From contig NZ_JBGCCJ010000001.1 in NCBI RefSeq assembly GCF_041262565.1, positions 4,092,001 through 4,156,000 on the forward strand: a DNA stretch of 64,000 nt. The letters run 5' to 3'. Each line of letters starts with the position of its first letter. Positions within the stretch are counted from its first letter, which is position 1. This DNA is from Leifsonia sp. EB41. Its GTDB lineage: Bacteria; Actinomycetota; Actinomycetes; Actinomycetales; Microbacteriaceae. Positions 1 to 64,000 of the stretch are shown here, piece by piece. The translations under genes and the position numbers were made by a program. A model generated the notes under the pieces. That model was not told where the DNA came from, did no database searches, and saw only the letters and a list, made by a program, of their open reading frames with translations.

Positions 1-759
1 ATGGACGAGGCGTTCTCGGCGCTCGACCCGCTGATCCGGCGCGAGATGCAGGAGCAGCTCCTCGAGCTGCAGAGCTCGCTCGGCAAGACCATCGTCTTCA
101 TCACGCACGACCTCAACGAGGCGATGTTCCTCGGCGACCGGATCGCCGTGATGCGGGACGGCCGGATCGTCCAGACCGGGACGCCGGAGGAGATCCTCAC
201 CGACCCCGCCAACGACTACGTCGCCAGCTTCGTGCAGGACGTCGACCGCGCCCGCGTGCTGACCGCCGCGAGCGTCATGGAGCCGGCGCGCGCGCTGGTC
301 ACCGTCGCCGGCGGACCCCGCGCGGCGATGCGGACGATGCGCGACCTCCAGACCTCCGCCGCGTTCGTCGTCGGCCAGGGCCGGCGGCTGCTCGGGGCCG
401 TGCGCGACCGGGACGTGATGCGCCAGGTGCGCGACGGGCAGGGCGACCTGACCGAGGCGATCGACGCGGACATCGCGACGGTGTCCCGCGACGAAGTGCT
501 GAGCGAGCTGGTCGAGCCCGCCGTCGGCAGCGCCCTCCCGCTCGCCGTGGTGGACGACGAACGCCGCCTGCTCGGTGTGATCCCGCGGGTCACCCTGCTC
601 GCGGCGCTCGGGAACGTCACGAGCGACACCACCGAGATCCCGGTCGTGGTCGAGCCTCCGGCCACCGTGCCGGTGGACGCGATGACGCTGGCCCTGCGCG
701 AGTCCGCCGGGGGCGACCCCATCCCGGTCATGGCGGACGAGGCGGAGGTGGTCGCGTGA
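1..759 (+). CDS. proV: Glycine betaine/proline-type ABC transporter ATP-binding protein, 5'-truncated by the window edge
   Basis: This is the C-terminal part of the ATPase of an osmoprotectant importer that would energise uptake through the fused permease/binding protein downstream. The visible protein begins inside the Walker B/D-loop ([10 protein letters not shown]), followed by the H-loop (FITHDLNEA, about residues 33-41). The Walker A, Q-loop and LSGGQ signature lie before base 1, so the first ATG here is not the true start. About residues 85-210 look like a pair of CBS domains, as in OpuAA/ProV proteins, where they sense ionic strength or cyclic nucleotides. The gene overlaps the next by 4 bases, implying translational coupling. 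Substrate is inferred from family only. Confidence 0.85.
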
Positions 760-2471
760 ACACGGCCCACCTGATCCCGCTCGGCGAGTGGGCGACTGCG
801 GTCGTCGATTTCGTCACCACCACCTTCGGCGGCCTGTTCGACGTCATCCGCCTGGTCTTCACCGGGATGTACGACGGCGTCGACTGGGCGCTGCAGACGC
901 CGCCGTTCTGGGGTGTCATCCTCATCGTCGCGATCCTCGCGGTCTGGCTGCGCGGCTGGGTCTTCGGTGCGGGCACCGTGCTCGGGCTGCTGCTCATCGC
1001 CGGGATCGGCCAGTGGCCGAACGCGATGGACACCCTCGCGCTGGTGCTGGTCTCCTCGGCCATCGCGATCGCGCTGAGCGTGCCGCTCGGTATCCTCGCC
1101 GCGCGGTCGCGGGTGGCGTCGGCGATCATCCGGCCGGTGCTCGACTTCATGCAGACGATGCCCGCGTTCGTGTACCTGATCCCGGCGCTCATCCTGTTCC
1201 GGGTGGGCGTGGTGCCCGGCATGGTCGCGACCATCGTGTTCGCGATGGCCCCGGGCGTCCGGCTCACCGAGCTCGGCATCCGCGGCGTCGACACCGAGCT
1301 GGTGGAGGCCGGACGCGCGTTCGGCTCGCCGCCGCGGCGCATCCTGCGCCAGATCCAGCTGCCGCTCGCCATGCCGTCGATCCTCGCCGGCGTCAACCAG
1401 GTCATCATGTTGTCGCTCTCGATGGTCGTCATCGCCGGCATGGTCGGCGGTGGAGGCCTCGGCCGCGACATCGTCCAGGCGCTCAGCCGCGTGGACGTCG
1501 GGCTCGGCTTCGAGGCGGGCATCGCCGTCGTCATCCTGGCGATCGTGCTCGACCGGCTCACCGCCGCTGTCGGCAAGGCCAGACTGCGGATGCCGAAGCG
1601 CGCGCTCGCGGTGCTCGGCGCCGGCCTGCTCGTCGTGATCGGCGGGACGGCCGTGACTGCGGCCTCCACTGCGGGCGGCAGCAAGGGCAACGTGAAGGTC
1701 GCCGTGTTCAACGGCTGGCCGGAGGGCGAGGCGGCGTCGTACCTGTGGAAGCACGTGCTGGAGCGCGAAGGCTACCAGGTGGACTTCGAGTACGCCGACG
1801 CCGGGCCGGCGTTCGCCGGGCTCAGCACCGGCGACTACGACGTCGCGTTCGACGGCTGGCTGCCGACCACGCACGCCCAGTACATGAAGACGTACGGCGC
1901 GCACCTGACTGACCTGGGCGCCTGGAACGACGAGGCGAAGCTGACCATCGCGGTCAACAAGAACGCGCCGATCGACTCGCTCGATCAGCTCGCGTCGCAC
2001 TCTTCCGAGTTCGGCAACCGGCTGGTCGGCATCGAGCCGGGCGCCGGGCTCACGGAGGCGACCCAGAAGAAGGTCATCCCGGAGTACGGGCTGGGGAAGA
2101 TGAACTTCGTCACGTCCTCCACGCCCGCGATGCTCGCCGAGCTGTCGAGCGCGATGAAGAAGCACGACAACATCGCCGTGACGCTGTGGCGCCCGCACTG
2201 GGCGTACGACCAGTGGAACCTGAAGGACCTCAAGGACCCGAAGAACACGCTGGGCGCGGCGGAGTCCATCCACTCGATCGCGAGCAAGGACTTCCCGCAG
2301 AAGTTCCCGCAGATCACCACGTGGGTCAAGAAGTTCCGGATGAAGTCGGACATGCTCTACTCGCTCGAGAACGCGATGTACAACGGCAAGGCCGACTCCA
2401 GTCAGTACGACGCCATCGTCGAGAAGTGGATGAACGCGCACTCCGCGTACGTCGACTCGCTCACGAAGTAG
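756..2471 (+). CDS. Glycine betaine/proline-type ABC transporter: permease fused to substrate-binding domain
   Basis: This 571-residue membrane protein joins the permease (ProW/OpuAB-like) and the binding protein (ProX/OpuAC-like) in one chain. Roughly residues 1-285 hold several membrane helices and the cytoplasmic EAA-type loop ([19 protein letters not shown], about 188-206) that contacts the ATPase. A further hydrophobic helix near 285-305 tethers an extracytoplasmic OpuAC-type binding domain (about 312-571) containing aromatic-rich segments such as [14 protein letters not shown] and [13 protein letters not shown], of the kind used to cage quaternary amines. The start is a GTG inside the ATPase stop region (4-base overlap). 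The exact substrate (glycine betaine, proline betaine, choline) cannot be told from sequence alone. Confidence 0.88.
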
Positions 2472-2491
2472 TCGCCCGCGAGAGGGCCATT

Positions 2492-2513
2492 CCTCCAGCC
2501 TCTACGCTGGAGG
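2492..2513. terminator. Hairpin between the transporter operon and the tRNA-editing gene, overlapping the latter's -10 box
   Basis: CCTCCAGC and GCTGGAGG form a perfect 8-bp stem with a 6-base loop. There is no T-tract. The candidate -10 box TACGCT (2503-2508) lies in the loop and right arm, 6 bases before the next ATG. The hairpin may therefore end the upstream transcript while the next gene starts leaderless right after it. Confidence 0.45.
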
Positions 2514-2514
2514 G

Positions 2515-3387
2515 ATGACCCTCCCCGCCGGCGACACCGTCGTCACCTACCCCGACGGCGACCTCGCCTCCACCGGAACCGTGCTGCACGTCGAGCCCCT
2601 CGCCGACGGCCGCAGCGCGGTGATCCTCGACCGCACCGCCTTTCACGCGGTCGACCCGGTCTGGCCGGACCAGCCCGCCGACACCGGCACGCTGACCGTC
2701 GCAGGCAGGACCGTCGCGGTCGTCGGCGCGGTCGTCGGCGCGACCGACGGGACGGCGCTGCACATCGGCGACGCCCCCGTGCGCACCGGGACCGAGGGCT
2801 GGTCGTTCCTGGTCTGCCACCTGGTGGAGGACGCGACCGGCATCGAGCCTGGCGTCTCGGCCGAGGTGACGGTCGACGCGGAGACGCGCCTGGGGCTCTC
2901 CCTGGGCCATACGGCCTGCCACCTGGCATCCCTGGCGCTGGATGAGGCGCTCTCCGGTCTCTGGACGAAGGAGGTCCCGCTCGACGGGCGCGGTCAGCCG
3001 GCGTTCGACCAGCTCGCCATCGCCTCCTCGCGCATCCTCCCGGACGGGTCGGTGGACGAGTACCGCATCGGCAAGAGCCTGCGGAAGAAGGGCTTCGCAG
3101 CCGCTGAGCTCCCTGCGGCGCTCGATGAGGTGACCGACGCCGCCAACGCGCGGCTGGCCGGATGGGTGGCGGCCGGGGAGGGCGTGGCCATCTCTATCGA
3201 GCGCGACGGCGACGGGCTGGGGGAGCGCAGGCGCTGGCGTGCGGAGCTGCCGGACGGCGTGGTCGTCATCCCGTGCGGCGGAACACACCTGCACTCGCTG
3301 GCCGAGGTCGCGGCCATCCGCGTGGAGCTCGACTACGACGGGGAGGCGGCGTCGCTCACGATGCGGACGACCGCCGTCCCGGTCTGA
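2515..3387 (+). CDS. Alanyl-tRNA editing protein, AlaX-like
   Basis: This free-standing trans-editing enzyme probably hydrolyses mischarged Ser-tRNA(Ala) or Gly-tRNA(Ala) in the cytoplasm. The protein has 290 residues. The zinc-binding pair of the AlaRS editing-domain family is visible as HTACH (His132, His136) and CGGTH (Cys254, His258), with a small beta-barrel region before it, matching the AlaX-M layout. There is no Shine-Dalgarno. The box TACGCT ends 6 bases before the ATG, which suggests a leaderless transcript. It converges with the NERD gene, with only 9 bases between them. Confidence 0.85.
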   Translation: MTLPAGDTVVTYPDGDLASTGTVLHVEPLADGRSAVILDRTAFHAVDPVWPDQPADTGTLTVAGRTVAVVGAVVGATDGTALHIGDAPVRTGTEGWSFLVCHLVEDATGIEPGVSAEVTVDAETRLGLSLGHTACHLASLALDEALSGLWTKEVPLDGRGQPAFDQLAIASSRILPDGSVDEYRIGKSLRKKGFAAAELPAALDEVTDAANARLAGWVAAGEGVAISIERDGDGLGERRRWRAELPDGVVVIPCGGTHLHSLAEVAAIRVELDYDGEAASLTMRTTAVPV

Positions 3388-3396
3388 CGCACCGGA

Positions 3397-4200
3397 TCAG
3401 CGGGTCAGCACCGACACGACCGGCAGGGCGACGGCGACCGCGCCGAGCGCGACCGCGAGCATCCAGCCGGCGCGCACGAGCTGCGCGGTCCTGACCTCGC
3501 GCTCGATGACCGCGAAGCGTTCCACCGTGTCGGCGGACGAGTCCACCGGTCGCCAGGTCGCCGGGTCGTCGAACAGCCGGGCCACGTCGGCGATCGTGGC
3601 GGCGTCCAGCACGGCCGGGCGCCGGGTCAGCCATCGGACGAGCTGCTCGGCGCGCAGCACCAGCACCCGGCGCGGCTGCTGCCGCACCGTGACTTCCTTG
3701 GTCCCGACGAGCGCCACCACGCCCGTGACGGGCGCAGCGATGCCCGCCTGTGCGAGCACGCCGCGCACACGGGAGGCCTCCAGGTCGGAGTTGCGCAGGT
3801 ACGGCTGCTTCTGACCGGCCACCAGCACCGCGCGCTCGCCCACCCACACGCGCTGGCCGCGGTGGTGTTTCGTGTTGACGACGAACACGCCGGCCGGGCC
3901 GACCACGATGTGGTCGACGTCGGAGACCGCGCCGGAGGCGTCGGGGCGCGTCCCGACCGGGATGGCGTGGAAGACGCTCCAGCCCTCCGGCAGCCGGTCG
4001 AGCACCGCGCCCACCTCGCGCTCGCCGAGCGCGCCCGCGAACCAGGGTGCGGTGTCCTCGCCGATCGGCCGGGCGCCGAGGGCGCGGGCGAGAGTGGACC
4101 GCGGCGGCGCCTGCGCGTGCAGGCGCACCACCTGCTCCATCACCGCGGCGCCTGCGGCGCGGTCGCGCATGCGCGTCGTGCGCCGTCCGTCGTCGTTCAT
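3397..4200 (-). CDS. NERD domain-containing protein with C-terminal membrane helix
   Basis: The 267-residue protein contains a nuclease-related (NERD) domain at about residues 55-170. Recognisable parts are GEREVGAVLDRLPEGW, the core VSDVDHIVVGPAGVFVVNTK (the D...DHI...G.fvi..K pattern of restriction-endonuclease-like folds) and a following lysine-containing strand. The last 25 residues (LVRAGWMLAVALGAVAVALPVVSVL) form one membrane helix, so the domain is probably cytoplasmic and membrane-anchored. Nuclease activity is inferred from fold membership only; the role is unknown. The next gene on this strand starts 64 bases upstream. Confidence 0.8.
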   Translation of the reverse strand: MNDDGRRTTRMRDRAAGAAVMEQVVRLHAQAPPRSTLARALGARPIGEDTAPWFAGALGEREVGAVLDRLPEGWSVFHAIPVGTRPDASGAVSDVDHIVVGPAGVFVVNTKHHRGQRVWVGERAVLVAGQKQPYLRNSDLEASRVRGVLAQAGIAAPVTGVVALVGTKEVTVRQQPRRVLVLRAEQLVRWLTRRPAVLDAATIADVARLFDDPATWRPVDSSADTVERFAVIEREVRTAQLVRAGWMLAVALGAVAVALPVVSVLTR

Positions 4201-4264
4201 CCCCGCCAGCGTACGGACGCGCGGGAGGTCGCCCCAGTCCCCAGTGAGGGACGACCGCAGCGGC

Positions 4265-4486
4265 CTACCCCTGGCCGGGTGCCCCCTCGCCGCGGGGCAC
4301 GTCGGCGTCGGGATCGCCGCCGCTGACGCTCAGCTCCTCGTCGGGCAGCCGCTCCTCGAGCGAGTCGTTGCGGCTCGCGATCTCCTCCAGGGCGTCCTCG
4401 GGCGTATCCCCGAGGCCGGAGACCTTGTCGCGGAGCTCGTGCTCCCGGGACTCGGGAGGCTCCGGCGCGTCGTTTCGATCCGTCAT
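4265..4486 (-). CDS. Small acidic hypothetical protein
   Basis: This protein of about 73 residues is very rich in Glu, Asp and Pro (for example DAPEPPESREHELRDKVSG and DALEEIASRNDSLEERLPDEE) with no membrane helix or cysteine. It is likely disordered or a single helix. The chosen start is the ATG of MTDRND; an ATG three codons earlier is also possible. I recognise no family with confidence. Codon use matches neighbouring genes, which is the main support for it being real. Confidence 0.55.
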   Translation of the reverse strand: MTDRNDAPEPPESREHELRDKVSGLGDTPEDALEEIASRNDSLEERLPDEELSVSGGDPDADVPRGEGAPGQG

Positions 4487-4516
4487 GCGGCGCACTCTAC
4501 GCCGAGCCGGGCCGCC

Positions 4517-4765
4517 TCAGACCATGATGTCGACGGCGTAGACCTGATCGGTGGGATGACCGGACTTCTCGTGCACCCGCATCACCGCCTCCTTCGACGG
4601 CCCGGTCGACAGGCAGAACACCTTGCCGCTCTCCGGGTCGAGCCAGGCGGTCTCGAAGTGCACGCCCTCCTCGCCCTCGACCGCCAGGTCGGCGGCGTGG
4701 GCCTCGGCGAGCTGGTCCTCGGTGACGCCGACGAATCCGTCGTGGATGTCCATGAATCGTGCCAT
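4517..4765 (-). CDS. DUF4242 / SCO4226-type small ferredoxin-like-fold protein
   Basis: The 82-residue protein starts MARFMDIHDGF and contains the pattern AWLDPESGKVFCLSTGPSKEAVMRVHEKSGHPTDQVY. This is characteristic of the DUF4242 family; the Streptomyces member SCO4226 is described as nickel-binding. The start is supported by a strong purine-rich site (AGGAGAAGGAG) just upstream. The His residues in MRVHEKSGHP are candidate metal ligands. The gene is divergent from the LuxR-type regulator; the 135-base gap would hold both promoters. Metal binding here is an inference from the family. Confidence 0.8.
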   Translation of the reverse strand: MARFMDIHDGFVGVTEDQLAEAHAADLAVEGEEGVHFETAWLDPESGKVFCLSTGPSKEAVMRVHEKSGHPTDQVYAVDIMV

Positions 4766-4900
4766 GATCGGCTCCTTCTCCTCGTGCGCGGAGGATCCTC
4801 CCCGCGACGGCCCGAGTCTCCTCGCGCGGGCGCGGCGGTGGCATCGGTCATCCGACCGATCCCGGTGCGTCACGCGTTCGCGCGGCGCTATGCTTCGCGC

Positions 4901-7732
4901 ATGGATGCGGCGCCGGCGTCGTTCCGGGGCGCCGAACGCGTGTGCCCGGTGTTCGTGGGCAGGGAGGACCTGCTCGCGCTGGCCCGCCGCCGTCTGGCCG
5001 CCGCACGTGACGGCAGCGGAGGCCTGCTGCTCATCGCCGGCGAAGCCGGGATCGGCAAGTCGCGGCTGATGGAGGAGGTTGTCGCACTGAGCGCTGTGCG
5101 CCGGGTTCACGCCGACGCGTACGCGGACGACCGCGAGACCCCTGGCATGCTGCTGCTCGGCGTCGCCGCATCGCTCGCGGACGCCGGGGACGGCCCCGCG
5201 GCCGAGCGGATCAGGGGCTTGGTGCTGCGCGGCGACGCGGCCGACGGCGCCGACCCCGGACCAGGCCGAGACGCGACGCGCTCGACCCGCCGCCGCCTCC
5301 TGGTCGCCGAGCTGGCGGCCACCCTCGCCACGGCGCTCACGCTGCCGACGATCCTCGCGCTGGAGGACGTGCACTGGGCCGACCAGCTCACCCTCGACGT
5401 CCTCCGCCGGGTGGCGGTCGCCGTGCGCGAGCGGCCGTGCCTCCTCGTGGCGACCTTCCGCACCGAGGATCCGGAGGTCGCGGCCGAGGCCACCGCGTGG
5501 CGACTCGACCTGGTGGGGCATCGCCTCGCGGAGGAGGTGCGACCCTCGCGCCTGGGCAGCGAGGGGGTCTCGCGCATGCTCGCCGCGATCCGCGGCGCCG
5601 AGCCGTCCGCCGAGGAGACCGAGCGGCTGCACGCGGTGAGCGACGGCATCCCGCTGCACGTGGAGGAGCTGCTCGCCGAGGGCTCCGACGGCGCTCCGGA
5701 GACGGTCGCCGCGGCCGTGCTGGCCCGCACGCGCACCCTCGCCCCGGCGTCGTCCGCGGTGCTGGAGGCGGCCGCGGTGATCGGGCGCGAGTCCGATGTC
5801 CGGCTGCTGACGGTGGTCGTCGGCGACGACTGGGATCGCACCGCGCGGGAGGCCGCCCTCGACGACCTCGTGGCGCAGCACCTGCTGGTCCGCGCGGCGA
5901 CGGGCACCTACGGCTTCCGGCACGCGCTCATCCGGGACGCGGTGTACTCCGCCGTGCCGTCCGCACGCAGGCGCCTTCTGCACGGCCGCGTCGTCGACGC
6001 CGGCGCCGGGCTTTCCGACGCGCTGCTCTCCCTGCACGCCGAGCGGGCGGGGAGGGCCCGGGAGGCGTACGCACTCGCCCGGCGGGCTGCCGAGCGGGCC
6101 TCCACGCTCTCCGCGCATCGCGAGGCCGCCGACCTCTACCGCCGCTCGCAGCGGACGATGCCGCTCGCGGTGGGCGGCCGCGACCGCGCCGACCTCCTGC
6201 GCCGGCTGGGAGCCGAGCTCGCCGCCGTCGACGCCAACCGGGAGGCCGAGGCCGAGCTCGCGCGGGCCATCGAGCTGTATCGCGCCGCCGGACTCGCACG
6301 GGAGGCCGCCGCCGTCGTCCCTGCACTCGTCGCCGCGCGCCACCTGCTCGGAGCCGACTATCCCTCGCGGGTGGCCGACCTCCGTGCCGCGCTCGGCTGG
6401 ATCGACGGCGACGAGGACGCGGAGGCCGTCCAGGTGCGCGGGCGCCTCCTCGCCGCGCAGGCGGCCGCCGCCATGCTCGAGCGGCGGCTGGACGACGCAC
6501 GCAGGGTCGCCCTGGAGGCACGGGAGCTCCTGACCGCGGAGAGCGACCGGATCGGCCTCGACGCCACCCTCGGCTCGGTGCTGGTGTTCGCGGGGGAGGG
6601 CGAGCCCGCCTGGGACCTGCTGCGCGGGGCGGCGGAGCAGGGCGCGGCGCACGGCCGGGAGGAGGCGGCCGCCCGCGCGTACCGCATGCTCGGGTCGAGC
6701 GCGTCGGTGCTCCTGCAGTACGGGCGCGGCGCCGAGTGGCTGGCCGACGGGATCGCGTACGCCGAGCGCATCGAGCGCTGGAACGACGCGCACTACCTCA
6801 CCGCGCACCTCGCGCACGTCCGCTGGGCCGGCGGCGACCTCCGCGCTGCGGCCGAGCTCGCCGGCCACGCCCTCGCGGACGGCCGGGGCGGCATCACCAC
6901 GGAGGTGACCGCCCTGCACGTCCTCGGCTACTGCGCCCTGTCGTCCGGCGACCTCGCTCGGGCCGGCGAGCTGCTGCGCCGGGCGGAGGGGATCGGCGAG
7001 CGGATGCAGGAGCTGCAGCGGCTGTCGCCCGCGCTCTGGGGGCTGGCCGAGACGGCGCTGCTCGCGGACGACCCGGCTGGGGCGGTCGGTTACTGCGAGC
7101 GCGGCGCGGCCGAGTCGCACCGCGTCGAGGACTCCGCCTACGCGTTCCCGTTCGCGGTCACCGGCGTGCGGGCGCACCTGGCGGCAGGCGACGTCGCCGC
7201 AGCGCGGTCGTGGCTGGAGCGGGTGGGCGTCCTGGTGGAGCGACGGCGGATCCCCGGGACCGAGTTCGCGCTCCAGCACGCCGCGGGCGTCCTTGCGCTG
7301 CGCGAGCGGCGTCCCTCCGACGCCAGAGAGCTGCTGGAGTCGGCCTCCGCCGGCTGGGACGCGCTGGGCCGCTGGTGGGAGGGCACGCACGCGATCCTGG
7401 ACCGCGCCGAGTGCGCGCGCCGAACCCGCAGCCCGGCGGAGGCCGCCGCACTGGTCGCCGAGGCGCGGACACGGGCGCGCGGGACGGTCCTCGAGCGCCG
7501 GGCCGACGAGCTGGCCGCCCGGCTGGCCGAGGGCGTCGAGCCGTCCACGCTCAGCGCGCGGGAGGAGGAGGTCGCCGCGCAGATCGCGGGAGGCGCGACC
7601 AACCGGGAGATCGCAGCCGCCCTCCACATCGCCCCGAAGACCGTCTCGACGCACGTGGAGCACATCCTCGCCAAGCTCGGCGCCTCCCGTCGATCCGAGA
7701 TCGCGGCCTGGGCGGCAGGGCGCGGGGCTTGA
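4901..7732 (+). CDS. Large LuxR-family STAND regulator (AAA ATPase, helical repeats, C-terminal HTH)
   Basis: This 943-residue transcription factor has a signal-transduction NTPase domain at the N-terminus: Walker A GEAGIGKS (residues 47-54) and Walker B near ILALEDVHWAD (about 150-160). A long helical TPR-like middle region (about 330-850, rich in Ala, Arg and Glu) follows. A LuxR helix-turn-helix closes it (LSAREEEVAAQIAGGATNREIAAALHIAPKTVSTHVEHIL, the last 65 residues). This is the MalT/LAL layout, in which ligand and ATP binding promote activation. The start follows the box TATGCT by 6 bases with no Shine-Dalgarno. Its ligand and target are not evident; the divergent DUF4242 gene is a candidate target. 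Confidence 0.9.
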   Translation: MDAAPASFRGAERVCPVFVGREDLLALARRRLAAARDGSGGLLLIAGEAGIGKSRLMEEVVALSAVRRVHADAYADDRETPGMLLLGVAASLADAGDGPAAERIRGLVLRGDAADGADPGPGRDATRSTRRRLLVAELAATLATALTLPTILALEDVHWADQLTLDVLRRVAVAVRERPCLLVATFRTEDPEVAAEATAWRLDLVGHRLAEEVRPSRLGSEGVSRMLAAIRGAEPSAEETERLHAVSDGIPLHVEELLAEGSDGAPETVAAAVLARTRTLAPASSAVLEAAAVIGRESDVRLLTVVVGDDWDRTAREAALDDLVAQHLLVRAATGTYGFRHALIRDAVYSAVPSARRRLLHGRVVDAGAGLSDALLSLHAERAGRAREAYALARRAAERASTLSAHREAADLYRRSQRTMPLAVGGRDRADLLRRLGAELAAVDANREAEAELARAIELYRAAGLAREAAAVVPALVAARHLLGADYPSRVADLRAALGWIDGDEDAEAVQVRGRLLAAQAAAAMLERRLDDARRVALEARELLTAESDRIGLDATLGSVLVFAGEGEPAWDLLRGAAEQGAAHGREEAAARAYRMLGSSASVLLQYGRGAEWLADGIAYAERIERWNDAHYLTAHLAHVRWAGGDLRAAAELAGHALADGRGGITTEVTALHVLGYCALSSGDLARAGELLRRAEGIGERMQELQRLSPALWGLAETALLADDPAGAVGYCERGAAESHRVEDSAYAFPFAVTGVRAHLAAGDVAAARSWLERVGVLVERRRIPGTEFALQHAAGVLALRERRPSDARELLESASAGWDALGRWWEGTHAILDRAECARRTRSPAEAAALVAEARTRARGTVLERRADELAARLAEGVEPSTLSAREEEVAAQIAGGATNREIAAALHIAPKTVSTHVEHILAKLGASRRSEIAAWAAGRGA

Positions 7733-7766
7733 CGGACGGCGTGCCCGCCGGTCTACCATGCGGCAC

Positions 7767-8030
7767 ATGAGCCAGATCGAGACCGGGATCGTCTCCTACA
7801 CGCTGTCCTCCGACTACTACGCGCAGGTCGGCGCCGACTTCGACACCGAGGCGGTGGACGACGCCATCCTGGCCGAGCTGAACCGCAAGCTGCCGGCGGG
7901 GATCGTCGTGGAGCGCAGCGGCAAGGTGCTGGCCGACGAGGAGCTGGCCGACGTCGCGCGGGGGCTGGACTGGCCGGCGCTGCTGCAGCAGATCGACGTG
8001 GACCAGATCCTCGCCGATCACGCGCGCTGA
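7767..8030 (+). CDS. Hypothetical protein, 87 residues
   Basis: A short cytoplasmic protein (MSQIETGIVSYTLSSDYYAQ...) with no membrane helix or recognisable domain. The chosen ATG lies 7 bases after TACCAT, consistent with leaderless expression. An ATG three codons upstream is possible but overlaps that box. Its end overlaps the end of the photolyase gene on the opposite strand by 13 bases. Function unknown. Confidence 0.6.
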   Translation: MSQIETGIVSYTLSSDYYAQVGADFDTEAVDDAILAELNRKLPAGIVVERSGKVLADEELADVARGLDWPALLQQIDVDQILADHAR

Positions 8031-9418
8031 GCGCTCTTGACGGTCTCGTAGGCCGCGAGCGCCGCCCGCCGCGACTCGGGGAGGTCGACGACCGGCTCGG
8101 GATAGTCGGCCGTGTCCCACTCCGGCACCCAGCGCCGCACGTAGTCGCCGTGCCGGTCGAACTTCGTCCGCTGCAGTTCGGGGTTGAACACGCGGAAGTA
8201 GGGCGCGGCGTCCGCGCCTGAGCCGGCGACCCACTGCCAGTTGAACGGGTTGCTCGCGGGGTCGGCGTCCACCAGCGTGTCCCAGAACCACTGCTCGCCG
8301 CGCCGCCAGTCGATCAGGAGGTTCTTGGTGAGGAACGACGCCACGACCATCCGCACCCGGTTGTGCATGGATCCGGTTGTCCACAGTTCTCGCATCCCCG
8401 CGTCCACGAGGGGGACGCCGGTGCGACCCTGGTGCCACGCGGTCAGCACGGACGGGTGCAGGCGCGGCCAGGGGAAGGAGTCGTACGCGCGATGGATGTT
8501 CACGGTGGCGAGGTCGGGGTGCTCGAAGAGCGTGTGATAGGCGAACTCGCGCCAGCCGAGCTCGGAGAGGTAGGTGGCGGCGGCCTCGGCCAGGGCGCCG
8601 TCGCGCGGGCGGGCGTCGCGCGCGGCGGTGATCGTGTGCCAGACCTGGTGCGGGCTCAGCTCGCCCCAGCGCAGGCGAGGGGACAGCCGGGAGGTGCCGT
8701 CGACGCCCGGAACGTCCCTGTCCTCGCGGTACTGGGCGAGGGCCCCGGCGGCGAAGTCGTCCAGGGCGGCATGGGCTGCCCGTTCGCCCGGCTCCCAGGT
8801 GTCGCGGAGGCCGGCCGCCCAGTCCGGGTGAGTGGGCAGGAGGCCGAGGTCGTCGATCGCGAGGCCGTCGACGGCCGGGGCGGGCATCAGGTGGGCCGGA
8901 GCGACGAGCGGCATGCGCGGAGGCGGGGCCGACCGGCACGCCCGCCAGAACGGTGTGAAGACCGAGAACGGCGTCCCGGAGCCGGTGCGGATCGTCCACG
9001 GCTCGAAGAGCAGGCTCGCGCCGAAGCTCTCCGCCTCGATCCCCGCCGCCCGCGCCGCGGTCTTCACGGCGGTGTCGATCCGCCGCTCCGGGCCGCCGTA
9101 GCGACGGTTCCAGAAGACGGCGGCAGCGTCCACGTCGGCCAGGAGCGCGGCGATCGTCGGTTCGGCCGCTCCGCGGAGGACGACGAGCCGCGAGCCGCGC
9201 TCGCGCAGGTCGGCGTCGAGGGAGGCGAGGCTGTGGTGCAGCCACCACCGGGCGGCGCCTCCGGGTGGGCGCAGGCCGGGGGACCGGTCGTCCCAGACGA
9301 AGACGCAGATGACGGGTCGGCCCGTGTGCGCCGCGGCGTCGAGCGCCGGATTGTCGGCGAGGCGGAGGTCGTCCCGGAACCAGACGACGGCCGGTCGGGA
9401 GTCGGGAGCCGCGCTCAC
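8018..9418 (-). CDS. phr: Deoxyribodipyrimidine photo-lyase (cryptochrome/photolyase family)
   Basis: This 466-residue flavoenzyme is predicted to split UV-induced pyrimidine dimers using blue light. The N-terminal antenna domain opens with VVWFRDDLRLADNPAL. The C-terminal FAD domain is well conserved (GVPLVDAGMRELWTTGSMHN followed by RVRMVVASFLTK, then WFWDTLVDADPASNPFNWQW and the terminal PYFRVFNPELQ). The Trp-rich region is consistent with the electron-transfer chain. The start is a GTG overlapping the stop of the metallo-hydrolase by 4 bases, so the two genes form an operon. A photolyase rather than a cryptochrome is favoured by family similarity; pyrimidine-dimer type was not determined. 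Confidence 0.93.
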   Translation of the reverse strand: MSAAPDSRPAVVWFRDDLRLADNPALDAAAHTGRPVICVFVWDDRSPGLRPPGGAARWWLHHSLASLDADLRERGSRLVVLRGAAEPTIAALLADVDAAAVFWNRRYGGPERRIDTAVKTAARAAGIEAESFGASLLFEPWTIRTGSGTPFSVFTPFWRACRSAPPPRMPLVAPAHLMPAPAVDGLAIDDLGLLPTHPDWAAGLRDTWEPGERAAHAALDDFAAGALAQYREDRDVPGVDGTSRLSPRLRWGELSPHQVWHTITAARDARPRDGALAEAAATYLSELGWREFAYHTLFEHPDLATVNIHRAYDSFPWPRLHPSVLTAWHQGRTGVPLVDAGMRELWTTGSMHNRVRMVVASFLTKNLLIDWRRGEQWFWDTLVDADPASNPFNWQWVAGSGADAAPYFRVFNPELQRTKFDRHGDYVRRWVPEWDTADYPEPVVDLPESRRAALAAYETVKSAQRA

Positions 9419-10053
9419 AGGTCGAGCGAGTCGCCCGGTTCGAGCGCGAAGAACTCGCCGCCGTTCTGCTCGGTCGCCCACGCGATCCGGCCGTTCGAGA
9501 GGTCCTTGCCCGCGCGCGACAGCACCATCTCGTGGGTGGGGAAGCTGCGCTTCGGCTTGGTCGCGAGCACGTAGTCCATCGTCTCCGCCACCTTCATCCA
9601 CGGCGCGCCGGCGGGCACCGCCAGCACATCGACCTCGACGCCGTCCGGGATGACGAACGAGTCGCCCGCGTAGTAGAGCTCGTCGTTGACCAGCACACCG
9701 AGGTTGTCGACCACCGGGATGCTCTCGTGGATGACGGCGTGCCGGCCGCCGAAGAAGCGGAGGGTGAACGGGCCGGCCTCCACCGTGTCGCCCGCGTGCA
9801 CCACCGTGACGTCGAAGTCCGCGGCGGCTCTGGCCACGCCTTCCGGGGCGAAGATCGGCGCCTCCGGGTTCAGCTCCAGCACCCGCTTGAGCTGCTCGGG
9901 GGTCCAATGGTCGGCGTGCTCGTGCGTGATGACGACGCCCACGGTGTTGGCGGTGTCCGTCAGCGGCGAGGTGAAGCTGCCCGGGTCGATGAAGAGCTTC
10001 TTCCCGGACTCCTCCAGGAGCAGGGCGGCGTGTTCGAACTTCGTCAGTCTCAT
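9415..10053 (-). CDS. MBL-fold metal-dependent hydrolase (UlaG-like)
   Basis: The 212-residue protein has the metallo-beta-lactamase metal motif HEHADH, an upstream strand FEHAALLLEESGKKLFIDPG, and later candidate ligands GGRHAVIH, YAGDSF and PTHEM. The layout is that of small UlaG/YtnP-like hydrolases. Substrate unknown. The start ATG (MRLTKFEH) has a GGAGG site about 12 bases upstream. A nearer ATG is excluded because it hits a stop after three codons. It is the first gene of a two-gene operon with the photolyase. Confidence 0.85.
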   Translation of the reverse strand: MRLTKFEHAALLLEESGKKLFIDPGSFTSPLTDTANTVGVVITHEHADHWTPEQLKRVLELNPEAPIFAPEGVARAAADFDVTVVHAGDTVEAGPFTLRFFGGRHAVIHESIPVVDNLGVLVNDELYYAGDSFVIPDGVEVDVLAVPAGAPWMKVAETMDYVLATKPKRSFPTHEMVLSRAGKDLSNGRIAWATEQNGGEFFALEPGDSLDL

Positions 10054-10141
10054 GGGTTCATCAAACCTCCACCGGGCGGCGCGCGCCAGGTCCGGCCGTG
10101 TCGCGCGCTCGAGGACGGCGGCTATGCCATAGTCGTGGTCT

Positions 10142-11056
10142 ATGTCTGTCACCCCTCGGACCGTGGTCGTCGCGGTCAACCCGATGGCGTCCTTCGGGCG
10201 GCGCCGCGACGTCGGGCCGCGCGTCGTCGAGCGGCTGCGCGCCGCCGGCCACACGGTGATCCCGGTGGACGAGGCCAACATCGAGCTGCTCCGCCGGGAG
10301 ACGATCCGCGCCGTCGAGTCCGGCGCCGACGCGCTCGTGGTCGTCGGGGGAGACGGCATGGCGAACCTCGGCATCAACATCGTCGCCCAGACGGAGGTCC
10401 CGCTCGGGATCGTCCCCAGCGGCACCGGCAACGACCTCGCCGACGGCCTCGGCATTCCCACCGACGACGCCGACGCCGCGACCGAGCAGTTGCTGGAGGC
10501 GCTCGGACGCCCGCCGCGCACGATCGACGCCGGGCTGATCAGGCACGGCGAGCAGCACGGCGAACTCAGCACCTGGTTCGGTTGCGTGCTCTCCGCGGGC
10601 TTCGACGCGACCGTGAACGAGCGCGCCAACCTGATGACGCGCCCGCGCGGCCGCAGCCGATACGTCTTCGCGCTGCTCCGCGAGCTGGCCGTCCTGCACC
10701 CCCGTCCGTACCGCATCGTCGTGGACGGCGAGGAGGTCGACACCGAGGCGATGCTCGTGTCCGTCGCGAACAACCGCTCCCTCGGCGGCGGCATGCGCAT
10801 CGTCCCGCACGCCGACCTCTCCGATGGCCGCTTCGACCTGTTCGTGGTGACGAAGATGTCCCGCCCGCGCTTCCTCCGGCTCTTCCCGAAGGTGTTCCGC
10901 GGCGAGCACACGGATCTGCCGGAGGTGTCCTTCCGCAGCCTCAGCACGGTGCGGATCGAAGCCGAGGGCGTCGTCGCGTACGCCGACGGCGAGCGGATCG
11001 GCCCGCTCCCCGTAGAGGTCACCGTCGTCCCCGGCGCACTCCGCGTCCTCGTCTGA
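10142..11056 (+). CDS. Diacylglycerol kinase family lipid kinase
   Basis: This 304-residue cytoplasmic enzyme of the DAGK/YegS/sphingosine-kinase fold likely phosphorylates diacylglycerol or a related lipid using ATP. Diagnostic motifs are VNPMASFG near the N-terminus, VVVGGDGMANLGIN (the GGDG nucleotide motif) and IVPSGTGNDLA. The C-terminal beta domain ends with the usual YADGERIGPLPVEVTVVPGALRVLV. The ATG follows CATAGT by 8 bases and there is no clear Shine-Dalgarno. It is transcribed divergently from the metallo-hydrolase and lies just upstream of the tRNA gene. Confidence 0.9.
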   Translation: MSVTPRTVVVAVNPMASFGRRRDVGPRVVERLRAAGHTVIPVDEANIELLRRETIRAVESGADALVVVGGDGMANLGINIVAQTEVPLGIVPSGTGNDLADGLGIPTDDADAATEQLLEALGRPPRTIDAGLIRHGEQHGELSTWFGCVLSAGFDATVNERANLMTRPRGRSRYVFALLRELAVLHPRPYRIVVDGEEVDTEAMLVSVANNRSLGGGMRIVPHADLSDGRFDLFVVTKMSRPRFLRLFPKVFRGEHTDLPEVSFRSLSTVRIEAEGVVAYADGERIGPLPVEVTVVPGALRVLV

Positions 11057-11089
11057 CGGCTGCGACACTCCCGGGATGTCGGCCCCGTT

Positions 11090-11119
11090 TTGGCGCACGG
11101 CCCCGTTCTGTGGCATTAT
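11090..11119 (+). promoter_or_regulatory. Promoter of tRNA-Glu
   Basis: TTGGCG (11090-11095) and CATTAT (11114-11119) with an 18-base spacer form a sigma-A-like promoter. It places the transcript start about 10-12 bases before the mature tRNA 5' end. Confidence 0.6.
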
Positions 11120-11136
11120 CGATGAGTTGCAAAGAC

Positions 11137-11212
11137 GGCCCCATCGTCTAGCGGCCTAGGACGTCGCCCTCTCACGGCGGTAACGCGGGTTCAAATCCCG
11201 CTGGGGTCACCA
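11137..11212 (+). tRNA. tRNA-Glu (anticodon CTC), CCA encoded
   Basis: The 76-base gene folds into a full cloverleaf. Acceptor stem GGCCCCA pairs with TGGGGTC, there is one G-T pair, and the D-arm contains CTAGCGGCCTAGG. The anticodon stem TCGCC/GGCGG carries the loop CTCTCAC, giving anticodon CTC (reads GAG), and the T-arm is GCGGGTTCAAATCCCGC. CCA is encoded. The 3' part from 11164 onward is duplicated at 18342-18390, so the present 3' half was supplied by an integrated element that rebuilt the tRNA exactly. Confidence 0.97.
11164..11212 (+). repeat. attL: 49-bp direct repeat within tRNA-Glu
   Basis: This copy is identical over 49 bp to 18342-18390, starting TCGCCCTCTCACGG and ending TCACCA. 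Bases just outside differ (acg before and cag after here; cct and aca at the other copy), which sets the limits. The anticodon loop lies inside the repeat, a usual crossover site for tRNA-targeting tyrosine integrases. Confidence 0.92.
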
Positions 11213-11213
11213 C

Positions 11214-11252
11214 AGCCCGCTTCCCTTGATTTTCAAGGGAAGCGGGCTTTTT
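11214..11252 (+). terminator. Intrinsic terminator after tRNA-Glu, supplied by the element
   Basis: AGCCCGCTTCCCTTGA and its exact reverse complement form a 16-bp perfect stem with a TTT loop, followed by a T run. It is the terminator now used by tRNA-Glu. It belongs to the element, because the original chromosomal terminator lies beyond attR at 18393. Confidence 0.9.
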
Positions 11253-11254
11253 CC

Positions 11255-12397
11255 TTACCCGCCCGCCGGTGGCGAAAACCGGGTCTGTGGCAACACTTTG
11301 GCAACATTTGATTTCATAGCTGCGTCATCAAGTGCGACGGCAACAGCATCCAGGTCATCTTCGAAGAGGTCGGCGTAGACATCGAGGGTGATGCTCGCCG
11401 ACGCGTGGCCGAGCATCCGCTGGACCGCTTTGACGTTTGCGCCGGCGGATACAGCGAGGCTCGCTGCGGTGTGACGCAGTTCATGGGGAGTAAGCGATTC
11501 GAGCCCAATAGCGGCCGCCGCGGGATCGAACCAGCCGTTTCGGAACGTGTGATTCCGTAGCCAGATCTTCGTTCGACTGCCATAGAACACCGGATCGTCT
11601 CCGCTGCGGCCGATCGTCTGCGCCCTGAGCGCGCCGACCAAGAAGGCAGGAATGGGGATCGAGCGATGCTCGTAGTCCTTGGGCGGCTCGATGCGCTGGT
11701 AGCCCTTGTCGGCCACGACCGTCTGCTGGACCGCGAGTCGCTTCCGCGCGAAGTCGATGTCTCGCACCCTGAGTCCTGCTAGTTCGCCCCAGCGCAGCCC
11801 GCAGTACGCCAGTGTGAGCACGAGGACGTCGTATCCGTGTTGGGAGCCCTTGGAGCGGTCCCCAACGGCCTGAGCGAGCGCAGCGACCTGATCATGGGTG
11901 AGATATCGCTTGATCGCCCGTACGCGCTTCGGGAGTTTGAGCTTGACTGCGGGGTTGGCTGGAAGCCGTCCGTCGTCCACAGCGAGCTGCAGAGCCCCGC
12001 TGAGCACATTTACGACCTTGCGTATGGTCTCGGGGGAGCCGGGCAATTCCGCAGCCCACTCCTGTACGCGAAGCCGAGTCAGATTCCCGATCGGAATTCG
12101 TCCGAGGTCCGGCTCGATGTAGTTGGCGATGATCCCCTCGACCCGGGTCCGCGTCGTGGCGCGGAGGTCGGACCTGCTCGCGAGCCATCGACTCATCCAG
12201 TTCACAACGGTTGTCCGGCTCTTGGCGGGATCAACGTAACGCCCGGTGGCCTTATCCACCTCGACCGACGCGAGGAAGATCTGGGCGTCGAACTTGGTCC
12301 GGAACCCACGTTTCGATGTCTGCAGATGGTCGGGTCGTCGGTAGAGCACCCGATATCGCCGGCCTTTGGTTGTCTCGTACGGCTCAATGCTTCCCAC
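11255..12397 (-). CDS. int: Tyrosine-type site-specific integrase
   Basis: This 380-residue phage-type integrase would recombine the element's att site with the tRNA-Glu 3' end. The N-terminal part (about 1-60) has the arm-binding-like beta strands (GRRYRVLYRRPD), followed by a SAM-like core-binding domain (about 62-150) and the catalytic domain. Catalytic residues are visible: Arg202 (GLRWGEL), His305 and Arg308 (HELRH), His331 (GHAS) and nucleophile Tyr341 (DVYADL). The start chosen is a GTG (VGSIEPYE) preceded by AAGGGGG, matching where family members begin; the reading frame remains open upstream. The 3' end of the gene overlaps putative arm-type sites at 11288-11306. Confidence 0.93.
   Translation of the reverse strand: MGSIEPYETTKGRRYRVLYRRPDHLQTSKRGFRTKFDAQIFLASVEVDKATGRYVDPAKSRTTVVNWMSRWLASRSDLRATTRTRVEGIIANYIEPDLGRIPIGNLTRLRVQEWAAELPGSPETIRKVVNVLSGALQLAVDDGRLPANPAVKLKLPKRVRAIKRYLTHDQVAALAQAVGDRSKGSQHGYDVLVLTLAYCGLRWGELAGLRVRDIDFARKRLAVQQTVVADKGYQRIEPPKDYEHRSIPIPAFLVGALRAQTIGRSGDDPVFYGSRTKIWLRNHTFRNGWFDPAAAAIGLESLTPHELRHTAASLAVSAGANVKAVQRMLGHASASITLDVYADLFEDDLDAVAVALDDAAMKSNVAKVLPQTRFSPPAGG
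11288..11306 (+). repeat. Paired putative arm-type integrase sites, left end
   Basis: Two copies of TGGCAACA begin 11 bp apart (11288 and 11299), inside the 3' end of the integrase gene about 75 bp from the attL core. The same octamer, again paired at 11 bp, occurs near attR. One helical turn of spacing and presence at both ends suggest accessory binding sites for the integrase N-terminal domain. Confidence 0.55.
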
Positions 12398-12594
12398 GAC
12401 GCCCCCTTGGAAAAGACTGCACCGAGCCTCCGACAAAATCCGGGCGCTCCCAACGGTGGTGCGTAGTGTGTGAGCCGAAGGCCTTCTCAACTCATCGGTC
12501 CTCCATCTGACGAGGCCCCGTGTAATCGCCTGCGACACTCGGCGACCGTTTGCTGCCGGGAGGTGAGTCGGGGATCACCGTAGGATCAAGGCTC

Positions 12595-13203
12595 ATGTGG
12601 GCCTTGTCACCGCGACGACTATTCGTCTTTGCGGTCTCTTCGGGTGGTGTTGGAATCGCGCTTTTCTGCCTCACCGAGTTCGTAGATCCGTACGTAGCCG
12701 GGCCGCCGGCCTTGCGTGTGATCATTGAGGTTCTGTTTGCCGCAGGGATCAGGCTCTCGCAACTGGCGTTTGTTCTGGCGTTCGCGCTCGCCGCAGCGGG
12801 CACGCTTGCGCTCGGACTCGGTCCGGTTCTCTCCCGAGAGCGGGCACTCCCGCACAGCCCACAGGTGCATGGCCGAGGGGGGAGAGCGGTCAAACTACTC
12901 GCGGTCGGCGCGGCTGTTTCTGCTGGCATCTCGCTGCTAATCGATGGCTCGGCAGGCCCCACGTTCTTCGGGCAGACTTTTGCATTCGGCGGGGACTCCG
13001 GATGGTTGGGGGCAAGCGGTACCGGCCTTCCCGAAGGCCTGCTCGAGGTCGCCTACTACTCGAGCTACGTGTTCCTTGCCGCCTGCGCTCTGTTCGTGTG
13101 CATTGCGGCCACTATCGGCTCGCTTACCAGCCCTGCGCCAGACGGGAATGACCAGCCGGGGCCGTTGGCAGGATCCTTCGAACCGCGAGAGGCTGACGCA
13201 TGA
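12595..13203 (+). CDS. Four-helix membrane protein, first of a tandem pair
   Basis: The 202-residue protein begins MWALSPRRLFVFAVSSGG and has four hydrophobic segments: about 8-28, a long one at 42-78, 98-118 and 158-185. Short polar loops and a Pro/Glu-rich tail follow. No enzyme or transporter motif is visible. Layout and local sequence resemble the next gene (for example RLSQLAFVLAFALAAAGTLAL here and RLSFVCFLAFACAAVGLAIL there), so the two are likely diverged tandem duplicates. The ATG lies 8 bases after TAGGAT. An in-frame TTG start 45 bases upstream exists but is less likely. Its stop overlaps the next start (ATGA). Function unknown. Confidence 0.65.
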   Translation: MWALSPRRLFVFAVSSGGVGIALFCLTEFVDPYVAGPPALRVIIEVLFAAGIRLSQLAFVLAFALAAAGTLALGLGPVLSRERALPHSPQVHGRGGRAVKLLAVGAAVSAGISLLIDGSAGPTFFGQTFAFGGDSGWLGASGTGLPEGLLEVAYYSSYVFLAACALFVCIAATIGSLTSPAPDGNDQPGPLAGSFEPREADA

Positions 13204-13754
13204 CGCGAAGCAGCCGATCACAACGAGTCGTGATCGCCGCCGCAATCTCGGCGACGATATTTCTCGTGGCCTTCTTGCCGCCACTTGTGCCGTGGAACGA
13301 CTTGCCGCGTGATATCCGACCGGCAGTCTCATTAGCGTTGATCGCCGACATTTATCTCATCCGGCTGTCCTTCGTCTGCTTCCTCGCATTCGCCTGCGCC
13401 GCGGTTGGTTTGGCGATCCTTCGCCGTGCGCTTCCAGACGCGCTCGCTGTTTCGCGCCGCTTGGGACCCCCGACTGTTCGCCACCTTGTCGTTGCGGCCT
13501 CCATTTTGGCGGGAGCTTATGTTGCAGGTGATGTCACAGTCACCACGCTGCAACTCGGCACAGATTGGCTCTCATCTGGCGGGGCTGGGGTGTTCGCTTG
13601 GAGCGACTTCCCGCCGGGTCTCGCGGATGTACTCGGCGGTGTTTGCCGTCTCTGCGACTTCGCCGGTGGCGTTCTCCTTAGCGTGGCGTGCCTGCTTGGC
13701 TCGTTCCGACGGCCCGCCGCGGACGGCTCGGCCCGACTTGACGTCAGTCGCTAA
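13200..13754 (+). CDS. Four-helix membrane protein, second of a tandem pair
   Basis: The 184-residue protein has four predicted membrane segments (about 8-28, 45-75, 92-115 and 140-165) with basic ends. It starts inside the stop of the preceding gene (ATGA overlap), so the two are probably made together and may form a heteromeric membrane complex. Comparable spacing of helices and similar motifs (FPPGLADVLGGVCRLCDFAGGVL against LPEGLLEVAYYSSYVFLAACAL) point to common ancestry. Its 3' end overlaps the convergent HTH gene by 4 bases. No known family is recognised. Confidence 0.65.
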   Translation: MTRSSRSQRVVIAAAISATIFLVAFLPPLVPWNDLPRDIRPAVSLALIADIYLIRLSFVCFLAFACAAVGLAILRRALPDALAVSRRLGPPTVRHLVVAASILAGAYVAGDVTVTTLQLGTDWLSSGGAGVFAWSDFPPGLADVLGGVCRLCDFAGGVLLSVACLLGSFRRPAADGSARLDVSR

Positions 13755-14134
13755 GTCTCCGCCGATTCGTCTGGTCCAGACTTCCGCTTGGACAGCGCTT
13801 GCCGGCTGAGGCCTGTCCGGGCTGCAAGCGAGTTCCAGCTCTCGCCCAGCTCGCGAAGCTGGGCAATCAATTCGTCCCGCTCGAGAAGTGCCGAGTTCTG
13901 CTCGTCGCGGAGTCGATCGATGGTCCGCGAAACGTCGTGCAGGCGTTTGAGGGCGTCGGCGCGCGTGCCCCATTTGCCCCGCAGCTCCAAAATCGCGTCG
14001 GCGGCGTGCCGCTCTGCGGCCTCCCATTCGAGGTCTTCGGCGTGCCGGACTGCGGCGGCATCGTGCGCTTCACGTAGCCGCGCGTAGGACGCCTCGCGCC
14101 GCCTCGTTCTGGTTGATTTCCCCCGATTTGCCAT
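13751..14134 (-). CDS. Coiled-coil protein with C-terminal HTH-like motif
   Basis: About 127 residues starting MANRGKSTRTRRREASY, a strongly basic N-terminus. A long charged alpha-helical region (about 15-95, heptad-like, DVSRTIDRLRDEQNSALLE) follows, then a terminal segment WNSLAARTGLSRQALSKR that reads as a helix-turn-helix recognition element. It could be a DNA-binding regulator or an excisionase-like factor of the element. There is no known-family match I can name. No Shine-Dalgarno precedes the ATG. An upstream ATG ten codons earlier is possible. Confidence 0.6.
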   Translation of the reverse strand: MANRGKSTRTRRREASYARLREAHDAAAVRHAEDLEWEAAERHAADAILELRGKWGTRADALKRLHDVSRTIDRLRDEQNSALLERDELIAQLRELGESWNSLAARTGLSRQALSKRKSGPDESAET

Positions 14135-14457
14135 GCAACCGGGTTTACACGCGACCCCTGTCATTCACTGGGCCGTCGAAGAGGTCCACTTAAAGTGCCT
14201 GCGTGCATTCGCTTTGGCTTCTACGTCTCGGCCTTGCTCGTGTATCTCTCCTTGGCTTGTATCTCTGTTGATTATTCATCCCTCGGTCTTCTCTCGGTTC
14301 TGGCTTCTATTCATTGGTCTCGTCTATCGGCCTGTCTCCTCGTTGTCCTCCGCTCAACGCACCGCTCTCATTCCAGAGAATGATTTTGGCTCGAACCGCG
14401 AGCGCGCGCCGGGTCAATCCCAGTAGCGTGAACCGACTCGTTGGGGATGGAGAACAT
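14135..14457. other. Intergenic stretch, T/C-rich on the plus strand
   Basis: No convincing gene. The stretch is visibly AT- and pyrimidine-rich compared with the surroundings, with many TCTC, TCGTC and TTC runs. It separates the minus-strand HTH gene from the lipoprotein and should hold both promoters. The lipoprotein frame is open through its last 144 bases, but a ribosome site favours the later GTG. Confidence 0.4.
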
Positions 14458-15855
14458 GTGGAGAAGTGGCTCGGACGTCGTCGGGCTTCTGGCTCGACCA
14501 CCACGGTGAGGTCGAGTCTGGCGCGGTGGATTGTGGTTCCCGCTGCCGTCATGATCGGCGCGACCCTCGCAGGATGCACGAGTCTTCCGCTCGCAACAAC
14601 GCCGCCGACGGTCTCTGTCCTCTGGGACTCGAACAGTCCAGTCCCCTCAGGGGACACCGCACGCAGCGCCACGTTCAACGGTGTCGTCTGCCCACAGGAA
14701 GGCGACTGTGTCGCTTACGGAAGCGACACCACCGCCCACGAAGGCTATCGACCACTTCTGGTGAAGCGACGTGGTCACGCGTGGGCGCCGGAGACTGTTC
14801 CTCTGCCGGTCGGTGCCAAACCGGCAAGCGATTCGCTCTCCGGTGTCGCTACAGTCGGCTGCATTAATCGGGCGTGCCTCGCCGTCGCCGAGTTCCAGGA
14901 CGCCAAGCACGTGTGGCATTTCTCCTCGACGGGATTCGAGCGTGAGTCCGGTCCGGCTGTCGTGATTCCGGTCGCCGGGGCGGCCGAGGCGGCGGACGAG
15001 CTTGCTTCCGGGCCGGAGGAGCAAGGCGGGGTCGCGCTGTCCTGCTGGTCGACCACTGGCTGCATGGCGGCGATAAGCATCTACTTCGACGTCGGCGGTG
15101 AGTTCGAGAAGGACGCGTTTGAACTTGTCCGGTTCGACGGCGAGCGCTGGACGACAGTGCCGAGTCCCGAACTCGGTCTGCCGTCCGGCTATGGGTCGCA
15201 AGTGGACGAGCTCAGCTGCACGTCGCCGGCGTCCTGTGTGATCGTCGGGAGCGCCAGCAACGCGCTGGGTGATTCGCTGCACGCATGGTCGGCCGTGTCG
15301 GCTGGGGGTCGGTGGCGAGTGACGAAGGAGCCGGGGCTGCTGACGTTCGACGATCTCTCGTGCATCGACGCCGCCCCCTGCCAGGCGCTTGCTGAGAAGG
15401 ACGAGGGTAACGCCCTGGTGACGCTCGGTTCAGACGGGTCGACCTCCGTTCGTGATCTCCCTTCGGGGTCCCAGTTCCATGCGATGGGCTGTTCATCCCA
15501 ACTCTGTGCATTCAGCGGAGCGCCCGAGGACGGAGGCGGATACCTCGGCACAGGGACGCCCTGGGGGATGACGTCTGCGGACGCGGATCCCGGCGATAGG
15601 GCGCTGAAGCTCGGCAATCCTCAAACGGTCGCCTGCGCGTCAACGTCCCTTTGCGCGGCCGTAGGTGGATACGAGGGCAACTCTGTCGACGGGACTTCCT
15701 TTCCGCTAGTTGAGATCTATGCAGACAACTCATGGAAGGCGACGACCCCCGCATTTCCAACGGGGATCAAGAGTGGAACGTTGAACGGCGTGGCTTGTCA
15801 GTCCGTCCGCGACTGCGTGGCGATCGGACAAGCGAATGGATACGTGAGGCCGTAA
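14458..15855 (+). CDS. Lipoprotein with eight cysteine-pair repeats
   Basis: This predicted surface lipoprotein has 465 residues. A signal segment (hydrophobic WIVVPAAVMIGATLAGC) ends in a lipobox with Cys40 as lipid anchor. The mature part contains eight repeats, each with a C-x4/5-C pair followed by a small hydrophobic/Gly strand: pairs at 78/84, 135/140, 196/202, 254/260, 302/308, 345/350, 393/399 and 447/453. Typical versions are LSCTSPASCVIVG and VACQSVRDCVAIG. Spacing of about 43-61 residues suggests a beta-propeller-like fold with one disulfide per blade. The start is a GTG with GGAG 5 bases upstream; the frame is open further upstream. Probably extracytoplasmic; partner unknown. Confidence 0.75.
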   Translation: MEKWLGRRRASGSTTTVRSSLARWIVVPAAVMIGATLAGCTSLPLATTPPTVSVLWDSNSPVPSGDTARSATFNGVVCPQEGDCVAYGSDTTAHEGYRPLLVKRRGHAWAPETVPLPVGAKPASDSLSGVATVGCINRACLAVAEFQDAKHVWHFSSTGFERESGPAVVIPVAGAAEAADELASGPEEQGGVALSCWSTTGCMAAISIYFDVGGEFEKDAFELVRFDGERWTTVPSPELGLPSGYGSQVDELSCTSPASCVIVGSASNALGDSLHAWSAVSAGGRWRVTKEPGLLTFDDLSCIDAAPCQALAEKDEGNALVTLGSDGSTSVRDLPSGSQFHAMGCSSQLCAFSGAPEDGGGYLGTGTPWGMTSADADPGDRALKLGNPQTVACASTSLCAAVGGYEGNSVDGTSFPLVEIYADNSWKATTPAFPTGIKSGTLNGVACQSVRDCVAIGQANGYVRP

Positions 15856-15996
15856 CCCTGATCGCCGGCGACCTGCACCATCTCCCGGTGCTCGGTCTGT
15901 CCCTCCGTTCGCGATGTCTACGCGATTCGTGATGAGAGAACATCGGGCGAGGCTTTGAACCCCGTTCGCTGACGCGGAAGCTGTCATCATCGTCGA

Positions 15997-16848
15997 ATGG
16001 ACTGGTTTGTTGATCCCGCCCGCGGCCGGTGGCTTCAAGGCCGCATTCCACAACTCGGAATGATGGTGCCCTCAGGCATGCTGGCCTATGCGCGCATCCT
16101 GCACCCGGTCTTCGCATTCCGCGAAGCTGACGAGACCATCGAAATGTGGCGGTGGGAGGACGTAGCAGCTAGGAACGACGTGGTTATGGACGCCACGAGC
16201 GAGTGGTCGGACATCACTGCGGGCGGTGCGAAGGAGGAGTGGCCGGATGGATGGTCTGTCGGGTGTCCGATTGATGGGCAGATCGACCCGGGCTTCCTTG
16301 CATCCATCGTGCCGACGTTGGCTGGGCATACGTCCCGCCCCGACGACATCACGTTGGGAGTCTGGGAAGGGTGGGGCTTTGGCGGATCGGGCACAACGCT
16401 GTACCGAACGACGTGGGACGACGACGATGCGCCGACCGACCCCGTTCCGGACCCGATGGCTGCGGAGCGGATGGCGACCGACCCTCGTCTGATCGAGCTG
16501 GATGAGTTCGGCCGCTCGGCGTTTTCGCGATATCAGCGAACTGGAATGGTTCCGCAGTTCAGCCGGCCGCTCCTCGAGCTACCCGATCGGAGATACGTGC
16601 TCGGTTCGACGACGTTGACTTCGCTAGCGGATCCGGAGTGGGTCTACGCGTCGGGGCTCGGTTGGGTTCCCGGCGGCATGGGCGGGACGATGCCGCAGCT
16701 GGTCTGGCCTGCTGACGAAGCCTGGTGCCTGTCGATCGAGGTAGATGCGCCCTACACAGTGGTCGCTGGCTCGGCGGAACTCGTTCGCGCTCTCCTCACC
16801 GCGCCGGGCGTTGAAGGGCACGCCATTCGCGAACCTGACTATCCCTGA
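15997..16848 (+). CDS. Hypothetical protein, 283 residues
   Basis: A soluble acidic, Trp-rich protein starting MDWFVDPARGRWLQGR and ending with a segment MPQLVWPADEAWCLSIEVDAPYTVVAGSAELVRALL. I have seen this kind of closing segment in uncharacterised actinobacterial proteins but cannot attach a function. There is no signal peptide, membrane helix or nucleotide motif. It lies in the element cargo just before the convergent barstar-like gene. A role as an immunity or sensing protein is speculation based on that neighbour. Confidence 0.6.
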   Translation: MDWFVDPARGRWLQGRIPQLGMMVPSGMLAYARILHPVFAFREADETIEMWRWEDVAARNDVVMDATSEWSDITAGGAKEEWPDGWSVGCPIDGQIDPGFLASIVPTLAGHTSRPDDITLGVWEGWGFGGSGTTLYRTTWDDDDAPTDPVPDPMAAERMATDPRLIELDEFGRSAFSRYQRTGMVPQFSRPLLELPDRRYVLGSTTLTSLADPEWVYASGLGWVPGGMGGTMPQLVWPADEAWCLSIEVDAPYTVVAGSAELVRALLTAPGVEGHAIREPDYP

Positions 16849-16905
16849 AGTGATGGTGTCGGACCTATTGGGCGTCTGGAATCGACATGCTCGGCGCTTC
16901 GATTG

Positions 16906-17430
16906 TTATTGATCCAGTCGGTCGGCGGTGCGCCACTCGCGCGGATTCCACTCCGGCGTGTAGCCGCCGATGGGACCTGGTTCTAGCAACGGATCATCTG
17001 AGCGGACCAAGCACAGAACCCGGTTGCCGAGCAACGCACCCCGCAAAGCGGCACCGTTGATGACCAGAATGGTGACCGCGAGGTCTGGCATCGCTGAATG
17101 GAAGTGATCGAAATTGTCGACCACAATGACCAAACCCGTTTCGTGCTCTGCCCATCCGTAGTCGAGGTCGGCGACGTCGCCGAAACAGTCGTCCAACGCG
17201 TTGAGGTTTCGTCCGTAGTAGTCCGGAAACTGTAGCGCCGTCGAGAACGACTGGTGCAGCGCGCTTTCGTCAGTCCACGATCCGGCGTCCAGTCGGACGA
17301 TTCGATAGCCAGCCGCTTGGAGGGTCCAGATTGCGTCGTCCAGGATGTTCCGCGATCGAAACTTCGAGACGAAGCCGTTCTGCACCAGATTGAATCCGGG
17401 GTCCTGGTTGTCCGTGTTCCATACCGCCAC
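16906..17430 (-). CDS. Barstar-like ribonuclease inhibitor/immunity protein
   Basis: The protein has 174 residues. The barstar signature is clear at about residues 71-83 (YYGRNLNALDDCF), preceded by the helix-strand unit of the family (IVRLDAGSWTDESALHQSFSTALQF) and followed by the VIVVDNFDHF strand. Barstar proteins bind and block barnase-type RNases or RNase toxins in the cytoplasm. No barnase-like gene lies in the element, so the target must be elsewhere or exogenous. The start GTG lies 7 bases after TACGTT, so a leaderless mRNA is likely. An ATG 17 codons upstream would place the start before that box. Confidence 0.8.
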   Translation of the reverse strand: MAVWNTDNQDPGFNLVQNGFVSKFRSRNILDDAIWTLQAAGYRIVRLDAGSWTDESALHQSFSTALQFPDYYGRNLNALDDCFGDVADLDYGWAEHETGLVIVVDNFDHFHSAMPDLAVTILVINGAALRGALLGNRVLCLVRSDDPLLEPGPIGGYTPEWNPREWRTADRLDQ

Positions 17431-17657
17431 GTGAAGAAACGTAGCGGTCGAACGGTCCGACTTCCGGTCCGCCCCGCCCAAGGGATACTGGCGCGCTGAG
17501 AGATCGAGTCAAGGGTGCGGCTCCGCTGCATCGCGCAGCGACGCGCAGCGCCCTTGACACGGCCTCTCAACTCGCCATCATCGGGCGTTGGGGCGGACCC
17601 ACCCGACGATCTCAACTCGGGAGTCGCAGCCCGCTTCGGGGAGCCGGCACCGCCAAT
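17431..17657. other. Intergenic stretch with a large inverted repeat
   Basis: No gene is supported here. Its main content is the inverted repeat at 17497-17569, described separately. The rest shows no other recognisable signal. Confidence 0.4.
17497..17569. repeat. 73-bp interrupted inverted repeat
   Basis: TGAGAG, a 5-base gap, GTCAAGGG and a partial GC arm are mirrored by CCCTTGAC, a 5-base gap and CTCTCA. The outer gaps are equal in length (atcga and acggc), so the whole can fold as a long hairpin with a symmetric internal loop. It lies between two minus-strand cargo genes and may be a terminator, a structured RNA or the ends of a small element. Confidence 0.6.
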
Positions 17658-18113
17658 TCACCACGGTGTCGGGCGCCACTCGACGACGAGCTGCTTCCAA
17701 TAGCCTGCGCACGAGGCTTCGTCGTCGCATTCGTCGTAGGGGCTGCCCGTGACCGAGATCACCGCATCCCCTGGCGGGAAGGAGGCCGGAACGGTGATGT
17801 GCGCCTCGAAACGGCCGTCCGGCGCCACCTCGACGCGTTGAGGCACTGTTCGCACGTCCCGATGCTGCAGCACGACTTGGTAAGTGTGAGCCGGCGAGTA
17901 GGCGAGGCGGCACGCGGCGGCGTCACTGGAGAGCACCACCTCGTCCCCTGGATGCGCGACGCCCGGCTCCAGGTGCAACGGTGCGGGCAGGCACGCCATC
18001 GGGAGTGGAATGATGCCGGTCGACTGAGCATGTGCCACTAACGCGACGGCGCCAATCGCTGCGCCAGCCGTCAACACGGTCACCGCAGTGATGACCCATC
18101 GTCGTCGTTGCAT
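17658..18113 (-). CDS. Secreted, membrane-anchored hypothetical protein
   Basis: About 151 residues starting MQRRRWVITAVTVLTAGAAIG: a basic N-terminus and one hydrophobic helix, then an extracytoplasmic domain of about 115 residues. That domain has phrases such as HPGDEVVLSSDAAACRLAYS and DGRFEAHITVPASFPPGDAVISVTG, typical of an immunoglobulin-like beta-sandwich, and several cysteines. The start is uncertain: the frame is open for 44 codons upstream and no ribosome site is visible. It is the last cargo gene before attR. Function unknown. Confidence 0.6.
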   Translation of the reverse strand: MQRRRWVITAVTVLTAGAAIGAVALVAHAQSTGIIPLPMACLPAPLHLEPGVAHPGDEVVLSSDAAACRLAYSPAHTYQVVLQHRDVRTVPQRVEVAPDGRFEAHITVPASFPPGDAVISVTGSPYDECDDEASCAGYWKQLVVEWRPTPW

Positions 18114-18220
18114 GACGACATCGTGGCCGACGACGGGCTTCGGCGCGAGCAACGAATACGTAAGCGGCCGTTCGTCACGTGCAACCTTGCGCGAACTTAC
18201 GCGGGGTACACCATGGGGAG

Positions 18221-18239
18221 TGACAACAAAATGGCAACA
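18221..18239 (+). repeat. Paired putative arm-type integrase sites, right end
   Basis: TGACAACA (18221) and TGGCAACA (18232) begin 11 bp apart, about 103 bp before the attR core. They match the pair at 11288-11306 in sequence, strand and spacing, as expected for integrase arm sites flanking the core in the circular form. Confidence 0.55.
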
Positions 18240-18341
18240 AACCAAATGAATCTCGTGCAGTTATCGTGATCTCCGGAGATCTCGAATTCCGCCATTTCAT
18301 TGGGATTGCGGGCCAAACCGCGCAGGTATGGTGCGTTCCTT

Positions 18342-18390
18342 TCGCCCTCTCACGGCGGTAACGCGGGTTCAAATCCCGCTGGGGTCACCA
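18342..18390 (+). repeat. attR: 49-bp direct repeat of the tRNA-Glu 3' part
   Basis: Identical to 11164-11212. It keeps the displaced original 3' part of the tRNA from the anticodon stem to CCA but lacks the acceptor 5' strand and D-arm, so it is not a functional tRNA. It marks the right end of the element. Confidence 0.92.
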
Positions 18391-18392
18391 AC

Positions 18393-18432
18393 AGCCCGCC
18401 TCCCCGGAAACACTGGGGAGGCGGGCTTTTTT
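18393..18432 (+). terminator. Original chromosomal terminator of tRNA-Glu
   Basis: AGCCCGCCTCCCC and GGGGAGGCGGGCT form a 13-bp perfect stem with a 9-base loop and a run of T residues. It directly follows the attR copy, so it was the terminator of tRNA-Glu before insertion. It also faces the end of the minus-strand toxin gene. Confidence 0.88.
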
Positions 18433-18455
18433 CATGTGCCGATGACGGTACGGTG

Positions 18456-19181
18456 CTACGCATCCCAGGTCGCCGCAGCGAGCCTCCGAAGTCCGTTTCC
18501 GTCATCGATGCTGACCGCCAGTGGGTCCGTGATCGCGGCGGAGTAGGCCATGAACAGTTTGTTGCGCTCTTTGCGTCGGAGTCCGTCCCCGACGCGATCG
18601 GAGATTCGGATCATCGAGCAGAGCACGGCGAAGTCCTGTAGGTGCCGCTGACGCAACGAATCGTTGACGAGGCCATATGCATACGCCTTGGCGATCAGTG
18701 CGCCTTGCAAGGCCGGGCGGAAGATCGTCGCGGCTTGGCCCTGCAGCGAGACCTCGAACGGCTCGGCGCGGTGGAGCACATTCTGCGCGCCGGGAGTCTC
18801 CAGAGTCGTGCCGCCGCGGATCCCGACCCGCTTCGCCCGCAGGCCGATGCCTTCGGGGAGCAGAATGTCGATCTGGCCGCGGTCCTGGTTCACCCAGCGA
18901 TGCTGGTGACCCTGCCAGTCTCGGCCGTCCGGCTCGAATCCCGAGTCGACCAGAGCCTGAGTGAACTGCATCATTATGTCCGGATGCGCCCGGATGTCGA
19001 GCACAGCGTCACCGTCGTCGGTGGGGCGTACCGGCTCCACCTCGCGCTCCCAGCACCACAACTGGACCATCTGGCCGCCGACAAGGCACCATCCGCTCGG
19101 AACGCGACGCGCCACTGCGATGATCCCGCGCCATGAGGCCTCTTGCCTCGGAGTCATCGCCGGGAGTTCTAGCGCGGCCAC
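18456..19181 (-). CDS. AbiEii-like nucleotidyltransferase, putative toxin
   Basis: The 241-residue protein carries the nucleotidyltransferase pattern of AbiEii/MenA-type toxins: a glycine pair (CLVGGQMVQLWC) followed by an acidic motif (VRPTDDGDAVLDI) and a later strand with QIDILLPEG. The C-terminal half is helical, with a Lys/Tyr motif ALIAKAYAYGL. Such enzymes are known to modify tRNA or act in abortive infection. The start is a GTG 13 bases inside the upstream gene, with AGAGG ahead of it, so the two are coupled. Toxin activity is inferred, not shown. Confidence 0.65.
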   Translation of the reverse strand: MAALELPAMTPRQEASWRGIIAVARRVPSGWCLVGGQMVQLWCWEREVEPVRPTDDGDAVLDIRAHPDIMMQFTQALVDSGFEPDGRDWQGHQHRWVNQDRGQIDILLPEGIGLRAKRVGIRGGTTLETPGAQNVLHRAEPFEVSLQGQAATIFRPALQGALIAKAYAYGLVNDSLRQRHLQDFAVLCSMIRISDRVGDGLRRKERNKLFMAYSAAITDPLAVSIDDGNGLRRLAAATWDA

Positions 19182-19822
19182 TGAACGGCCTCTAGGAGTT
19201 CACGGGCGCGACCGTCTTCGCGAGGGCGGTTCCAGTCGATCAGGTCCGCGATCACGAATCCCACAGGGATGGGCGCGGCGGGCAGCTGCTCGACCACGTG
19301 GAGGTGGACGTTCGGCGCATCAGACTCGATGAGGAGGTTGTCGCGAAGGAATCCATCGAGCGCGGAAGCAGCGACGTAGCCCTCGAACTCGCGAGCCGCC
19401 GACAGGCCGGCCCGGGCGTCGCTGATGCCCGATGCGATGGCTCGTCGGTCGGAGGAGACGTCCGCAATGTCGGCGGGGTTGGCGGCCACATCCACTACCC
19501 GGATCTGCCGAGAACGCAACCACGAATGCAACAGGCCCAGGGGGGACGGATCGCTTCGAAGGCGTTCAACGTAGCGACCGAGGAAGTAGCGCTCCTGCGA
19601 GTCGAGTTCGGCCGGTTCGCTGGACATCGCAGCGATGAGCAGGCGGGCCATCCTTGGGCTCAACGGGCGGCTGATCGCCGGCCGCTGGTTGACCTCCAGC
19701 TGATCGATCGCCCAGGAGTGGCCGATGCGCTTCGCCTTGACCTGCCCGGAGTTGATGAGGGCGAGCGCGCGCTGCCGCGAGACCCCGCGGGCCTCGGCGA
19801 ATTCGGACACGCTCAACTGCAT
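19169..19822 (-). CDS. HTH-containing putative antitoxin partner
   Basis: The 217-residue protein starts with a winged/MerR-like helix-turn-helix (MQLSVSEFAEARGVSRQRAL, then ALINSGQVKAKRIGHSWAID), followed by a segment probably involved in oligomerisation or toxin binding. The upstream position, the 13-base overlap with the nucleotidyltransferase and the DNA-binding domain fit an autoregulating AbiEi-type antitoxin. The C-terminal half is not clearly homologous to known AbiEi domains, so this may be a divergent or distinct pair. Expression is from a near-consensus promoter whose -10 ends 6 bases before the ATG. Confidence 0.65.
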   Translation of the reverse strand: MQLSVSEFAEARGVSRQRALALINSGQVKAKRIGHSWAIDQLEVNQRPAISRPLSPRMARLLIAAMSSEPAELDSQERYFLGRYVERLRSDPSPLGLLHSWLRSRQIRVVDVAANPADIADVSSDRRAIASGISDARAGLSAAREFEGYVAASALDGFLRDNLLIESDAPNVHLHVVEQLPAAPIPVGFVIADLIDWNRPREDGRARELLEAVQWPR

Positions 19823-19858
19823 TGAACAACTCTAGTCGAACGACAATAGAAGTTCAAT
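19821..19858 (-). promoter_or_regulatory. Leaderless promoter with overlapping operator for the toxin-antitoxin pair
   Basis: On the minus strand TTGAAC (19857-19852), an exact 17-base spacer and TAGAGT (19834-19829) are followed by 6 bases and the ATG. The inverted repeat ATTGAAC/GTTCAAT (19821-19827 and 19852-19858) covers the -35 box at one end and the transcript start at the other. This is an obvious site for repression by the antitoxin HTH. Confidence 0.8.
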
Positions 19859-19931
19859 GACGATGGTTCAGTATCCCAGCAGGGTCCTGAAAGGGAATAC
19901 GCAGCGAAATCCACGGATATCGGCTTTCGGT

Positions 19932-19941
19932 CAAACGTTTG
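19932..19941. promoter_or_regulatory. Palindromic operator upstream of the TetR gene
   Basis: CAAACGTTTG is a perfect 10-bp palindrome about 77 bases before the TetR-family start, near a weak -10 (TTAACT, 19955-19960). Palindromes of this type are common TetR-family operators, so autoregulation is likely. Confidence 0.5.
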
Positions 19942-20017
19942 CATCATTCAACCTTTAACTCGGTCGCTCACGGAGGGTGTGTGCGGCGGAGATGCGAACC
20001 GACCTGGGGGTCCGAGT

Positions 20018-20938
20018 ATGACGTTGTCCAGTCCCGTGATCGACGAGCGGAGCCCCGACGAAGTCGCTCGGGGTCGGGCATTTCCGATCGAGGTGCTGGT
20101 CAACGGGCGAACGCTTCGGGCGACCCGCTCGATGGGGGAGATCTTCGTCCGGGCCGCGCGCGTCAACGCCACGAGCGCGGGATGCCCGCTGACCGTGCTC
20201 TCCCACTCGGACGGGGTCGAATTGCTGCACATCACCGGCGCCACGCCCATCGTGGTCCGGGACCTCGAAGCCTCCGCTTCGCCGACGACCGGGAACGGAC
20301 CCACCGTGAACGACCTCCCGGAGCGAATCGTCTCGGCCGCCTACGGTCTCTTCGCGCACCTCGCCGTCCACGAAGTCACCCGCGAGCAGGTGCTGGAGGC
20401 CGCCGCTGTCACGGCGTCGGAGCTCGACGGCGAGTTCGCGTCGCTCGAGGCTCTGGCGGAGGCGTGCCTGAAGCGGCGCGAGCGCGATTGGACCATCGGT
20501 CTGGTCCGCGCCGGCGTTCGGGCGCGCTCCGACCGGCCCGAGGAGCAGCTGCTGGCGATCTTCGATGTGTTCGACGAATGGTTCCACCGCAGCGACTACG
20601 AGGCGTGCATGTTCGTCAACGTCCTGCTCGAGATGGGCAAGGACCACCCTCTCGGTCGCGCAAGCGTCGAGCACCTCACGTACATCCGCGGCCTGGTGTC
20701 GGGACTCGCGACGGAGGCCGGCCTGGCCGAGCCGGAGGAGTTCGCCTACTCGTGGCACATCCTGATGAAAGGCGCGATCATCAACGCCGTGGAGGGGGAC
20801 GGAGCCGCGGCGAGGCGGGCGCAGTCGATGGGGCGCGCACTCATCGCCCGGCATCGGCTGGCGGCCCAGGAGGCGCAGAACGAGGAGGCGCACGAAGCAG
20901 CGGCGCACCAGCTCGACCCGCGCTGGGCGGTCGGCTGA
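20018..20938 (+). CDS. TetR/AcrR family regulator with an extra N-terminal domain
   Basis: The 306-residue protein has a TetR-type DNA-binding region only after about 95 residues (LPERIVSAAYGLFAHLAVHE then VTREQVLEAAAVTASELDGE), followed by a helical ligand-binding domain (about 160-290). The N-terminal extra domain (AFPIEVLVNGRTLRATRSMG ... GVELLHITGATPIVVRD) looks like a small beta-rich module of unknown role, whereas ordinary TetR proteins begin with the HTH. The start ATG (MTLSSPV) has a purine-rich stretch upstream; an in-frame ATG 13 codons earlier is weaker. Ligand and targets are unknown; the nearby palindrome suggests autoregulation. Confidence 0.8.
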   Translation: MTLSSPVIDERSPDEVARGRAFPIEVLVNGRTLRATRSMGEIFVRAARVNATSAGCPLTVLSHSDGVELLHITGATPIVVRDLEASASPTTGNGPTVNDLPERIVSAAYGLFAHLAVHEVTREQVLEAAAVTASELDGEFASLEALAEACLKRRERDWTIGLVRAGVRARSDRPEEQLLAIFDVFDEWFHRSDYEACMFVNVLLEMGKDHPLGRASVEHLTYIRGLVSGLATEAGLAEPEEFAYSWHILMKGAIINAVEGDGAAARRAQSMGRALIARHRLAAQEAQNEEAHEAAAHQLDPRWAVG

Positions 20939-21142
20939 GCGACGACGGCTAGAACCACCTGTCGACGCTTGTAGCCGCGGCGGAGCGAACTTAAACTGGG
21001 TGGAGCGTCCACGAGACGCCATGGTTCTCTCTCTCCCCATCTGGTCGCCGGTGCCGACCGTTCGGCGTCCTGCGGGATCCTCCATTCGCGCCCACCATCG
21101 CCCTCGCGACGAGACGCTCGAGTCTCTGGCAGATGATTCGTC

Positions 21143-21499
21143 ATGCACACCACACTGAAGGCGGAGGCAGGAACTCCCCGCCACTACACACTCGCTCGGT
21201 CAGGGCGAACGCCACCTCCTGTCGCCGGCGGCGCGCCCGGGACGCCTCTCACCCACGCGAGTCGGATCCGCCTGATCGGTGCGGACGACACCATCGTGAG
21301 CGTCATCCTCGACGTGAGCCGGATCCGCGCGGAGACCGACGAGATCAGGCTCGGCGGCTCGATCATCGGATACGTCACCCGCGCTGAGCACTGCTTCATC
21401 GCGTCCGCGGGCCGGAGGCACGGATCCGCGCACACAGCCGGAACCTTCGACTTGTGGGACCAAGCCGCGGCCGAGTTGCTCCTCCAGCGGCACGATTGA
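21143..21499 (+). CDS. Hypothetical protein, up to 118 residues
   Basis: The coding character is best from about residue 35 onward (ASRIRLIGADDTIVSVILDVSRIR, then GGSIIGYVTRAEHCFIASAGRRH), a compact alpha/beta sequence ending DLWDQAAAELL. The N-terminal third may not be translated. There is no clear ribosome site. No family is recognised. It lies between the TetR gene and a metallo-hydrolase. Confidence 0.5.
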   Translation: MHTTLKAEAGTPRHYTLARSGRTPPPVAGGAPGTPLTHASRIRLIGADDTIVSVILDVSRIRAETDEIRLGGSIIGYVTRAEHCFIASAGRRHGSAHTAGTFDLWDQAAAELLLQRHD

Positions 21500-21557
21500 G
21501 TTCGAGCGCCGCCGACCTCATCACGCTCCGACGGTCGTCTCTGCTACCGTCGCCACC

Positions 21558-22361
21558 ATGCTGAGTCCGGTCGTCGAGGGCGTGCGCGTCCACCAGAGCG
21601 AGTTCTGCCAGACCAACACCGTCGTGGTCGACGGCGACGCCGGTGCGCTGCTGGTCGATCCCGGCATCCTCGACGATGAGCTGGGCGAAATCGCGGCCGA
21701 CCTGCGTGCGTCCGGCACGCCGGTCGCGGCCGGCTTCGCCACGCACCCGCACTGGGATCATGTGCTCTGGCATCCCGCGTTCGGCACGGCGCCCCGCTTC
21801 GCGACGGCGCGCGGGGCCGGTGCGATCGAGGTCTTCCTCGCGAACGAGGCGTGGCGGGAGCGGGTCGCTCCGATGATCCCGGCCGACATCGCCGAGCGCG
21901 TTCCGCTCACCCTCTTCGGCGAGCTCACCGGCCTCCCGGACGGCGCCGAGTGGATCCCGTGGGACGGCCCCCGCGTCCGCGTCGTCGAGCACCGCGCCCA
22001 TGCGGCCGGCCACGCGGCGCTGTTGATCGAGGAGAGCGGTATCCTCGTCGCAGGGGACCTCCTGTCCGACGTGCTGGTGCCGCTGGTCGACCACAGGGCG
22101 GAGGACCCGGTCGAGGACTACCTCGCCGCCCTGACGCTCATCGAGAGCATCGCCGACAGCGTCGGGACGGTCATCCCCGGCCACGGCTCGGTCACGGGAC
22201 CGGACGGCCTCCGCGACCGTGTCGAGCTCGACCGCGCCTATCTGCTCGCGCTGCGCGCCGGCGAGCACCCGGCGAACGACCCGCGGCTCGGCCCGGACGC
22301 CGTCTACGACTGGGTGGCCGGCGTGCACGAGCGGCAGGCGGGGCTGCTCGCGCAGCGGTAG
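21558..22361 (+). CDS. MBL-fold metallo-hydrolase
   Basis: The 267-residue protein has the canonical metal motif HPHWDH (about residues 73-78), an earlier strand NTVVVDGDAGALLVDPG, and later candidate ligands HAAGHAALL, VAGDLLSD and IPGHGSV. This is the complete metal-site series of glyoxalase II-like hydrolases. Substrate unknown. The ATG follows TACCGT by 7 bases without a Shine-Dalgarno. Confidence 0.87.
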   Translation: MLSPVVEGVRVHQSEFCQTNTVVVDGDAGALLVDPGILDDELGEIAADLRASGTPVAAGFATHPHWDHVLWHPAFGTAPRFATARGAGAIEVFLANEAWRERVAPMIPADIAERVPLTLFGELTGLPDGAEWIPWDGPRVRVVEHRAHAAGHAALLIEESGILVAGDLLSDVLVPLVDHRAEDPVEDYLAALTLIESIADSVGTVIPGHGSVTGPDGLRDRVELDRAYLLALRAGEHPANDPRLGPDAVYDWVAGVHERQAGLLAQR

Positions 22362-22388
22362 CGGAGGGAATGCAGCCGCCCGACCCGG

Positions 22389-22394
22389 TAGACT
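22389..22394 (+). promoter_or_regulatory. -10 box ahead of the riboswitch
   Basis: TAGACT sits at the right distance to start a transcript near base 22401, just before the GGGGAGTA element. Confidence 0.5.
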
Positions 22395-22400
22395 GGGTGC

Positions 22401-22530
22401 TCGCGAAGGGGAGTATCCCGAAGAGGCCAGGCGGCCTCGCGCTGTGAACGTCATCACGGTCCACTCGGGCCCGGGCACAGCGGCACGGATGTGCGGGAGA
22501 GACTTTCGGGTCCGTCCCGTACGCCCTTCG
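22401..22530 (+). promoter_or_regulatory. yybP-ykoY family manganese riboswitch
   Basis: The leader of the TerC-like gene carries the hallmark GGGGAGTA (22408-22415) of the first internal loop and a second conserved segment GAGAGACTTTCGGGTC (from 22497). These are the two strand regions known to form the Mn2+ site in yybP-ykoY aptamers. GC-rich helices lie between. CGAAGGG (22404-22410) is complementary to CCCTTCG (22524-22530), directly before the ribosome site AAAGG, so control of translation initiation is plausible. TerC-family genes are classical targets of this class. The exact fold was drawn by eye. Confidence 0.82.
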
Positions 22531-22544
22531 AAAGGTCTCCTCCC

Positions 22545-23615
22545 GTGGAACTCGCCCTCCCGCTCTGGTTCGAGGTCGGCAGCTTCGTCGTCCTGCTGCT
22601 GATCCTCGCCTTCGACCTCCTGATCGTCTACAAGCGGCCGCACATCCCGAGCCCGCGGGAGTCCGCGCTCTGGGTGGCCTTCTACGTCGGCCTCGCGCTC
22701 GTCTTCGCGCTGCTGATGCTGCTGATCGGCGACGCCGAGCACGCCGGTCAGTTCCTCGCCGGCTGGCTCACCGAGTACAGCCTGAGCATCGACAACCTGT
22801 TCGTGTTCGTGATCATCATGGGCAGGTTCGCGGTGCCCAGGAAGTACCAGCAGGAGGTGCTCATGGTGGGCATCATCCTGGCGCTGGTCTTCCGCGGCGT
22901 GTTCATCCTGCTCGGCGCCGGCCTCATCGCGAGCTTCAGCGCGATCTTCTATCTGTTCGGCGCCTTCCTGCTCTGGACGGCGTTCAACCAGGCGTTCGGC
23001 ACGCACGACGACGAGGGCACGAAGGACGGCCTGCTCATCCGCTTCGCGCGGCGCCGGCTCAAGGTCTCCGACCAGTACGAGGGCAACAAGCTGCGCACCA
23101 CGGTGAACGGCAAGCGGATGTTCACGCCGCTGATCATCGTCTTCCTGGCGCTCGGCACCACCGACCTGCTGTTCGCGCTCGACTCCATCCCGGCGATCTT
23201 CGGCATCACGCAGAGCCCGTTCATCGTGTTCACCGCGAACGTCTTCGCCCTGATGGGGCTGCGCCAGCTCTACTTCCTGCTCGGGCACCTGCTGGAGAAG
23301 CTGGTCTACCTCAAGTACGGGATCGCGTTCATCCTCGCGTTCATCGGCGTCAAGCTGGTCTTCCACGCCATGCACGAGAACACACTCCCGTTCATCAACG
23401 GCGGCGAGCACATCGAATGGGCGCCCGATATCAGCACCTGGACCTCGCTCGCGGTGATCGTCGGTGCGATGGTGGTCGCGACCGTCGCTAGTCTGGTGAG
23501 GCTGCACCTGAGCGGCACCACCGTCGAGGACGCCATCCACGGGGATGACGACCCGGCGACGACGACCGCAGAGGCCGCCCCGGCCGCGAACTCCCCGGAG
23601 GACCCACGCACATGA
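22545..23615 (+). CDS. TerC family integral membrane protein, putative Mn2+ exporter
   Basis: This 356-residue membrane protein has about 9 helices. Conserved acidic residues lie in the membrane (LLILAFDLLIVYK, EYSLSIDNLFVFVIIMGRF, DLLFALDSIPAIFGITQ), matching the TerC/Alx group linked to manganese efflux. The start GTG (VELALPLW) has AAAGG about 9 bases upstream; an upstream in-frame start would lie inside the riboswitch. The C-terminus is a polar, Ala- and Pro-rich tail. Its stop overlaps the phosphatase start (ATGA). Control by the manganese riboswitch strongly supports Mn2+ as the substrate. Confidence 0.88.
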   Translation: MELALPLWFEVGSFVVLLLILAFDLLIVYKRPHIPSPRESALWVAFYVGLALVFALLMLLIGDAEHAGQFLAGWLTEYSLSIDNLFVFVIIMGRFAVPRKYQQEVLMVGIILALVFRGVFILLGAGLIASFSAIFYLFGAFLLWTAFNQAFGTHDDEGTKDGLLIRFARRRLKVSDQYEGNKLRTTVNGKRMFTPLIIVFLALGTTDLLFALDSIPAIFGITQSPFIVFTANVFALMGLRQLYFLLGHLLEKLVYLKYGIAFILAFIGVKLVFHAMHENTLPFINGGEHIEWAPDISTWTSLAVIVGAMVVATVASLVRLHLSGTTVEDAIHGDDDPATTTAEAAPAANSPEDPRT

Positions 23616-24352
23616 CTTCCCGCGTCGAGGTGAGCGCCAGAAGCGACACCGGAGCGGTCAGGCAGATCAACGAGGACAGCTACCTCGCGCAGGACCCGGT
23701 GTTCGTGGTCGCGGACGGGATGGGCGGTCACGCGCGCGGCGACGTCGCGAGCCGGACGGCGATCGAGAGCCTCGCCCGCACACTCCCCGCAGGCGTCACG
23801 CCGACGCCGGAGGAGGTCATCACCGCGATCGACGAGGCGAACGCCGCCGTGCGCGCGCTGTCCGACGCCGAGGAGACCGGTGCGGCCGTCGCGGGGACCA
23901 CGCTCACCGGCGTGGTGCGCGTGCGTGTCCCGGAACGGGCCGACGAGGAGTGGATGGTCGTCAACGTCGGCGACTCCCGGGTCTATGCCTGGGATGAGCG
24001 CGAGCTGCGCCAGCTCTCGTCCGACCACTCGGCCGTGCAGGAGCTGCTCGACGCCGGCCTGATCACCCGCGAGCAGGCGGCCGTGCACCCGGAGCGCAAC
24101 GTGATCACCCGCGCGCTCGGCGCGGAGGACTTCGTCGACACCGACAGCGAGCTGCTCCCGCTGGACGACGCCAGGACCTTCCTGGTCTGCTCCGACGGAC
24201 TCACCCGGGAGCTGAGCGACGAGACCATCGCGGAGCTGCTGGCCGGCGACCCCGCCGATCCGGCCGCCGTGCTGGTGGAGGCCGCCGTCGCGGCGGGCGG
24301 CCACGACAACGTCACGGTGCTCGTCGTCCGCCAGGTGGCGGACCGCGCCTGA
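23612..24352 (+). CDS. PP2C-family protein serine/threonine phosphatase
   Basis: The 246-residue cytoplasmic phosphatase carries the metal-binding PP2C motifs in order: RQINEDSYLA, VVADGMGGHARGDVAS, GTTLTGVVRV, VNVGDSRVYAWDE, LVCSDGLTREL and GGHDNVTVLVV. It would reverse Ser/Thr kinase phosphorylation. It overlaps terC by 4 bases, so it is co-transcribed with it under the manganese riboswitch, notable because PP2C enzymes use Mn2+/Mg2+. The kinase partner is not in this window. Confidence 0.92.
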   Translation: MTSRVEVSARSDTGAVRQINEDSYLAQDPVFVVADGMGGHARGDVASRTAIESLARTLPAGVTPTPEEVITAIDEANAAVRALSDAEETGAAVAGTTLTGVVRVRVPERADEEWMVVNVGDSRVYAWDERELRQLSSDHSAVQELLDAGLITREQAAVHPERNVITRALGAEDFVDTDSELLPLDDARTFLVCSDGLTRELSDETIAELLAGDPADPAAVLVEAAVAAGGHDNVTVLVVRQVADRA

Positions 24353-24390
24353 CGGCCGCGAGCCGTCGGCCCTGTCCCCAACTCGGGTGA

Positions 24391-24396
24391 TAATCT
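24391..24396 (+). promoter_or_regulatory. -10 box of the leucine leader
   Basis: TAATCT ends 6 bases before the GTG of the leader peptide, so the leader peptide would be translated from the very 5' end of the mRNA. Confidence 0.55.
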
Positions 24397-24402
24397 GAAT
24401 CC

Positions 24403-24447
24403 GTGTTCGCGGGTCTGCTCCTTCTTAGCCGCCGCGGCGAGTCCTAA
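24403..24447 (+). CDS. leuL: Leucine leader peptide (attenuator)
   Basis: GTG TTC GCG GGT CTG CTC CTT CTT then AGC CGC CGC GGC GAG TCC TAA encodes a 14-residue peptide (MFAGLLLLSRRGES) with four consecutive Leu codons, two of them the CTT codon rare in this GC-rich genome. Such a peptide ahead of leucine biosynthesis genes senses charged tRNA-Leu by ribosome stalling. A hairpin begins inside the Arg-Arg-Gly-Glu codons, so ribosome position would decide whether it forms. The gene is too short for normal gene callers. Leucine leader elements are known in actinobacteria; this one is placed before leuCD. Confidence 0.82.
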   Translation: MFAGLLLLSRRGES

Positions 24448-24470
24448 TCCTCAGGCCACCCTCGCCGCGG
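24432..24470 (+). promoter_or_regulatory. Hairpin of the leucine attenuator
   Basis: CCGCGGCGAG (24432-24441) and its exact complement CTCGCCGCGG (24461-24470) form a 10-bp stem with a 19-base loop. The stem starts inside the leader peptide and the loop contains its stop. No T-tract follows; a short palindrome CCGTCGACGG (24474-24483) comes next. Control could act on termination or on folding around the leuC start. Confidence 0.6.
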
Positions 24471-24516
24471 AGTCCGTCGACGGCTGAACCGTGAACGAAG
24501 CTCAAGGAGTACCGAG

Positions 24517-25993
24517 ATGACGACGCAGCACAGTCCGCTGACCCTGGCGGAGAAGGTGTGGCGAGACCACCTGGTCGTGAAGGGTGAGGACGGCACGCCC
24601 GACCTCATCTACATCGACCTCCACCTGGTCCACGAAGTGACAAGCCCGCAGGCGTTCGACGGCCTGCGCATGGCCGGGCGCCCGGTCCGCCGCCCCGACC
24701 TCACGATCGCGACCGAGGACCACAACACGCCGACCATCGGCATCGACCGGCCGATCGCCGACCTGACCAGCCGCACGCAGATCGAGACGCTGCGCCGCAA
24801 CGCCGAGGAGTTCGGCGTCCGGCTGCACTCGCTCGGCGACATCGAGCAGGGCATCGTGCACGTCGTCGGCCCGCAGCTCGGCCTCACCATGCCGGGCATC
24901 ACGGTCGTCTGCGGCGACTCGCACACCTCCACGCACGGTGCGTTCGGCGCGATGGCGTTCGGGATCGGCACCAGCGAGGTCGAGCACGTGCTCGCCACGC
25001 AGACCCTGCCGCTCAAGGCGTTCAAGACCATGGCCATCACCGTCGAGGGCGAGCTGCGCCCCGGCGTGACGGCGAAGGACATCATCCTCGCGGTCATCGC
25101 GAAGATCGGCACAGGCGGCGGCCAGGGCTACGTGCTCGAGTACCGCGGGAGCGCCATCCGCGCCCTCTCGATGGAGGGCCGCATGACGATCTGCAACATG
25201 TCGATCGAGGCCGGCGCCCGCGCCGGCATGGTCGCGCCGGACGAGACCACCTACGCCTACCTGAAGGGTCGTCCGCACGCGCCGGAGGGCGCCGACTGGG
25301 ACGAAGCCGTCGCCTACTGGGACACGCTCGCCACGGACGACGACGCGGTCTTCGACGCCGAGGTCTACCTCGACGCCGCCGCGATCGAGCCGTTCGTGAC
25401 CTGGGGCACCAACCCCGGCCAGGGCGTCTCGCTGAGCGAGTCCGTCCCGGACCCGGCGGCGATCGCCGAGCCCAACGCTCGCGCCGCCGCCGAGCGCGCG
25501 CTGGAGTACATGGACCTGGGCCCCGGGGACGCCGATGAAGAGCATCCCGGTCGACGCGGTGTTCATGGGCTCCTGCACCAACAGCCGCATCGAGGACCTC
25601 CGGGCCTTCGCCTCCGTCATCAAGGGTCAGAAGAAGGCCGACAACGTTCGCGTGATGGTCGTCCCCGGCAGCGCCCGCGTGCGCATCGAGGCCGAGGCCG
25701 AGGGCATCGACAAGATCGTCGAGGAGTTCGGCGCCGAGTGGCGGTTCGCGGGCTGCTCGATGTGTCTGGGCATGAACCCCGACCAGCTCGCGCCGGGGGA
25801 GCGCTGCGCCTCCACCTCGAACCGCAACTTCGAGGGCCGGCAGGGCAAGGGCGGCCGCACCCACCTGGTGTCGCCGCTGGTCGCGGCGGCCACGGCCATC
25901 CGCGGCACACTGTCCAGCCCGTGGGACCTGGAGCACGACGACGCCCCATCTCCCGATGGATCAGTGCCGTCCGGAGAGAAGGTGGGCGCCTGA
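24517..25993 (+). pseudogene. leuC: 3-isopropylmalate dehydratase large subunit, frameshifted
   Basis: LeuC isomerises 2-isopropylmalate to 3-isopropylmalate using a 4Fe-4S cluster. The first frame runs normally from [20 protein letters not shown] to YMDLGPG (bases 24517-25527). The continuation is one frame over, from [20 protein letters not shown] at 25535 to the stop at 25991-25993. Removing one G from CCCCGGGG (25521-25528) restores [15 protein letters not shown]. All three cluster cysteines (CTNSR and CSMC) lie after the shift, so the N-terminal fragment alone cannot work. AAGGAG precedes the start. The rest shows no decay, so the cause may be a homopolymer sequencing error, a very recent mutation or programmed slippage. 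Confidence 0.9.
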
Positions 25994-26592
25994 TGGAGAA
26001 GTTCGAGACCGTCACCGGTGTGGCCGTGCCGTTCCGCCGGTCCAACGTGGACACGGACCAGATCATCCCCGCCGTGTTCCTCAAGCGGGTCACCAAGACC
26101 GGCTTCGACGACGCGCTCTTCCACGAGTGGCGCAAGGATCCTGAGTTCATCCTCAACAACGAGGCGTACCAGGGCGCGAGCGTGCTCGTCGCCGGCGCCG
26201 ACTTCGGCACCGGGTCTTCGCGCGAGCACGCTGTCTGGGCGCTGCGGGACTACGGCTTCAAGGTCGTCCTGAGCCCCCGGTTCGCGGACATCTTCCGGGG
26301 CAACTCGGGCAAGCAGGGCCTGCTCACGGGCATCATCTCCGAGGAGGACGCCGAGCGACTCTGGGCGGCCATCGAGGCCGAGCCGGGAATAGCGGCGACC
26401 GTGGATCTGGTTGCCAAGACTGCGACCGTCGGTGAGGTCCAGGTGTCTTTCGACATCGACGACTACACTCGCTGGCGTTTGCTCGAAGGGTTGGACGACA
26501 TCGCTCTGACCCTGCGCGACGAGGCGCGAATCTCCGAATACGAAGCCGCCCGCGCAAGCTGGCGGCCCAAGACACTCCCGGTGAAACTTTGA
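25993..26592 (+). CDS. leuD: 3-isopropylmalate dehydratase small subunit
   Basis: This 199-residue partner of LeuC carries the swivelling aconitase domain. Recognisable parts are [21 protein letters not shown] near the start, the loop [17 protein letters not shown] and the strand [12 protein letters not shown]. Length matches the family. Its ATG overlaps the leuC stop by one base (TGATG), so translation is coupled. Because of the leuC frameshift, the leuC N-terminal frame happens to run open into leuD. leuD itself is intact. Confidence 0.95.
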
Positions 26593-27959
26593 ACTCACTT
26601 CTTCAGGACGCTCAGGCGGCAGGCGCGCACGTCGGTCTCACGGCCGACCGCATCACGATCAACGGCGGTATCCCTCTGCGGGGCCGCATCGAGGTGCGCG
26701 GAGCCAAGAACTTCGTCACCAAGGCGATGGTCGCCGCCATCCTGGGCGAGGGCCCGAGCGTGCTGCGGAACGTCCCGAACATCAGCGATGTCCGGGTCGT
26801 CCGCGGCCTCCTCGAGGTCCACGGCGTGAAGGTGACCGACGGCGCGGAGGAAGGCGAGCTCCTGCTCGACCCCAGCGCGGTCGAGACGGCCCACATGGCC
26901 GACATCGACGCGCACGCCGGGTCGAGCCGCATCCCGATCCTGTTCTGCGGTCCGCTGCTGCACCGGCTGGGCGAGGCGTTCATCCCCGACCTCGGCGGCT
27001 GCCGCATCGGCGACCGCCCGATCGACTACCACCTGGAGGTGCTGCGCAAGTTCGGCGCCGTGGTCGACAAGCTCCCGAGCGGAATCCGGATGACGGCCCC
27101 CGAGGGCCTGCACGGCGCCAAGCTCGAGCTCCCGTACCCGAGCGTCGGCGCTACCGAGCAGGTGCTGCTCACCGCCGTCCGCGCGGAGGGCATCACCGAG
27201 CTCAAGGGCGCGGCGATCGAGCCCGAGATCATGGACCTGATCAACGTCCTCCAGAAGATGGGCGCGATCATCTCGGTCGACACCGACCGCGTGATCCGCA
27301 TCGAGGGCGTCGACAAGCTCGTCGGCTACAGCCACACCGCGCTGTTCGACCGCAACGAGGCCGCGAGCTGGGCCGCTGCGGCCCTCGCGACCAGCGGCGA
27401 CATCTACGTCGGCGGCGCCCGCCAGCCCGAGATGCTGACCTTCCTCAACGTCTTCCGCAAGGTCGGCGGCGCGTTCGAGATCCACGACGACGGCATCCGC
27501 TTCTTCCACCCCGGTGGACCGCTGAAGCCCGTCGTGATCGAGACCGACGTGCACCCCGGCTTCATGACCGACTGGCAGCAGCCGCTTGTGGTCGCGCTGA
27601 CCAAGGCGGAGGGCGTGTCGATCGTCCACGAGACCGTCTACGAGCAGCGTTTCGGCTTCACCGACGCGCTCATCGACATGGGCGCGAAGATCCAGGTCCA
27701 CAAGGAGTGCCTCGGCGGCCACGACTGCCGCTTCGGCCAGCGCAACTTCAACCACTCCGCGGTCATCATGGGCCCGGTGGCGCTGACCGGCGCCGACGTG
27801 GAGATCCCGGACCTGCGCGGCGGCTTCAGCCACCTCATCGCCGCCCTGTCGGCGGAGGGCCAGTCGACCGTCAGCAACGTCGGCATCATCAGCCGCGGGT
27901 ACGAGAAGTTCATCACCAAGCTCGAACTGCTCGGAGCGGACTTCGTCCTCGCGGGGTGA
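26589..27959 (+). CDS. murA: UDP-N-acetylglucosamine 1-carboxyvinyltransferase
   Basis: MurA performs the first committed step of peptidoglycan synthesis, adding enolpyruvate from PEP to UDP-GlcNAc. The 456-residue protein has the two-domain EPSP-synthase fold: [20 protein letters not shown] at the start and the active-site loop [14 protein letters not shown] with Cys present, the form normally inhibited by fosfomycin. [11 protein letters not shown] lies near the end. It has short extra segments (for example [19 protein letters not shown]) beyond classic MurA. The start is a TTG overlapping the leuD stop; a later start is not obvious. It leads the murA-plsC-gpsA-ddlA cluster. Confidence 0.93.
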
Positions 27960-27975
27960 GGCCCGCGATAATGGG

Positions 27976-28794
27976 ATGGTGCCCCATCCCGATGAACCCG
28001 TGAACCCGCCTGCGTCCGAGCACTCCCAGAATTCCGAGCACTCCGCGAAGAGGGAGCGCTCGGAGAAGAGCCGGCCCTCGATCTTCTGGGTGCTGGCCGG
28101 CCTGATCATCCCGCTGGGGAGCCTGCTCGCCCGGTTCCGGATCACCGACGGTCAAAAGCTCCCGCGGCACGGCGCGTACATCATCTCGCCGAACCACTAC
28201 AGCGAGATCGACCCGGTGATGATCGGCATGGTGGTCTGGAAGCTCGGCAGGCTGCCGCGGTTCCTCGCCAAGGAGAGCCTGTTCCGCATCCCCGTCGCCG
28301 GCTGGTTCCTGCGCAAGTCCGGGCAGGTCCCGGTGGCGCGCGGCGGTTCCGGGCGCGGCGCCGCACCGCTGGCCGAGGCGCAGAAGATCGTCGACGACGG
28401 CAAGGTCGTCATCATCTACCCGGAGGGTTCGCTCACCCGCGACCCCGACATGTGGCCGATGCGCGGCAAGACCGGCGCGGCCCGCATGGCGCTGGAGCAC
28501 GACCTCCCGGTGATCCCGATGGCGCACTGGGGCACCCAGCAGGTCATGGCGCGCTACGCGAAGAAGATCAGCTTCTTCCCGCGCAAGACCATCGAGGTCA
28601 AGGTCGGCGACCCCGTCGATCTTTCGGCGTTCAAGGGCCGCAGTCTCGACCAGGCGACCCTCACCGAGGCGACCGACGTGATCATGGCCGCCATCACCGC
28701 ACTGCTGGCGGACCTGCGCGGCGAGAAGGCGCCGGAGGCCCGTTGGGACCCGGCGGCGCACAACCAGAAGGAGACCGGCCGCTTCGATGGCTGA
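27976..28794 (+). CDS. plsC: 1-acyl-sn-glycerol-3-phosphate acyltransferase
   Basis: This 272-residue membrane-associated enzyme would acylate lysophosphatidic acid to phosphatidic acid. The acyltransferase boxes are NHYSEID (the H-x4-D catalytic motif), a helix with SLFRIPVAGWFLRKSGQVPV, YPEGSLTRD and a final VIPMAHWGT. The N-terminal 30 residues are polar and may be disordered. Two starts are possible: ATG at 27976, or GTG at 27979, which lies 6 bases after GATAAT and fits leaderless expression. It overlaps gpsA by 8 bases, so the two steps of phosphatidic-acid supply are co-expressed. Confidence 0.9.
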   Translation: MVPHPDEPVNPPASEHSQNSEHSAKRERSEKSRPSIFWVLAGLIIPLGSLLARFRITDGQKLPRHGAYIISPNHYSEIDPVMIGMVVWKLGRLPRFLAKESLFRIPVAGWFLRKSGQVPVARGGSGRGAAPLAEAQKIVDDGKVVIIYPEGSLTRDPDMWPMRGKTGAARMALEHDLPVIPMAHWGTQQVMARYAKKISFFPRKTIEVKVGDPVDLSAFKGRSLDQATLTEATDVIMAAITALLADLRGEKAPEARWDPAAHNQKETGRFDG

Positions 28795-29840
28795 CAGGAA
28801 AGGCCGGACGGCCGCACCACCGACCACTCCTCCCCGCCGCGTCGCCGTGCTCGGCGCCGGAAGCTGGGGGACGACCTTCGCCAAGATCCTGGCCGACGGC
28901 GGCAACGACGTCGTCCTCTGGGCGCGTCGCCCGGAGCTCGCACGCGAGATCGAGGAGGTGAAGCGCAACAGCGACTACCTGGAGGGCATCAACCTCCCAC
29001 GCAACCTGCACGCGACCTCCCATCTGGGCGAGGCGATGCGCGGCGCCGAGCAGGTGTTCGTGTCGATCCCGAGCCAGACGCTGCGCTCCAACCTGGAGGC
29101 CATCGCACCCCATCTCGGTCCGGAGACCATCCTCGTCAGCCTCATGAAGGGCGTCGAGAAGGGCACCGGCCTGCGGATGAGCGAGGTGATCGCGCAAGGA
29201 CTCCCGATCGACGCCGAGCGGATCGCCGTCGCCTCCGGTCCCAACCTCGCGCTGGAGATCGCGCGCGAGCAGCCGACCGCCGCCGTGGTGTCGTCGGTGA
29301 GCCTGGAGACCGCCCAGGCGGTTGCGATGGCCGCCACCAACCGCTACTTCCGCAGCTTCGTGAACACCGACGTGATCGGCACGGAGTTCGGCGGCGTCCT
29401 CAAGAACCTGATCGCGGTCGCGATCGGGATCGTGGACGGCGTCGGCTACGGCGAGAACACGAAGGCGTCGATCATCACGCGCGGCCTGGTCGAGATGACC
29501 GACTTCGCCGTCGCCTACGGGGCGGAGGCCGTGACGCTCTCCGGCCTCGCGGGCCTCGGCGACCTGATCGCCACGTGCGAGTCGTCGCTCAGCCGCAACA
29601 ACACCGCTGGCCGGCTGCTCGGCCAGGGCTACAGCTTCAACGACGTCGTGAAGCAGATGAACCAGACGGCGGAGGGGCTCGCCTCGGTGGCGCCCATCCT
29701 GCGGCTGGCGGAGGAACGCGGCGTGGACATGCCGATCGTCCGCCAGGTGAGCCAGGTGCTCGCGGGCACGCTCGCCCCGAGGGACATCGCCCCGCACCTG
29801 ACCACCGACGACGATGAACCCCAAGGAGAGAGGACAACGG

Positions 29841-30935
<1,095 letters not shown>

Positions 30936-30952
30936 CGACGCGTCGCGCCGCG

Positions 30953-31005
30953 ATTCGTGCCGAATGTCGCGAATCGCGGCGGCATTCGCGACATTCGGCA
31001 CGAAT
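30953..31005. terminator. Perfect 22-bp inverted repeat between convergent genes; dispersed repeat copy
   Basis: ATTCGTGCCGAATGTCGC plus GAAT (30953-30974) is exactly complementary to 30984-31005, with a 9-base loop. It lies between the ends of ddlA and the DUF3515 gene and would stop transcripts from both sides. The arm sequence also occurs twice near 44.1 kb, so it belongs to a dispersed repeat family. Confidence 0.75.
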
Positions 31006-31015
31006 GTCGCGGTCG

Positions 31016-31525
31016 TCAGCGCGAGGGCGTCGGTGACGGCGTCGGCGGGGTGAGGCTCGTGTCGAGCGTCGAGAGGCACTTCTGGGTCTGCTTGATGGTC
31101 GAGATCGCGGAGGCGAACTCGGGGAGCACAGCGGCGTCGGAGGCCCCGGACACGTGGTCGATGATGACCTCCGTCGCCGGCGTGCGACCGAAGGTCTGGT
31201 AGACGACCTGCTTGGCCGCCGGATCCGACATCAGCACCCAGTCGACACCGCTCACGTTCACGCACGGCTTGGTGGTCGGCCCGATCGGCGGCACGCCGCA
31301 GCGCAGCAGCACGGCGGCCGGGTCGCCCCACGCTCCGGTCGCCTGCGCGTCGGTCTCGCGGCGGTCCTTGTCGGCCACCGAGTCGGGCAGCCGGACGGAG
31401 ATCTCGGCGCAGCCGGGGTCGTTCGCGTCGGCGGCGGGGTCGAGGGAGACCGTGGACGCGCACCCGGTCAGGGCGAGCGCTGCGGCGGCGAGCACGAGGG
31501 CGAGGGCGGAGCGGCGAGCGGACAT
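31016..31525 (-). CDS. DUF3515 lipoprotein
   Basis: This 169-residue secreted lipoprotein has signal peptide MSARRSALALVLAAAALALTGC, with the lipobox LTGC at about residue 22. The body has PGCAEISVRLPDSV, a Cys-containing LLRCGVPPIGPTTKPC and VDWVLMSDP, typical of actinobacterial DUF3515 proteins, which are often found next to ddl and thiL. A Pro/Thr/Ser tail closes it. The four non-lipobox Cys residues could form two disulfides. Function unknown; the genomic link suggests a cell-envelope role. Confidence 0.82.
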   Translation of the reverse strand: MSARRSALALVLAAAALALTGCASTVSLDPAADANDPGCAEISVRLPDSVADKDRRETDAQATGAWGDPAAVLLRCGVPPIGPTTKPCVNVSGVDWVLMSDPAAKQVVYQTFGRTPATEVIIDHVSGASDAAVLPEFASAISTIKQTQKCLSTLDTSLTPPTPSPTPSR

Positions 31526-31551
31526 CAGGATTCAGGCTACCGTTGTCAGTC

Positions 31552-32547
31552 ATGGTGGATTCTGGGAGCGCGGCCGACACCGTCGCGGGCGCGTCGGAAC
31601 GCGAGGCGCTGAAGCGCATCTTCCCGCGGCTGCCGGAGTCGTCGGCGACGCTCGTCGGGCCCGGTGACGACGCCGCGGTGCTCGCGGCGCCGGATGGCCG
31701 GTTCGTGGTGACCACGGACATGATGGTGCACGGCCCCGACTTCCGCCTGGCCTGGTCCACGCCGGAGGACCTCGGCTGGAAGGCCGCGGCGACCAACCTG
31801 TCCGACGTGGCCGCGATGGGCGCGGTGCCGACGGCCCTCGTGGTCGCGATCGCCGCGCCGCAGACCCTCCCGGTGTCCGCGCTGGAGCACATCGCGGACG
31901 GCTTCCGCGCGGCTTGCGCCGAGCTCGCGCCGGGGTGCGGCGTGGTCGGCGGCGACCTGTCGGCCTCCGACACGCTCACGCTCGCGGTGACCGCGTTCGG
32001 CGACCTGCAGGGGCGGGCCCCTGTCTTGCGGAGCGGCGCGCGTCCCGGCGACATGGTGGCGGTCTCCGGGAGTCTCGGCGCTGCGGCGGCGGGACTCCGG
32101 CTGCTCTTCGCGGAGGCGGTCGACGTGGACGGCGTGCCCGATCGCGACCGGTTCGCAGCGGTCGCCGCCGCCCATCCCGAGCTGGTCGCCGCCCAGTTGC
32201 GGCCCCGGCCTCCCGTCGCCGACGGCCCGCTGGCCGCGGACGCCGGAGCGACCGCGATGCTCGACCTGAGCGACGGCCTCGCCCTCGACGCCCGCCGCGT
32301 GGCGGAGGCGAGCGGGGTCGCGATCGACCTCGACCGCGCCGCCCTCGGCGACGACCCGCTCACCGCGCTGACCGGGGGAGAGGACCACGGCCTCCTCGCC
32401 TGCTTCCCTCCCGGCGCCGAGCTGCCGGGCGGCTTCCGTCGCGTCGGCACGGTCCGGGAGGGCGCGGGCCTGCTGGTCGACGGCCGCCCGTTCGACGAGC
32501 GCGGCGGCTGGGACCCGTACCTGGAGTGGGACGGCGCCGCCGGCTGA
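31552..32547 (+). CDS. thiL: Thiamine-monophosphate kinase
   Basis: ThiL makes thiamine diphosphate, the active cofactor, from thiamine phosphate and ATP. The 331-residue protein has the PurM-like ATP-binding signature: VGPGDDAAVLAAPDG, VTTDMMVHGPDF, WKAAATNLSDVAAMGAVPTA, the GGDLSASDTLTLAVTAFG strand and LDLSDGLALD. The first TACCGT box lies 8 bases before the ATG with no ribosome site. It is divergent from the DUF3515 gene (26 bases apart) and converges on rsmD. Confidence 0.93.
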   Translation: MVDSGSAADTVAGASEREALKRIFPRLPESSATLVGPGDDAAVLAAPDGRFVVTTDMMVHGPDFRLAWSTPEDLGWKAAATNLSDVAAMGAVPTALVVAIAAPQTLPVSALEHIADGFRAACAELAPGCGVVGGDLSASDTLTLAVTAFGDLQGRAPVLRSGARPGDMVAVSGSLGAAAAGLRLLFAEAVDVDGVPDRDRFAAVAAAHPELVAAQLRPRPPVADGPLAADAGATAMLDLSDGLALDARRVAEASGVAIDLDRAALGDDPLTALTGGEDHGLLACFPPGAELPGGFRRVGTVREGAGLLVDGRPFDERGGWDPYLEWDGAAG

Positions 32548-32555
32548 CGAGCTGA

Positions 32556-32605
32556 CTGACAGAACACGCCGTCGGCCCGCCGGCCGAGGCGGCGTGTCCT
32601 GTCAG
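32556..32605. terminator. Inverted repeat between convergent thiL and rsmD
   Basis: CTGACAGAACACGCC and GGCGTGTCCTGTCAG pair over 15 positions with one mismatch around a GC-rich loop that has further pairing (CGGCC). No T-tract on either side. It overlaps the last bases of rsmD and probably serves as a bidirectional terminator. Confidence 0.7.
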
Positions 32606-33183
32606 ATAGATCGTCGGGAGACGTAGTGGACGGCGGTCTCGCCGTAGGCGCGCGTGCGGTCGAGGACGAGGCCCTCGGGGAGGGTCGGCTCGCCGTCGCG
32701 AGTGCTGCGCTCGACGCAGACGAGGGCGTGCTCGGTCAGCAGCGGGACCAGTGCGGTGAGTACGGCGAGCAGCTCGGCGTCCGGGAGGTTGTACGGCGGG
32801 TCCACGAAGACCAGGTCGAAGCGCGCGGCGGACGATCCGGCTGCGGCCAGGTACGGCTGCACGGCGGTTGCCCGCACGTCCACTTCGGGCCGCGCGTCCT
32901 TCGGCGCCGCGCGCACGACGGCTTCGGCGTTCCGCCGGCAGATCGCCGCCGCCGCGGCCGACTTCTCCACGAGCAGCACGCGCGCGGCTCCCCGGCTGGC
33001 GGCCTCCAGGCCGAGCGCGCCCGAGCCGGCGAACAGGTCGAGCACATGCGCCCCGCGGACGGCGTCGCGCGCGTCCAGCCCGGAGAACACGGCTTCCCGG
33101 ACCCGGTCGCTGGTGGGGCGCGTGCCGCTCTTGGGCACCTGGAGCGTCAGCGAGCCGGCGAAGCCGGAGACGATTCGGGTCAT
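32602..33183 (-). CDS. rsmD: 16S rRNA (guanine(966)-N(2))-methyltransferase
   Basis: The 193-residue SAM-dependent enzyme methylates G966 (E. coli numbering) of 16S rRNA. Motifs: RIVSGFAGSLTLQVPK at the start, GTRPTSDRVREAVFSGL, SAM motif VLDLFAGSGALGLEAASRGA and the catalytic DPPYN (FVDPPYNLPD). Length matches the family. It is divergent from the TPR gene upstream of recG. In many bacteria rsmD neighbours coaD, as it does broadly here. Confidence 0.93.
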   Translation of the reverse strand: MTRIVSGFAGSLTLQVPKSGTRPTSDRVREAVFSGLDARDAVRGAHVLDLFAGSGALGLEAASRGAARVLLVEKSAAAAAICRRNAEAVVRAAPKDARPEVDVRATAVQPYLAAAGSSAARFDLVFVDPPYNLPDAELLAVLTALVPLLTEHALVCVERSTRDGEPTLPEGLVLDRTRAYGETAVHYVSRRSI

Positions 33184-33231
33184 AGCCCTCCGAGCCTAGC
33201 GGTGCCGCCGCGCCGCCCGCACAATAGGAGC

Positions 33232-34065
33232 ATGGACGAACGCCTCCCGCAGGCGGAACTCGACGCCCTGTGGCGGTATGACGACCCGATCGCCTCCGCC
33301 GAACGCTTCGCGATCGCTGCCGCCGAGCCCGACCGCGCCGAATTGGTGCGAGCCGAGCTGGAGACCCAGCGCGCCCGCGCGCTGGGCCTGCAGGGCCGGT
33401 TCGCCGAGGCGGACGGCTTGCTCGACTCCCTGGAGCCCGCGCTCGACACGCTCGCCGTGCGCATCCTGCTGGAGCGCGGCAGGCTCCGGAACACCGAGGG
33501 GCTGCGGTCGGAGGCCGTCCCGCTCTTCGAGAGCGCGCTGCTGGCCGCGCGGCGCGACGACGACACGTTCCTCGCGGTCGACGCCGCCCACATGCTCGCG
33601 ATCGCAGACCCCTCCCGATCCGAGCAGTGGACGGAGGAGGGCCTCGCGGAGCTCGCGAACACCACGGACCCGCGCACGCTGCGCTGGGGCGTCGCCCTGC
33701 ACAACAACCGGGGCTGGGCGCTCTTCGAGGCCGGTCTCCCGCACGAGGCGCTCGGCTCGTTCGAAGCTGCGCTGGAGGCGGCGGAGCGTTACGGCACGCT
33801 CGATCAGCAGTTCGCTGCCCGCTGGTCGCTCGCCCGCTGCCTGCGCGAGGTCGGCCGGTGGCAGGAGGCGCTCGACATCCAGGCCAGGCTCGCGGCCGAG
33901 CGTCCGGGGGAGAGCGACGTGACGGACGAGCTCGCGGCGCTCGCGGAGGTCGAGGCGCATGTGCGCGACACGGCTGTCCATGATGCGGTTGTCCCCGAAG
34001 CGCCTGTCCCCGACGAGCCTGTCCGCGACGCGGCGACGGAGGCGGCCCCTACGATCGAACCATGA
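33232..34065 (+). CDS. TPR-like helical repeat protein
   Basis: This 277-residue cytoplasmic protein is built mainly of tetratricopeptide-like helix pairs (ARALGLQGRFAEADGLLDSL, NNRGWALFEAGLPHEALGSF, WSLARCLREVGRWQEALDIQ), covering about residues 40-225. A low-complexity acidic/Pro/Val tail follows (PEAPVPDEPVRDAATEAAP). It probably mediates protein-protein contacts. CACAAT lies 6 bases before the ATG; GGAG also overlaps that interval. Its stop overlaps the recG start (ATGA), so the two are co-expressed, but no functional link is known to me. Confidence 0.8.
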   Translation: MDERLPQAELDALWRYDDPIASAERFAIAAAEPDRAELVRAELETQRARALGLQGRFAEADGLLDSLEPALDTLAVRILLERGRLRNTEGLRSEAVPLFESALLAARRDDDTFLAVDAAHMLAIADPSRSEQWTEEGLAELANTTDPRTLRWGVALHNNRGWALFEAGLPHEALGSFEAALEAAERYGTLDQQFAARWSLARCLREVGRWQEALDIQARLAAERPGESDVTDELAALAEVEAHVRDTAVHDAVVPEAPVPDEPVRDAATEAAPTIEP

Positions 34066-36275
34066 CCTCCAGCACCGCCCCGGCCTCCGGAGGCTCCGTC
34101 GCGCTCGAGACCCGGCTGACGGGTGTGCTGGGCGGCCGCACGGCCTCCGCGTTCGAGAAGGCGTTCGGGATGCGCACCGTCGCCGACCTGCTCGCGCACT
34201 ATCCGCGCCGGTACGCCTCGCGCGGCGAGCTGACCGCCCTGGCGAACCTCCCGCTCGACGAGCACGTCACGATCGTGGCCGAGGTGCTGCGGGTGCAGGA
34301 GCGTCCGATGCGCGCGCGGCGCGGGTCCATCCTGGAGGTCAAGATCTCCGACGGCGAGGGCATCCTGACCCTCACGTTCTTCAACCAGGCCTGGCGCTCG
34401 AAGGAGCTCGCGCCGGGCGTGCGCGGCATCTTCGCCGGCAAGGTGTCCGCGTACCGCGGGGCCCTCCAGCTCGCGCACCCCGATTACGAGCTGTTCGCCG
34501 ACGACGCCGAGAACGCCGTCGCCCCGGGCAGCGCCGCCGCGAAGGAGTGGGCGCAGACCCCGATCCCGATCTACCCGGCGACCGGCACCGTGGCGAGCTG
34601 GCAGGTGCAGAAGGCGGTCGTCCTCGCGCTCGATGCGCTCGGGCCGTGCCCCGACCCGGTGCCGAAGGCCATCGCGACCGAGCGCGGGCTGCTGCCGTTC
34701 CGCGAAGCGCTGGAGGGCATCCACCGGCCGCAGAAGAACGCCGAGTGGCAGCGCGCCCGCGACGCGCTGCGCTTCCAGGAGGCGTTCGTGCTGCAGGCCG
34801 CGCTCCTCCAGCAGCGCGCGGAGAACCGCTCGGTCGCGGCCACCCCGCGGCAGGCGGCGCCCGGCGGTCTGCTGGAGCGCTTCGACGCCGTCCTGCCGTT
34901 CACCCTGACGGACGATCAGGCGGTCGTCGGCCGCGAGATCGCCCAGGACCTCGGTGCGGCAGAGCCGATGCACCGGCTCGTGCAGGGCGAGGTCGGCTCC
35001 GGCAAGACCCTGGTCGCGCTGCGGGCGATGCTGGCGGTGGCGGACAGCGGCGGCCAGTCCGCGCTGCTCGCGCCGACGGAGGTCCTGGCCTCCCAGCACC
35101 TGCGCTCCATCGCCGACATGCTCGGCCCCGACCTGTCCGCCCAGGTGATGCCGACGCTCCTCACCGGCCAGCTCTCCACCGCCGAGCGCAAGCGGGCGCT
35201 GCTGCGCACGGTCAGCGGGCAGTCCCGCATCGTCGTCGGCACGCACGCCCTCCTCGGCGACGCCGTCACGTTCTTCGACCTCGGTCTCGTCGTCGTGGAC
35301 GAGCAGCACCGCTTCGGCGTCGAGCAGCGCGAGGCGCTGCGCGCGAAGGGCGGGACGCCTCCGCACGTCCTCGTGCTCACGGCGACGCCGATCCCGCGCA
35401 CGGTCGCGATGACGGTTTTCGGCGACCTGGAGGTCTCCACGATCGCCCAGCTCCCCGCCGGCCGGCAGGGGATCGAGAGCTTCGTGGTCCCGCTCGCCGA
35501 CCGGCCGGGCTGGGAGCGCCGCATCTGGGAGCGCGCGTCGGAGGAGATCGGGCACGGCCGCCAGGTGTTCGTCGTGTGTCCGGCGATCAGCGCCAAGGAG
35601 GCGGAGGACGACGGCGAGGACGCACCGGCGCCCGACGCGGACGACGCCGCAGGACCGCCGCGGCCCACCGCGAACGTCGAGTCGGTCGCCGCCCAGGTGC
35701 GCGCCGATCCGCTGTTCGCCGAGACGCGCGTCGGCGTGCTGCACGGGAGGCTGTCCTCCGACGAGAAGGACACGGTCATGCGCGCTTTCGCCGCAGGTGA
35801 GCTCGACCTCCTCATCGCCACCACCGTGATCGAGGTCGGCGTCAACGTGCCGAACGCCTCCGCCATGATCGTGCTGGACGCCGACCGGTTCGGCGTCTCG
35901 CAGCTCCACCAGCTCCGCGGCCGGGTCGGCCGCGGCGACAATCCGGGACTCTGCCTGCTCGTCACTTACGCCGAGGAGGGGTCCCTCGCCCGCGAGCGCG
36001 TCGACGCGGTCGCCGCGACGCTCGACGGCTTCGAGCTGGCCAATGTCGACCTCGAGCTGCGCCGCGAGGGCGACGTGCTCGGGAGCCGTCAGTCGGGCGG
36101 CCGGTCCTCTCTCAAGCTGCTGCGCGTGGTCTCCGACGGCGAGCTCATCTCGGAGGCGCGCGTCGCCGCCGCCGAGACGCTGGACGACGGCGGCCTCGCC
36201 GCGCATCCCGCCCTCGCCGCGGCGCTCGCCCGGCGGCTCGACGAGTCGGAGCGGGCCTTCCTCGGCAAGTCCTGA
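34062..36275 (+). CDS. recG: ATP-dependent DNA helicase RecG
   Basis: This 737-residue helicase remodels stalled forks and branched DNA. The N-terminal wedge/OB domain (about 60-160) contains [22 protein letters not shown]. Helicase domain 1 has the Walker [22 protein letters not shown], the DEQH box ([16 protein letters not shown]) and LTATPIPRT. Domain 2 has the [20 protein letters not shown] and [10 protein letters not shown] motifs. An acidic insert ([19 protein letters not shown], about 515-535) is unusual. The TACGAT box ends 6 bases before the ATG, so besides coupling to the TPR gene it may also have its own leaderless transcript. Confidence 0.96.
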
Positions 36276-36364
36276 CGGGGCCGCCGGGCCACGCGACACT
36301 CTGCCCTGGGAAGATAACGGATTCACAACGAATAGCCGGGTATCGCGTAATAGTCTGGTGCCCT

Positions 36365-36847
36365 ATGAACAGGATCGCCGTAGTCCCTGGATCGTTCGAC
36401 CCGGTCACTCTCGGGCATCTCGATGTCATCGAGCGGGCCGCTCGGCTGTGGGACGAGGTCCACGTGCTGGTGGTGCACAACCCGGACAAGTCGGCCCTTC
36501 TGCCCATCGCGCAGCGCGTGGCGCTGATCGAGCGCTCGATCGAGGACGCCGGCATCCTGGGCCGCATCGTCGTGGCGTCCTGGTCGGTCGGCCTCCTGGT
36601 CGACTACTGCACCGATGTCGGGGCGGATGTGCTCGTCAAGGGCATCCGCTCCCAGGTCGACGTCGCCTACGAGACCCCGATGGCGATCGTGAACCGCCAC
36701 CTCGCCGACGTCGAGACGGTGTTCCTGCTTCCCGATCCGGCGAACGCGCACGTGTCGAGCTCCCTCGTGCGCCAGGTCGCCAACCTCGGCGGGGACGTGA
36801 GCCCCTACGTGCCTCCCGCCGTATCAGAGCTGCTGTCAACCACATGA
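36365..36847 (+). CDS. coaD: Phosphopantetheine adenylyltransferase
   Basis: This 160-residue enzyme carries out the penultimate step of coenzyme A synthesis. The nucleotidyltransferase signature [17 protein letters not shown], the [12 protein letters not shown] loop and [13 protein letters not shown] are all present and the length is typical. TAGTCT lies 8 bases before the ATG and no ribosome site is seen. The order recG-coaD is common in actinobacteria. Confidence 0.96.
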
Positions 36848-36860
36848 CCCGGGTGGAGAG

Positions 36861-38024
36861 ATGAACAGTTACGCGACGCGTCAGCCGACGGAATCCTCGG
36901 TCGCCCCGGAGGAGGTCGGCCTCCCCGCTCCCAGCATGGACCTGGACGAGTTGAGACGCGCCGCGGAGCAGATCACCGCCAATGTGGAGTCCGTCATCGA
37001 CGGCAAGCACGACGCGGTGCAGACGGCGCTGGTCGTCCTGCTCGCCGAGGGCCACCTCCTGATCGAGGACGTGCCGGGCGTCGGCAAGACCATGCTGGCG
37101 AAGTCCCTGGCGAAGTCGGTGGACTGCTCGGTCAGCCGCATCCAGTTCACGCCCGACCTGCTTCCGAGCGACGTCACGGGCGTCTCGGTCTACAACCAGG
37201 CCGAGCGGCGCTTCGAGTTCAAGCCGGGCGCGGTGTTCGCGAACATCGTGATCGGCGACGAGATCAACCGGGCCAGCCCCAAGACGCAGTCCGCCCTCCT
37301 GGAGTGCATGGAGGAGCGGCAGGTCACGGTCGACGGCTCGACCTATCCGCTGGCCGCCCCGTTCATCGTCGTGGCGACCCAGAACCCGATCGAGATGGAG
37401 GGTACGTACGCCCTCCCGGAGGCGCAGCGCGACCGGTTCATGGCGCGCATCGCGATGGGCTACCCGGACGACGACTCCGAGCTCGCCATGCTGACCACGC
37501 GCGACACCTCCAGCCCACTCTCCCGGATCGGGCCGGTGGTCACCTCGGAGGAGCTGCGCTCGATGATGACGACGGCACGCGCGGTGTTCGCGTCGACGCC
37601 GGTCAAGCAGTACGCGGTCGACCTGGTGCGCGCGACGCGCGAGGACCGCGACCTCCGGCTCGGAGGCAGCCCGCGCGCGACGCTGCAGCTCGTCCGCGCG
37701 GCCAAGGCGATGGCGGCGCTCGACGGCCGTGACTTCGTGCTGCCGGACGACATCGACGCGCTGGCGGTCCCGGTACTCGGCCACCGGCTGCTGCCGACCA
37801 GCCGCGCGCTCGGCCACCACCACGAGAGCGCGCCGGTCATCGCGGACATCGTCCGCCGGATCGTCGCCGCGACGCCCGTGCCGGTCGGCTCCGGCGCGAT
37901 CGGTGGCGCGAGCGCGCAGGAGCGGAACGGCACGGGGAACACCGCGAGGAGCAGCGCGCGCGCCGGCGCGACGACCGCCACCGGCCGGTCCGCCTCCGGA
38001 GCTGCGCGCACAGGCGGGGAGTAG
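36861..38024 (+). CDS. MoxR-family AAA+ ATPase
   Basis: The 387-residue cytoplasmic ATPase has Walker A GVGKTMLAKSLA, the strand LIEDVPG, Walker B IVIGDEINRASPKTQSALLE, and sensor-type segments IVVATQNPIEMEGTYALPEAQRDRF. These are diagnostic of MoxR proteins, which act as chaperones that mature or insert metal/cofactor or regulate partner proteins with von Willebrand or DUF58 domains. The last 50 residues are a low-complexity Ser/Ala/Gly/Arg tail. A strong site (GTGGAGAG) precedes the ATG. It leads a three-gene operon with DUF58 and transglutaminase genes. Confidence 0.93.
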   Translation: MNSYATRQPTESSVAPEEVGLPAPSMDLDELRRAAEQITANVESVIDGKHDAVQTALVVLLAEGHLLIEDVPGVGKTMLAKSLAKSVDCSVSRIQFTPDLLPSDVTGVSVYNQAERRFEFKPGAVFANIVIGDEINRASPKTQSALLECMEERQVTVDGSTYPLAAPFIVVATQNPIEMEGTYALPEAQRDRFMARIAMGYPDDDSELAMLTTRDTSSPLSRIGPVVTSEELRSMMTTARAVFASTPVKQYAVDLVRATREDRDLRLGGSPRATLQLVRAAKAMAALDGRDFVLPDDIDALAVPVLGHRLLPTSRALGHHHESAPVIADIVRRIVAATPVPVGSGAIGGASAQERNGTGNTARSSARAGATTATGRSASGAARTGGE

Positions 38025-38027
38025 GCC

Positions 38028-39383
38028 ATGGCCGGGCGCGGGGGGCCGTCGCCCCTGAAGAAACCGCGCCCCACCGCGCGCGGCTGGACCTTCGGCGCCG
38101 TCGGGGTCGTGGCACTCGCCGCGTCCGCGTTCTTCGGCCGTACCGACGTGCTCTTCATCGGCGTCTTCCTGACCGTGCTGCCGCTGGCGGCGATGATCTC
38201 GGTCACCCTGGACCGGCCGCGGCTGACCGTGGCCCGCAGCTTCCATCCCGACGTCGTCGCCGTGGGGGAGCAGGCGACCATCGTCACGACCGCGCGCAAC
38301 CAGTCCGCCCGGCCGAGCCCGCCCGCGCGCTGGCGTGAGTACGCTCCTGCCGGGATCGAGGTGCAGGGCTCCGCGCCGTTCCCACGACTGGGCGCCCACC
38401 AGGTGAACGTCGCGCACGGCCGCGACTCGGTCGTGCTGCGGCAGGACGTCGTCGCCTTCAAGCGCGGGTCGCACCCTGTCGGTCCGCTCATCGTGAGCCG
38501 GACCGACCCGTTCGGCGTGGCCTACGCGGAGTACGCGGTCGGGCAGCCGCGGCAGCTGCTGGTGACGCCGCGCGTGGTGCCGCTGTCGAGCGGCGAGCTG
38601 GACGTCGCGCACAGCGAGGGCGCCGAGCACGAGCTGCAGCGGCACAGCATCCCGAGCGCCGACGAGCTGATCGCGCGCGAGTACCGGCCGGGCGACCCGC
38701 TGCGCCGTGTGCACTGGCGGGCGACGGCCAGGCACGACAAGCTCATGGTCCGCCAGGAGGAGCAGCGCAGCAACCCGGAGGCCTGGATCGTGATGGACAC
38801 CCGGCCCGCTCCGGCGCCGGCCGGCGCTATCCGGCCTCCCGGCGCCCCGAGCGCGTACGAGCCGGACGACGCGCTCTTCGAGACACTGATGGAGCTGGTC
38901 GCGTCGGTGGGCGTCCACCTCCTCGACGAGGGCTTCGTCCTCAGCGTGGTGGAGACGGCCCCTCGGCAGCTCTCCGGCCGCAGCGGGGCGGGCAGGACCG
39001 GCACCCTCGGGTCGGTGACGCCCACCTACGATCGCGGGACGGCCGACCGGCTGCTGCTGGCGGACCTGGCCGCGGTCGACGCCACGGCGGTCACGCGCGA
39101 CGACGCGGTCGCCGAGCTGGCCTCCGGGCTGCGGCGCGCCGGACGGGCCGTCCCGATCTTCGCGGTGCTGCTCGACGGCACGCCGGAGCTCGGCTCGCTC
39201 GCCGCGCTGCGCGGGATGGGCGACCCCGCCGTCGCGTTCGTCGGCGCGGGGGCAGCGCCGGAGGTGGAGGACGTGCTCGGCGACGCCGGCTGGCTCTGCG
39301 TGCCGTTCGCCGCGGGCGACGACCCGGCCGAGTGCTGGCAGCGCGCCCTCGACCGCCAGCGGGCGGTGGTGGGTCATGGTTAG
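38028..39383 (+). CDS. DUF58 domain-containing membrane protein
   Basis: This 451-residue protein has two membrane helices near the N-terminus (about 22-60, FGAVGVVALAASAFFGRTDV and FIGVFLTVLPLAAMISV), followed by an extracytoplasmic or cytoplasmic beta-domain. The signature DUF58 motif is YRPGDPLRRVHWRATARHDK (about residues 223-242). DUF58 proteins regularly accompany MoxR ATPases. It lies 3 bases after moxR and overlaps the transglutaminase gene by 8 bases. Function is unknown but linked to the cell envelope in other systems. Confidence 0.9.
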   Translation: MAGRGGPSPLKKPRPTARGWTFGAVGVVALAASAFFGRTDVLFIGVFLTVLPLAAMISVTLDRPRLTVARSFHPDVVAVGEQATIVTTARNQSARPSPPARWREYAPAGIEVQGSAPFPRLGAHQVNVAHGRDSVVLRQDVVAFKRGSHPVGPLIVSRTDPFGVAYAEYAVGQPRQLLVTPRVVPLSSGELDVAHSEGAEHELQRHSIPSADELIAREYRPGDPLRRVHWRATARHDKLMVRQEEQRSNPEAWIVMDTRPAPAPAGAIRPPGAPSAYEPDDALFETLMELVASVGVHLLDEGFVLSVVETAPRQLSGRSGAGRTGTLGSVTPTYDRGTADRLLLADLAAVDATAVTRDDAVAELASGLRRAGRAVPIFAVLLDGTPELGSLAALRGMGDPAVAFVGAGAAPEVEDVLGDAGWLCVPFAAGDDPAECWQRALDRQRAVVGHG

Positions 39384-41640
39384 CGAGGCCCTCCCGCTCG
39401 GGTTCACCCGCGTCCGGCGCAGGCGGCAGGCCTACTGGCGGATCACCGGCGCGCTCGTGCTGCAGATGCTGGCGCTCAGCTTCGCGCTGGGCGGACTGAT
39501 CCAGGGGCCCACCTGGTGGTTCGCGCTCATGCTGACCAGCTCGTTCCTGCTGGTGTGCGGAGCGGGCCTGCGTGCGGTCGGCGTGCCCCGCGGGCTCGTC
39601 CCCGTGCTCCAGCTCGTGCTCGCGGCGATGATCATGACGGTGACGTTCGGCAACGGGACCGGGCTGCTCGGCCTCATCCCGACGCCGGCGACGGTGCAGC
39701 GCTGGGGCGGGTACCTGCAGCAGGCGATCCTGTCGATCTACCAGCAGGGGACGCCCGCCGAGAGCCTGCCCGAGTTCATCTTCCTGGTGGTCGCCGGCGC
39801 CTGCCTCATCGCGATCGTCCTCGACCTCCTGGCTGTCGCGATCCGTGCACCGGCCTACACCGCGATCGGCGTCGTCGCCGTGCTGGTGGTGCCTGGGACG
39901 CTGCTCGGCGACGGGCTGGACCCGATCGCGCTGGCGGCGTCGGCCGCAGCGTTCCTCTGGCTGCTGCGCTGCGACGTGCGCACCAGGAGGCCCGGCGCAG
40001 GCAGGCCGGGAGCCGCGCTCTCCGTCGGCGCAGCGTCCGTGGTCGTCGCGATGCTGCTGTCCGGGACGGCGCCGGGGTTCGACAAGGGCGGCGCGACCTC
40101 CTTCACGGCAGGCGGCATCTCGATCGGCGGCACCGTGACCCCGCTGATCGATCTCGGCAAGGACCTCCGCCGGCCCGCCGCCGTTCGCGCGCTGACCTAC
40201 ACGACGACGGCCTCCGCCGGCCAATACCTCAAGCTCGCCTCGCTCGACCAGTTCACCGGTTCGGTCTGGAAGCACCGCGAGCGCGACACCAAGCGCCTGT
40301 CCGACGGCGTCGCGGTCGGTCCGGTCCCCGGGCTGTCCGCCGCCGTGAAGCGGGCCAAGATCACCACGTCGGTGCAGATCGACGACATGACCAGCCGCTG
40401 GCTGCCGGTGCCGGCGCCCGTGCAGTCGGTGAAGGGCCTGAACGGCACCTGGTCGTGGGACCCGGACGACCTCACGCTCGGCGGCATCAACGTGACCACG
40501 CAGGGCCAGAAGTACACGGCGACGAGCCTGGTGCTCGAGCCGACCGCCGACCAGCTCAAGGCGGCGGGCGGCTTCGTGCCGGCCGACCTCCAGCGCGACC
40601 TCTTCCTGCCCTCCAACATGCCGGCGATCGTCGGGCAGACGGCCCTGGCCGCAACCGCAGGGGCGGTGTCGGAGTACGACAAGGCGGTGGCGCTGCAGGA
40701 CTACTTCCGTGACAACGGCTTCGTGTACTCCACGCAGACGCCGCTGAAGCAGGGCTACGACGGCGACGGCGCCCGGGTGATCGCGAAGTTCCTGGAGGTC
40801 AAGAGCGGCTACTGCGTCCACTTCGCTTCGGCGATGGCGCTGATGGCGCGCAGCCTCGGCATCCCGGCCCGGGTAGCGGAGGGGTACCTGCCCGGCACCT
40901 CCAGCGGCGGCACGGCGAACAGCCCTGGCACCTACACGGTCACCAGCGACGACCTGCACGCGTGGCCGGAGCTCTACTTCGCGGGTGTCGGCTGGGTGTC
41001 GTTCGAGCCGACGGTCGGCCGCGGCACCATCCCGAGCTACACCCGGCCGAACGCCACGCCGGATCAGATCACGCCGACGACGGCTCCCGGCTCGTCCGCC
41101 GCGGCGAAGCGCCTCGTCCCCACCGACCAGCCGAACGTCGCGGGAGCGGGCGGCACCACACCGCCGTCGCCGCTGCAGCCGCTGCTCTCCGGTCTGGGCG
41201 TCGCACTGCTGGTGCTCGCGGTCGCGCTGACGCCCGCTGTCATGCGCCGGATGCGCAGACGCGCCAGGCTGAGACGGCTCTCGGAGTCGTGGGGCGGCGC
41301 GTCGGTCGTATGGGACGAGCTGCGCGACACGGCACGCGACCTGGGCTGGTCGGCGCCGGACACCGAGACGCCGCGCGTGTTCGCCCACCGCATCGCGGCC
41401 GCCGTCGAGGGGACGCCGGGGGAGGAGGCCGTGCTGCGCCTGCTGGACGTGCGTGAGCGCGACGCCTTCGGGCCGCCGACACGCGCGGTCGCCGTCGGCC
41501 TCGCGGACGACCTCCGCCGGGTGATCGACGCCCTTGAGGCCCAGGCGGGCCGCGGGCTGCGGCTCAAAGCGGCGCTGATTCCTGTGTCGTTGCTGCCAGC
41601 AGGCTGGCGCTCGCCTGCGAGCGTCGGAGGCCCCGCGTAA
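39376..41640 (+). CDS. Transglutaminase-like (TgpA-type) membrane protein
   Basis: The 754-residue protein has an N-terminal membrane domain with several helices (about 18-220), an external transglutaminase-like domain (about 390-540), another membrane helix (about 600-625, LLSGLGVALLVLAVALTPAV) and a cytoplasmic DUF4129-type tail. The Cys-His-Asp triad is visible: SGYCVHFASAMALMARSLG (Cys), DDLHAWPELYF (His) and the following Asp/Glu strand. It probably acts on cell-wall or envelope proteins. It completes the MoxR-DUF58-TgpA trio; all three overlap or nearly touch. Confidence 0.9.
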   Translation: MVSEALPLGFTRVRRRRQAYWRITGALVLQMLALSFALGGLIQGPTWWFALMLTSSFLLVCGAGLRAVGVPRGLVPVLQLVLAAMIMTVTFGNGTGLLGLIPTPATVQRWGGYLQQAILSIYQQGTPAESLPEFIFLVVAGACLIAIVLDLLAVAIRAPAYTAIGVVAVLVVPGTLLGDGLDPIALAASAAAFLWLLRCDVRTRRPGAGRPGAALSVGAASVVVAMLLSGTAPGFDKGGATSFTAGGISIGGTVTPLIDLGKDLRRPAAVRALTYTTTASAGQYLKLASLDQFTGSVWKHRERDTKRLSDGVAVGPVPGLSAAVKRAKITTSVQIDDMTSRWLPVPAPVQSVKGLNGTWSWDPDDLTLGGINVTTQGQKYTATSLVLEPTADQLKAAGGFVPADLQRDLFLPSNMPAIVGQTALAATAGAVSEYDKAVALQDYFRDNGFVYSTQTPLKQGYDGDGARVIAKFLEVKSGYCVHFASAMALMARSLGIPARVAEGYLPGTSSGGTANSPGTYTVTSDDLHAWPELYFAGVGWVSFEPTVGRGTIPSYTRPNATPDQITPTTAPGSSAAAKRLVPTDQPNVAGAGGTTPPSPLQPLLSGLGVALLVLAVALTPAVMRRMRRRARLRRLSESWGGASVVWDELRDTARDLGWSAPDTETPRVFAHRIAAAVEGTPGEEAVLRLLDVRERDAFGPPTRAVAVGLADDLRRVIDALEAQAGRGLRLKAALIPVSLLPAGWRSPASVGGPA

Positions 41641-41651
41641 ACTGGTCGACC

Positions 41652-42224
41652 GTGACCACCTACTACAAGAGCCCGTACGCCGTCAACGTGTACGACATCA
41701 TGCGGCGCCCTGGCGAGATGCGGGAGCAGCACCTCAGCCTGCCCGTGGGCGACAAGCTGGGCGAGGGACTGCTGTCCGTGCCGGAGGGTTCGACCATCGA
41801 TCTCGACCTCCGGCTGGAGTCGATGCACGAGGGAATCCTCGTCACCGGGGAGGCCGAGACCACCGCAAGCGGCGTCTGCGGGCGCTGCCTGATCGACATC
41901 GACCAGCCTGTCGAAGTCGATTTCCAGGAACTTTTCGCGTATCCTTCTACGGAAGCTTTCGATTATGAGGTTCACGACGACCACGTGGATCTTGAACCTC
42001 TGATCAGGGATGCGGTAGTGCTGTCACTGCCGTTTCAGCCGGTGTGCCGGCCGGACTGCCCGGGTCTCGATCCAGAGACCGGGGAGAGGCTGGCGGATGT
42101 ACCGGACCGCAAGCCGAACGAGACCGTCGATCCTCGCTGGTCCGCGCTCGCGGCGTTCCAGGCTTCCGACACCGAGTCCACCAGCAACAACGCCCCGGCC
42201 GCCGGGGCTGGAGAAGAGAGATAG
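41652..42224 (+). CDS. DUF177 (YceD) family protein
   Basis: This 190-residue protein of the YceD/DUF177 family is almost always encoded directly before rpmF, as here, and is linked to 23S rRNA/ribosome assembly in other organisms. It has [20 protein letters not shown], the cysteine pair CGRCLIDI, the acidic block [22 protein letters not shown] and a second pair [13 protein letters not shown], suggesting a zinc site. GTG start 8 bases after TAAACT. It probably shares a transcript with rpmF, 2 bases downstream. Confidence 0.9.
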
Positions 42225-42226
42225 TC

Positions 42227-42430
42227 ATGGCCGTTCCGAAGCGGAAGCAGTCTCGCGCCAACACCCACGCACGTCGTTCGCAGTGGAAGGCCGAGGTCCC
42301 CACGCTCGTCAAGTCGATCGAGAACGGCAAGGTCGTCTACAGCCTCCCGCACCGTGCGAAGGTCGTCGAGGACTCCGCGGGCACCGCGCTGTTCATGGAG
42401 TACAAGGGCCGCAAGGTCGCCGACGTCTGA
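42227..42430 (+). CDS. rpmF: 50S ribosomal protein L32
   Basis: The 67-residue ribosomal protein has the family start [20 protein letters not shown]. It lacks the CxxC...CxxC zinc ribbon found in some L32 forms (none of the four cysteines is present), so it is the zinc-independent type. The purine-rich GAGAAGAGAG precedes the ATG. It lies immediately after DUF177 and before rnc. Confidence 0.95.
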
Positions 42431-42485
42431 TTCGCCGGTAAGGCTGAACAGCACGCGAGGCAACGAAGTAGGGGGCAGACAGCAC

Positions 42486-43199
42486 GTGGTCGGCGAGAAC
42501 ACTGACCGTGCTGCCCTCATCGAGAAGCTCGGGGTCGACATCGACCCCGAGCTTCTCGTGCTTGCGCTGACCCACCGCTCGTTCGCGTACGAGAACGGCG
42601 GCATCCCCAACAACGAGCGCCTGGAGTTCCTCGGCGACTCGATCCTCGGGCAGGCCGTCACCGTCAAGCTGTTCCGGGAGAACCCGCACCTCGATGAGGG
42701 CGAGCTGGCGAAGCGCCGGGCCAGCCTGGTCAGTTCCGTGGCGCTCGCGGAGGTCGCGCGCAGCATCGGCCTCGGCCAGTACCTGCGCCTCGGCCGCGGC
42801 GAGAACCAGAGCGGCGGCCGCGAGAAGGCGTCCATCCTCGCCGACACCGTGGAGGCGCTGATCGGCGCCGCCTACCTCGACGCCGGCGGCGAGGAGGCGA
42901 CCGCGCTCGTACTGCGCCTGGTCGACCCGCTGCTGGCCGACCCCGACCGGTTCGGGGCGGCGATGGACCCCAAGACGAGCCTTCAGGAGGCGGCCGCCCA
43001 CCGCGGCGCCGGCCTCCCCGTCTACACCGTGACGAACACCGGCCCGGACCACTCCAAGACCTTCCACGCCACCGTCTCGGTCGGCGACCTCGTCACCGCG
43101 ACGGGGGAGGGGACGAGCAAGAAGCAGGCCGAGATGGCCGCCGCGCTCAGCGCCTGGACCGAGCTGACCCGCCGCCGTGCCCGAGCTCCCCGAGGTTGA
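42486..43199 (+). CDS. rnc: Ribonuclease III
   Basis: This 237-residue double-strand RNA endonuclease processes rRNA and regulatory duplexes. The catalytic signature NNERLEFLGDSILGQAV, the second acidic site DTVEALIGAAYLDAGG and a C-terminal dsRNA-binding domain (DPKTSLQEAAAHRG ... GEGTSKKQAEMAAALSAW) are complete. The start chosen is GTG (VVGENTDRAAL), with GGGGG about 10 bases upstream. The frame is open further back, so a few extra N-terminal residues are possible. Its 3' end overlaps mutM by 23 bases. Confidence 0.95.
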   Translation: MVGENTDRAALIEKLGVDIDPELLVLALTHRSFAYENGGIPNNERLEFLGDSILGQAVTVKLFRENPHLDEGELAKRRASLVSSVALAEVARSIGLGQYLRLGRGENQSGGREKASILADTVEALIGAAYLDAGGEEATALVLRLVDPLLADPDRFGAAMDPKTSLQEAAAHRGAGLPVYTVTNTGPDHSKTFHATVSVGDLVTATGEGTSKKQAEMAAALSAWTELTRRRARAPRG

Positions 43200-44088
43200 G
43201 GTCGTCCGCGCCGGGCTGTCGCCGGCGGTCACGGGTGCGACCATCCTCGGAGTCGAGGTCTTCGAGCCGCGCTCGCTGAAACGCCACGACCCGGTCGCCG
43301 GCGCCTTCGAGACGCTGCTGACCGGTCGCGTGATGGAGGAGCCGGCCCGCCGCGGCAAGTTCCTCTGGATCCCGCTGCAGGGCGCCCCGCGCCGCGCGAT
43401 CGTCGCGCACCTCGGGATGAGCGGCCAGATCCTGCTGCGCGAGCCCGGCTGGGACGAGGCCGGCCTGCTCCGCATCCGCCTGCACATCGAGACCGCCGCG
43501 ACGCTGCCGGGTGATCATCGCGAGCTGTGGGTGAACTTCGTCGACCAGCGCATCTTCGGCTCGATGGCGGTGGACTCGCTGGTCCCGACCGCGGACGGCG
43601 CCGCCGCCGGCCTGGGAACGGCCGAGCCGCTCATCCCGACCCAGGTCTCCCACATCGCCCGCGATCCGCTCGACCCGGCCTTCGGCGACGCGGGGTTCTT
43701 CGCCGCACTCGCCCGCAAGAGCAGTGGGATCAAACGCGTCCTCCTCGACCAGACGGTGATCAGCGGCATCGGCAACATCTACGCCGACGAGGCACTCTGG
43801 GCCGCCCGCATCCACTACGAGCAGCCGGCGTCGTCGCTGAGCCGTGCGAAGGCGCGAACGCTGCTGGCCGAGGTGCGCCACGTGCTGGACAAGGCGCTGG
43901 CGGAGGGCGGGACGAGCTTCGACGCCCAGTATGTGAACGTGAACGGGAACTCGGGGTACTTCGCGCACAGCCTGAACGCGTACGGGCAGGAGGGCAAGCC
44001 GTGCCCGCGGTGCGGAACGCCGATCGTGCGGGAGCGGTTCATGAACCGGTCGTCGCATTTGTGCCCGCACTGTCAACGGCTGCGGTGA
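43177..44088 (+). CDS. mutM: Formamidopyrimidine-DNA glycosylase
   Basis: Fpg removes oxidised purines such as 8-oxoguanine and cuts at abasic sites. The 303-residue protein begins MPELPEVEVVRAGL, so that after Met removal Pro1 is the catalytic amine and Glu2 the acid. KFLWIPL carries the catalytic Lys, and VISGIGNIYADEALW is the helix-two-turn-helix region. The C-terminal zinc finger CPRCGTPIVRERFMNRSSHLC continues with PHC, giving all four cysteines. The GTG start lies 23 bases inside rnc. Confidence 0.96.
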   Translation: MPELPEVEVVRAGLSPAVTGATILGVEVFEPRSLKRHDPVAGAFETLLTGRVMEEPARRGKFLWIPLQGAPRRAIVAHLGMSGQILLREPGWDEAGLLRIRLHIETAATLPGDHRELWVNFVDQRIFGSMAVDSLVPTADGAAAGLGTAEPLIPTQVSHIARDPLDPAFGDAGFFAALARKSSGIKRVLLDQTVISGIGNIYADEALWAARIHYEQPASSLSRAKARTLLAEVRHVLDKALAEGGTSFDAQYVNVNGNSGYFAHSLNAYGQEGKPCPRCGTPIVRERFMNRSSHLCPHCQRLR

Positions 44089-44102
44089 ATACACCCTCCA
44101 CG

Positions 44103-44160
44103 ATTCGTGCCGAATGTCGTGAATGGCGCCGCGAAAGCGGCGATTCGTGCCGAATGTGCG
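44103..44160. repeat. Two direct copies of a dispersed repeat around a GAAA-tetraloop hairpin
   Basis: ATTCGTGCCGAATGTCG-like copies lie at 44103-44124 and 44143-44160 in the same orientation. Between them CGCCGC-GAAA-GCGGCG forms a perfect tetraloop hairpin (44127-44142). The same repeat builds the palindrome at 30953-31005. It lies between convergent mutM and the acetyltransferase and probably terminates both. Confidence 0.75.
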
Positions 44161-44163
44161 CGG

Positions 44164-45234
44164 CTAGTTCACCGTCTTCTGCCAGTGGCCGGTGAGGGCA
44201 TGCAGCTGGAACCCGAACGCCCGGTTGATCGCCAGCATCGGCGCGTTCTCGTCGGCGTTCCACGTCAGCAGCCGGTGGATGTGCGGCGCGTGGTGGGCGA
44301 GCTCGTGGATGTTCTGGAGCTTCACCAGCGTGCCGAGGCGGTTGCCGCGGTGGGGGATGGCGACCAGCGTGTCGTACTGCTCGGCCTTGTCGCCGTCGGC
44401 CGGGACCGCGATCTCGGTGTACGCGGCCAGCTCGCCCGTGTCGATGTGCTCGGCCGCCGTGACCAGGAGCGGCTCGCCGCGTTCGGCCAGCTCGCGCTCC
44501 TGGGCGCGCACGCGGGCGCCCGTCCACTCCTCGCGGTCGACCGCGATACCGCTCTGCGGGATGTCCGTCGACATGCGCGCCTTCAGCGCCGCGAACGGCT
44601 CCAGGAGGTCGTCGGGCGCGTGTCCCAGCCAGGACACCGCGCGGTAGCCGGTGGCGGAGGCCGCCGTGCTCGCGAGGCCGGCCTCCCTGGCCCGCGGCAA
44701 CGGGAGCACGAGTTCGCTGGAGCGCTCCACCTGCCCCAATCGGTAGCCGTGCCGGAGGGCGAAGCGCACGTCGCGTGACTCCGCGGGCAGCCCAGCGGTA
44801 CCGGAGCGGGCGCGGATGACCGACACGCTGTCGCCGAGGGTGCTCGCCGGGTGCTCGGTGTACGTGCTGATGACGCGCCGGCCGCCTTCCGCCGCCAGCT
44901 CCTCGCCGGCCGCGAGCAGCGCAGAGCCGATGCCGCGGCCGCGCGCAGCCGGCGCCACGTCGACCAGGAGGCTCATCGTCTCGGCCTCCTCGTCGAGCGG
45001 GAAGTCGGCCTGGACGCGCCCGACCACCACGCCGTCCTCGATCGCGACGAGCAGGATCTTCTCCTGGTACTCCTGCGCGCGGAACGCCGCGAGGGCCTCT
45101 TCGGCCGTCTCCACGAAGTCGTCCGCCCTCCAGAGAGCGACGCTGATCCCGTTCAGGACGCCGACGAGCTCCTCGAACAGCAGCGACTCCGGAGTGCCGA
45201 GTGCCGGGGGAGGAGAGAGCCGCTCGATGCGCAC
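44164..45234 (-). CDS. GNAT family N-acetyltransferase, two-domain
   Basis: This 356-residue enzyme has a GNAT domain at about residues 40-180, with the acetyl-CoA loop VDVAPAARGRGIGSALL. A second GNAT-like half (about 195-356) has TYTEIAVPADGDKAEQYDTLV followed by a degenerate loop (PHRGNRLGTLVKLQNI). The double-GNAT layout is seen in actinobacterial mycothiol synthase-like proteins and others, but the substrate is not evident. The GTG start is set by a perfect AGGAGG 5 bases upstream; an upstream ATG 13 codons earlier precedes that site. It converges with mutM. Confidence 0.88.
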   Translation of the reverse strand: MRIERLSPPPALGTPESLLFEELVGVLNGISVALWRADDFVETAEEALAAFRAQEYQEKILLVAIEDGVVVGRVQADFPLDEEAETMSLLVDVAPAARGRGIGSALLAAGEELAAEGGRRVISTYTEHPASTLGDSVSVIRARSGTAGLPAESRDVRFALRHGYRLGQVERSSELVLPLPRAREAGLASTAASATGYRAVSWLGHAPDDLLEPFAALKARMSTDIPQSGIAVDREEWTGARVRAQERELAERGEPLLVTAAEHIDTGELAAYTEIAVPADGDKAEQYDTLVAIPHRGNRLGTLVKLQNIHELAHHAPHIHRLLTWNADENAPMLAINRAFGFQLHALTGHWQKTVN

Positions 45235-45459
45235 CGCTGCCTCCTGGTGTCGTCGATTCGGATATGCGGCCAACCGCCCACACTAACCCGGCTGCGGATC
45301 GCTGTGAAGAGCGCCGAACGGTTTGGTTTCGATCGTGTAAATCTGGGCCCGAATGGCGGGTGCAAATGCTTGCATCGCATGTAGTCTCAGCACACATATT
45401 CGTGGTGCGACGAGGCAATCACGCCGCGTTCGACACGGATTCACGTCGAGAGGCAGAAG
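45235..45459. other. Regulatory stretch between the acetyltransferase and livK
   Basis: This divergent intergenic region should hold promoters for both sides. Visible elements: TAAATC near 45338 and a palindromic TGCAA-ATGC-TTGCA (45361-45374), a possible operator. No tRNA or gene is seen. Assignments are weak. Confidence 0.35.
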
Positions 45460-46680
45460 ATGCTAGGAAAGAAAGTCACGATCGGTGCGGCTGTTGCAGC
45501 GTCAGTCGCACTGTTCCTCGTTGGGTGTGCCAACCAGCCGTCAACCGGTGGCTCAACCAACACCAACTCGAAGGTGAACATCCCGGCTATCACCTCGGTT
45601 TCCACCCCGAAGGACGCGGTTCTCCCCGCGGGTGACGGCAAGGCCACCTGCCCGTCAGGGCTCACCATCGCGTACGTCGGAGCCGAGACCGGCCCGAACG
45701 CCCAGCTCGGTATCAACATCTTCAACGGCATCCAGCTGGCCATCAACCAGCACAACACGGCCAACAAGGGATGCCAGGTCGGCTTCAAGAAGTTCGACAC
45801 CGAGGGCGACCCGAACAAGGCGACCGGCCCGGTCACCCAGGCGGTCAACGAGGCCGACATCATCGGCGTCGTCGGCCTCCCGTTCTCGGGTGAGTCCAAG
45901 GCCACCGGCAACATCTTCGAGCAGCAGGGCCTGGTGCACATCACCCCGTCCGCGACCAACCCGGCGCTGACCCAGAACGGCTGGAAGACCTTCTTCCGCG
46001 GCCTCGGCAACGACGCCGTGCAGGGCCCGGCGGCGGCGAAGTTCATGACCGACAAGCTGCAGGCCAAGAAGGTCTACCTGGTCCAGGACGACTCCGACTA
46101 CGGAATCGGCCTCGGCACGACGACCTCCAAGGCACTCGGCAGCGCGCTGATCGGCACCGACAAGGTGACGACCGGCCAGAAGGACTTCTCCGCGGTGATC
46201 TCCAAGATCCTCAACGCGAAGCCCGACGCCGTGTACTACTCGGGCTACTACGCCGAGGGCGCCCCGTTCGACCAGCAGCTGGTCAACAAGGGCTACACCG
46301 GCACGTTCGTCGGCCCCGACGGTGTGAAGGACGACCAGTTCATCAAGCTGGCCGGCGACGCGTCCAGCAACGCGTACTTCACCTGCCCCTGCATCCCGGG
46401 CGAGCTGATCCCGTCGTTCGAGTCGGCCTACAAGTCGCTCGCGAGCGCCGAGCCCGGCACCTACTCGATCGAGGGCTATGACGCCACCACCGTCCTGCTC
46501 TCCGGCATCGACAAGGGCAACACGGCCCGCGCGAAGCTGCTCGACTACGTGAAGAACTACGACGCCGACGGCCTGAGCAAGCACTACAAGTGGGACTCCA
46601 CCGGTGAGCTCCAGGCGCCGACCGTCTACGGGTACAAGGTCGAGGGCGGCAAGATCGTCCCGATCGGAACCATCGGATAA
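45460..46680 (+). CDS. livK: Branched-chain amino-acid ABC transporter substrate-binding lipoprotein
   Basis: This 406-residue periplasmic-binding-type lipoprotein would capture Leu/Ile/Val outside the cell. The signal peptide MLGKKVTIGAAVAASVALFL ends in the lipobox LVGC (Cys23). The mature part has the Leu/Ile/Val-binding fold: LTIAYVGAETGPNAQLGINI, IIGVVGLPFSGESKATG, GLVHITPSATNPALT, KKVYLVQDDSDYGIGL and YDATTVLLSGID. A Ser/Thr/Asn-rich linker follows the anchor. GAGAGGCAG precedes the ATG. A strong terminator separates it from the permease genes, so it is probably made in excess. Confidence 0.92.
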   Translation: MLGKKVTIGAAVAASVALFLVGCANQPSTGGSTNTNSKVNIPAITSVSTPKDAVLPAGDGKATCPSGLTIAYVGAETGPNAQLGINIFNGIQLAINQHNTANKGCQVGFKKFDTEGDPNKATGPVTQAVNEADIIGVVGLPFSGESKATGNIFEQQGLVHITPSATNPALTQNGWKTFFRGLGNDAVQGPAAAKFMTDKLQAKKVYLVQDDSDYGIGLGTTTSKALGSALIGTDKVTTGQKDFSAVISKILNAKPDAVYYSGYYAEGAPFDQQLVNKGYTGTFVGPDGVKDDQFIKLAGDASSNAYFTCPCIPGELIPSFESAYKSLASAEPGTYSIEGYDATTVLLSGIDKGNTARAKLLDYVKNYDADGLSKHYKWDSTGELQAPTVYGYKVEGGKIVPIGTIG

Positions 46681-46691
46681 CGCGACACGCG

Positions 46692-46730
46692 AAGGTGCCG
46701 CGGGCCACCGTGGCCCGCGGCACCTTTGTT
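46692..46730 (+). terminator. Intrinsic terminator after livK
   Basis: AAGGTGCCGCGGGCCAC and its exact complement form a stem of up to 17 bp with a minimal loop, followed by TTTGTTT. Partial read-through here would set livK above livHMGF. Confidence 0.85.
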
Positions 46731-46796
46731 TCGACTTACGCTCGTAAGAACTGAGCCGGACCAACGACGATCCGGCACTGACACCTGGAAGCTCGA

Positions 46797-47807
46797 ATGC
46801 TCGAAACCCTCCTCCTCGTCCATCCCGTCCTCGACAACTCCTGGATCAACTTCGACGTCGGCGCCCTCGTCCAGAACTTCTGGAGCGCCACCTTCGACGG
46901 CCTCACCTTCGGCGCCATCTACGGCCTGATCGCCGTCGGCTACACGCTGGTCTACGGCGTGCTCAACCTGATCAACTTCGCCCACTCCGAGGTGTTCATC
47001 GTCGGCGCGTACGGCGTCGTGATCACCCTGACCTCGCTCGGCTTCGGCCCGAGCGCCCCCAACCTGAGCCCGGTCGCGATCATCGGCGACCTCCTGCTCG
47101 CCCTCCTCGTCGGTATGGCGGCGTCCGCGTTCACCGCGTGGGTGCTCGAACGCGTCGCCTACAGACCGCTGCGAAAACGGAACGCGCCACGCCTCGTGTT
47201 CCTCATCACGGCGATCGGCGCCTCGTTCACGATCCAGTACCTGATCTTCCTGATCCGGGGCGCGAACGCGGAGCCGGCGGTGACGATGTTCATCCCGACG
47301 CCGATCTTCGACGTCTTCGGGACGATTGTGAACAGCCAGCAGATCATCATCGTCGTCGCCTCGGTGATCCTGATGATCGCCACCGACTGGTTCATCCGGC
47401 GCACCCGCACCGGCCGCGGCATCCGCGCCGTCGCGCAGGACGCCGACACCGCCACGCTGATGGGCGTCAACAAGGAGCGGATCATCCAGATCACGTTCAT
47501 CACCGGCGGTGTCCTCGCCGGCGCCGCCGCGCTGTTCTACGTGATGCTGGTGCCCTCCGGCGTGATCTACAACGGCGGCTTCGTGCTCGGCGTCAAGGCG
47601 TTCGCGGCGGCCGTCCTCGGCGGCATCGGCAACGTGCGCGGCGCGCTGCTCGGCGGCCTGCTGCTCGGCGTGATCGGCAACTACGGCCAGATCCTGCTGG
47701 GCGACTCGCAGTGGACCGACGTCGTCGCGTTCGTCGTGCTGGTGCTGGTGCTGCTGATCAAGCCGACCGGCATCCTCGGCACCTCGCTCGGAAGGAGCCG
47801 CGCATGA
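46797..47807 (+). CDS. livH: Branched-chain amino-acid ABC transporter permease (LivH-type)
   Basis: This 336-residue inner-membrane permease has about 8 helices. Typical LivH segments are FGAIYGLIAVGYTLVYGVLN, LINFAHSEVFIVGAYG and, near the end, GGIGNVRGALLGGLLLGVIG. The cytoplasmic EAA-like coupling loop is QDADTATLMGVNKERIIQIT. GGAAG lies 6 bases before the ATG. Overlaps livM by 4 bases. Confidence 0.92.
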   Translation: MLETLLLVHPVLDNSWINFDVGALVQNFWSATFDGLTFGAIYGLIAVGYTLVYGVLNLINFAHSEVFIVGAYGVVITLTSLGFGPSAPNLSPVAIIGDLLLALLVGMAASAFTAWVLERVAYRPLRKRNAPRLVFLITAIGASFTIQYLIFLIRGANAEPAVTMFIPTPIFDVFGTIVNSQQIIIVVASVILMIATDWFIRRTRTGRGIRAVAQDADTATLMGVNKERIIQITFITGGVLAGAAALFYVMLVPSGVIYNGGFVLGVKAFAAAVLGGIGNVRGALLGGLLLGVIGNYGQILLGDSQWTDVVAFVVLVLVLLIKPTGILGTSLGRSRA

Positions 47808-48964
47808 GCACGACGGAAGGTCCCAAGGTCCTGCCCGACGGCCGTTCGGAGCAGGCGGACGACGCCCTCGAAGCGGGACGCGCCGGCCGGAAGAAGGGTC
47901 CGCTGCAGCCGCTGCGCGACTACTGGAACGGCCTCCCGCGGGCCGTGCAGTGGGCGTGGCTGCTCATCGTGGTGGCCCTGGCGTACGCGCTGCCGTACCT
48001 GAACTTCTTCCCGCTCACCACCGAGCCGGGCAACGACTGGCCGCTCGCGTGCTTCGCGATGGCCACCTACGGCCTGATCGCGGTCGGCCTGAACGTGGTG
48101 GTCGGCTACGCCGGCCTCCTCGACCTCGGCTACGTCGCGTTCTTCGCCGTCGGGTCGTACACCGCGGCCATGCTCACCAGCCCCGACTCGCCGTTCATCA
48201 AGATCCCGTACCTGTGGACCGTGCCGGTCGCGATGGCGGTCACGATGACGTTCGGCGTCATCCTCGGCGTGCCGACGCTCCGCCTCCGCGGCGACTACCT
48301 GGCGATCGTCACGCTCGGCTTCGGTGAGATCGTGCGCATCCTCGCCACGATCATCCCGGCGATGAAGGGCCAGGTCGGCTTCCAGAACGTCGGCCACCCG
48401 CCGGGGGAGACCGCCAAGGGAATCCCGATCTTCTCCAACTCGAACGGCGTGCCCTGGTACTGGCTCACGGTGACGATCATCATCGTGATCCTGCTGCTGG
48501 TCGGCAACCTGGAGCGCAGCCGCGTGGGCCGCGCGTGGATCGCCATCCGCGAGGACGAGGACGCCGCCGAGATCATGGGCGTGCCTACCTTCAAATACAA
48601 GGTGTGGGCGTTCGCGATCGGCGCCGGCGTCGGCGGCCTCTCCGGCGCGCTGTTCGCCGGGCAGGTCGGCTTCGTCAACAACCAGAAGTTCGACGTCCAG
48701 ACGTCGATCCTGTTCCTCGCGGCCGTCGTGCTCGGCGGCGCGGGCAACAAGGTCGGCGCGATGATCGGTGGCGCGATCGTGGCGTACATCCCGCTGCGGT
48801 TCACTGCGATCGCCGACTACAAGTACCTGATCTTCGGCATCGCGCTCGTGCTGATCATGATCTTCCGCTCGCAGGGCCTGTTCCCGGCGCGGCAGAAGCT
48901 CCTGGCGTACGGGCGGCTCGCGTACCGAAGAGTGGCGCAGAGCGCGAAGGGAGGCGCGCGATGA
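47804..48964 (+). CDS. livM: Branched-chain amino-acid ABC transporter permease (LivM-type)
   Basis: The 386-residue permease has a long polar N-terminus (about 45 residues) before its helices. Family segments: [40 protein letters not shown], the coupling loop [20 protein letters not shown] and [26 protein letters not shown] precedes the ATG, which sits in the livH stop (ATGA). Forms the channel with LivH. Confidence 0.92.
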
Positions 48965-49875
48965 GCGACGAGAACACGACGGCGGTCCCGGAGGAGGAGC
49001 CGGCCCTCGGCGCCAACGAGGACGAGCTGGAGGCGGCGGGCATCGACCTCGACGTCGCGGAGGCAGCGGCCCCCGACCGCGAGATCGCGGTCGAGGTCGG
49101 CGAGAACATCGTGGAGGTGCGCAACCTCACGGTGAAGTTCGGCGGCCTCCTCGCCCTCGACGACGTCTCGTTCGACATCCGCCGCGGCGAGATCCTCGGC
49201 CTGATCGGGCCGAACGGCGCGGGCAAGACCACGTGCTTCAACGCGATGACCGGCGTCTACAAGCCGACCAGCGGCGACGTGCTGCTGGAGGGCCAGTCGA
49301 TCAAGGGCCAGAAGCAGCACAGGATCACCCGGCTGGGTCTGGCGCGCACCTTCCAGAACATCCGCCTGTTCGGCGAGATGACGGCGCTGGAGAACGTGGT
49401 CGTCGGCCTCGACGCGCGGCACCGCACGTCGGTGCCCGGCGCGCTGCTGCGGCTGCCGCGGCACACGCGGGAGGAGAAGTCCTCGATCGAGCGCGGCATG
49501 GCCCTGCTCGAGTTCGTGGGCATCGCCGACCACGCCGCCGACCTCTCCCGGTCGCTGCCCTACGGGTCGCAGCGCCGCCTGGAGATCGCGCGTGCCCTCG
49601 CCACCGACCCCAAGGTGCTCTGCCTGGACGAGCCGGCCGCCGGCTTCAACCCGGCGGAGAAGGAGGACCTGATGGACCTCATCCGGACCATCCGGGCCGA
49701 CGGGTACACGGTCCTCCTCATCGAACACGACATGAAGCTGGTCATGGGCGTGACGGATCGCATCGTGGTGCTGGAGTTCGGCCGCAAGCTGGCCGACGAC
49801 GTGCCCCAGGAGATCCGGAACGACCCGCGCGTGATCGCCGCCTACCTCGGGGAGCCCGAAGATGACGTTGCTTGA
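48961..49875 (+). CDS. livG: Branched-chain amino-acid ABC transporter ATP-binding protein LivG
   Basis: The 304-residue ATPase has Walker [10 protein letters not shown], signature [13 protein letters not shown] (the YGxQ form typical of LivG), Walker [14 protein letters not shown] and H-loop [11 protein letters not shown]. An acidic, Glu/Asp/Ala-rich N-terminal extension of about 45 residues precedes the usual start [19 protein letters not shown]; its role is unknown. The ATG lies in the livM stop (4-base overlap), so the extension is probably genuine. Confidence 0.93.
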
Positions 49876-50575
49876 ACTGAAGAACATCAGCGTCTCGTAC
49901 GGGCGCATCGAGGCGATCCACGACATGTCGTTCTCCGTGGAGGAGGGCGAGATCGTCAGCCTCATCGGCGCGAACGGCGCGGGCAAGTCGACCACGATGA
50001 AGACGATCTCGGGCATCCTGAACCCGTCGACGGGCTCCATCCTGTTCGACGGCCAGGACATCACCAAGATGAAGGCGCACATCCGCGTCGTCCGCGGCAT
50101 CTCGCAGGCTCCGGAGGGCCGCGGGATCTTCCCGGGCATGACGGTGATGGAGAACCTCGACATGGGCGCGTTCGGCCGCAAGGACCGGTCCAACATGGGC
50201 CCGGACTTCGACCGGGTGTTCTCGCTGTTCCCGCGCCTGGCCGAGCGCAAGACGCAGGCCGGCGGCACGATGTCCGGCGGCGAGCAGCAGATGCTCGCCA
50301 TCGGGCGCGCGCTGATGTCGAACCCGCGGCTGCTGCTGCTGGACGAGCCCTCGATGGGGCTGGCCCCGCAGTTCATCCGGCAGATCTTCTCGATCATCAC
50401 GGAGATCAACAAGCAGGGAACCACTGTCCTGCTCGTGGAGCAGAACGCCAACCAGGCGCTGGCCCGCGCGAACCGCGCCTTCGTGCTGGAGACCGGCAGC
50501 ATCACGCGCTCCGGCACCGGCCGCGAGCTGTTGGCCGACCCCGCCATCAAGGAGGCCTACCTCGGCGTCGGCTGA
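49862..50575 (+). CDS. livF: Branched-chain amino-acid ABC transporter ATP-binding protein LivF
   Basis: The 237-residue second ATPase of the system has Walker A GANGAGKST, signature MSGGEQQMLAIGRALM, Walker B LLLLDEPSMGLAP and the H-loop-equivalent LLVEQNANQAL. Length is standard. It starts 14 bases inside livG. With livKHMG it completes a five-component importer. Confidence 0.94.
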   Translation: MTLLELKNISVSYGRIEAIHDMSFSVEEGEIVSLIGANGAGKSTTMKTISGILNPSTGSILFDGQDITKMKAHIRVVRGISQAPEGRGIFPGMTVMENLDMGAFGRKDRSNMGPDFDRVFSLFPRLAERKTQAGGTMSGGEQQMLAIGRALMSNPRLLLLDEPSMGLAPQFIRQIFSIITEINKQGTTVLLVEQNANQALARANRAFVLETGSITRSGTGRELLADPAIKEAYLGVG

Positions 50576-50590
50576 CGCCGGGCAGCCCCC

Positions 50591-50644
50591 GAGTACGCGA
50601 AAGTCCGCCGTTTCCGCCCGGAACGGCGGACTTTTCGCGTACTC
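50591..50644. terminator. Long inverted repeat after the liv operon
   Basis: GAGTACGCGAAA-GTCCGCCGTT is mirrored by AACGGCGGAC-TTTTCGCGTACTC with one extra base in the right arm and a 9-base loop. The arms are about 22 bp. The TTTT lies within the right arm. It separates livF from smc. Confidence 0.75.
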
Positions 50645-50693
50645 GACGGCTTGGGAAAGAAGGGTGGCGCGGGGGGTCGGGTAGATTCACAGC

Positions 50694-53600
50694 GTGTATC
50701 TGAAGAGTCTGACGCTCAAGGGCTTCAAGTCGTTCGCAACGGCGACGACTTTCGCCTTCGAGCCGGGCGTCACCTGCGTCGTCGGGCCGAACGGCTCCGG
50801 CAAGTCGAACGTGGTCGACGCCCTTGCCTGGGTGATGGGCGAGCAGGGCGCCAAGACGCTTCGCGGCGGCAAGATGGAGGACGTCATCTTCGCCGGGACC
50901 TCCACCCGCGGCCCGCTCGGCCGCGCCGAGGTGCAGCTCACGATCGACAACACCGACGGCGCCCTGCCGATCGAGTACACCGAGGTCACCATCTCTCGCA
51001 CGCTATTCCGCAACGGCGGCAGCGAGTACGCCATCAACGGCCAGTCCTGCCGGCTGCTCGACGTGCAGGAGCTGCTCAGCGACTCCGGCCTCGGCCGCGA
51101 GATGCACGTCATCGTCGGCCAGGGCCAGCTCGACGCCGTGCTGCGCGCCACCCCGGAGGAGCGCCGCGGCTTCATCGAGGAGGCCGCCGGCATCCTCAAG
51201 CACCGTCGCCGCAAGGAGAAGACCCTCCGCAAGCTGGAGGCCATGCAGACCAACCTCACCCGGCTGAGCGACCTCGCCGGGGAGGTGCGGCGGCAGCTCA
51301 AGCCGCTCGGCCACCAGGCCGAGATCGCGCGCGAGGCGCAGTCCATCGCCGCCATCGTCCGCGACGCCCGCGCGCGCCTGCTGGCCGACGACGTGGTCGG
51401 GCTGCGTCGTTCGCTCGACGACCACACCCGCACGGAGGCCTCGCGTCACAGCGAGCAGATCGTCCTGCAGGAGCAGCTCGAGCAGAAGCAGCTCCGCCGC
51501 ACCCGCCTGGAGCAGGCCCAGATCGGCGACGCCGTCGACGTCGCGCGCAGCACAGCCTTCGCGCTGGAGCAGGCTCAGGACCGCCTGCGCAGTCTCTACT
51601 CGCTCGCGACCCAGCGGGTCGCCCTCCTCGGCAGCCAGGCCGAGACCACAGCCGACGGACCGCGCGTCAGCCCGCAGATGGTGCAGGACGCCGCCGACGA
51701 GGTCGAGCGGCTGCGTGCCGCCGTCGTGGAGGCCGAAGCGGCCTGGCAGGCGGCGCAGTCCGCGACCCGTGCCGCGCGCGGCCGGCTGGACTCGGTGGAC
51801 GACGAGATCGCGGCGCAGGGCGCGCTCGTCTCCAAGCACGACCTGGAGATCAGCAAGCTGAACGGCCAGGCCGAGGCCGCCGCCCAGCGCCTCGCGGCCG
51901 TGCGCGGAGAGGTCCTCCGCCAGCAGAACGCACTCGACGCCGCCACCGAGCGCCGCGAGAAGGCACAGGCCGAGTTCGCCGCGCGGGAGGCCGAGGCCGC
52001 CGCCACGGACCTCGGCGAGGGCGCCCTGGACGAGGCCTACGAACTCGCCCAGGCCGACGTCTTCGAGGCGGAGGGGCTCATCGAGACCCTGCGCGACGAC
52101 CTCCACGCACTGGAGCGCGAGCGCGACGCCCTCGCGGCCCGCACCTCCGCGCTGTCGCTCGCCCTCGACCAGAAGGACGGGTCGGCAGCGCTCGTCGCCG
52201 CGCGCCTCCCCGGCGTCCGCGGCCTCGTCGCCGAGCACATCCGTGTCCATCCCGGCAACGAGGCGGCCATCGCCGCCGCCCTCGGCACGCTGGCCGACGC
52301 GGTGCTCGCCGAGAGCAGGGACACCGCCTTCGACGCGGTCGCCCATGCCGCCGCCGACGACCTCGGCCGGGTGGAGGTCATCGTCGCCGACGCCACGGCT
52401 CCAGCGGTCGACCTGACCGGCGTCGCCGGAGTCGTCCCCGCTCAGTCGGTCGTGGAGGCGCCGAGCGGCGTGCTCGGCCTGCTTGCGTTCACCGCCATCG
52501 CGGAGGACGTGGAGTCAGCGCGCGCCGCGGCCGACGCGTTCCGCGCGCGGAAGCTCGGCGGCCCCGTCACCCTGATCACCCGCACCGGAGAAGTGCTCAC
52601 CGACTTCGTCCTGCGCGGCGGCTCCGGCGCCACGCAGAGCCGCATCGAGCTGATCGCGGACCGTGACGCCGCGGAGGACCGCCTCGGCGAGGTCACCTCC
52701 CTGATCGACCGCGCTCGGTTCGCGCTGGCCGAGCAGCGCGGTGTCCTCCAGGTCGCCAAGGAGCAATCCCAGACCGCGCTCACCGCTCTGCGCGAGTTCG
52801 ACTCCCAGCTCGCCGCCCAGACCGAGGGGCTGAACCGGGTCAAGGTGCAGTTCGAGGCCTCCGTGGCGGAGTCCGACCGGCTGAGCCGCGCGCTGGAGCA
52901 GGCCGCCGAGCGCGTCGCCGAGGCAGAGTCCGCGGCGGAGACCGCGAAGTCGGAGCTGGAGGTCGCACGCTCGCGGCCGCGGCCGATCCTCGACGTCTCC
53001 GCACGAGACGCGCTCTCCGTCGAACTGGACGCCGCCCGCGAGACGGAGGTCGAGGCGCGCCTGGCAGTCGAGACCGCGAAGGAGCGCGTCCGTGCGGAGC
53101 AGGCCAGAGGAGAGGCACTCGCCCGGCAGCTAGACGCCGAGCGCGCCGCTGCGGAGGAGGCCGCGCGCCGTGCCGTCATCCGCCGCCGGCAGCTCGAGGC
53201 GGCGCAGGGGGTCGTGGACGTCCTGCCCGCGGTGCTCGCCTCCGCCGACCGCTCGGTGTCGCAGGCGCGGCTGGAGCTCGCCGCCGCCGAGGCGCAGCGT
53301 GCGAGCCAGAACGAGGAGCTCGCGACCGTGCGCCGCGAGGAGGCCGCCCTGCGCGAGCGCCTGCACGGCATCACCGAGTCGGTGCACGGCCTGGAGCTGC
53401 AGATCTACGAGAAGAAGCTGCACCTGTCGAGCCTCCTGGAGCGGGCGGGCAGCGAGCTCGGCCTGGTCGAGGACGTACTCGTGGCCGAGTACGGGCCGGA
53501 CGTGCCGGTGCCGCCCGACACCCGAGACGAGGACGGCGCCCGCGACGAGGACGACACGCGCGAGGAGCAGGCCGACGGCGAGGATCCCGAAGAGCGCCCT

Positions 53601-54278
53601 GGCACCCCCTACGTCCGCGAGCAGCAGCAGAAGCGCCTCGCCTCCGCCGAGCGCAAGCTCGGCCAGCTCGGCCGGGTCAACCCGCTCGCGCTGGAGGAGT
53701 TCGCGGCCCTGGAGCAGCGGCACAAGTTCCTCACCGAGCAGCTCACCGACCTCACCAACACCCGCAAGGACCTCGTGACGATCATCGAGGAGATCGACGA
53801 GAAGATGCAGACCATCTTCGAGTCGGCCTTCGCGGACACCGAGGCCGCCTTCGAGCGGGTGTTCCCGATCCTGTTCCCCGGCGGCTCCGGCCACATCTCG
53901 CTGACCAACCCGGACGACCTCCTCACCACGGGCATCGAGGTGTCGGTCAAGCCGGCCGGAAAGAAGATCGAGCGGCTCTCGCTGCTGTCCGGCGGCGAGC
54001 GGTCGCTGGCCGCGGTGGCGCTGCTGATCGCGATCTTCAAGGCCCGCCCCAGCCCGTTCTACATCATGGACGAGGTGGAGGCCGCGCTCGACGACGCCAA
54101 CCTGGGTCGCCTGCTGACGATCTTCGAGGACCTCCGCGAGAACAGCCAACTCATCGTGATCACGCACCAGAAGCGCACGATGGAGATCGCCGACGCCCTC
54201 TACGGCGTCTCGATGCGCCAGGACGGCGTCTCGGCGGTCGTCGGCCAGCGCGTCGTGCAGGAGAAGGCGTCGGCCTAG
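50694..54278 (+). CDS. smc: Chromosome segregation protein SMC
   Basis: SMC forms the coiled-coil ATPase ring that organises and segregates the chromosome. The 1194-residue protein has Walker A CVVGPNGSGKSNVVDALAWV (about residue 32), two long coiled-coils (about 170-500 and 670-1020), a central hinge (about 510-660, LVAEHIRVHPGNEAAIAAAL to LRGGSGATQS), signature LSGGERSLAAVALL and Walker B PFYIMDEVEAALDD. An acidic insert (PPDTRDEDGARDEDDTREEQ) interrupts the second coil. The GTG start lies 6 bases after TAGATT. The kleisin partners scpA/scpB are not in this window. Confidence 0.97.
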   Translation: MYLKSLTLKGFKSFATATTFAFEPGVTCVVGPNGSGKSNVVDALAWVMGEQGAKTLRGGKMEDVIFAGTSTRGPLGRAEVQLTIDNTDGALPIEYTEVTISRTLFRNGGSEYAINGQSCRLLDVQELLSDSGLGREMHVIVGQGQLDAVLRATPEERRGFIEEAAGILKHRRRKEKTLRKLEAMQTNLTRLSDLAGEVRRQLKPLGHQAEIAREAQSIAAIVRDARARLLADDVVGLRRSLDDHTRTEASRHSEQIVLQEQLEQKQLRRTRLEQAQIGDAVDVARSTAFALEQAQDRLRSLYSLATQRVALLGSQAETTADGPRVSPQMVQDAADEVERLRAAVVEAEAAWQAAQSATRAARGRLDSVDDEIAAQGALVSKHDLEISKLNGQAEAAAQRLAAVRGEVLRQQNALDAATERREKAQAEFAAREAEAAATDLGEGALDEAYELAQADVFEAEGLIETLRDDLHALERERDALAARTSALSLALDQKDGSAALVAARLPGVRGLVAEHIRVHPGNEAAIAAALGTLADAVLAESRDTAFDAVAHAAADDLGRVEVIVADATAPAVDLTGVAGVVPAQSVVEAPSGVLGLLAFTAIAEDVESARAAADAFRARKLGGPVTLITRTGEVLTDFVLRGGSGATQSRIELIADRDAAEDRLGEVTSLIDRARFALAEQRGVLQVAKEQSQTALTALREFDSQLAAQTEGLNRVKVQFEASVAESDRLSRALEQAAERVAEAESAAETAKSELEVARSRPRPILDVSARDALSVELDAARETEVEARLAVETAKERVRAEQARGEALARQLDAERAAAEEAARRAVIRRRQLEAAQGVVDVLPAVLASADRSVSQARLELAAAEAQRASQNEELATVRREEAALRERLHGITESVHGLELQIYEKKLHLSSLLERAGSELGLVEDVLVAEYGPDVPVPPDTRDEDGARDEDDTREEQADGEDPEERPGTPYVREQQQKRLASAERKLGQLGRVNPLALEEFAALEQRHKFLTEQLTDLTNTRKDLVTIIEEIDEKMQTIFESAFADTEAAFERVFPILFPGGSGHISLTNPDDLLTTGIEVSVKPAGKKIERLSLLSGGERSLAAVALLIAIFKARPSPFYIMDEVEAALDDANLGRLLTIFEDLRENSQLIVITHQKRTMEIADALYGVSMRQDGVSAVVGQRVVQEKASA

Positions 54279-55060
54279 CCGTCAGCTCCCTCGAACACGA
54301 TCGCCGCGAGCTTGCCGTCGATCCCGTCGAGGGCGTCCGCCGCGCGCCGCTCGCAGCGCATGGCGAGGCCGACGTGGCCCTGCTCGCGCAGCTCGTGGGC
54401 CAGCAGGAGGTCGTCGCGGTTGTCGCCGAGGGCGTCCTGTACGGCTTTCGCCGCTGCGGCGAGGCGGACGGCCGAGCGGCCGAGCTCGTCCGCGACGGCC
54501 TCTGCCGCGTACCGGACCTTCCGCGCGGCCTTGCGGGTGGCGTGCCGTTCCTCCAGGCTGTCGCCGCGCGGCAGGTGCACCTTCGCCACCGACTTCTCCA
54601 GCCCGCGCTCGGTGACGCGGGAGGGGTCCTTCCGTCCTTTCGCCGAGAGCGGCGGCTCCGCGGCGAACATCTGGAGGTCGGCCAGCAGCGCACGGACCTT
54701 CGGGCCGTGGAGGAAGCGGAGCAGCGCCGCCAGCGCCTCCCCGTGGGCGGCGCGGGTCTCCGCGGCCTGCGCCGAGACGGCGTCGACGAGCTCGGGCTCG
54801 TCGTCGGCCTCCAGGAGGTCCTCCAGCGTCGTCGCCTTGACCTCCAGGTCGCGCACAGCGCCGAGCCGGTCGCCCAGCGCCTCCAGTCGCAGTCGCATGC
54901 CGAGAGCGGCATGCGACTCGAAAGCGGCCCGGTAGACCCGCAGGACGCTGCGCAGCCTGCGGACCCGGATGCGGGCTTGATGGACGGCGTCCTCCCCGTC
55001 CTCGTCGATCGCGACGAGCTGCTCGGCGAGCTCCGCCGACACCGCCACCAGGGAGAACAT
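54275..55060 (-). CDS. CHAD domain-containing protein
   Basis: The 261-residue helical protein has the conserved histidine/arginine pattern of CHAD domains: EDAVHQARIRVRRLRSVLRV at the N-terminus and KAARKVRYAAEAVADELG later, plus ALGDNRDDLLLAHEL. CHAD domains bind inorganic polyphosphate through these basic residues. It lies antisense between smc and ftsY, ending 4 bases inside the smc stop. A link to polyphosphate is family knowledge, not shown here. Confidence 0.88.
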   Translation of the reverse strand: MFSLVAVSAELAEQLVAIDEDGEDAVHQARIRVRRLRSVLRVYRAAFESHAALGMRLRLEALGDRLGAVRDLEVKATTLEDLLEADDEPELVDAVSAQAAETRAAHGEALAALLRFLHGPKVRALLADLQMFAAEPPLSAKGRKDPSRVTERGLEKSVAKVHLPRGDSLEERHATRKAARKVRYAAEAVADELGRSAVRLAAAAKAVQDALGDNRDDLLLAHELREQGHVGLAMRCERRAADALDGIDGKLAAIVFEGADG

Positions 55061-55089
55061 GGCGCCACCGTACCAACTAGTCTGAGTGC

Positions 55090-55965
55090 ATGGCAGACCG
55101 CACCCCCTGGTCCTTGTCTGGCGCCCTCCGCGGGATGTTCGCCAGGAAGACCATCGACGACTCCACCTGGGACGATCTGGAGACGGCGCTCATCACAGCG
55201 GACTTCGGTCCGGACGTCACCGAGGCGGTCGTCGACGATCTGCGCGCCAAGGTCGAGCGCTACCACACCACCGACCCGGCCGACCTCCAGCGCATGCTGC
55301 GCGAGACGATGGAGGAGCGGCTCTCCAGGCTCGACACCACCCTCAAGCTGAGCGAGCGGCCCGCGATCGTCCTGGTCGTCGGCGTGAACGGCGTCGGCAA
55401 GACCACGACGATCGGCAAGTTCGCCAAGTTCCTGCGCACCTACGACCGCTCGGTCGTCGTCGGCGCGGCGGACACCTTCCGCGCCGCTGCGGTCGAGCAG
55501 CTCGCCACCTGGGCCGAGCGCGCCGGGGCCGAGATCGTCCGCCCGCAGCAGCAGGGCCAGGACCCGGCGTCCGTGGCGTTCCAGACGGTCGAGAAGGCCA
55601 AGCGAGACGGCACCGAGATCGTCATCATCGACACCGCGGGCCGGCTGCAGACCAAGGGCGGCCTGATGGACGAGCTGTCCAAGATCAAGCGCGTGGTCGA
55701 GAAGCAGGCGCCCATCGCGGAGGTGCTCCTGGTGCTCGACGCGACCACCGGCCAGAACGGCCTGGCGCAGGCCGAGGCGTTCCTGGAGCACGCCGGGGTG
55801 ACCGGCCTCGTGCTCACCAAGCTCGACGGCTCGGCGAAGGGCGGCTTCGTGCTCGCCGTGCAGGAGCGCACCGGCCTCCCGATCAAGCTCATCGGCCAGG
55901 GCGAGGGCATCAACGACCTGACCGGCTTCACCCCGCACGTCTTCGCGCAGCAGCTCGTCGGATAG
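55090..55965 (+). CDS. ftsY: Signal recognition particle receptor FtsY
   Basis: FtsY receives SRP-ribosome complexes at the membrane. The 291-residue protein is the short form without the acidic N-terminal A domain: a helical N domain (about 1-85), then the GTPase G domain with GVNGVGKTTTIGKFAKFL, DTFRAAAVEQL, DTAGRLQTKGGLMDELSK and TKLDGSAKGG. Membrane contact would therefore be through the N-domain amphipathic start. ATG 6 bases after TAGTCT, no ribosome site. Close to ffh, its partner GTPase. Confidence 0.96.
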   Translation: MADRTPWSLSGALRGMFARKTIDDSTWDDLETALITADFGPDVTEAVVDDLRAKVERYHTTDPADLQRMLRETMEERLSRLDTTLKLSERPAIVLVVGVNGVGKTTTIGKFAKFLRTYDRSVVVGAADTFRAAAVEQLATWAERAGAEIVRPQQQGQDPASVAFQTVEKAKRDGTEIVIIDTAGRLQTKGGLMDELSKIKRVVEKQAPIAEVLLVLDATTGQNGLAQAEAFLEHAGVTGLVLTKLDGSAKGGFVLAVQERTGLPIKLIGQGEGINDLTGFTPHVFAQQLVG

Positions 55966-55972
55966 GGACGTC

Positions 55973-56473
55973 ATGGCCATCGAGCACGACTACTTCGGCG
56001 TCATCGACGAGACGGCCTCCGGCGGCCTCGCCTGGAACGACACGGTCGACCTCGCCGACCAGGCGGTGGAGGTCGAGCTGCGCGCCGACGACGAGCGCGC
56101 GGTGGGGGAGTTCGCGCTCGACTCCGCGGCGGCGCTCATCCAGGCGATGGAAGGCTTCGACAACCGGGCGAGGGACGCGCTCATCGCCGAGCTGAGCTCG
56201 CAGCAGTCGGCGACGACGAGCTACATCGACGATCACGTGGACAAGCTGGGGGAGTCGCTGCTCGACCTTCTGGTCTACAACTCGGGGGACATCGCGATGG
56301 ACGTGCTGCGCTCGCTCCAGCTCCTGGCCGTGAGGGTGCAGGCCGACCAGGCCGGCGAGGACGAGGCCTTCGCGACGTTCGACTACTCGATCAGCCCGGA
56401 CGAGACGGACGCGATCCTCACGGTGTCGTTCGATGTGCGCGGCGACGTGGTCGCGGTCGACACCCAGGGCTGA
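55973..56473 (+). CDS. DUF2004 domain-containing protein
   Basis: The 166-residue soluble protein (MAIEHDYFGVIDETASGGLA, then YIDDHVDKLGESLLDLL and ILTVSFDVRGDVVAVDTQG) resembles the small DUF2004 proteins of actinobacteria. No catalytic motif. It starts 7 bases after ftsY and is probably co-transcribed. Function unknown. Confidence 0.75.
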   Translation: MAIEHDYFGVIDETASGGLAWNDTVDLADQAVEVELRADDERAVGEFALDSAAALIQAMEGFDNRARDALIAELSSQQSATTSYIDDHVDKLGESLLDLLVYNSGDIAMDVLRSLQLLAVRVQADQAGEDEAFATFDYSISPDETDAILTVSFDVRGDVVAVDTQG

Positions 56474-56555
56474 CATACACAGCTGACGCGCAGGGCTGAC
56501 GCGCACAGTGCAGGCTCGGCGACCGGCCAGCCTCGCCCGATAGACTTGCACGATC

Positions 56556-58124
56556 ATGGCTACTTTCGGCTCGCTGTCCGACCGTTTGACGGACACCTTC
56601 AAGAACCTGCGCACCAAGGGCAAGCTCTCCCCGTCCGACGTCGACGGCACCGTGCGCGAGATCCGCCGCGCGCTGCTCGACGCGGACGTGGCGCTCGACG
56701 TCGTCAAGGAGTTCACCGGCAAGGTGCGCGAGCGCGCCCTGTCCGACGAGGTCAACAAGGCGCTGAATCCGGCGCAGCAGGTCGTCCAGATCGTCAACGA
56801 GGAGCTCGTCGCCATCCTCGGCGGTCAGCAGCGCCGCCTCCAGTTCGCCAAGAAGCCGCCGACGGTGATCATGCTCGCCGGCCTCCAGGGCGCGGGTAAG
56901 ACCACGCTCGCGGGCAAGCTCGGCAAGTGGCTGGTCAAGGACGGCCACACGCCGCTCCTCGTCGCCGCCGACCTCCAGCGGCCCAACGCCGTCACTCAGC
57001 TCCAGATCGTCGGCGAGCAGGCCGGCGTCCCTGTCTATGCTCCGGAGCCCGGCAACGGCGTCGGCAACCCGGTGAAGGTGGCCAAGGACGCCATGAAGTT
57101 CGCCGAGACCAAGCAGTACGACACGGTCGTCATCGACACCGCCGGTCGCCTCGGCGTCGACGCCGAGCTGATGAAGCAGGCCGCCGACATCCGCAAGGCC
57201 ACCGACCCGGACGAAGTGCTGTTCGTCATCGACGCGATGATCGGCCAGGACGCCGTGGCCACGGCCAAGGCGTTCCAGGACGGCGTCGACTTCACCGGCG
57301 TCGTGCTGTCCAAGCTCGACGGCGACGCACGCGGTGGCGCCGCCCTCTCGGTGGCGTCGATCACGGGCCGCCCGATCATCTTCGCCTCCACCGGTGAGGG
57401 CCTGGACGACTTCGAGCCGTTCCACCCCGACCGCATGGCGTCGCGCATCCTCGACCTCGGCGACATCCTCACCCTCATCGAGCAGGCCCAGGAGGCCTTC
57501 GACGAGGACGAGGCGCGCAAGGTCGCCGAGAAGTTCGCGACCGACAGCTTCACGCTCGACGACTTCCTCAAGCAGATGCAGCAGCTGCGCAACATGGGCT
57601 CCATCAAGAAGATGATGGGCATGCTCCCCGGCGCCGGCCAGATGAAGCAGCAGCTCGACAACTTCGACGAGCGCGAGATCGTGCGCACCGAGGCCATCAT
57701 CCAGTCGATGACGACGGCCGAGCGCACCACTCCCAAGCTGCTCAACGGCTCCCGCCGGCTGCGCATCGCCAAGGGCTCCGGCACCACGGTCACCGAGGTG
57801 AACCAGCTCGTCAACCGCTTCGAGCAGGCCGCCAAGATGATGAAGACCGTGGCCAAGGGCGGCGTTCCGAATGTCCCGGGCATGGGCCCGATCCCCGGCG
57901 CCGGCTATGCGGGCAAGGGCAAGCAGCAGCCCAAGAAGAAGGGCTCCCGCTCGGGCAACCCGGCCAAGCGTGCTGCGGAGAACGCCGCGCTCGCGTCCGG
58001 CGTCAAGCCGGCGACGGGCACGCCGGGAGGCACCGGCTTCGGACTCGGCTCCGGGAACAAGGCGAAGGCCGGAGGCCCGACCGAGGAGGAGCTGGCCGCC
58101 CTGCAGAAGTTCATGGGGCGCTGA
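56556..58124 (+). CDS. ffh: Signal recognition particle protein Ffh
   Basis: The 522-residue SRP54 homologue has an N domain (LSDRLTDTFKNLRTKGKLSP), a G domain with GLQGAGKTTLAGKLGKWLVK, AADLQRPNAVTQL, DTAGRLGVDAELM and SKLDGDARGGAALS, and a Met-rich M domain (about 325-440, MQQLRNMGSIKKMMGMLPGA). A basic Lys/Gly/Asn tail of about 80 residues follows the M domain. TAGACT lies 9 bases before the ATG. Confidence 0.96.
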   Translation: MATFGSLSDRLTDTFKNLRTKGKLSPSDVDGTVREIRRALLDADVALDVVKEFTGKVRERALSDEVNKALNPAQQVVQIVNEELVAILGGQQRRLQFAKKPPTVIMLAGLQGAGKTTLAGKLGKWLVKDGHTPLLVAADLQRPNAVTQLQIVGEQAGVPVYAPEPGNGVGNPVKVAKDAMKFAETKQYDTVVIDTAGRLGVDAELMKQAADIRKATDPDEVLFVIDAMIGQDAVATAKAFQDGVDFTGVVLSKLDGDARGGAALSVASITGRPIIFASTGEGLDDFEPFHPDRMASRILDLGDILTLIEQAQEAFDEDEARKVAEKFATDSFTLDDFLKQMQQLRNMGSIKKMMGMLPGAGQMKQQLDNFDEREIVRTEAIIQSMTTAERTTPKLLNGSRRLRIAKGSGTTVTEVNQLVNRFEQAAKMMKTVAKGGVPNVPGMGPIPGAGYAGKGKQQPKKKGSRSGNPAKRAAENAALASGVKPATGTPGGTGFGLGSGNKAKAGGPTEEELAALQKFMGR

Positions 58125-58150
58125 GGCCCGCGCGCTGAGGCCCGCAGCCG

Positions 58151-58843
58151 CTAGGAGGTCACGCCGAGCGGCGCGAGCCGGTCTTCGATGACCTTCGCGA
58201 CGGCGCGCTCGCCCGCCGCGTTCGGGTGGATCCCGTCCGCCTGCACCAGCTCGGGATGCCCCGCCAGCGGGTAGCCGATGTCAAGGAACGTCCCGCCGAC
58301 GCCGGTCACGGCCTTCTCGACGATCCCGTTGACGGTCGCCACGGTCGGCGGCGGCGTGTCCGCGCCCCAGACCGTCGTGATGCCGATGATGCGCGCCCGC
58401 GGGAACGTGTCGCGCAGTTCACCCAGCAGTTCGTCCGCCGAGGAGGCCACGAGAGCGGCGTCCTGCGTGCGGTCGTTGCGGGTGGCCGCGATCAGGATGT
58501 AGTCGGGGTGCAGGCCGAGTGCAGTGGCGACCTGCTCGCGGTAGGTGTCGCCGTTCCAGCCCGGCTTGACGAAGCCGGAGCCGGAGACCGCGAGGTCGGT
58601 GAGCGTCCAGCCGTGCTGCGCCGCCACCAGCGCGGGCCAGGCTTGATCCGGGCGCACGCCCTTGCCGAACGCAATGGAGTCCCCGATGGCGATGACCTGC
58701 GGCTTCGAGCGCTCCGCTGGGGCCGCCACAGCCGTGCCGTCGGCGGCGACCGGGCGCGCGGCGACGACCGAGGAGCAGCCGGCGAGAGCGGCCGCGGCGA
58801 GAGCGAGCGCGACGACGGCGATCAGGCGGGGACGGGTGGACAC
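58151..58843 (-). CDS. SGNH/GDSL hydrolase lipoprotein (copy 1)
   Basis: This 230-residue secreted lipoprotein has signal MSTRPRLIAVVALALAAAAL and lipobox LAGC (Cys23). The mature part is an SGNH hydrolase: block I IAIGDSIAFGKG with the nucleophile Ser, a strand with SGSGFVKPG (block II Gly), IAATRNDRTQD (block III Asn) and block V DGIHPN with Asp and His. It likely hydrolyses an ester in the envelope. It is the first of three tandem paralogues on this strand, the last in transcription order. Confidence 0.9.
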   Translation of the reverse strand: MSTRPRLIAVVALALAAAALAGCSSVVAARPVAADGTAVAAPAERSKPQVIAIGDSIAFGKGVRPDQAWPALVAAQHGWTLTDLAVSGSGFVKPGWNGDTYREQVATALGLHPDYILIAATRNDRTQDAALVASSADELLGELRDTFPRARIIGITTVWGADTPPPTVATVNGIVEKAVTGVGGTFLDIGYPLAGHPELVQADGIHPNAAGERAVAKVIEDRLAPLGVTS

Positions 58844-58920
58844 GGTGTGAGGCTAGACCGCGCTGACTGACAGATCGCTGTGCATCCCGTCCGGGCGTGT
58901 CGGAGTGTGCGGGCGCAGGC

Positions 58921-59637
58921 CTAGCTGCGAGCGGGTCCCGGCTCGATCCGCGCCTTCGCGATGGCGTCTGCGACGGTCCTCCCGAGCAGTTCCTGGCCCG
59001 CGCTGGTCGGGTGGATGCCGTCCGCCTGCAGGAGGGTCGGCTGCCCGAGGAACGTCTGGCCCAGCGGGAGCCAGTGGCCGCCGACGCCGAGGACCGCGCT
59101 CTTCAGGGCCTCGTCGACGACCGTGGCCGTACGGCCCGCAGCTGTCGCTCCCCAGACCGACCCGATCCCGATGATCGTGGTGTGCGGGAGTGCGGTGGAC
59201 AGCCGGTCGATCGCCGCCGCGGTGTCGCGCGTGACCGTCCCGGGAGCGGAGGCGGCGGTAGCCGCGTCGTTGCGCGTCGCGGCGACGATGACGACCTGCG
59301 GGCGCAGCCGGATGGCAGCGCTCACCTGGTCGTCGAAGTCGTGGGTGTTCACGCCGGGCGTGGTGAAGCCGGCGCCGGCTTCGCCGAGGTCCGTCAGGTC
59401 CTAGCCGAGGCGGGTCGCAGCGATGAGCGGCCAGGCGTCGTCGGCGGGCACACCCAGGCCGATCGCGATGGAGTCGCCGATCGCCGCGGCCGTGGGCTGC
59501 GCCTCCGTCGCCGAGGCAGACGCGGTGGACGGCGCGGACGGGGTGAGTGTCGTGCAGCCGGTCAGAGCGAGGCCCGCGAGGACGAGGACGGCCGCGACGC
59601 GGCGCACTCCACCCGCGCGAGGTGTCGCTTGCGTCAC
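58921..59637 (-). pseudogene. SGNH/GDSL hydrolase lipoprotein (copy 2), interrupted by an in-frame TAG
   Basis: The same frame is open from GTG 59637 (signal peptide RRVAAVLVLAGLALTGC with its lipobox) to the stop at 58921, except for TAG at codon 79 (59401-59403). In copy 1 the aligned residue is Trp (GWTLTDL against G-stop-DLTDL here) and copy 3 has W at the equivalent place, so TGG to TAG is the simplest cause. The nucleophile (AIGDSIAIG) lies before the stop and the DGIHPTSAG block after it. The rest shows no decay. The start overlaps the end of copy 3 by 4 bases. Recent nonsense mutation, sequencing error or readthrough are possible. Confidence 0.85.
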
Positions 59638-60308
59638 ACGATCCCGTCGAGCTTCGACAGCACGACCGACGCGATCGCCTGCTGGCCTTCGAGGGTGGGA
59701 TGCTCGCCGTCGTCCTGGACGAGGCCGAGCTGGCCGCGGTACGGCTGGCCGAGGTCGATCCACTTGCCGCCCGCCGCGGTCACGGCCTGCTTCAGTGCGT
59801 CGTTCAAGGGAGCGAGGTCGTTGTCGCTGGCCTCCCCGGTGAGAGCGTTGTACCCGATCAGGTGGGCTTTCGGCAGGGCGTCGCTCAGCCGCTCGACCGC
59901 GGCCGCCATCGCCTTGGCGACGGCGGAATTGTCCTGGCCGAGGTCGTTGTCGGAGGCGCCGATCAGCACCACGTTCGCCTTCGCGGCGATGGCCTGGTCG
60001 ATCTGGCCGTTGAAATCGGCGTTGGTGGCCCCGACGGCGACGAAGCCGGCCCCCGGCTCGCTGAAGTTCTCCAGCCCCCAGCGCCGATCGACCGCGACGA
60101 GCGCCGGCCAGGCCTCGAACGGCTCCAGACCCATGCCCGACTCGATCGAGTCCCCGACGATCGCGACCACCGGGTGCTTGCCGGCCGGGACCGCGGCGCC
60201 GACGGCGACCTGCGAGGAGGCGGACGCGCATCCGCTCAGGGCGACCGTGCCGAGCAGCAGCGCTGCGAGCGCCGTGGCGACGGTGGCGAGAGGTCGGTGG
60301 CCGAACAT
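59634..60308 (-). CDS. SGNH/GDSL hydrolase lipoprotein (copy 3)
   Basis: This 224-residue lipoprotein has signal MFGHRPLATVATALAALLLG and lipobox LSGC (Cys27). Catalytic blocks: VAIVGDSIESGMG, EPGAGFVAVG, LIGASDNDLG and a closing DDGEHPTLEG, in which the usual DGxH is DGEH. It is the most upstream of the three paralogues and probably the first gene of their operon. The earlier in-frame ATG (14 codons upstream) is less likely because it would precede the signal peptide. Confidence 0.88.
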   Translation of the reverse strand: MFGHRPLATVATALAALLLGTVALSGCASASSQVAVGAAVPAGKHPVVAIVGDSIESGMGLEPFEAWPALVAVDRRWGLENFSEPGAGFVAVGATNADFNGQIDQAIAAKANVVLIGASDNDLGQDNSAVAKAMAAAVERLSDALPKAHLIGYNALTGEASDNDLAPLNDALKQAVTAAGGKWIDLGQPYRGQLGLVQDDGEHPTLEGQQAIASVVLSKLDGIV

Positions 60309-60352
60309 GCCAACGAGCCTAAATGACGAGTCTATGGATGGACTATGCACGG

Positions 60353-61528
60353 CTATGAGCCCCCTGTGCCCGGGTGGCCGGCGTCCCGCGCCGTCCGGTC
60401 CAGCCCGCTGCGGAGCTCGTGCGTGAGCGAGCTGACCACGGCCTGCAGGCTGCCGCCGTTGGCCTCCGCGACGGCGAGCTGGCGCTGGTAGCTGGCGCCG
60501 GTGGCGAGCACGTCGGCGACGGTCGCGAGCTCGGCGGAGCAGCCCAGCCGTTCCGCGGTGTCACCGAGCTCGTCCACGAGCTGGAGGAGCTGCTCTCGCA
60601 CCAGGCGCTCGGTGCCGTCCGGCGCGACGATGATCTCGGCGTCCAGCCCGTAGCGGGCCGCGCGCCACTTGTTCTCTCGCACGAACCACGGCTGGAGGGT
60701 GACCGGCTCGACGCCCTCGTCCAGGTCGCCGGACATCCGGTCGGTCAGGCAGTGGATGAGTGCGCCGACTGCGCCCACTTCGTCCGCGGTCGAGAGCCCG
60801 TCGCACGCGCGCATCTCGACGGTTCCCCAGCGGGGCGATGGTCGGATGTCCCAGCGCACTTCACTATGGTCCTCCACGACGCCGGTCGTCACCAGGTCCT
60901 GCACGTACTCCTCGTAGTTCGCCCACGAGCCGAACTGCCACGGCAGCCCCGCGGTCGGCAGCTGCTGGAACATGAGCGCGCGGTTGGAGGCGTACCCGGT
61001 GCGGGCGCCCGCCCAGAACGGGCTCGACGCGCTGAGCGCCTGGAGGTGCGGGTAGTAGGTGAGCAGACCGTTGACGATCGGCAGCGCCTTGTCGCGGTCG
61101 TCGATGCCGACGTGCACATGGATGCCCCAGATCATCATCTGCCTGCCCCACCACTGGGTGCGGTCCAGCAGCCGGTCGTAGCGCTCGTTCGGCGTGATCT
61201 TCTGGTCGTACCACTGGGCGAAGGGGTGCGTGCCTGCGCACATCAGCTCAACGCCCAGCGGGTCGGTGACCTCGCGGGTCAGCGCGACCAGCTCCTGCAG
61301 GTCGGTGATGGCGGCCGGGACGCTGTGGTGCACCCGGCTGACCAGTTCGATGGTGTTCAGGAGCAGCTCGTGGGTGATCTGCGGGTGCTCCCGGCCGTCC
61401 GGGGTGCCGAGCTCGCGGAGCACCTCGTCGGCGATGTGCACCAGGTCGCCTGTCGAGCCGTCGACCAGCGCCAGCTCCCACTCGATCCCGACGGTGGAGC
61501 GCTCCGACTCTGCGAATTGGATCTGCAT
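60353..61528 (-). CDS. GCS2/YbdK-family carboxylate-amine (glutamate-cysteine-like) ligase
   Basis: This 391-residue ATP-dependent ligase of the YbdK family has weak glutamate-cysteine ligase activity in E. coli, but in mycothiol-using actinobacteria its real substrate is uncertain. Motifs: FAESERSTVGIEWELALVDG, ITHELLLNTIELVS, MCAGTHPFAQWYDQKITPNE, WGIHVHVGI, TAGLPWQFGSWANYEEYVQD and WGTVEMRACDG. The chosen start is ATG MQIQFAESERS. An in-frame ATG ten codons earlier (61558) exists, nearer to a possible -10 (TATTCT); neither has a good ribosome site. Confidence 0.88.
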   Translation of the reverse strand: MQIQFAESERSTVGIEWELALVDGSTGDLVHIADEVLRELGTPDGREHPQITHELLLNTIELVSRVHHSVPAAITDLQELVALTREVTDPLGVELMCAGTHPFAQWYDQKITPNERYDRLLDRTQWWGRQMMIWGIHVHVGIDDRDKALPIVNGLLTYYPHLQALSASSPFWAGARTGYASNRALMFQQLPTAGLPWQFGSWANYEEYVQDLVTTGVVEDHSEVRWDIRPSPRWGTVEMRACDGLSTADEVGAVGALIHCLTDRMSGDLDEGVEPVTLQPWFVRENKWRAARYGLDAEIIVAPDGTERLVREQLLQLVDELGDTAERLGCSAELATVADVLATGASYQRQLAVAEANGGSLQAVVSSLTHELRSGLDRTARDAGHPGTGGS

Positions 61529-61732
61529 CGCTGTGACCCCGTCCGTCCGATTGTTCATTGGGCGCGCTTTTCTGACAGAATATCTAGTTGAGTTCACCGT
61601 GCCCGACCCTCTATCCGGTACGGCGGACGAACAATAGACCTCCTGCCGCGTGTGCCCCCACGCCCACGGCAGTCAGTTCGACAACGAATCCACCGGAACC
61701 CTGCGGGTTCCGGACGTCAACACAGGAGAATT
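61529..61732. other. Divergent promoter region and rpsP leader
   Basis: TTGAGT (61588-61593) with TATCCG about 18 bases later is a possible plus-strand promoter for rpsP. TATTCT on the minus strand serves the ligase. The remaining plus-strand stretch is an untranslated leader of roughly 100 bases with two hairpins, listed separately. Confidence 0.4.
61643..61713 (+). promoter_or_regulatory. Two-hairpin leader upstream of rpsP
   Basis: CTGCCG...CGGCAG (61643-61672) forms one stem. CCGGAACCC-TGC-GGGTTCCGG (61693-61713) forms a perfect 9-bp stem with a 3-base loop ending about 12 bases before the ribosome site. Ribosomal-protein leaders often autoregulate; no such leader for S16 is known to me, so this is inference. 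Confidence 0.5.
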
Positions 61733-62206
61733 GTGGCTGTCAAAATCCGTCTGAAGCGCCTGGGCAAGATCCGCGCTCCGTACTACCGCATCGTCGTCGC
61801 CGACTCGCGCACCAAGCGCGACGGTCGCGTCATCGAGGAGATCGGTCTGTACCACCCGACCGAGGAGCCCTCGCGCATCGAGGTCGACTCCGAGCGCGCT
61901 CAGTACTGGCTCGGCGTCGGCGCTCAGCCGTCCGAGCAGGTGCTCGTGCTGCTCAAGCTCACCGGTGACTGGGGCAAGTTCAAGGGCGACAAGAACGCCG
62001 TCTCGACCGTCAAGACGGCCGAGACCAAGGAGGCGTTCGTCGCCGACGAGAAGAAGAAGCCGGTCCTGAAGCCCAAGAAGGACGACACCGCCAAGAAGGC
62101 GGAGGCCGTCGTCGAGGCCGAGGTCGAGGCCGAGGAGGCCGCTGAGGCCGAGGTCGTCGCCGAGGCCGAGGAGATCACGGCCGAGGCCGACGGCGAGAAG
62201 GCGTAA
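61733..62206 (+). CDS. rpsP: 30S ribosomal protein S16, with acidic C-terminal extension
   Basis: The 157-residue protein starts [20 protein letters not shown] (GTG start with AGGAG 5 bases before). The core of about 80 residues contains [20 protein letters not shown]. About 50 C-terminal residues are a repetitive Lys/Glu/Ala stretch ([20 protein letters not shown]), common in actinobacterial S16. It leads the rpsP-khpA-rimM operon. In most actinobacteria trmD and rplS follow rimM, but not here. Confidence 0.95.
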
Positions 62207-62210
62207 CACC

Positions 62211-62441
62211 TTGCTCGCTCCCGCTCTCACGCACCTGGTCAAGGGCATCGTCGACCACCCGGACGACGTGCACGTCGTGGCCAAAGGTTCGCCGCGTGGC
62301 GAGGTCCTCGAGGTTCGAGTGAACCCCGAGGACCTCGGGCGGGTCATCGGCCGTTCCGGCCGTACCGCCAAGGCCCTCCGCACGCTCGTGGCCGCGCTGG
62401 CCGACGGCCGCCGCGTCCGCGTCGACGTCGTCGACGACTGA
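62211..62441 (+). CDS. khpA: KH-domain RNA-binding protein KhpA
   Basis: The 76-residue RNA-binding protein has the KH loop VIGRSGRTAKALRTLVAA. It begins with a TTG (LLAPALTHLVKGIVDHPDD), with no better start nearby. KhpA usually works with KhpB (Jag) in cell-division and RNA control. It sits between rpsP and rimM in the standard order, 4 bases after the rpsP stop. Confidence 0.93.
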   Translation: MLAPALTHLVKGIVDHPDDVHVVAKGSPRGEVLEVRVNPEDLGRVIGRSGRTAKALRTLVAALADGRRVRVDVVDD

Positions 62442-62442
62442 G

Positions 62443-63066
62443 GTGGCGGACCACAAGCTGCCCCGCAAGGAGGTCGCACCGCGACCGGGTCAGACCGAGC
62501 TGCGCGTCGGCCGGCTGACCAAGGCGCACGGTCTGAAGGGCGCTCTGAAGCTCGAGCTGTTCACGGACGAGCCGGAGCACCGCTTCGTTCCGGGCGCCGT
62601 CTTCACGCTCCAGGTGCCCACGGCCTCCAAGTGGCACGGCAAGACCCTCGAGCTCATCGAGCTGCGCTGGTACAACGGTCACGCGGTCGGCTTCTTCGCC
62701 GGCGTGGACGACCGCACCGAAGCGGAGACGCTGGTGAAGGCCATCCTCTGGGTGAGTCAGGACGCCACGCAGCTCCCTCAGGAGGACGACGCCTGGTACG
62801 ACCACCAGCTCGTCGGCCTGAGCGCGCGCCGCGACGGCGTGGAGGTCGGCACCGTCGCACGGGTCGACCACCTTCCCGCACAGGACCTGCTGGTCGTCCG
62901 CACGGCCGACGGCGAGGTCCTGGTGCCGTTCGTGAAGGCGATCGTGCCCGAGGTCGACATCGCCGCGGGCACCGTCACCCTGACCCCGCCGCCCGGACTC
63001 TTCGAGGACCTCCCCGACGACGACCCCGAAGACAACGACCCGGAGGCCGCACCCGCCGAGGAGTGA
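62443..63066 (+). CDS. rimM: Ribosome maturation factor RimM
   Basis: The 207-residue factor for 30S assembly binds S19. N-terminal RimM domain (LRVGRLTKAHGLKGALKLEL), then a PRC-barrel (DDAWYDHQLVGLSARR, LLVVRTADGEVLVPFVKAIV). A highly acidic tail (FEDLPDDDPEDNDPEAAPAE) closes it. GTG start 1 base after the khpA stop. Confidence 0.95.
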   Translation: MADHKLPRKEVAPRPGQTELRVGRLTKAHGLKGALKLELFTDEPEHRFVPGAVFTLQVPTASKWHGKTLELIELRWYNGHAVGFFAGVDDRTEAETLVKAILWVSQDATQLPQEDDAWYDHQLVGLSARRDGVEVGTVARVDHLPAQDLLVVRTADGEVLVPFVKAIVPEVDIAAGTVTLTPPPGLFEDLPDDDPEDNDPEAAPAEE

Positions 63067-63108
63067 CTCGTCGCGGAAATCCGCGCGGTCATTCCCGCGA
63101 CGACTCAC
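63063..63108. terminator. Inverted repeat between convergent rimM and gntR
   Basis: GTGACTCGTCGCGGAAAT and ATTCCCGCGACGACTCAC are complementary with two mismatches around a short GC-rich loop. It overlaps the ends of both genes and likely terminates both. Confidence 0.7.
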
Positions 63109-63776
63109 CTTTCGGGCTGGAGGATGGTGAGGCCGCGGGCACGGAGTAGGCGGGTGTCGGCGTTCAGGGCCGCGAGCAGGCGCTCGTGCGTGCCGACGAT
63201 GTGCCGGTGGATGCTGTCCGCCGCGGCGTCCGCGTCGCGTGCGGCGAGCTGCTCGACGATCGTGCGGTGCTCCTCCCACGCGGTCCGCCGCGCGTCGGCC
63301 GTGCGCACCTCCAGCCAGCGGGTGCGGGCCAGCCGGGTCATCGCGGAGGACACCGAGTCGGCGAAGAAGTGGTTGCCGCTGAGGGCCGCGAGCCGCACGT
63401 GGAAGCCCGTGCCCGCGCCGACCGCGTCCTCGTCGCTCCGGTCGGGGTCGTAGGCGCCGAGGTCGTCGTGCAGCGCGCGCACGTCGTCGTCCGCGGCCCG
63501 GACGGCGCTCAGCCGCACCGCGGCGGTCTCCAGGGCGTCGCGCAGCTCGCTGAGCCGGGCGATCTCGCCGAGGTCGATGGGGGAGACCTCCCACCCTCGG
63601 CCCTCGCGGCGGACCAGCCCCTCCGCCTCCAGGCGCATGAGCGCCGCGCGCAGCGGGGTGCGCGAGGCTCCCAGCTCGGCTTCGAGCCCTCGTTCGGTGA
63701 TGCGGGAGCCGGGGACGCGGTCCAGGTCGAGGATCGCCGAGCGCAGGCGCTCGTACACGTGGGGCTGCTCGGGCAT
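63105..63776 (-). CDS. GntR-family (FCD-type) transcriptional regulator
   Basis: The 223-residue regulator has an N-terminal winged HTH (YERLRSAILDLDRVPGSRIT, then ELGASRTPLRAALMRLEAEG and LVRREGRGWEV), followed by a helical FCD ligand domain with metal/ligand residues such as HVRLAALSGNHFFADSV, HRTIVEQLAARD and HIVGTHERL. GAAGGAG precedes the ATG (MPEQPHVYE). It is divergent from an MFS transporter with three GGTATACC sites between them, so it probably represses the transporter and itself. Ligand unknown, possibly an organic acid. Confidence 0.9.
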   Translation of the reverse strand: MPEQPHVYERLRSAILDLDRVPGSRITERGLEAELGASRTPLRAALMRLEAEGLVRREGRGWEVSPIDLGEIARLSELRDALETAAVRLSAVRAADDDVRALHDDLGAYDPDRSDEDAVGAGTGFHVRLAALSGNHFFADSVSSAMTRLARTRWLEVRTADARRTAWEEHRTIVEQLAARDADAAADSIHRHIVGTHERLLAALNADTRLLRARGLTILQPER

Positions 63777-63790
63777 CGGTCTCCTTCGTT

Positions 63791-63824
63791 GGTATACCAA
63801 GCCGGTATACCGCTAGGGTATACC
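63791..63824. promoter_or_regulatory. Triple GGTATACC operator between gntR and the MFS gene
   Basis: The perfect palindrome GGTATACC occurs at 63791-63798, 63804-63811 and 63817-63824, exactly 13 bp apart. The first is extended to TTGGTATACCAA (63789-63800). The third overlaps the likely -10 (TAGGGT, 63814-63819) of the MFS gene, whose ATG comes 7 bases later. GntR/FCD proteins bind T-GTATAC-A-like palindromes, so this is a strong repressor site. Confidence 0.85.
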
Positions 63825-63826
63825 GC

Positions 63827-64000
63827 ATGAGCCGAGAAACACGAGAAGAGACCGGGCAGGCGATCAGAACCCCTCGGCCGTGGCTCATGCTCGCCCTCGG
63901 CGTCATCGGCCAGGCCAGTTCGACCGTCTTCGTCTCCACCCCGGCCTTCCTCATCCCGCTGCTGCACACCGAGCGCGGGCTGAGCCTCGCGCAGGCCGGT
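63827..64000 (+). CDS. MFS transporter, 3'-truncated by the window edge
   Basis: The first 58 residues (MSRETREETGQAIRTPRPWL ... VIGQASSTVFVSTPAFLIPLLHTERGLSLAQAG) show a polar cytoplasmic N-terminus and the first membrane helix of a 12-helix major-facilitator transporter. The IPLLHTERGLSLAQAG loop pattern is typical of the family. Substrate cannot be judged. Controlled by the triple GGTATACC operator and the divergent GntR repressor; probably leaderless. Confidence 0.8.
   Translation, partial: MSRETREETGQAIRTPRPWLMLALGVIGQASSTVFVSTPAFLIPLLHTERGLSLAQAG

Follow-up and report, generated by a model that had tools for sequence, protein, structure and literature searches.

Copy 2 of an old Leifsonia trio of SGNH/GDSL lipoprotein genes is probably a recent nonsense pseudogene

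The middle gene (copy 2) of three SGNH/GDSL hydrolase lipoprotein genes in the soil-type bacterium Leifsonia sp. EB41 is probably a recent nonsense pseudogene, the dispensable member of an old, genus-wide trio of lipoprotein esterases. The genome comprises 4.16 Mb in one contig; the window, to which positions refer unless genome coordinates are specified, is a 64,000-nucleotide stretch of it. The three genes are arranged head to tail at 58151-60308 (minus strand), and the GTG start of copy 2 overlaps the stop codon of copy 1 by 4 nt. Each copy has a lipobox: LSGC, LTGC and LAGC. Paper searches found nothing on this gene cluster in Leifsonia. The parts of the locus are the following.

60353-61597: carboxylate-amine/glutamate-cysteine ligase-like gene flanking the triplet (named from a reading of the sequence)
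59634-60308, minus strand: copy 1, SGNH/GDSL hydrolase lipoprotein, intact, 224 aa, ATG start, PF13472 score 52 bits
58921-59637, minus strand: copy 2, gene for an SGNH/GDSL hydrolase lipoprotein, 238 codons, GTG start, frame broken by TAG at codon 79, PF13472 score 61 bits when read through
59401-59403, minus strand: the premature TAG in copy 2 (CTA on the plus strand), TGG/Trp in all other copy-2 orthologues
58151-58843, minus strand: copy 3, SGNH/GDSL hydrolase lipoprotein, intact, 230 aa, GTG start, PF13472 score 73 bits
56556-58124: signal recognition particle (SRP) gene ffh, convergent, flanking the triplet (named from a reading of the sequence)

All three copies score above the curated cut-off of PF13472 (Lipase_GDSL_2), which is 32.9 bits, copy 2 having been scored with its TAG taken as Trp. 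The catalytic blocks GDSI, Asn-Asp (RND/DND) and DGxHP (DGIHP/DGEHP) occur in each of the three, and in the copy-2 alignment D55, S56, N123, D124, D206 and H209 are invariant. By family match and motif content, the three copies are SGNH/GDSL hydrolases and predicted enzymes; the difference from other PF13472 enzymes is that copy 2 is interrupted, and a complete enzyme is not predicted from it. Modeled with the TAG as Trp, copy 2 resembles the TesA/EstA-type SGNH structures 3hp4, 4jgg and 5tic, in a model of modest confidence (pLDDT 75, low at residues 85-98). The top NCBIfam match of all three copies is the Rv0518 family GDSL lipase (NF045548), nearly full length, but at 50, 62 and 36 bits they fall far below its equivalog cut-off of 300 bits and hence are distant relatives of that family, not members. 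The coordinates, the shared strand and the PF13472 scores bear out the preliminary description of the locus as three SGNH lipoproteins in tandem, and the lipobox, GDSI and D-G-x-H-P blocks that it assigned to them are present in every copy.

The frame of copy 2 contains exactly one stop ahead of its natural end, the TAG at codon 79, and a six-frame search of the genome flagged the same lone TAG. The stop sits after the GDSI serine and before the D-x-x-H motif. Codon 79 is TGG in 14 of the 14 other copy-2 orthologues examined, and TAG in this genome only; Trp79 is invariant across 14 aligned copy-2 sequences, and Trp occupies this place in copies 1 and 3 as well. Because Trp79 is invariant, and TGG is found in every other orthologue inspected, the stop at this codon is beyond chance. 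Further decay within copy 2 was searched for, and none was found. The initial reading of this locus was thus accurate in its details: a copy 2 intact but for codon 79, Trp in its two neighbors, the catalytic Ser upstream of the stop and the Asp and His downstream of it, and no other decay. As in a nonsense pseudogene, the stop stands where every orthologue has a sense codon, and it removes essential parts of the domain.

The age of the stop can be approached through the selection that copy 2 has experienced. Since the split from the relative G006, copy 2 of EB41 has evolved with a dN/dS of 0.260 (95% bootstrap interval 0.15-0.47), as against 0.275 for the intact G006 copy; downstream of the stop the corresponding values are 0.268 and 0.306. 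The similarity of the own-branch ratio to that of an intact copy implies normal constraint for most of the branch, so that the stop is either recent or not real; the power of the comparison is limited, the interval allowing, by estimate, at most about one-quarter of the branch to have been neutral. A very recent mutation, the first of three origins that had been proposed for the TAG, fits these ratios best.

Of the three paralogues, copy 2 is under the weakest constraint, is lost most often and is the expendable one. Between orthologues of close relatives, dN/dS lies at 0.17-0.33 for copy 2; for copy 1 the range is 0.06-0.15, for copy 3 about 0.05-0.21. Some part of the locus is present in all 28 genomes of the genus that were searched; copies 3, 1 and 2 are retained in 26, 24 and 15 of them, respectively, and in the remaining 13 copy 2 is absent or vestigial. 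In the nearest relative, G007 (~92-93% DNA identity over the flanks), copy 2 has been cleanly deleted, and in the close relative G023 it is down to ~115 bp of its 3' end. It is this combination of fastest evolution, absence from 13 of 28 genomes, deletion in G007 and a mere remnant in G023 that marks copy 2 as expendable.

The quality of the assembly bears directly on whether the TAG exists. For this check, G007 served as the reference for 364 kb of the EB41 genome, and G006 as a second one for the nearest 164 kb. The 364-kb scan was noisy on account of antisense frames and was rerun with a GC-frame filter. Three frameshifts stand out in the 364 kb, each an additional G in a G/C-rich context. 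One is in the only leuC gene of the genome (window 24517-25993, plus strand), with +1 G near 25520 relative to both G006 and G007; the C-terminal part with its GCSMCLG motif is in another frame, as a separate 152-aa ORF (25535-25993), and the shifted frame continues into leuD as a fused 691-aa ORF. The second splits the only ilvE of the genome (genome coordinates approximately 4,072,357-4,073,513), again by +1 G relative to both relatives, at genome position ~4,073,020. The third splits a UvrD/AddA-like helicase gene (genome coordinates about 3,908,098-3,911,404) that is 1103 aa long in G007, the only relative with which it was compared. Over these 364 kb, G007 carries some two frameshifts of a similar kind. 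Without functional LeuC and IlvE, the strain would need branched-chain amino acids for growth; residual homopolymer errors explain the data just as well or better, and the three +1-G frameshifts suggest residual consensus errors in the assembly. For users of this genome, the choice between auxotrophy and residual assembly errors at leuC and ilvE may matter more than the stop in copy 2.

When the ORFs of the window were compared from stop to stop with those of two relatives, many apparent stops emerged; a check by codon position placed nearly all of them upstream of real starts or in antisense frames; the one at window position 43517, for example, is antisense to mutM and rnc. Separately, about 10 kb of the window (approximately 11250-21540) finds nothing to align with at the corresponding location of the two closest relatives, and is a possible island.

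The main rival to a real pseudogene is a sequencing or assembly error, with copy 2 intact and functional in the cell, a reading that we regard as unlikely. Sequencing error had already been put forward as an origin of the TAG, and it keeps a place here, made more plausible by the frameshifts in the single-copy leuC and ilvE. A copy-2 frame that is otherwise perfect, with constraint undiminished past the stop, is what such an error would leave; other single-base errors are probable in the assembly, and three G insertions in G/C-rich context (leuC, ilvE and the helicase gene) are what a systematic error would give. However, the TAG, a substitution that lies in no homopolymer (GCTAGGA), is of another type than the suspected errors, which are homopolymer indels, and the other conserved genes in the GC-frame-filtered 364 kb of the EB41 genome rarely carry clear nonsense substitutions. 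An error would, moreover, have had to strike by coincidence precisely the paralogue that close relatives have deleted. Given the type of change, a substitution away from any homopolymer, and the deletion of this very gene by close relatives, a real nonsense mutation is clearly favored over an error, by a weighting that was judged and not computed.

It is far less likely that the TAG is read through, or followed by reinitiation, to provide low-level full-length copy 2, for example as a form of regulation. What speaks for readthrough is purifying selection (dN/dS < 1) persisting past the stop: Belinky et al. argue that many bacterial in-frame stops do not denote pseudogenes, since dN/dS stays low, and bacterial genes of this kind have been taken as cases of frequent readthrough (PMC7918605). 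Copy 2 resembles the genes of that study in having a single stop in a conserved gene with dN/dS well below 1. It differs from them in that the stop occurs in one genome and that sister species have deleted the gene, a pattern indicative of loss rather than of conserved readthrough. The TAG is not conserved in relatives, every other orthologue having TGG, and with a stop confined to a single genome the low dN/dS is the legacy of a long intact past rather than evidence of readthrough. Nor is there a suppressor: none of the 46 tRNA genes of the genome has a CUA anticodon and the RF1 gene prfA is present, which rules out a suppressor tRNA or loss of RF1. TAG is an ordinary terminator in this organism, ending 52 of 223 genes (~23%; genes chosen by GC frame within 364 kb), 18 of them as TAG-G, the same context as the codon-79 stop; copies 2 and 3 themselves end naturally in TAG. 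As for reinitiation, the 143-aa ORF after the stop (58921-59352) has neither the nucleophile Ser nor a signal peptide. Readthrough, as proposed in the preliminary description, therefore finds no support. Marginally less probable still is a variant in which the TAG is real and natural UAG readthrough continues to make copy 2 at a low level in a lineage where the gene is otherwise disappearing.

The history of the trio was followed in a protein tree of 65 proteins from 28 loci, in which copies 1, 2 and 3 form three separate clades with supports of 100/100, 98/93 and 100/99, respectively. The existence of these separate clades shows that the triplet predates the genus and did not arise by recent amplification. 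The suggestion that the tandem arrangement reflects a recent, adaptive multiplication of an envelope esterase gene, which appeals to three genes in tandem on one strand with a lipoprotein signal and catalytic blocks in each, can be dismissed, since each paralogue is one genus-wide clade whose duplication predates the genus, the paralogue tree has no sign of recent copying or conversion, and close relatives have a falling, not a rising, copy number.

The probable consequences of the nonsense mutation for the locus can be sketched. Translation of copy 2, coupled to that of copy 1, would begin at the GTG at 59637 and end at the TAG, generating a 78-residue stub with the signal peptide, the lipobox Cys and the GDSI Ser. 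The stub would lack the Asn-Asp and DGxHP blocks, without which it cannot be an enzyme, and no activity is expected of it. Its intact neighbors have upstream elements that may bear on their own expression:

60316-60321, minus strand: -10-like hexamer TAGGCT, 7 nt before the copy-1 ATG; TAGGCT in 6 of 7 close relatives, diverged in G023
58850-58855, minus strand: -10-like hexamer TAGCCT (TACCCT in relatives), 6 nt before the copy-3 GTG; kept in 7 of 7 close relatives

The second of these belongs to a conserved non-coding block ahead of copy 3 (58844-58900, minus strand), of the form CTGTCAGTC...TACCCT, 6 nt, GTG, found in all seven close relatives. Both hexamers fit TANNNT at 6-7 nt ahead of the start codon, and their conservation suggests that copies 1 and 3 have putative leaderless promoters of their own. 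With such a promoter in front of copy 3, the stop in copy 2 need not silence it; copies 1 and 3, with intact frames and conserved -10-like elements, would be little affected. The stop itself, the conserved Trp, the history of the paralogues, the repeated loss of copy 2 in relatives and the lack of suppressor machinery are all shown by the data; that the TAG exists in the living cell, that its 78-residue product has no activity and that the hexamers serve as promoters are inferences.

The stop in copy 2 is most likely ordinary gene decay of a redundant paralogue, not a new mechanism. Its value is mainly that of a worked case: what is at first sight a striking lone stop becomes, on comparison across the genus, an old trio whose middle gene has been repeatedly lost, by a stop codon in EB41 and by deletion in its close relatives.
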